IMG/VR virus record: IMGVR_UViG_3300027720_000695
Coordinates: 1 to 20,982 of that record
DNA: 20,982 bases
Strand: one strand, 5' to 3'
Origin: a virus
Made by a program: the position numbers and the translations under genes. Numbering within the stretch: the first letter of the stretch is position 1; the number at the start of each line of letters is the position of its first letter. The notes under the pieces were generated by a model, which searched no databases, was not told the origin of the DNA, and was given only the letters and a program-made list of their open reading frames with translations. Positions 1 to 20,982 of the stretch are shown piece after piece.

Positions 1-49
1 ATGGTGATGCGCCAGGAGTTTGAGTTGGTGTCGGCGTTGGTGTAGATGT
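1..49. repeat. Direct repeat copy 1 (49 bp, perfect)
   Basis: These bases are identical to 985-1033, 984 bp away. The distance is a multiple of three, so both copies are read in the same frame of the Thr-Pro protein (encoding [14 protein letters not shown] and flanking residues). The copy may extend beyond the left edge. Confidence 0.95.
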
Positions 50-283
50 TGGAGTATCAGTTACCGTAGGTGTTGGAGTTTCCGTTGGAGTTTCAGTTAT
101 CGTAGGTGTTGGTGTCTCAGTTGGAGTTTCAGTTACCGTAGGTGTTGGAGTATTTGTTGGAGTTTCAGTTACCGTAGGTGTAGGTGTTTCAGTTGGTGTC
201 TCACTAACAGTTGGTGTTGGTGTACTAGTTGCAGTCTCACTTACCGTTGGAGTTGGAGTTTCCGTAGGAGTAAGTGGTGGTAA
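1..283 (-). repeat. Thr-Pro repeat linker 2 (coding, continues off the left edge)
   Basis: In-frame repeats code for [15 protein letters not shown]-like units and their variants ([16 protein letters not shown]). Adjacent units differ mostly at synonymous sites and at the E/N/S position. The tract follows the globular domain and probably leads to another one. Confidence 0.85.
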
Positions 284-1348
284 AATATTAAATGTTATTG
301 TTTCAGAGGCTCCCGAAATTCCCCACTGAACAAGGTATGTTCCTGTGTTAACACCCAAAGTAGTAAGTGTCGTACCCGTAAATGTTGCGGTTCCGTTTAA
401 ATTGGTACCCATATAAGGATAAGGAACCATAACACCAAACTCTCTAATACCAAAAAGGTCTCCTGTACTTGAATTTCCATCAACCCCCGTACCACTACCA
501 AATGATGGGTAAGAACTTAAGGTTACTCCTGAGAAAAATTCAACACCCCCCCCTGTTGTTCCAAGACCGTAAACTCCGGAAATTGGATTTATAAAGGTAG
601 TATTTATTGTAAGGATACCTTGGCTTGTTAAACTTGATAGATTTACACTACCCGAACCTGATAGCACAACGTCAGGTCCAACTTCTTGCATTGTAATGAA
701 TAAACCTTGAATAGGTGGTGTTGCGGAAGGTGTTGGTGTATTAGTCGGAGTCTCAGTAATAGTTGGCGTAGGAGTATTAGTCGGAGTTCCAGTAATAGTT
801 GGCGTTGGTGTATTAGTCGGAGTCTCAGTAATAGTTGGAGTTGGTGTGTTAGTTGGTGAATTTGTGGGAGTATTAGTTGGTGTCTGAGTTGGGGTTGATG
901 TTGCCGTTTCCGAAATTGTTGGAGTCGGAGTTGGTGTTGATGTTGCCGTTTCCGAAATTGTTGGCGTTGGCGTTGGAGAACCTGATGGTGATGCGCCAGG
1001 AGTTTGAGTTGGTGTCGGCGTTGGTGTAGATGTCGATGATGTAGAAACAGTGGGTGTTATCGATGGTGTAGGAGTAATAGTTGGAGTTACTGTCGGCGTC
1101 ATAGTTGGTGTTACTGAAATTTCACAACCTTCAGGCCATAATGTTAAATCAATTTCTTCGTAAGAATTTGGTGGAAATGCTGTTGAGAATGATCCTACTA
1201 TATACCATATTTCCCTTGTCTCACCAGGCTTAATTTGATAGTTTTGTACAACTAAATCGTCGGAGCAACGGTTGTAATTGATAACCAATGTTTTCATTGG
1301 CATTACGTTTTTAATACCTACCTTTCTACAGACACAAGATGTGGACAT
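1..1348 (-). CDS. Pro-Thr-repeat surface/fibre-like protein (partial, C-terminus outside window)
   Basis: An open minus-strand frame of 449 codons starts at ATG 1348 and runs off the left edge. Four parts are visible. Residues 1-76 form a compact Cys-containing head (C5, C7, C28, C75). Residues about 77-210 are a Thr-Pro repeat linker with units such as [15 protein letters not shown]. Residues about 211-355 form a Gly/Ser/Thr-rich globular domain, and from 356 a second Thr-Pro linker begins. The globular domain contains TGDLFGI, a VPYPYMG turn, LNGTATFTG and [14 protein letters not shown]. From memory this pattern resembles the ectodomain of bacterial PEP-CTERM (exosortase-sorted) proteins. 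There is no signal peptide. The gene follows the major capsid gene after a terminator and has its own TATTTATA element 13 nt before the ATG. I infer a virion surface protein, such as a head decoration or fibre with stiff linkers. Frame and start are firm; function is not. Confidence 0.8.
718..1116 (-). repeat. Thr-Pro repeat linker 1 (coding)
   Basis: Degenerate in-frame repeats code for [12 protein letters not shown]-like units of about 12-14 residues. The sub-unit encoding [12 protein letters not shown] occurs twice in a row, and TNTPTPTIT(E/G)TP occurs three times. Such linkers are usually extended and rigid. Confidence 0.85.
985..1033. repeat. Direct repeat copy 2 (49 bp, perfect)
   Basis: Identical to bases 1-49. 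It lies inside the first Thr-Pro linker, whereas the other copy lies inside the second linker. Identity at third codon positions contrasts with the codon variation elsewhere in the linkers, which suggests recent duplication or recombination. Confidence 0.95.
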
Positions 1349-1361
1349 TATTTACTTTTTA

Positions 1362-1369
1362 TATAAATA
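1362..1369 (-). promoter_or_regulatory. TATTTATA element, candidate late promoter of the Thr-Pro gene
   Basis: On the minus strand TATTTATA ends 13 nt before the ATG at 1348. It is one of seven similar elements before minus-strand genes in this window. It directly follows the terminator of the capsid gene, so it would restart transcription for the next gene. Confidence 0.5.
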
Positions 1370-1383
1370 TCCATTAAATAAAA

Positions 1384-1408
1384 AAGGGAGGGTAAACTAC
1401 CCTCCCTT
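1384..1408 (-). terminator. Rho-independent terminator after major capsid gene
   Basis: A perfect 11-bp stem (AAGGGAGGGTA / TACCCTCCCTT) with a 3-nt loop is followed on the minus strand by a T run. It lies 19 nt after the stop codon of the major capsid gene. Confidence 0.9.
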
Positions 1409-1427
1409 ACTATATAAATTGAGAATA

Positions 1428-3266
1428 TTATCTCAATTCGTCCAAATTGAATGTTCTAACACCATCAACTGTGATACGTCCGTAGAAACGGTTGTTAACC
1501 ATTTTCTTAGCGTAACGTGTCATGATACCCTTGATAGGGGTAAAGTTGAATGGGTTGTACATAGTTGGAGTCAACTGAAGAGGTACATATGGAGCGTATA
1601 CGTAACCTGTATCCAACAAGCTTGTACCTTTGTGTCCGATCAACACTTGGTTAGCTGGGAAGTATGGGTCACGGTAAACTTGGTATCTACCAGCCAATGT
1701 TCCAACTCTTTCAATACCCATGTTGTACTGATCCTGTTCAGGAGCCGCGTTAGAAACGTGGAAGTACTCAAGGTCGTCAAAGATAGCTGATACTTCTGAA
1801 GATACAACGATCCAGTTAGCACCACCTCTAAGAGTTGATTTATGGATTTGAGCTGAAAGTTGGTTGATAGCTGTGATCAATGTTTGGTTCCAGTCCTTCT
1901 GTGTGTAAGGAGTAGTACCTGAAGAAGTTAATCTCTTCCATCCGTTGTAGTCCCAACGTAGATCCCATGCCGCACCTTTTCTCAAGTCTCTTAAGATTTC
2001 ACGGTCGATTTCAGCCGCCACTTGCTCAGACAACAAAGCTGTCAATTCAGCTTCAGCGTCGATGTTGTGGAATGCTGCAACGTCTTGTGCCAATTCAGGA
2101 GACCATTGAGCTCTAAGTTTTCTCTCTGTAACAGATACTGTTACTGACTCAAGGTCGAAAGAAACTTCACCGATTTGATCTTCGAATTCCAAGCTCTCGT
2201 AGTTTCTGTAAACCGCTACGAACGCGTCAGTGTTACCAGATGTTGATTCGAATGTAGAACCTGTGTAACCGTCAGGTGTAGTTTGACCACACTCAATACA
2301 AACAGGAACTTGTAAATCAACTTCCAAGTAGATGTGACCCGCATTATCACATACGTTATTGTACTGACCACCTGAACCTGAACCAGGCCATGGAGCTGAT
2401 GCAGTACTTCCGTATTCTACAATACCCTTACCGTATCTCTGAGTAACAACTCTGAACAAGTATGGGTTTCTTGTGTTAGCTGAAGTAGTTGTGTTACCTG
2501 TAACACCCAAGATCAAAAGACCTGAAAGGAATTCTTCTGTGTCCATCATGTTACCGTTAGGTCCGATCAATTGACCAGCACCTGCGTTCATGAATCCATT
2601 CATTTTGATAAGAACTTTTCTGTAATTACCATTAGTGTAACCAGAAGGGATTAAGTAACCATCTTCCCAAACTTGAGTAACAGTGTTAGCTGTGATAGCC
2701 GACCATCTACCTTTAGAGTAGTCGAACAATCCTGGAGGATTCAAAGCCGCTTCGTTACCTTCGTAGAACAAGTCATAAAGATCCTTGTTGAATGATGGAT
2801 TATATGTACCAGCATCTACGTCTGTACCGTAACCCTTGTTAGGATCACCTGGGTAGTTACCTGGAGAACCTACAGGAGCGTAGTGATCACCACTACCACC
2901 TGTTGCTCCGTTATAGGTACCACCAGAGTAACCCTGGATACGTGGTACAAAGTAGAACAACTTACCGATAGGTAGGTTCATAGCTTGTACTGATACGATG
3001 TCGTTTGCAAGAAGTTTAGAGAATACTCTTCTTACGATTGGAAAAACTACAGTTTCAAAAGATCCTGAGTCAGAAGTAGAAGAAGCTTCATTGATTAAGT
3101 GTGAAGCTTGGTTTTCATACAACTGTGCGATGTTTTCCTTAAGGTGACCACCAAGACCCTCTAAGAATCCTAATTTGTCCCATTTGTTAATTGTGTCTTC
3201 TTTGATAACTTTCAAATGTTTCATGCCGATGTTACCAACAAGACCACTTTCTAATAATGCACCCAT
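1428..3266 (-). CDS. 23: Major capsid protein, T4 gp23-like
   Basis: This 612-residue protein forms the hexameric lattice of the phage head. T4 gp23-type blocks are FETVVFPIVRRVFSKLLAND with VQAMNLPIGKLFYF at about 70-107, KLRAQWSPELAQDVAAFH followed by DAEAELTALLSEQ near 385-415, and GYVYAPYVPLQ near the C-terminus. The T4 precursor is about 520 residues; the extra length sits in the middle (about 110-380), a Gly/Asn-rich insertion that includes a CIEC pair. INE at 58-60 fits the T4 prohead-protease rule (L/I)-x-E, so cleavage after E60 would remove a propeptide, as in T4. The gene follows scaffold 22 by 22 nt and ends at a strong terminator. No Shine-Dalgarno sequence precedes the ATG; the leader is A-rich. 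A sampled stretch is near 50% G+C, above most neighbours, consistent with codon choice for high expression. Confidence 0.96.
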   Translation of the reverse strand: MGALLESGLVGNIGMKHLKVIKEDTINKWDKLGFLEGLGGHLKENIAQLYENQASHLINEASSTSDSGSFETVVFPIVRRVFSKLLANDIVSVQAMNLPIGKLFYFVPRIQGYSGGTYNGATGGSGDHYAPVGSPGNYPGDPNKGYGTDVDAGTYNPSFNKDLYDLFYEGNEAALNPPGLFDYSKGRWSAITANTVTQVWEDGYLIPSGYTNGNYRKVLIKMNGFMNAGAGQLIGPNGNMMDTEEFLSGLLILGVTGNTTTSANTRNPYLFRVVTQRYGKGIVEYGSTASAPWPGSGSGGQYNNVCDNAGHIYLEVDLQVPVCIECGQTTPDGYTGSTFESTSGNTDAFVAVYRNYESLEFEDQIGEVSFDLESVTVSVTERKLRAQWSPELAQDVAAFHNIDAEAELTALLSEQVAAEIDREILRDLRKGAAWDLRWDYNGWKRLTSSGTTPYTQKDWNQTLITAINQLSAQIHKSTLRGGANWIVVSSEVSAIFDDLEYFHVSNAAPEQDQYNMGIERVGTLAGRYQVYRDPYFPANQVLIGHKGTSLLDTGYVYAPYVPLQLTPTMYNPFNFTPIKGIMTRYAKKMVNNRFYGRITVDGVRTFNLDELR

Positions 3267-3288
3267 TTTAATATATTTTTTTTAGGTT

Positions 3289-4779
3289 TTATTTATTGAT
3301 TTTTTGCATAATATCCTTCATTCTCATGAACTGAGGATTCTCATACGTTTTTGACTCAATCAAATTCTGAGCTGAACCTGAAGCTGGTGATTTGTCAATC
3401 TTACCTACTGATTCAGTCACAACATTTTGAGTCGTGTTATTTAGTTCATTCTTGATAGAATTGTAAAGAGACTTTGACTCTTTCAAAGATTCAACGTCGT
3501 CAAATCTTCTAAGTATGTTGATTTTCTCTTGCTTCGTAGTTGTATGTTCTGTAAACAATCTTGTAGCGTAAGCTAAATTAGAATTAAACACAGCAACTTC
3601 ATTCAATTTTTCTCTGAACACGTTAAGAGCCTTACGATATTCATCGTTTTTTTCTCTCAATCTTTGGACTTCATTATTGATAGATTCAACTTTGACCCCG
3701 TTATCACCATAAACGTAGTTACGATTATTGGTAATTCCTTTTCTCAAACCACGACCTTCTTTGGAACCCATTCCGTAAGTTCTAGCAGCTTCTTTATGTT
3801 CACCCTTCTTACGAGTTTCGAATTGAGCATCGTCTCTTCTTGCCTTAGTAGTTTTTAAATCCTTTCCAGCAATTTTTCCGTGCTTCATAGCTTCTCTTTC
3901 GTCTTCACGATCATCATAACCTTGCTTCTTCTTCTTCTTAGCTTCTTCCATCTCCTCTTCGGTGAATTCGAATTTCTTAGGTTTAAGGTTCATACCAACA
4001 CCCTTAGCACTTCCCTTTGGTTCGATTGCTCCTTCCTTAGTTTCAGCCTTAGTTGTTAGTTTAGCTGCCTTGGTGTGACCCATGACAGGTTTGATAGTCA
4101 TTTTTGATTCGGTCATGTCGTCAGAATCTTCATCTTCTTCTTCATCCATTTCGATTTCGTAAACTACCTCATCCATTTCTTCGTCCATTTCTTCAGAATG
4201 CTCAGACTCATTAAAAATGTCTGCAATCATTGCATCCAATTCCTCGTCTGAAATTTCATCTTCTTCAACATCTACGTTCATATCCATTTGCTCATCCATT
4301 TCTTCGCTCATAGAGTCTTCCTCTTCTTCGCCTTCCATTTGAATGATATATTCAACGTCCGCATCTTCATCTTCAATGTGTACTTGATTATCGTCTTGTT
4401 TTACGATAATACCGTCTTCATCACTCATCGCTTTGAAAACTTTCAAGATTTCCTCATCAGATGCTCCTGTAAGATCGATAGGTAGTTCATCTTCTTCCTC
4501 AGAATCGAATTCCATTTCCATTTCATCCTCATCGGAATCCATTTCCATTTCATCATCTTCTTCGTCAGATTCTTCTGAGTCCATGTCCAAATCCAAGATA
4601 TCTTCTTGTTCTTCCATTTCCTCAGCGTGCTCAGCCTCTTTCAGAGACTCTTTTACTAGTTCAGAGATTTCTTGTTTCATTGTCGAAGCAAGTATTCCTT
4701 TTGCATTCTCCGCTACTACTTGTTCCAAATTTTTCATTTGGAGTAGTGCTTCTTCTACTAGAGATTTGTTTTGTGCCAT
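3289..4779 (-). CDS. 22: Prohead core/scaffold protein, gp22-like
   Basis: This 496-residue protein very likely forms the internal scaffold on which the capsid protein assembles. The call rests mainly on position (between protease 21 and capsid 23, as in T4) and on composition; I see no sharp family motif. Residues about 50-222 are extremely acidic (runs of Glu/Asp with Met). Residues 225-345 are Lys/Arg-rich with a KKKKK run. Residues 365-450 look like a coiled coil (VQRLREKNDEYRKALNVFRE). It is much longer than T4 gp22 (about 270 residues), mostly because of the acidic region. Candidate protease sites of the (L/I)-x-E type include LIE at 473-475, fitting a scaffold that is degraded during maturation. 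It is the first gene of the 22-23 unit, with a TATTTATA element upstream. Confidence 0.82.
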   Translation of the reverse strand: MAQNKSLVEEALLQMKNLEQVVAENAKGILASTMKQEISELVKESLKEAEHAEEMEEQEDILDLDMDSEESDEEDDEMEMDSDEDEMEMEFDSEEEDELPIDLTGASDEEILKVFKAMSDEDGIIVKQDDNQVHIEDEDADVEYIIQMEGEEEEDSMSEEMDEQMDMNVDVEEDEISDEELDAMIADIFNESEHSEEMDEEMDEVVYEIEMDEEEDEDSDDMTESKMTIKPVMGHTKAAKLTTKAETKEGAIEPKGSAKGVGMNLKPKKFEFTEEEMEEAKKKKKQGYDDREDEREAMKHGKIAGKDLKTTKARRDDAQFETRKKGEHKEAARTYGMGSKEGRGLRKGITNNRNYVYGDNGVKVESINNEVQRLREKNDEYRKALNVFREKLNEVAVFNSNLAYATRLFTEHTTTKQEKINILRRFDDVESLKESKSLYNSIKNELNNTTQNVVTESVGKIDKSPASGSAQNLIESKTYENPQFMRMKDIMQKINK

Positions 4780-4803
4780 TTGTTAAAATGATTATTTTTA
4801 CAC

Positions 4804-4811
4804 TATAAATA
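4804..4811 (-). promoter_or_regulatory. TATTTATA element, candidate late promoter of 22-23 unit
   Basis: The minus strand reads GGGGATATATTTATAGTG, with TATTTATA ending 24 nt before the ATG of gene 22. It lies in a 133-bp gap that otherwise holds only the terminator of the preceding unit. Confidence 0.55.
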
Positions 4812-4868
4812 TATCCCCAAACAAAAAAAGTTATTTTTTTGATAATATCAGCCAAATTAAAATAAAAA

Positions 4869-4891
4869 ATCCCCCACTTTTGGTGGAGGAT
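4869..4891 (-). terminator. Rho-independent terminator after the 21 / 70-residue-protein unit
   Basis: A 9-bp stem (ATCCCCCAC / GTGGAGGAT with one G-T wobble), a 5-nt loop and a six-T run on the minus strand. It begins 21 nt beyond the stop of the 70-residue protein. Confidence 0.85.
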
Positions 4892-4912
4892 TATTTTTAG
4901 TTATAGTAAAAA

Positions 4913-5125
4913 TTACTTTTCTACAACCTCATCGATCTTACTTTCAGACACAGATGTGATTCTCCAATCGTGTGGGAAACCAGCATATCTTGTGGTAACT
5001 TTAGCTTCAACGTCAGTTACGTTGAATCCTCTTACGAGTTTTTCTTCTCTGATTTTTTTGATCTTTCCTGTGTTTTCATCGGGTAGATCATAAGTAATTT
5101 TTGCAATAAAATATTTTTCGTCCAT
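4913..5125 (-). CDS. Small DUF4494-like protein (70 residues)
   Basis: This short soluble protein is of unknown role. The layout (FIAKITYD, a charged GKIKKIREE turn, KLVRGFNVTDVEAKV, then a short tail with RITSVSESKIDEV) resembles, from memory, the DUF4494 family of small proteins common in Bacteroidota and their phages. It follows the prohead protease by 17 nt and ends just before a terminator, so it is probably made with gp21. The start is an ATG with an A-rich leader and no Shine-Dalgarno sequence. The family resemblance is tentative; the gene itself is well supported by its tight packing. Confidence 0.75.
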   Translation of the reverse strand: MDEKYFIAKITYDLPDENTGKIKKIREEKLVRGFNVTDVEAKVTTRYAGFPHDWRITSVSESKIDEVVEK

Positions 5126-5142
5126 GTTTTTTTGGTTTTTAA

Positions 5143-5874
5143 TTATCTGTTTAAATAATGGTTCAATTTATTCAATAAGTCAATAGAGCGGTCCATACCT
5201 TTTCCTGTTGATTGTGAAGAAGATGATATTCTTGCCATTTTTTCTTCTTCCAAGTTTTCTTCAAAGTTGTTTCTGTCTTTTACATCGGTAAAAAGATATG
5301 CACCAGGTGTAGATGGTGATGACACCAAATCAAAACAGATAAGTTCAAAGTCGTCTTGTACTTCGTTTTGTTCTCCAATTTTTTTTAGAGATCCAACACC
5401 ACGTGATGAGATACCTAATGTAACACCTTGACGAAGTAAATTTGCCGCTTGATCACCTTTGGTTGATACAACACCTCTTTCGTGAAAACCTGGTGATGTT
5501 AGAAGTTTTAGTTTACCCATAAGGATATGTCCATCCCACCAAATCTCGGTGATTGCGTGTGACACACGATCCAAATCAATAAGTGATGATTCAGGGTGAT
5601 TGAGTTCAGACAGAGCAATACCCTTGTCGATCATTTTCTTATAGTTTTCAGCCTCTCTCTTGAGGATTCTCTCAGGATATACACGACCGTTTCTGTTGGG
5701 TGTATTGTACTTTTGAAGTACCGCATAGAATTCAAAAGGCTTTGAATAGTCCAACATAGTTTTGTTGGATTCTTCAATTATGTTCTTATTGAAATCATCG
5801 TTTGGCGAGATATGTCCCGCATCCATTTCTATGAGTATACCCTTACCAGTTTCACTCGGACCTAAAATTCGCAT
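5143..5874 (-). CDS. 21: Prohead maturation protease, T4 gp21-like
   Basis: This serine protease cleaves scaffold and capsid proteins in the prohead at (L/I)-x-E sites. The 243-residue length is close to T4 gp21 (about 210). Catalytic candidates are H93 in SELNHPES, S156 or S157 in LGISSRGVG, and D182 in CFDLVSSPSTPGAY, in the His-Ser-Asp order of the herpesvirus-assemblin-like fold used by phage prohead proteases. The N-terminal part holds the conserved YNTPNRNGRVYP segment. The Ser/Lys-rich C-terminus (from about 212) is probably removed or disordered. A TATTTATA element lies 16 nt before the ATG. The gene sits between the 146-residue protein and the DUF4494-like protein, as gene 21 sits beside 68 and 22 in T4. 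Confidence 0.95.
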   Translation of the reverse strand: MRILGPSETGKGILIEMDAGHISPNDDFNKNIIEESNKTMLDYSKPFEFYAVLQKYNTPNRNGRVYPERILKREAENYKKMIDKGIALSELNHPESSLIDLDRVSHAITEIWWDGHILMGKLKLLTSPGFHERGVVSTKGDQAANLLRQGVTLGISSRGVGSLKKIGEQNEVQDDFELICFDLVSSPSTPGAYLFTDVKDRNNFEENLEEEKMARISSSSQSTGKGMDRSIDLLNKLNHYLNR

Positions 5875-5890
5875 ATAGATATCTTTTAGA

Positions 5891-5898
5891 TATAAATA
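5891..5898 (-). promoter_or_regulatory. TATTTATA element, candidate late promoter of gene 21
   Basis: The minus strand reads AGTATATTTATATC, ending 16 nt before the ATG of the protease gene, within the 30-bp gap after the 146-residue gene. Confidence 0.55.
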
Positions 5899-5904
5899 TA
5901 CTGA

Positions 5905-6345
5905 TTATAGTTCTTTTACTTTTTTTGAAATGGTAAACTCGAAATTGGAGTTTTGCATAAAGTTTTTGTTGTAGATTTCCCTGCAGATTCTCTTGAGAGA
6001 AAATTTGATTTTTGGATCTTTAAAATCTATTTCACAAGCGAGAAAAAAAGTAATTTCTAAATTCATAAAACTTTTTTTTCCAAATGTAATCCCACTAGTT
6101 CTTAGGTCTAAATCAACAATGTAATTTGATTTAAATAATCCTGTGTCGATCATTTCGTACACAGAATTTTTTATGGATTTACTCAGATCTGATACTATTC
6201 TCTCAGGTTTTTCAAATTCTTGTTTTGGCGTCACCCAACTTTGTATATTTAGATATATTGATTTGAGTTGTTTGGCATCAACTGTGCCGTAATTTATCTT
6301 CGCTTCAGGGAACCCTACAATACGCGAAGTTTTGCCTTTTTTCAT
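5905..6345 (-). CDS. Unknown protein in the position of T4 core protein 68
   Basis: A 146-residue protein that I do not recognise by sequence. It is basic at the start (MKKGKTSRIVGFPEAK) and has alternating hydrophobic strands toward the end (IVDLDLRTSGITFG, LEITFFLACEIDF). No signal peptide or membrane helix is evident. It lies directly upstream of protease 21, where T4 carries the 141-residue core protein 68, so a role in the prohead core is a positional guess only. The start at 6345 is an ATG with an AT-rich leader and a weak TATATTTTTA variant of the phage promoter about 30 nt upstream. A sampled stretch is near 27% G+C, lower than the capsid and Clp genes. Confidence 0.8.
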   Translation of the reverse strand: MKKGKTSRIVGFPEAKINYGTVDAKQLKSIYLNIQSWVTPKQEFEKPERIVSDLSKSIKNSVYEMIDTGLFKSNYIVDLDLRTSGITFGKKSFMNLEITFFLACEIDFKDPKIKFSLKRICREIYNKNFMQNSNFEFTISKKVKEL

Positions 6346-6350
6346 ATATT

Positions 6351-6412
6351 ATTTGACATACAAATGTTTATTGTTAATAAAAATATACCACTAAAATGGT
6401 ATTATGTCAAAT
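6351..6412. promoter_or_regulatory. Nested inverted repeats in the divergent bS21 promoter region
   Basis: Perfect 10-nt arms ATTTGACATA (6351-6360) and TATGTCAAAT (6403-6412) enclose 42 bp. Inside are two more perfect inverted repeats: TTTATT-GTT-AATAAA (6367-6381) and ATACCA-CTAAAA-TGGTAT (6385-6402). The region separates the leftward 146-residue gene from the rightward bS21 gene. I infer an operator-promoter region; a structured leader is also possible. Confidence 0.5.
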
Positions 6413-6442
6413 TTTATCAACATCTGTATTATTTAGTAATAT

Positions 6443-6634
6443 ATGCTGATAGTAGAAGTCAAAAATAATAATATCGAAAAAGCACTAAAAGTGCTCAAAG
6501 GTAAAGTTATTAAAACAAAACAATTGAATATTCTCAGAGCTAAAAAAGAATTTCAGAAAAAGTCTGTAAAAAGAAGAACTGAAATTAACAATGCAAAGTA
6601 CGTTCAGTCGAAAAAGGATTCAGAGTCTTACTGA
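6443..6634 (+). CDS. rpsU: Ribosomal protein bS21, phage-encoded
   Basis: This 63-residue protein would be a component of the small ribosomal subunit, near the 3' end of 16S rRNA. The family pattern is clear: MLIVEVKNNNIEKALK at the start, KTKQLNILRAKKEFQKK in the middle, then SVKRRTEINNAKYVQSKKD, matching cellular bS21 along its whole length. It is the only plus-strand gene inside the head cluster. It lies between the positions of T4 genes 67 and 68, and its stop overlaps the convergent 233-residue gene by 7 bp. No Shine-Dalgarno sequence precedes the ATG; a TATTATTTAG stretch just upstream may be part of its promoter. Phage bS21 genes are known from pelagiphage and large metagenomic phages. 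Y53 seems to align with the Tyr that, in Flavobacterium johnsoniae bS21, helps cover the anti-Shine-Dalgarno. Confidence 0.92.
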   Translation: MLIVEVKNNNIEKALKVLKGKVIKTKQLNILRAKKEFQKKSVKRRTEINNAKYVQSKKDSESY

Positions 6635-7329
6635 ATGTTGTTGTAGAGAGCAAAAAGACGAACGTAATTAATTTTACTGTACTCATCTTTTTCTATCTGA
6701 CCGATAGTTTCCTGAAGTTTTGTTTTAGTAACGTCATCTTCACTCTCAACACCGTTGAGAGAATATATTGTCTTGTTCTTTAGTTCGTTATATTCTATCT
6801 CTAAATCTGTATCTTCAGTCATCAAAACTTTTGCCAAATCTGTTTTAGATGATTCGTCTAATGTTTCAATATAATTTGCTAATTGTTTTCCCGCGATGTT
6901 AAAAATAGTTTCAATCGGTAAATTAATTGATTCTTTTACTTGTGGTTTTTGAGTCAGATTTGATATTAAGTTTTTTCTACTTTCAACGGATTCCAAAATT
7001 GTGGTGGGCATTGAGTATACCAAATTGTCAATGTTTTTGTATTTGTTTTCACAAACAACATCTTTAATCCACAAGGAAACTGATGACAAATCTGATTTAG
7101 GTAATATTTTCTCGATCTGTCTCAAAGATTCTGTAATATACAATTCGGCAGTTTCTTTATCCAAACCTTGGTTCTTGTCGAGTTCTGTGTATAGATGAGT
7201 TAAATTACTGACAGCTTTATTCTCCAAAACAAATTTTTTGAAGTTTGCCATATCTTCTTTCATTGTACCTTTCACATAAGAAGATACCAACTTAGACTCT
7301 ATTTTAGATAAAATTTCTCCGAAGTTCAT
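6628..7329 (-). CDS. Unknown protein between portal and bS21
   Basis: A 233-residue, mostly helical and moderately acidic protein without a family that I recognise. No signal peptide, membrane segment or catalytic motif is seen. It follows the portal gene by 24 nt with a TATTTATT element in the gap, and lies where T4 has small prohead-core gene 67. Its length (T4 gp67 is about 80 residues) does not fit simple orthology. The C-terminus (VRLFALYNNIQ) overlaps the end of bS21 by 7 bp in convergent orientation. Role unknown; a head-assembly or core role is inferred from neighbours. Confidence 0.8.
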   Translation of the reverse strand: MNFGEILSKIESKLVSSYVKGTMKEDMANFKKFVLENKAVSNLTHLYTELDKNQGLDKETAELYITESLRQIEKILPKSDLSSVSLWIKDVVCENKYKNIDNLVYSMPTTILESVESRKNLISNLTQKPQVKESINLPIETIFNIAGKQLANYIETLDESSKTDLAKVLMTEDTDLEIEYNELKNKTIYSLNGVESEDDVTKTKLQETIGQIEKDEYSKINYVRLFALYNNIQ

Positions 7330-7343
7330 TTGATATATTTTAT

Positions 7344-7351
7344 AATAAATA
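7344..7351 (-). promoter_or_regulatory. TATTTATT element, candidate late promoter of 233-residue gene
   Basis: The minus strand reads AATATATTTATTATAAAA, ending 14 nt before the ATG at 7329. It differs from the other elements only in the last base. Confidence 0.45.
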
Positions 7352-7353
7352 TA

Positions 7354-9177
7354 TTAGTTTATCAAATTGCCCAGCACTTTTTCTATTTCACCTAACGAAC
7401 GTCTTCCTTTTTCCAAATCAAGCTCATCAATATTGGTTGATTCTGACGAATCAAAAATCATGTTCATTTTTTTGGTTTTACTTTCAGGGGTTACCTCACC
7501 GGTTGGTGATCCTGTTTCACCACCGGGAGATTCCAAAGGTGTTGCCTCAGGAGAACCAAACTCACCACCACCCTCAATTCCAAACTCTGAAGTCTCAGTT
7601 TCACCTGTGACAGGAGTTTTAGAACCATATAAGTTATCAACAGTATCAAACAAACCTGTTTTAGTAATGACGTTTGGAGTGTTTTGAATTTCTGTAGCAA
7701 CCGCTTTTTCAATCCTTTGTTGTTGTAGGTCAAGTTTGATTTCCTCATCAGAAAAACCTAGTATGTGTTTCTTAGCCCACGATTGTGATACTGGAGCAAT
7801 ACCTTCAATTGGCATTACAGCGTCTTTGTATAACAACATTTTTTCTTTCCAAACATCGATAGTCAACAAATCAGCTTGTTTTGATGGATTTGTCAAACTA
7901 AGTTGGAATGACCCTAATTCATCTTCAAATCCTAACAGGAACAAGTGAACAATAGCGATCTTATTTAGTTCGGCAATCATTGACTTCTGAATACGATTGA
8001 TTGTACGTGCAAAACGAATATCCTGAAGGGATAAGTTTCTTCCATCACCAACAACTTCTTCAAAACCTAAAAATGCTTTTGGAATTCTAAGTGCCGTCAA
8101 TAGTTTCTTTTGAATATATTCGATATCAGCGATCTCAGATAAGTTCTGAGCACCCTGTAATGTTTCGATTGGATTTGGAGCCGAAGGATCTCGAACAGGT
8201 ATAAAAAAATCTTGATCAACCGCCATTTGGTTGAATCTCATATCTACGTTGCCAGTTTTGGGATCTGTAACCATATCCTTTTTGAACTGTGCTGCAAATC
8301 TTTGAACATACGGTTGGATATCACCATCATCCATGTTACCAACATAAACTTTGAACACACGTCTTTCAGGTGCTCTTGAGACACGATAAACTAACATCGC
8401 ATCTTCACCCAAAACTAATTGTTTCCAAATTCTTCTAGCTTTTTCCAGCATTGAAGTACCGTAAGGTAATTTTCTGTCATCACCTAATAATCTAAAATGA
8501 GCAATTTCCCAACTCTTAAATTCGAGTTGTTTGTTTTTCCATGTAAAAGTAAGACTTGATACTTTATCTGAAGTACCGGCTAATCCCGCTCCCGAACTTG
8601 CTCTTCCTCTCATACCAACTTCAACTCTTTCGATCTCGATATTAGGTAATTGAAGACATCCTACAACACCTTTTTCAGGATCTAATTTTAAGAAAACAAA
8701 GTTATCACCATACTTAGACGTATTTCTTGTCCACATTGGTAAGTTAGTATTGATATCCAAAGCGTTGTTAAACAAATCACCCAATACTGCTTTGATCCTT
8801 GGTGAATCAGAATAAATTTGCAACATGTATCCGTTTTCATCTACCGTAGTAGACTCTTCCGCATAGGTATCCAAAGCTGCTGAAATCTCAGGAGTATATT
8901 CCATTGATTCGTAGTCGTAGTATGACGCCAACCTTGTTGGTTCATAATAAACCGCTTGTGAATAAAGGTTATTCTCAATTTTAGCCCATTGTTGAGTTAT
9001 ATATGATGTTTGTCTGGCTTGTAATTTTTCACGTTCATACTCAGCTTTGTCCGTTGTTCTGAGTAGTTCTTTTTTGTCAAATTTGTACGTAGGTACATCT
9101 TGACCCAGTAATGAGTTAGGTCCGAAGGTCTGTGATAACCTCTGCCATATTGTTAAGTTTTTATCTTCTTCCGCCAT
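7354..9177 (-). CDS. 20: Portal vertex protein, T4 gp20-like
   Basis: This 607-residue protein forms the dodecameric ring at the head vertex through which DNA is packaged and ejected. T4-portal-like blocks include YESMEYTPEISAALDTYAEE (about 89-108), the SKYGDNFVFLKLD strand (about 154-166), FIPVRDPSAPNPIETLQGAQ in the stem/crown region, and EYIQKKLLTALRIPKAFLGF. The last 100 residues are Gly/Glu/Pro/Ser-rich (about 520-570) before a final helix, longer than in T4 gp20 (about 520 residues). It follows terminase 17 by 32 nt, so tail genes 18 and 19, which lie between 17 and 20 in T4, are absent from this site. The ATG has no Shine-Dalgarno sequence. Confidence 0.95.
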   Translation of the reverse strand: MAEEDKNLTIWQRLSQTFGPNSLLGQDVPTYKFDKKELLRTTDKAEYEREKLQARQTSYITQQWAKIENNLYSQAVYYEPTRLASYYDYESMEYTPEISAALDTYAEESTTVDENGYMLQIYSDSPRIKAVLGDLFNNALDINTNLPMWTRNTSKYGDNFVFLKLDPEKGVVGCLQLPNIEIERVEVGMRGRASSGAGLAGTSDKVSSLTFTWKNKQLEFKSWEIAHFRLLGDDRKLPYGTSMLEKARRIWKQLVLGEDAMLVYRVSRAPERRVFKVYVGNMDDGDIQPYVQRFAAQFKKDMVTDPKTGNVDMRFNQMAVDQDFFIPVRDPSAPNPIETLQGAQNLSEIADIEYIQKKLLTALRIPKAFLGFEEVVGDGRNLSLQDIRFARTINRIQKSMIAELNKIAIVHLFLLGFEDELGSFQLSLTNPSKQADLLTIDVWKEKMLLYKDAVMPIEGIAPVSQSWAKKHILGFSDEEIKLDLQQQRIEKAVATEIQNTPNVITKTGLFDTVDNLYGSKTPVTGETETSEFGIEGGGEFGSPEATPLESPGGETGSPTGEVTPESKTKKMNMIFDSSESTNIDELDLEKGRRSLGEIEKVLGNLIN

Positions 9178-9209
9178 ATTCTACAATATTACTTGATATG
9201 TATTTTTTA

Positions 9210-10982
9210 TCAACGTTTTATTCCTCCGAATACCCATAAATATTCTTGATAATCCCTTTTAGTAGGTTGATTTCTATAAGCAGGATTATTATCAAACATT
9301 TGATTTGGAATTTGTGGATTGAAGAATTGTTGTGTTGGCTTTTCATAAGTTTCGACCGTCCAAGATTCTAACATACTTTTGGCCATCTCATTTACCTTAT
9401 TTAGTTGGGTGAATGATGTTTCAGCAACATATACCGCCATGGCAAGTGCCATAATTAAGTCGTCGTGTTGTCCTTTCATGTGATCGGGTCGTCCATTGAT
9501 ATAAACAAATGTGTTCATTTCACTTAACAATCTTGTAGATCTAACTTTCATTCCGTGTCTTAAGGCTTCTTCAAAAGCTGCGATAATTTGAACACGTTTC
9601 TGACTAAAATTTAAACCTGGTATTTTGTCTCTAACTTTGGGATCAAACTTCCATTTATTTCCGTATTCAACGCCCTCAACATATAAATCTTTATAATCTA
9701 ATTCTTGTAATTTCCTAGCGGTTGCCACACCCATACCACCGGTAATATCTATAACAATAAATGCTGAATACATCGTCGCCCACTTAAATGCAATTTCAGC
9801 CAATACATCAGGTGGTAGTTTACCCAAGTATTCGGCAACTTGTTCTCGTTCATCAAAATCATAAATTTGAATTGTAGAAAAGTCCTCCGAATCACCCCTT
9901 GAAACGTCAACTCCCATAATATATTTGTGACCCATTTCAGGTTCTTTCCAAATCCAAAAACCACCACTCATCATTTTTCCAGAAGGATCTTTGATAGTAG
10001 TTTCAGTAATGTTTTGAATCAAGTTTGAATCGAATACGTTGTCACCAGATCCTAAGAAATTACACTCCAATTCTTGTGCAACTTTTCTTTTATCGTATTT
10101 AAGTTTTTTCACCATAGCCTCAAACCATGACGATGAAGGTTTATAACCTTCTTTGAATTTTGATACTATTTCTTCAAAATTTCTTTCAAATGGATTGATC
10201 TTTGAGTAATCTAATAAAACTTCTTTGTCATCATATTCTTCTCGATTGAGAAAATAATGAATTATATCTTTTGTTTTTACTAAATACAAATCTTTTGTAT
10301 AACGAGGATCACGATACCAATACATTTCGGTGATTTTGAAGTCGTTCATACTACGTAAGGCTTGATCGTAAATTTCGTAGTAAATAGGATCATATCCATT
10401 AGGGGTGGAGATGACAATTACCTTACCACCCGTAGACAAAGATGCCATACAGGCAGCCCAAAAGTCTCCATCGGCATCAATAAAGGCTGCCTCATCAAAG
10501 ATAAGAATAGTAGGTGAGTAACCACGAAGTGCGTCTTTTGAAGTTGCCACAGCCTTTATTTCACACCCATTTGAAAGTTTGTAGTGTTTGGCGGCGTTTT
10601 TATCAGGAGAAAACCCAACACCAACCCAATCGGGCCATTGGGCAGTAAATTCTCTTATTTTGTTTGCAAATTCAATAGACGTATCTTGTTTGTTAGCAAT
10701 AATCAAAACCTTTTCTGGTTTGTTTTTTCTAGCAAAAACAACTTTTTTACTTGCCCAAGCCGCTGTCACTGTTGATACACCCGCCTGTCTATACTTCAAA
10801 GCTATGTTTTCGTTGTACGCATCATAGTCTTCTACCAATCGGACTTGATCAGGAAATAGTTCTAATGGAACATATCGTGATTGAGTATTATCGTAGGTCT
10901 GTAGATAGGTTTTTAAAGCGTAGGCAGTACTTGTCATACACTTTGAATACTCTAAGAGTAATTGTTCTTTACTTAAACCCAT
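9210..10982 (-). CDS. 17: Terminase large subunit, T4 gp17-like
   Basis: This 590-residue motor ATPase and headful nuclease docks on the portal. The ATPase half has a P-loop-like YRQAGVST at 64-71, Walker B ILIFDEAAF with D163 and E164, and coupling motif VISTPNG near 190-196. The nuclease half has D359 in MGVDVSRGD (with D364 nearby), D412 in VIDITGGMG, and D507/D508 in GQHDDLIMALA, matching the acidic residues of the RNase-H-like terminase nuclease. The P-loop lacks the usual Lys before Ser/Thr (Val instead); terminases are known to use variant P-loops with a basic residue nearer the start, and R65 could serve. It follows the 431-residue gene by 8 nt, so translation is probably coupled. Confidence 0.95.
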   Translation of the reverse strand: MGLSKEQLLLEYSKCMTSTAYALKTYLQTYDNTQSRYVPLELFPDQVRLVEDYDAYNENIALKYRQAGVSTVTAAWASKKVVFARKNKPEKVLIIANKQDTSIEFANKIREFTAQWPDWVGVGFSPDKNAAKHYKLSNGCEIKAVATSKDALRGYSPTILIFDEAAFIDADGDFWAACMASLSTGGKVIVISTPNGYDPIYYEIYDQALRSMNDFKITEMYWYRDPRYTKDLYLVKTKDIIHYFLNREEYDDKEVLLDYSKINPFERNFEEIVSKFKEGYKPSSSWFEAMVKKLKYDKRKVAQELECNFLGSGDNVFDSNLIQNITETTIKDPSGKMMSGGFWIWKEPEMGHKYIMGVDVSRGDSEDFSTIQIYDFDEREQVAEYLGKLPPDVLAEIAFKWATMYSAFIVIDITGGMGVATARKLQELDYKDLYVEGVEYGNKWKFDPKVRDKIPGLNFSQKRVQIIAAFEEALRHGMKVRSTRLLSEMNTFVYINGRPDHMKGQHDDLIMALAMAVYVAETSFTQLNKVNEMAKSMLESWTVETYEKPTQQFFNPQIPNQMFDNNPAYRNQPTKRDYQEYLWVFGGIKR

Positions 10983-10990
10983 TGTGTGGT

Positions 10991-12286
10991 TTAGGATCTA
11001 CTGATACCTAAACTACCTAAAAAGTCATCTAAATCACCCAAATCATCGTCATCATCAGGTGAAGCAACGTCTGAGTCTGACTCTTCAGAACCATAATCTT
11101 CATCATCATGAGTTTCTTTCAAATGGTCCACAATTTCTGTCACCATTCTATCTAAGATTTGGGTAGCCTTAGCGTCACCTCTAAGAATTGCCTTTGCTAG
11201 TTTGAAAAATTCCTCAGCAGTCAATGCTGAAAAACGAGCGAATAGGTAGTTCTGTATCCATCGTTTATCTTCGTCAAACAATTTTTCAGGATAAGATTCA
11301 ATAAACTTTTCCCATAATACAGGTCCAAGTCTCAAATCCCAAATTTCGTTTGCTAAAGTGTCTGTTGACGCCATCACCATTTCGGCTTGTTTCGGGTCAT
11401 CGGGTAATCCTTGAGTACCAAGAATTTCCATTGTTCCTTTAATCAATTCGTGTACAAGGACTGGAAAAAATACACCTCTAGCTTTTACTGTTGGTGGTTC
11501 GGTTTCAATATCAACTTCTTCCTTACCAGCAACACCACCTTGATTCATCATCATGTCCATCGCTTGATCAGGTAGAACCCAATACAACAAATCATTTACT
11601 GACATGAGAACACCATAAAGATTCAATAAACGAGGATTTAATCGATCAAGTTCATCTTTTACTAATTCAAACATGTAATGTCCTTTTTTTGATGACCCTT
11701 GGATTAAAGCATTTATAAATCTTCGTTTTGCCTTTTCAATGTCATATCGTTCAAAAGCGGTAATAAAATCTTCAATGTCTTCTTCTTGTTGTTGGAAATT
11801 TTGTTCAATTTCTTCTTGTTCTGGTTCTTCACCTTCTTTGGAAAATCCCTCCATATCAATTTCACCCATACCAACTAACTTAGCATCGTATTGAACTTGA
11901 TCAGGTCTCACTCCCATTTCTTTACGTACTAAATCTACCGCCAAGTTTTCCAAATATTCTTTGTTTTGAGATTGAATTCCAAATACGTCTCTTACTGCAC
12001 CCATCATAATCATTTGTAATCCCATAAGGGCATTTTGACTACTGACTTCTTCTTGTCCCGTATACCTTTTTACTTTCTCAACTACGTCCTTAAATCTTTT
12101 TGATGCAATTTTTTCTTCAAAAGAGACAGGTATCTCTTCAGATTTGATATCAGGAAATGCCGGACTTTTAGACAGTGGGGTTTCACCCTTTTCCATCTTT
12201 CTTTTGATGTCAGGTGACATTCCTTTCGTTTGTTTTTCAAACTCTCCTCTATTTTGAGGGTCTTGTTCTTTCAAATTCTTTTTCAT
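10991..12286 (-). CDS. Unknown protein encoded directly before terminase
   Basis: A 431-residue protein that I do not recognise. It has a charged N-terminus (1-50), a helical region around 55-130, an acidic Gln/Glu stretch near 150-175 (EEPEQEEIEQNFQQQEEDIE), a larger helical domain (about 180-390), and a highly acidic end (DDDDDLGDLDDFLGSLGI). No membrane segment or enzyme motif is evident. Its ATG overlaps the stop of the 286-residue gene by one base (TAATG) and its stop is 8 nt before terminase, both suggesting coupled translation. In T4 this spot holds the small terminase 16, but size and sequence differ. A packaging, neck or head-completion role is only an inference from position. Confidence 0.82.
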   Translation of the reverse strand: MKKNLKEQDPQNRGEFEKQTKGMSPDIKRKMEKGETPLSKSPAFPDIKSEEIPVSFEEKIASKRFKDVVEKVKRYTGQEEVSSQNALMGLQMIMMGAVRDVFGIQSQNKEYLENLAVDLVRKEMGVRPDQVQYDAKLVGMGEIDMEGFSKEGEEPEQEEIEQNFQQQEEDIEDFITAFERYDIEKAKRRFINALIQGSSKKGHYMFELVKDELDRLNPRLLNLYGVLMSVNDLLYWVLPDQAMDMMMNQGGVAGKEEVDIETEPPTVKARGVFFPVLVHELIKGTMEILGTQGLPDDPKQAEMVMASTDTLANEIWDLRLGPVLWEKFIESYPEKLFDEDKRWIQNYLFARFSALTAEEFFKLAKAILRGDAKATQILDRMVTEIVDHLKETHDDEDYGSEESDSDVASPDDDDDLGDLDDFLGSLGISRS

Positions 12287-13146
12287 TACTTCTTATTTTC
12301 AAAAGTCAGACCTAGTTGGTCAAATGTGATATAATCAGGAATTTTAGTAATTGGTGCCTTTGGATTATCATCAACCATATTTTTTCCAGCCTTTGGTTTT
12401 GGTTGATGTTTTGGATTTTTGAAAGGATCACTCTTACCTGGTTTCTCAGTTGTACCTGGTTTTACTTTAGGTGGTGCAGTAGTAGGTGCTTGTTCCATAG
12501 CTTCTTTTTTTGTTAAAGTATAGATCTTTCCTATGGGTTTGTCCATTCCCACATTTCCAACTAACTTATCAGCGATTCCCTTTTTTAGGGCTTTTCTGAT
12601 GATACCACCTTCCTCCAACATAGAAACAAACTCACCTTTAGTCATTTTCGGTGTCAAGTGTTTCTGAACTAACTTGTCAAGTGATGATTCTAAAATAACT
12701 TGTACAGGATTTTTTCCTTCTTTCATTGTTTTTTTCACATCTTTTACACATCTTTCAAATTTTTTCTTTTGATTTTCAGTATAAGAATCTCGATCTTTTC
12801 CTTCAAGACCTAATGAAGATGTACAAACAGCATAAGGATTATATTTTCCTTCTTTTTTTTCTTCCAAATCTTGAGATTCGTCCATACCATCTTGGTACAT
12901 TCCTGGCGTTTTACCTGGATCAACACCAAAACCATCGTTTGTATCAGGACCAACCTGATGAGGTGCCTGTGTTGTCTCACCAGATCCATAGGGATTTAAA
13001 GGATCTTCATCTTGACCTTCTTTCATCTCCTTTTCATAGACCTGATAAGGCTTTCCTTGTTGTTGAAGTTTAATTTCATCAGGTGATCCTTTTTTTACCT
13101 TGATGGTAATAGTTTCTTGTTCCTTAGTTTCTTTTTTAGTTTTCAT
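12286..13146 (-). CDS. Unknown Lys/Pro-rich protein with an NPYAVCTSSLG motif
   Basis: The protein has 286 residues when started at the ATG at 13146. An in-frame TTG at 13164 would add six residues, but the ATG is preferred. It is basic and low in complexity at both ends (GTTEKPGKSDPFKNPKHQPK near the C-terminus). The central segment NPYAVCTSSLGLEGKDRDSY followed by FERCVKDVKK resembles a short module that I have seen in other large T4-like phage proteins; its function is unknown. The start overlaps the upstream 132-residue gene by 11 nt, and the stop overlaps the next start as TAATG. Probably a structural or assembly protein; no enzymatic motif. Confidence 0.8.
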   Translation of the reverse strand: MKTKKETKEQETITIKVKKGSPDEIKLQQQGKPYQVYEKEMKEGQDEDPLNPYGSGETTQAPHQVGPDTNDGFGVDPGKTPGMYQDGMDESQDLEEKKEGKYNPYAVCTSSLGLEGKDRDSYTENQKKKFERCVKDVKKTMKEGKNPVQVILESSLDKLVQKHLTPKMTKGEFVSMLEEGGIIRKALKKGIADKLVGNVGMDKPIGKIYTLTKKEAMEQAPTTAPPKVKPGTTEKPGKSDPFKNPKHQPKPKAGKNMVDDNPKAPITKIPDYITFDQLGLTFENKK

Positions 13147-13534
13147 AAACTGTATTTTTTTCAAATTCTAATATTAGGTCTCTTGCGTACAATTTATCTT
13201 TCACTTTTTCTTCGGTGTCACCGTATCTGAAAACTAATCTTTCTTTATTTTCAGAACTATCTTCGGTTTCCCAAGATAAAGCAATAATATCTTCCATGGC
13301 ATCGGTCATTCCCATATAATCAGATTTTTGAATCAATTCCAAATCAACTGATGTATTTCTAAGGGTTGCAACCTTTTCTATAAAATTAATGTGGGGTGGT
13401 TCAGGATAACCGTTTGACGGTTTAGCATCCCAATTCTCACCCCACACATCAAGTTCTTTACCGAAAATGAATTCGTACATGTTATCACCTCTATAGTTAG
13501 GGCCCAAGCCATTCACATAGATTAGATAACTCAT
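13136..13534 (-). CDS. Conserved-looking unknown phage protein (132 residues)
   Basis: A compact soluble protein starting MSYLIYVNGLGPNYRGDNMY and containing YEFIFGKELDVWGENWD, then GYPEPPHINFIEKV. I recall similar hypothetical proteins from large T4-like phages, without a known function. The ATG overlaps the stop of the 503-residue gene as ATGA, and the C-terminus overlaps the next gene by 11 nt, so it is embedded in a coupled cassette. No signal peptide or membrane helix. Confidence 0.82.
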   Translation of the reverse strand: MSYLIYVNGLGPNYRGDNMYEFIFGKELDVWGENWDAKPSNGYPEPPHINFIEKVATLRNTSVDLELIQKSDYMGMTDAMEDIIALSWETEDSSENKERLVFRYGDTEEKVKDKLYARDLILEFEKNTVYEN

Positions 13535-15042
13535 AACACTTCACCTTTGGTAGATATTTTGATTTGTTCTCCTTTATGTTCAAAAACTAAATTACCCTTG
13601 TTTGTTTTTCCAAGAAATTTGATTTCTGAATTTTCAGACATAACAAATTCTGCCGCCAATTTTTGTTCAACACTCTCTGACAATCTTTCAAAAGGTTTTG
13701 GTAAAGATTTTTTTAATTGTTTTTTTTCTGATTCAGAAACAACAAAGTATTTTTCCAAAACTTTATCAACTTTTGACTCTGAGAAGATACTGTCCATAAT
13801 TTTAGATATTGAAGTGTGAGCCTTATCCTCTTCACTCATTTCTTCGTTACGTTGATTCTTGATGTTAGAATAAACTCCAATCACTTTACCATCTCTTCCA
13901 TCATACTTGTCACGAAGGTCACCCTCACCCATTTCACTTCTTCTTTTACGAAGTTTGAAAGGTCCACCAAATTTTTCTTTGTATGTATCCCAAAACTTTC
14001 TATCACTACTATCTCTACCGAATTCTGCATCGTCACTTCTTCCCTTACGAAACCAATTTTGATTTGGGTATTTTGAAATAAAGTCATCAAAATCATCATA
14101 TTCTTCTTCGTCATAATCAAAGTTGAAATCGTTCATTTGTCTATCAGATTTGTCATAAAAACCGTGGTCACCAATTCCCAAGTACATATCATCTCCTTCA
14201 CCCATTTCACCCTCAACAGGTTCATCTAAGGTCATATCAAGATCCATATCCATTTCTTCATCACCCGTCATATCCAAATCCATCTCATCTGATTCATAAT
14301 CAGTTTCAACTTCTTCGAATTTATCCATGATGTCTTCTTTATCCTCATCATCCAACTTTTCCAAATCCAAGGCTGACAAAACTGAATTTAGAACGTATTT
14401 GATGTCTTCAGAAGTCATACCGACAGAGTCGTTCATTGTGCGAATCTTCTGACCTAATTTACCTGTTAGTTTTTGAACTACTTTGAAGTCTACTTCTTCC
14501 TCAGCACCCATTTCAGGTGTTTCAGTATCCATTTCCATATCCATAGACTCATCACCACCTTCTGTGTCCAAACTCATGTCCATATCCATTTCCATATCAT
14601 CAGCTGGTGCAGCCTCAGGTTCTGGTGCCGGTGCTGGCTCAGGTGTTGGTACTTCTTGTTTTGGAAGTTTCAATGTAAACTTCTTTTGCTCTTCCAAATT
14701 GAACATAGACACCCCTTGTTCGTTCTCGTTGAGTCTATTGAGTTCACCAGCCAAAAGATTCATTCTCTTGAGTGCCTGTGAGTAGGACTTATAATACTTT
14801 CTATTCTTCATTGGTTCAATGTAATCCAATGATTCATCGATTCTTTTCTTGATAATATAACCAAGTTTTTCTTTTACAATTTCATATTGAAGTCCATCTG
14901 CCAAAGTTTTTCCAAACTCAACACGTGATGTTTCATTTATCGAAGAAGGTGTATTTTCTTTGTATCTAGCAATTTCAAGGATTCTATTGATCTTGTCTTG
15001 TCCTTGTAATTTTTCACTTCCAATTGGTCTTAGGTCAGCCAT
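13531..15042 (-). CDS. Large acidic protein, possible second core/structural protein
   Basis: A 503-residue protein not assigned to a family. Residues 1-125 are mixed helical. Residues 133-150 form a Pro/Glu/Ala linker (TPEPAPAPEPEAAP). Residues 150-320 are dominated by Asp/Glu/Met repeats (DMEMDMDMSLD, MDLDMTGDEEMDMDLDMTLD). Residues 320-400 are Arg/Lys/Asp-rich. The C-terminal 100 residues look like a folded domain (ISKIMDSIFSESKVDKVLEK, FLGKTNKGNLVFEHKGEQIK). The acidic Met-rich blocks and basic middle parallel gene 22, suggesting a second internal core or DNA-mimic-like structural protein, but sequence relatedness was not shown. It follows the 55-residue gene by 15 nt and overlaps the 132-residue gene by 4 nt. 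Confidence 0.82.
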   Translation of the reverse strand: MADLRPIGSEKLQGQDKINRILEIARYKENTPSSINETSRVEFGKTLADGLQYEIVKEKLGYIIKKRIDESLDYIEPMKNRKYYKSYSQALKRMNLLAGELNRLNENEQGVSMFNLEEQKKFTLKLPKQEVPTPEPAPAPEPEAAPADDMEMDMDMSLDTEGGDESMDMEMDTETPEMGAEEEVDFKVVQKLTGKLGQKIRTMNDSVGMTSEDIKYVLNSVLSALDLEKLDDEDKEDIMDKFEEVETDYESDEMDLDMTGDEEMDMDLDMTLDEPVEGEMGEGDDMYLGIGDHGFYDKSDRQMNDFNFDYDEEEYDDFDDFISKYPNQNWFRKGRSDDAEFGRDSSDRKFWDTYKEKFGGPFKLRKRRSEMGEGDLRDKYDGRDGKVIGVYSNIKNQRNEEMSEEDKAHTSISKIMDSIFSESKVDKVLEKYFVVSESEKKQLKKSLPKPFERLSESVEQKLAAEFVMSENSEIKFLGKTNKGNLVFEHKGEQIKISTKGEVL

Positions 15043-15057
15043 TTTTATAATATATTT

Positions 15058-15225
15058 TTAGTTGTTTAACCCGTTAAATCCACCTAAAGCCACTGCCGTT
15101 AGTTGTACAACGGGTTCGTTTTGTGCTGTCGAATAGACTGGGTGAGGCAAGGGAGCAGTAGTAACTGTTCCTTCACAATTTATACAATCTTGATAATTGT
15201 AAGTTCCTGCGCTTAATACTGCCAT
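15058..15225 (-). CDS. Small unknown protein (55 residues)
   Basis: A 55-codon frame starting ATG at 15225 reads MAVLSAGTYNYQDCINCEGT at the N-terminus and ends GGFNGLNN, with a CINC pair. It is preceded at 12 nt by a clear TATTTATA element and followed after 15 nt by the 503-residue gene, and it fills an otherwise empty 226-bp gap. The composition (Thr, Ala, Val, Asn, Gly; few charges) suits a small beta-rich virion protein, which is inference. No homolog is recognised. Confidence 0.7.
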   Translation of the reverse strand: MAVLSAGTYNYQDCINCEGTVTTAPLPHPVYSTAQNEPVVQLTAVALGGFNGLNN

Positions 15226-15237
15226 AATTTTTTTCTT

Positions 15238-15245
15238 TATAAATA
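15238..15245 (-). promoter_or_regulatory. TATTTATA element before the 55-residue gene and terminase cassette
   Basis: The minus strand reads CGTATATTTATAAAG, ending 12 nt before ATG 15225. It may drive the whole run from 15225 through terminase and portal, as no clear terminator interrupts it. Confidence 0.55.
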
Positions 15246-15268
15246 TACGGATATTACCAAATCTTTAT

Positions 15269-16021
15269 TTATTCAGTCTCTTGATTTTCTAAAGATAATT
15301 TTTTATCCATCAGTTTATTTTTGAAATTGTACAGTTTGTCAATGTATTGGTTCCTTCTCAAGAATTTAAAAACCAAATTCTCATAAGAAAATTCACCATC
15401 TTTTTCCAAACCTGAACTTCTATATTTTTTTAATTTTTCTTTGAATTTTTCTATTTTTCCTAAGGCAGTATCCAAATCATCATCAACAATATCTTCCATC
15501 AAGTTATCGATGGTTTCCATAACCCCTTTGACTTTTTTCATCAAAAAGTCTTTGTCAATTTTAACATTTTCCTTTTCGGGTTTGTCAACCCACTGATCAA
15601 ATAACACAGAATATACACCAGTTGAGAAGTGAACTTCATTGATATCCTCAGCATACAACTCAACCTCATAACCTTTTACAGTTATATTGTGAGTGGTATT
15701 AAATAAAGTTTTTTTGAGTTGGAATAGTTCTTTGTAAACATCACGATCTTTTGGATCAAACTGAGAAAAATCTACATACATGTGTAAATCAATATCTGAA
15801 AACTCAGACCAGTTGAAATTCGCCAAAGATCCTGTGAATCTAATGTCATCAACAAATAAATCTTCACCCAAAAAATCCATAAATTCACCAGCAATTTGTA
15901 ATAATGCAACACGGATTCCGTTTTTCAATACAGGGGTGTCAGTATCAACATCATTCCAAATCTTGGGGTTCAAAGTCTCCTTTGTACCAAATGACATCAA
16001 TATTTCAGAGTATTTGTCCAT
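15269..16021 (-). CDS. Nucleotidyltransferase-fold protein
   Basis: A 250-residue protein with the Pol-beta-type nucleotidyltransferase signature. FTGSLANFNWSEFSDIDLHM contains G64-S65 followed by the metal-binding pair D76 and D78, and a possible third acidic residue is in GYEVELYAED (E119 or E121). The C-terminal half (about 145-250) is helical and charged. The substrate is unknown; relatives transfer nucleotides to RNA, small molecules or proteins. Similar GS...DID proteins occur in large phages without a known role. It follows the KTSC gene by 24 nt, and a TATTTATA element ends only 4 nt before its ATG. The fold is fairly sure, the activity is not. Confidence 0.85.
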   Translation of the reverse strand: MDKYSEILMSFGTKETLNPKIWNDVDTDTPVLKNGIRVALLQIAGEFMDFLGEDLFVDDIRFTGSLANFNWSEFSDIDLHMYVDFSQFDPKDRDVYKELFQLKKTLFNTTHNITVKGYEVELYAEDINEVHFSTGVYSVLFDQWVDKPEKENVKIDKDFLMKKVKGVMETIDNLMEDIVDDDLDTALGKIEKFKEKLKKYRSSGLEKDGEFSYENLVFKFLRRNQYIDKLYNFKNKLMDKKLSLENQETE

Positions 16022-16025
16022 AAAC

Positions 16026-16033
16026 TATAAATA
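16026..16033 (-). promoter_or_regulatory. TATTTATA element before the nucleotidyltransferase gene
   Basis: The minus strand reads GGAGTATTTATAGTTT, then ATG. The 4-nt distance means that, if it is a -7-type element, the transcript would begin at or just after the start codon, or the element works differently here. Confidence 0.4.
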
Positions 16034-16045
16034 CTCCGATATTAA

Positions 16046-16291
16046 TTAAGGGAGTTTGTTGTATTTGAATGCTTTGGAAATTTTGGTGGTAAAGTATTTT
16101 CCTTGCGATTCCGCTAGTCTGAATTCCGCATAGACGTTATGAGGTACATTTTCATATTCATAACGGGTTCCATTTTTGAACTCCGCAATCAACTTCTTAG
16201 TCGCCGTATCGTATTCGGTTCTATTGATGTTTGATGATTCAATATCGTTGATAATTTTTGTTCCTTCTATTGTTTGTGATTTTACGGCCAT
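16046..16291 (-). CDS. KTSC-domain protein
   Basis: An 81-residue protein made almost entirely of a KTSC domain: SSNINRTEYDTATKKLIAEF, then NGTRYEYENVPHNVYAEF and AESQGKYFTTKISKAFKY. KTSC domains are small, sometimes fused to Lys-tRNA synthetase-like or nucleic-acid proteins, and are frequent in phages; the molecular role is not established. The start was placed at ATG 16291, one base after the stop of the 100-residue gene. A longer frame exists upstream, but it would overlap that gene almost entirely and is unlikely. Confidence 0.85.
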   Translation of the reverse strand: MAVKSQTIEGTKIINDIESSNINRTEYDTATKKLIAEFKNGTRYEYENVPHNVYAEFRLAESQGKYFTTKISKAFKYNKLP

Positions 16292-16292
16292 G

Positions 16293-16595
16293 TTACAAAG
16301 GGGTTTTGAGATCAACTCTATACAATAAATTTGAAAAGTAATCATCAAAATCAGAATTACTATTTTCATAATCCATAAGACCAAACCTACGAGCATCACT
16401 CTTCAACTTTTTCAAGTCGTATATTACCCTCTCACGTTGCAGGTACATTGAAGGGGTCATACCCTCACCTTTTTGTAACTGACGGTCTTTAACACCATGG
16501 TCGATAAACATTTTTCTCATAAGGATGTATCCACGGACAACATCCATCAAATCATTTTTTTTGATTTTTATAAATTTTCTTAATTGTGGTGTCAT
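16293..16595 (-). CDS. Unknown small basic protein (100 residues)
   Basis: Starts MTPQLRKFIKIKKNDLMDVV and is basic and helical. A second region (SMYLQRERVIYDLKKLKSDA) could be a coiled or nucleic-acid-binding helix; the end is acidic. Not recognised. The frame stays open to a TTG at 16610, but that stretch coincides with the TATTTATA element, so ATG 16595 is the better start. It is the first gene after a terminator and is followed after 1 nt by the KTSC gene. Confidence 0.75.
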   Translation of the reverse strand: MTPQLRKFIKIKKNDLMDVVRGYILMRKMFIDHGVKDRQLQKGEGMTPSMYLQRERVIYDLKKLKSDARRFGLMDYENSNSDFDDYFSNLLYRVDLKTPL

Positions 16596-16599
16596 ACCA

Positions 16600-16607
16600 T
16601 ATAAATA
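16600..16607 (-). promoter_or_regulatory. TATTTATA element before the 100-residue gene
   Basis: The minus strand reads TTGTATTTATATGGT, then ATG, a 4-nt gap. The element overlaps the T-rich tail of the preceding terminator, giving a back-to-back terminator-promoter. Confidence 0.45.
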
Positions 16608-16613
16608 CAATAA

Positions 16614-16635
16614 ACCCCCACTTTTGGGTGGGGGT
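16614..16635 (-). terminator. Rho-independent terminator after the UVR-motif gene
   Basis: A perfect 8-bp stem ACCCCCAC / GTGGGGGT with a 6-nt loop and a T-rich tail on the minus strand, 6 nt beyond the stop of the UVR-motif gene. Confidence 0.85.
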
Positions 16636-16641
16636 CGTGAA

Positions 16642-17112
16642 TTACATTTTCAGTTTTTTGAGTTCCTCTCGGATTTCAATTGCTCTTTCAAAGTTATGAT
16701 CTGAAATCACTTGTTTGAGTTCATTCTCAAGTTTTTCGATCTCCTCTTGAGAGTTTTCAAGTTTCTTCATTCTATCACGAATGGCGATTGCCAGTTCGTA
16801 ATCTTCATTTTCAATTGATCGTTGGAGTTCGTATTTGAGTCTATCAGTACTGACCTCTTGTTTTTTATTAGATTTGAACATATTAGTCATCATATCGTCA
16901 TCAAAACCTGAAGAACGAACAAAGCTGGTAATTACAATTTTACCATCATCAGATGTGAATGTCTCTTTATTCCATTCACCATTTTTATCTTTTCCCTTTT
17001 CCACATTATTTTTTCCGTGGATACCAAATCGTCCACCAAATGGATTATTACGACCAAACATATTATTTAGTTCATTGAACAGGTCATCGAAAGAATCACT
17101 TTTTCCAAACAT
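16642..17112 (-). CDS. Twin UVR-motif protein, possible McsA-like Clp partner
   Basis: A 156-residue protein. Residues 1-30 are Phe/Gly/Asn-rich (MFGKSDSFDDLFNELNNMFG). Residues 45-72 form a small strand-rich part (FTSDDGKIVITSFVRSSGF). Two tandem UVR motifs follow: LKYELQRSIENEDYELAIAI with RDRMKKLE (92-119) and LENELKQVISDHNFERAIEI with REELKKL (128-154). UVR motifs occur in UvrB and UvrC, in the ClpC middle domain, and in McsA, the ClpC/McsB partner of Firmicutes. No UvrB or UvrC catalytic domain and no McsA zinc fingers are present. It is divergent from the ClpC-like gene, which itself has a UVR-like middle segment, so an adaptor or regulator role for Clp is a reasonable inference but unproven. 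The gene ends at a strong terminator. Confidence 0.82.
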   Translation of the reverse strand: MFGKSDSFDDLFNELNNMFGRNNPFGGRFGIHGKNNVEKGKDKNGEWNKETFTSDDGKIVITSFVRSSGFDDDMMTNMFKSNKKQEVSTDRLKYELQRSIENEDYELAIAIRDRMKKLENSQEEIEKLENELKQVISDHNFERAIEIREELKKLKM

Positions 17113-17140
17113 ATCTTTTCTTTTTTAGATTTTTATTGTT

Positions 17141-17148
17141 TATCTTTG
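17141..17148 (+). promoter_or_regulatory. Possible Bacteroidota -7 element (TATCTTTG)
   Basis: TATCTTTG fits the Bacteroidota -7 consensus TAnnTTTG and lies 20 nt before a 31-codon frame. No good -33 TTTG is seen at the right distance, so this is weaker than the promoter at 17246-17275. Confidence 0.3.
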
Positions 17149-17168
17149 TCACAACAATAGTAAATAAT

Positions 17169-17264
17169 ATGCCAATGCCAAAAATAACCATCTATTCTGA
17201 CAAAATGTCAAAACAAGAATATTATTACCTGTCAAATTGTCAATATTGGTATTTGGAAAAATAA
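17169..17264 (+). CDS. Possible 31-residue peptide in the Clp leader
   Basis: A short frame beginning MPMPKITIYSDKMSKQEYYY and ending YWYLEK, rich in Tyr and Lys. It follows a possible -7 element by 20 nt, ends just before the main Clp promoter, and contains the TGTCA palindrome cluster. It could be a real small gene, a leader peptide, or chance within an operator region. No Shine-Dalgarno sequence and no homolog recognised. Confidence 0.3.
   Translation: MPMPKITIYSDKMSKQEYYYLSNCQYWYLEK
17198..17244. promoter_or_regulatory. Cluster of TGTCA(A) half-sites upstream of Clp
   Basis: The palindrome TGACA-AAA-TGTCA (17198-17210) is followed by TGTCAAA (17230-17236) and TGTCAAT (17238-17244), next to the -33 element of the Clp promoter. 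The same half-site, TTTGACA/TGTCAAA, forms the outer inverted repeat before bS21. A shared DNA-binding regulator is inferred. Confidence 0.4.
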
Positions 17265-17275
17265 TTGTATATTTG
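17246..17275 (+). promoter_or_regulatory. Bacteroidota-type promoter of the Clp gene
   Basis: The -7 element TATATTTG (17268-17275) matches TAnnTTTG exactly, and TTGG at 17246-17249 is a suitable -33 element with an 18-bp spacer. The Clp ATG is 26 nt downstream. This is the clearest host-like promoter in the window. Confidence 0.7.
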
Positions 17276-17301
17276 TGGTGTAAATCAAAAACAGCTATAA
17301 C

Positions 17302-19296
17302 ATGATTGAATCAATGGACGATAACGATAAGGGAGCCAAATCCCGTCAAAAACAAAGTGGAACTCCCGTCTTGGATAACTTCTCTAAAGACCTAAACAAG
17401 ATGGCCGCTGAGGGTAAACTAGATCCCGTCATTGGACGTGAGATGGAAATTCACCGAATTGCCCAAATCCTATCCCGTAGGAAAAAGAATAACCCAATTA
17501 TCGTGGGTGAACCTGGTAGTGGTAAAACCGCTATCGTGGAGGGATTGGCCAACAAGATCGTACAAGGTGACTGCCCCCGAAATCTTCGTGACAAACGTCT
17601 TGTCCTATTGGACCTTACTTCAATTGTCGCGGGTACCAAGTACCGAGGACAGTTTGAGGAGCGTATGAAGGTTATCATCGAAGAATTGTCTGAGAATCCA
17701 GACATCATCGTCTTTATTGACGAAATCCACACGATCGTAGGTGCTGGTAACGCATCTGGCTCGATGGATGCATCCAACATCTTCAAACCCGCTCTTGCCC
17801 GTGGTGAAATCCAATGTATTGGAGCAACCACTCTTGATGAGTACCGTACCAATTTTGAAAAAGACGGAGCACTTGAGCGTCGATTCCAAAAGGTTAGTAT
17901 TGATTCTCCCTCAAAGGAAGAAACTCTACTTATCCTTCAACAATCAAAATCACGTTATGAAGATTTCCACAAGGTCCTTTACACCGAAGAGATCTTGGAG
18001 ATGTGTGTTAATCTTGCGGATCGTTACATCACCGATCGTGAATTTCCCGATAAAGCATTTGATATCTTAGATGAGGTAGGAGCTCGTAGTCAAGTGGAGG
18101 TAAAGATACCCGAGTCAATTGAGATCCTCAAAAACAAAGCGGCAGAACTTAAACAACAGAAGTTAGATGTTGTAAAAAAACAAGACTACGAACAAGCCGC
18201 TGAGATTCGTGATAAGGAGAAGAAACTTTTGGAACGTTTGGAGAAGGAAAAGGTTAAGTTCGAAAAAGAACAAGCCGAAAACAAAAAACCAATTGATCCC
18301 GAGTTGGTTCTTACAGTGGTGGCATCCATGACCAAAATCCCTGTAAACAAATTATCTGTTGATGACAAAGCGGCACTTGTTGGTTTGGAAGAGTCCCTCA
18401 AGCAACAGGTCATTGGTCAGGACGATGCTGTTAGGAAAATTGCTCGAGCAATGCGTCGGAACCGTCTTGGAATCAAAGACCCAAACAAACCAATTGGTTC
18501 GTTTATCTTCTTGGGTTCAACTGGTGTTGGTAAAACACACTTGGCAAAAGAACTCGCCAAACAAATCTTCGGTTCGGCCGACAACCTAATCCGAGTGGAT
18601 ATGTCCGAATATCAAGAGAAACACTCCGTATCGCGTTTGATCGGAGCACCTCCAGGATACGTAGGTTATGATGAGGGTGGTCAACTCACCGAGCAGGTGA
18701 AGAACAAACCATATTCGGTGGTTCTTTTTGACGAGGTTGAAAAGGCAAATAAGGAGATCTTTCATACCCTTCTTCAAATGTTGGATGAAGGTCATCTTAC
18801 TGACTCTTTGGGTCGTAAAATCAACTTCAAAAACACCCTCATTATTATGACCTCAAACATTGGTGTGAAGAAACTTCAAGACTTCGGTACTGGTATCGGT
18901 TTTGGTGGATCTTCATACTCAACGGAGGAACAGAAGAAGGAAATCTTGAAAAAGGAAATGAAGAATTACTTCTCACCTGAATTCATCAACCGTATTGACG
19001 AAACCATTATCTTCAATTCTTTGGATCAAGAATCCCTGAAAAAGATCGTATCTATCGAACTCAACAAGTTGATGAAACGTCTTGGTGATCTAAAACTAAA
19101 CTTCAGTTTTGATGATAAACTCGTAGAACACATCTCAAAAGTAGGGTTTGATGAAGTGTACGGTGCCAGACCGATCAAACGAGCAATTCAAGATGAAGTG
19201 GAGGACTTGGTATCCGAATCAGTCTTGTCTGACATTGTAAAAGAAGGTGGAACATACACCATTTCAGTGGAAGATGAGAAAGTGGTTATCAAGTAA
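17302..19296 (+). CDS. clpC: ClpC-like AAA+ unfoldase lacking the N-domain
   Basis: A 664-residue double-ring ATPase of the Hsp100 family, which unfolds proteins and normally feeds ClpP. AAA1 has Walker A GEPGSGKT (69-76), Walker B IIVFIDE (D140, E141) and LERRF (191-195). The short middle domain (about 275-325) has a UVR-like core DYEQAAEIRDKEKKL. AAA2 has GSTGVGKT (405-412), VVLFDEVEKA (D477, E478), MTSN, NRID and GARPIKR. A GIGF tripeptide loop (531-534) within DFGTGIGFGG fits the ClpP-docking loop. The wording TPVLDNFSKDLNKMAAEGKL and the GTGIGFG loop are typical of Bacteroidota ClpC. Host ClpC is about 840 residues; the roughly 150-residue N-domain that binds adaptors is missing, and the protein begins with only 20 linker residues. 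No clpP is in the window. It has a host-type promoter and a terminator that it shares with the convergent gene. Confidence 0.95.
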   Translation: MIESMDDNDKGAKSRQKQSGTPVLDNFSKDLNKMAAEGKLDPVIGREMEIHRIAQILSRRKKNNPIIVGEPGSGKTAIVEGLANKIVQGDCPRNLRDKRLVLLDLTSIVAGTKYRGQFEERMKVIIEELSENPDIIVFIDEIHTIVGAGNASGSMDASNIFKPALARGEIQCIGATTLDEYRTNFEKDGALERRFQKVSIDSPSKEETLLILQQSKSRYEDFHKVLYTEEILEMCVNLADRYITDREFPDKAFDILDEVGARSQVEVKIPESIEILKNKAAELKQQKLDVVKKQDYEQAAEIRDKEKKLLERLEKEKVKFEKEQAENKKPIDPELVLTVVASMTKIPVNKLSVDDKAALVGLEESLKQQVIGQDDAVRKIARAMRRNRLGIKDPNKPIGSFIFLGSTGVGKTHLAKELAKQIFGSADNLIRVDMSEYQEKHSVSRLIGAPPGYVGYDEGGQLTEQVKNKPYSVVLFDEVEKANKEIFHTLLQMLDEGHLTDSLGRKINFKNTLIIMTSNIGVKKLQDFGTGIGFGGSSYSTEEQKKEILKKEMKNYFSPEFINRIDETIIFNSLDQESLKKIVSIELNKLMKRLGDLKLNFSFDDKLVEHISKVGFDEVYGARPIKRAIQDEVEDLVSESVLSDIVKEGGTYTISVEDEKVVIK

Positions 19297-19299
19297 AAG

Positions 19300-19322
19300 A
19301 AAGGGGGTCTAAGACCCCCTTT
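19300..19322. terminator. Bidirectional terminator between Clp and the 57-residue gene
   Basis: A perfect 10-bp stem AAAGGGGGTC / GACCCCCTTT with a TAA loop, with T-rich sequence on the plus side. It lies 3 nt beyond the Clp stop and touches the stop of the convergent minus-strand gene. Confidence 0.9.
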
Positions 19323-19495
19323 TATTTTTTACAATACTTTGAGTTCTGACCATAATACATACAACGTAAAAGTGTTACTTCAACTCTTATGTCATGATAT
19401 TGGTCTCCGACTGCGGCTCTATGACCATTTCTGATCGATAGAAATAATTCATATTCTATCTCTACAATTCTTTTTAATATATCATTTTCACTCAT
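19322..19495 (-). CDS. Small unknown protein (57 residues)
   Basis: Starts MSENDILKRIVEIEYELFLS at ATG 19495 and ends NSKYCKK. Helical at first, then RVEVTLLRCMYYG. A longer frame begins at a TTG in the T-run region of the upstream terminator and is unlikely. It sits alone between two terminators, so it either needs its own promoter (none is obvious) or is read by readthrough. Not recognised. Confidence 0.6.
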   Translation of the reverse strand: MSENDILKRIVEIEYELFLSIRNGHRAAVGDQYHDIRVEVTLLRCMYYGQNSKYCKK

Positions 19496-19522
19496 AGGCA
19501 AAAAAAATTTGGGCAAAAAAAA

Positions 19523-19538
19523 GAGGTCTTACGACCTC
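19523..19538 (-). terminator. Rho-independent terminator after the oxygenase gene
   Basis: Stem GAGGTC / GACCTC with a 4-nt loop, followed on the minus strand by eight T residues, 5 nt past the oxygenase stop. Confidence 0.85.
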
Positions 19539-19543
19539 AATTA

Positions 19544-20134
19544 TTATTCTTCTCTTAATAACCAAGTTGTTAAGATGTATTTATCGTTGGATACCGGTAC
19601 ATGACCTCTGTGAACATATGGCCAAGGTGCTGGCCAAACAATAAATGTTCCTTTAGTGGGTTTTACCATCAAACTTTGATGTAGGAACTCTGTTTCTCCA
19701 CCCTCTTCGACATCATTGAGGTAAAACATAACGGCGAAGAGTCTGTTATAAAACTCACTATATTCACCCTCGGTGTGAAAAGACTTAAAGTGACCCACAC
19801 CTTTTTCATATCTTTGTAATTGCCACACAGGGTAGTATGTTCCCTTACCAAAAAGATATTCGTGAGTGTTAAACTCATCTGTAGTTCTAAATCTACGAAC
19901 ATAAAGATCGATCTTTTCGTTAGCTGCATCAACAACCTGATTAACCAATTCTTCAAGTTCAGGAACTTTCATAATGTCAAAATCGGTAGTATCTTTGAAT
20001 CTTTTATCTAAACCACTGGCAGTTATCCCTTGGTGATGATAATCTTCGTATTCGTGAAACGCCTCAATAAGACGATCACATAACTCCTCAGATAGAGTCC
20101 CAGGGTAAACTCCGATTGTATCCTTGACGTTCAT
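19544..20134 (-). CDS. 2-oxoglutarate/Fe(II) oxygenase, prolyl-4-hydroxylase-like
   Basis: A 196-residue cupin-fold oxygenase that would couple 2-oxoglutarate decarboxylation to hydroxylation of an unknown substrate. Visible parts are VYPGTLSEELCDRLIEAF at the start, then QRYEKGVGHFKSFHTEGEY with iron ligands H120 and E122 (an HxE form of HxD), LFAVMFYLNDVEEGGETEF typical of phage P4H-like enzymes, the distal H175 in PYVHRGH, and K185 in NDKYILTTWL for 2-oxoglutarate. Related enzymes are frequent in marine T4-like phages. The N-terminus overlaps the end of the peptidase gene by 47 bp; no later ATG would keep the conserved start, so the overlap seems real. The transcript ends at the terminator at 19523. 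Confidence 0.9.
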   Translation of the reverse strand: MNVKDTIGVYPGTLSEELCDRLIEAFHEYEDYHHQGITASGLDKRFKDTTDFDIMKVPELEELVNQVVDAANEKIDLYVRRFRTTDEFNTHEYLFGKGTYYPVWQLQRYEKGVGHFKSFHTEGEYSEFYNRLFAVMFYLNDVEEGGETEFLHQSLMVKPTKGTFIVWPAPWPYVHRGHVPVSNDKYILTTWLLREE

Positions 20135-20921
20135 ATTCGTGTTTTGTATATCCTAATCTGTTTATCATCTCGTGTGCAGTGTGGATGGAATTTTGTAAAT
20201 CCTCCACTACAACATACTCATGCATTGTATGATAATTATAATAACCACAAGAAAAATTTATACAGGAAAAATCAAATTTTATTTTCAATTGTGAAACATC
20301 CGTATAAGGATGGATTTGAAATTCATGATGAGCAAACTTTTCTGTCAAAACTTCATCAGCAATTCGAAAAAATTCCGAATTACGATCAAATAATCTAATA
20401 CCTGAACAAACTTCAGTCACCATGTAATTACTTGGGGCATCCAATTGGATGGCATAAGCAACATCCGAGAAAAACTCGGGACTTGCCTTACGAGATCCCA
20501 AGCATCCAGTCTCTTCTGAAACAAAGAATGCCGCTTTTAAATGTGGTAAATCACGGAGAGATACCAACGCACCGTAAACACCACATTTATCATCACCACC
20601 AATACCAACGGGTTTACCATCAGGATTATACCCTTTCAGAGACAACTTACCTTGTTTTTGACGATTAGGTAAAATTTCCTCATGAACCATAATTTCATCT
20701 TGAAAATGATGGACCGTATCAGTATGAGCCACCATACAAGGGTAGAGTTTATCCTCATACCCTTGAGTGGTCTTCGTGGCATATACATTCATCATCTCAT
20801 CAACCACATAAGGAATACCCTCTTTATCCAACCAATCAGAGATGTATTGGACCATAAGTTCCTCATTATAAGTTGCGGTACGAACTGATAACAGTTCCTT
20901 CAAAAATTCTAAGTCGTTCAT
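20088..20921 (-). CDS. M20-type zinc metallopeptidase
   Basis: A 277-residue dinuclear-zinc peptidase resembling aminoacyl-peptidases of the M20 (PepT/PepD) clan. Metal and catalytic residues appear in order: H66 and D68 in VAHTDTVH, D110/D111 in GIGGDDKCGVYGAL, E136-E137 in SEETGCLGS, D161 in QLDAPS, and H231 in YYNYHTMHEY. The protein is shorter than cellular M20 enzymes (about 380-410), which suggests loss of the dimerisation lid domain. The substrate is unknown; it could recycle peptides or trim a specific protein. The ATG overlaps the upstream gene's TGA as ATGA, and the tail overlaps the oxygenase gene, so the three are probably co-translated. Confidence 0.88.
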   Translation of the reverse strand: MNDLEFLKELLSVRTATYNEELMVQYISDWLDKEGIPYVVDEMMNVYATKTTQGYEDKLYPCMVAHTDTVHHFQDEIMVHEEILPNRQKQGKLSLKGYNPDGKPVGIGGDDKCGVYGALVSLRDLPHLKAAFFVSEETGCLGSRKASPEFFSDVAYAIQLDAPSNYMVTEVCSGIRLFDRNSEFFRIADEVLTEKFAHHEFQIHPYTDVSQLKIKFDFSCINFSCGYYNYHTMHEYVVVEDLQNSIHTAHEMINRLGYTKHEYERQGYNRSLPWDSI

Positions 20922-20982
20922 TTTCCGATGGATTTACGATAGTTTGAAAGAATAGAATTGATGTTTTGACGACCAACAGGAT
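20918..20982 (-). CDS. C-terminal end of an upstream gene (partial)
   Basis: The last 20 codons read VGRQNINSILSNYRKSIGK (preceded by P) and end in TGA at 20918-20920, which overlaps the peptidase ATG as ATGA. The other two frames lack such an ending: one stops early and one runs through the peptidase start. Too little is present to name it. Confidence 0.6.
   Translation of the reverse strand, partial: PVGRQNINSILSNYRKSIGK

What the first reader, a model, noticed from the sequence alone, without database searches (positions are those of the whole stretch)
6346..6634. Phage ribosomal protein bS21 in a phage with no Shine-Dalgarno signals
Seen: a full bS21 gene, rightward and alone, inside a leftward head-gene cluster, and gene starts in this window that lack Shine-Dalgarno sequences. 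Known: in Flavobacterium johnsoniae, bS21 with bS6 and bS18 covers the anti-Shine-Dalgarno of 16S rRNA, and ribosomes without bS21 regain Shine-Dalgarno use. Inference: the phage copy, one residue shorter near the N-terminus but keeping the Tyr (Y53) before VQ, could enter host ribosomes and alter which mRNAs are translated, favouring phage messages without Shine-Dalgarno sequences.
Basis: partly seen in the sequence, partly recalled or inferred. Interest (0 to 1): 0.88.

Follow-up and report, generated by a model that had tools for sequence, protein, structure and literature searches.

The report
Phage bS21 gene without host-like leader
A virus of Bacteroidota bacteria carries its own copy of the small ribosomal protein bS21, an arrangement published in 2022; the added observation is that the viral gene lacks the long ribosome-pairing signal that Flavobacterium uses to throttle its own copy, so the virus may be able to supply ribosomes with its version without that brake.

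Summary
Window 6443-6634 (+) encodes a 63-aa Bacteroidota-type bS21, reversed inside a T4-like head cluster, with the ASD-stacking tyrosine conserved (Y53 = Y54 of F. johnsoniae). Genes here and in two large related contigs use Shine-Dalgarno (SD) motifs no more than shuffled sequence. This is not new: Chen et al. 2022 described the same reversed bS21, cluster, conserved aromatic residue and ribosome-substitution hypothesis.

What I did not find in the papers searched: 80/80 Flavobacterium-type rpsU genes carry a very strong SD (-18.4 kcal/mol or stronger), the signal for bS21 autoregulation. None of 75 distinct phage bS21 genes does (median -1.2, strongest -6.4). Instead a TATTT(A/G)-like box sits about 12 nt before the ATG in most syntenic phage lineages, beside a promoter shared with the divergent neighbour, predicting a 0-3 nt leader. 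Best reading: the phage supplies bS21 to host 30S subunits outside the host's feedback loop. Incorporation, leader length and host are inferred. Many other Flavobacteriales also lack the rpsU SD, so escape from feedback depends on the host.

The parts
6443..6634 (+). bS21 (rpsU) coding sequence, 63 aa, ATG start, Y53 = Y54 of F. johnsoniae
   Evidence: start codon and first Met conserved in all 70 distinct phage homologues
6430..6435 (+). TATTTA box (-13 to -8 from the bS21 ATG), putative -7-like promoter element predicting a start near 6440, i.e. a leader of about 3 nt
   Evidence: box at -16..-9 in 14/21 (strict) or 20/21 (loose) syntenic bS21 clusters against 13-17% of other genes; TSS inferred from -7 geometry in PMC6847099
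6406..6411 (.). GTCAAA / TTTGAC element shared by the divergent pair; reads TTTG (-33-like) for the leftward neighbour
   Evidence: TTTG to TA-box offset of 24 nt in 47 of 58 phages with a scored box; TCAAA to bS21 box 23-25 nt in 58 of 66
6346..6442 (.). 97-nt intergenic region between divergent CN146 and bS21
   Evidence: 76-107 nt in 71 relatives
6376..6387 (-). TATATTTTTATT, -7-like box of the CN146 promoter
5905..6345 (-). CN146, conserved neighbour of unknown function, divergent from bS21; predicted alpha/beta fold
   Evidence: conserved in synteny; model pLDDT 92.9, one viral fold relative, no PDB match at E<=0.001
6628..7329 (-). CN233, conserved neighbour of unknown function, convergent with bS21 (7-nt overlap at the stops)
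7354..9177 (-). portal protein (gp20-like)
   Evidence: PF07230 E=3.3e-75
9210..10982 (-). terminase large subunit
   Evidence: PF03237 E=3.1e-14
5143..5874 (-). prohead protease
   Evidence: phrog_207 E=3.6e-43
1428..3266 (-). major capsid protein (gp23-like)
   Evidence: PF07068 E=2.9e-73

Best explanation
A late-expressed phage copy of Bacteroidota bS21. It is expected to enter host 30S subunits and, through its conserved aromatic residue, keep the 16S 3' tail tucked away, so that subunits are complete and able to initiate on SD-less messages during virion production. Shown here: the family, the conserved site, strong purifying selection, the fixed reversed position, and the absence of the host-type rpsU SD. 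Inferred: that the gene has its own promoter giving a 0-3 nt leader; that it is therefore not held back by the host's SD-dependent bS21 feedback; and that, once in ribosomes, it closes the feedback on host rpsU so that phage bS21 progressively replaces host bS21 in new or repaired subunits.
For: Family and Tyr. Synteny in nearly all loci with portal identity of 68% or more. SD contrast: 80/80 Flavobacterium-type rpsU at -18.4 kcal/mol or stronger against 75 phage genes with median -1.2 and strongest -6.4. Conserved box close to ATG. Published biochemistry: F. johnsoniae ribosomes lacking bS21 initiate faster on SD-rich rpsU and more slowly on SD-less mRNAs (PMC9976891). Phage bS21 is transcribed late with head genes (PMC9723584). 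A Pelagibacter phage bS21 enters E. coli ribosomes (cited in PMC9723584).
Against: No expression, TSS or ribosome data for this phage. The window's own box (ATTATTTA, 6428-6435) matches the host -7 consensus TAHHTTTG at only three of its six near-invariant positions. Leaderless mRNAs are rare in flavobacteria (5.5% in F. psychrophilum). The host is unknown: no phage-like bS21 in 395 Bacteroidota genomes, no convincing DNA match in 399 genomes of the Flavobacterium family. Only 4 of 29 rpsU genes in my order sample have a strong SD (sample biased to best HMM matches), and the phage clade's nearest host branches lack a strong one. bS21 is absent from some syntenic relatives, so it is optional.
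Confidence: 0.5

Rival explanations
1. Specialised-ribosome model (Chen et al. 2022, and the first reader): the phage bS21's divergent N-terminal helix changes which mRNAs are chosen, favouring phage transcripts.
For: Phage-specific conserved residues in the N-terminal part: V23 (69/70), I24 (65/70), K27 (65/70), Q28 (70/70), L19 and G/S21, against mainly F, D, G, T, Y/F and R in hosts; Chen reports the same divergent region.
Against: Host and phage messages are both SD-less (and published work), so SD status cannot discriminate; no alternative phage-message signal was demonstrated here.
Confidence: 0.25
2. Simple dosage: the phage adds bS21 because host bS21 becomes limiting or is lost during infection; the coding differences are drift or host-range adaptation, with no regulatory meaning.
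For: Aromatic site conserved, late expression, gene optional in some relatives.
Against: The phage-specific signature is nearly invariant across 70 diverse proteins, which drift would not give.
Confidence: 0.2
3. Extraribosomal role: bS21 acts as an RNA-binding partner in virion assembly or is packaged, given its place among head genes.
For: Fixed position beside portal and protease genes; Chen suggests possible packaging.
Against: Conservation of the 16S-tail-contacting aromatic residue argues for a ribosomal role.
Confidence: 0.05

Closest known systems
bS21-encoding huge phages of freshwater Bacteroidetes, clades a-e (Chen et al. 2022, PMC9723584)
   Same: bS21 reversed within TerL/portal/protease/MCP, flanked by two hypothetical genes; aromatic residue at 54; divergent residues 21-28
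   Different: The paper's text does not discuss SD content or promoters of the phage gene. It reports the co-transcribed neighbour missing from two bS21-less outgroups; here CN146 is kept in bS21-less relatives L222, L340-L344 and L346, and CN233 in all of these except L346. It saw no bS21 below ~70% TerL similarity; here bS21 persists at TerL identities in the 60s.
F. johnsoniae rpsU autoregulation by bS21-lacking ribosomes (McNutt et al. 2023, PMC9976891)
   Same: Same protein family and same Tyr54 site
   Different: Flavobacterium rpsU has an extended SD (about -20 kcal/mol); the phage gene has none
735-kb huge phage LR756501
   Same: Encodes a related bS21 (51.6% identical)
   Different: Its bS21 keeps an SD (AAAGGAGGATAA, -12.1 kcal/mol) and nearby genes use SD somewhat (14% vs 7.5% shuffled)

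Membership tests
Ribosomal protein bS21 (Bacteroidota type) | S21 domain over family cut-off | tested here: met
   PF01165 41 bits (cut-off 27); TIGR00030 29.9 (cut-off 28.95)
Ribosomal protein bS21 (Bacteroidota type) | aromatic residue at F. johnsoniae position 54 that stacks on A1534 | tested here: met
   Y53 in window; Y58/H8/F4 in 70 phage proteins
Ribosomal protein bS21 (Bacteroidota type) | phylogenetic place among Bacteroidota bS21 | tested here: met
   one clade 100/98 beside Flavobacteriales-type hosts; the host sister branch is weak, 80/48
Ribosomal protein bS21 (Bacteroidota type) | assembly into 30S subunits | not testable with these tools
   needs proteomics or cryo-EM
bS21-encoding Bacteroidetes phages (Chen et al. 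2022) | bS21 on the opposite strand between two hypothetical genes inside the TerL/portal/protease/MCP cluster | tested here: met
bS21-encoding Bacteroidetes phages (Chen et al. 2022) | Bacteroidetes host | tested here: inconclusive
   bS21 phylogeny and SD-lessness agree; nearest cultivated TerL hits are Flavobacterium phages at 27.7% identity; no host link found in genomes
SD-dependent rpsU autoregulation (McNutt et al. 2023) | extended SD upstream of rpsU, below -13 kcal/mol | tested here: not met
   window 0.6; 75 phage genes, none stronger than -6.4 kcal/mol
Leaderless mRNA class | mapped 5' end at or next to AUG | not testable with these tools
   only predicted from the box position

The most novel reading that the evidence does not exclude
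The phage copy has replaced the host's SD-controlled rpsU leader with a (near-)leaderless start, making phage bS21 insensitive to the host's bS21 feedback; once assembled into subunits it closes the feedback on host rpsU, so ribosomes are converted to the phage version without any need to degrade host bS21.
Probability: 0.28. Interest if true: 0.7.

Novelty: new member of a known kind. Interest (0 to 1): 0.42.

Why it matters
The phage bS21 and the substitution hypothesis are published. The regulatory contrast makes that hypothesis testable by a route I did not find in the papers searched: if phage bS21 is made outside the host's SD-based feedback and then shuts host rpsU down, ribosome takeover needs only continued bS21 exchange or new assembly, and can be measured with existing rpsU'-gfp reporters in Flavobacterium. 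It would also be a case of a virus exploiting a known specialised-ribosome circuit.

Tried and rejected
GTCAAA as a bS21-specific promoter element: rejected as the sole reading, because in the opposite direction it is TTTG at the canonical distance from the CN146 box and TTTGAC survives upstream of CN146 in bS21-less L222 and L346. CN146 as a bS21-dependent partner: not supported, since it is kept without bS21. Phage Clp protease as the remover of host bS21 (a phage protease was speculated in PMC9976891): the Clp ATPase is also in bS21-less G827, so there is no link. Host from DNA matches in 399 genomes: only weak AT-rich matches, no convincing protospacer. Host from phage-like bS21 in 395 Bacteroidota genomes: none at E<=1e-10. 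CN146 function by fold: one uncharacterised viral relative only. Papers on Flavobacterium phage late promoters: none found. I did not model the protein on the ribosome: no coordinate tool was at hand.

Full report
What is there. The window is a 20,982-base virus record. The coding sequence is 6443-6634 (+), 63 aa, a bS21 by Pfam, NCBIfam and PDB sequence search. It lies reversed in a leftward T4-like head cluster: TerL 9210-10982, portal 7354-9177, CN233 6628-7329, [bS21], CN146 5905-6345, protease 5143-5874, DUF4494 4913-5125, an acidic protein 3289-4779, MCP 1428-3266.

Prior art. Chen et al. 2022 (PMC9723584) describe this arrangement in Bacteroidetes phages: opposite strand, two hypothetical flanking genes, conserved aromatic residue 54, divergent N-terminal helix, late transcription, and the hypothesis that phage bS21 substitutes into host ribosomes and selects phage transcripts. 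McNutt et al. 2023 (PMC9976891) show that F. johnsoniae rpsU carries an extended SD and is autoregulated by bS21-lacking ribosomes, and discuss phage bS21. Here, bS21 in this place is found in nearly all relatives with portal identity of 68-100% whose fragment covers the site.

Is it a working bS21? Across 70 distinct phage proteins, position 54 is Y (58), H (8) or F (4); hosts of Flavobacteriales type are Y74/H2/F1. The phage proteins share a near-invariant signature L19, G/S21, V23, I24, K27, Q28 that hosts almost never have. Most pairs show dN far below dS. The tree puts all sampled phage proteins in one clade (100/98) on a long branch (0.81) beside Flavobacteriales-type hosts; it rests on 64 columns only, the host sister group is weak (80/48), and the phage set was collected by similarity to the window's bS21 or portal.

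SD use. Gene starts in the window and in two related contigs (293 genes) use SD motifs at about shuffled levels, while the same method recovers T4's SDs.

The contrast that matters. I compared the pairing energy of the upstream region with the 16S 3' tail. All 80 Flavobacterium-type rpsU genes lie between -18.4 and -22.8 kcal/mol. The 75 distinct phage bS21 genes have median -1.2 and strongest -6.4. In a 30-locus phylum sample 63% of host rpsU genes are at -13 or stronger; in a 29-locus order sample only 14% are. These two samples are the best profile matches, not random draws, and the published figure for Flavobacteriales is about 80%. So the absence of the SD is a real difference from Flavobacterium, but not from all Flavobacteriales.

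What replaces it. A box TATTT(A/G) starts at -13 to -11 before the bS21 ATG; at the level of 21 syntenic 75%-identity clusters, 14 (strict) or 20 (loose pattern) have it at -16..-9, against 13% and 17% of 336 other genes (binomial p 3e-8 and 1e-14; these treat clusters as independent, and the pattern was chosen after seeing the data). Other genes in these phages have the same box mostly at -22/-21, with a secondary peak at -12/-11. In some of the latter a terminator-like GC-rich repeat and T-run precedes the box directly, which supports its reading as a promoter. In F. johnsoniae the -7 element occupies -12 to -5 with 4-5 nt to the start site (PMC6847099); by that geometry the bS21 leader would be 0-3 nt. 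In the window the box matches the host consensus weakly, so a phage-modified polymerase may be involved. A GTCAAA/TTTGAC element lies 23-25 nt from the bS21 box in 58 of 66 and, read the other way, TTTG lies 24 nt from the CN146 box in 47 of 58 scored. I read it primarily as the -33 element of CN146, within a compact divergent promoter.

Natural knock-outs. Relatives L222, L340-L344 and L346 keep the cluster and CN146 but lack bS21; one of their contigs (G827, 163.9 kb) has no S21 match at E<=10. bS21 is therefore a removable cassette, and CN146 does not depend on it. I cannot tell which flanking gene Chen called bS21_CN.

How it most likely works. Inferred: phage bS21 fills bS21-lacking 30S subunits late in infection, keeps the 16S tail sequestered so subunits initiate on SD-less messages, and by removing bS21-lacking ribosomes turns down host rpsU where that gene has the extended SD. 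The phage gene, lacking the SD, is outside that loop. Each inferred step has a test in the next-steps field. The published specialised-ribosome hypothesis remains open and is not excluded by anything here.

Noticed in passing
window 17302-19296 (+) and 16642-17112 (-): Phage Clp ATPase (ClpA/B/C-like, two AAA domains) next to a UVR-motif protein with partial McsA similarity; related contigs G003 and G826 also encode ClpP. The ATPase is also in bS21-less G827.
   Followed up: partly
related loci, e.g. window 15269-16021, L008 13461-13757, L206 405-743: A subset of phage genes other than bS21 has the TATTTA box only ~12 nt before the ATG, some directly after a terminator-like repeat, suggesting a wider class of near-leaderless genes.
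   Followed up: partly
window 5905-6345 (-): CN146 leader carries a conserved ATAAAC/T motif 22-28 nt before its ATG in nearly all relatives, and the protein model (pLDDT 92.9) has no solved relative.
   Followed up: partly
window 1-1320 (-): Left end encodes a protein with long Thr/Pro-rich repeats ([11 protein letters not shown] type), cut by the record end.
   Followed up: no
window 16046-16399, 19544-20134, 20088-20921 (-): KTSC-domain protein, 2OG-Fe(II) oxygenase and M20-type peptidase.
   Followed up: no
window 1428-3266 (-): The 612-aa gp23-like capsid protein's best-scoring match to the Gp23 profile covers only residues 355-599; most of the N-terminal half lies outside that stretch.
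   Followed up: no
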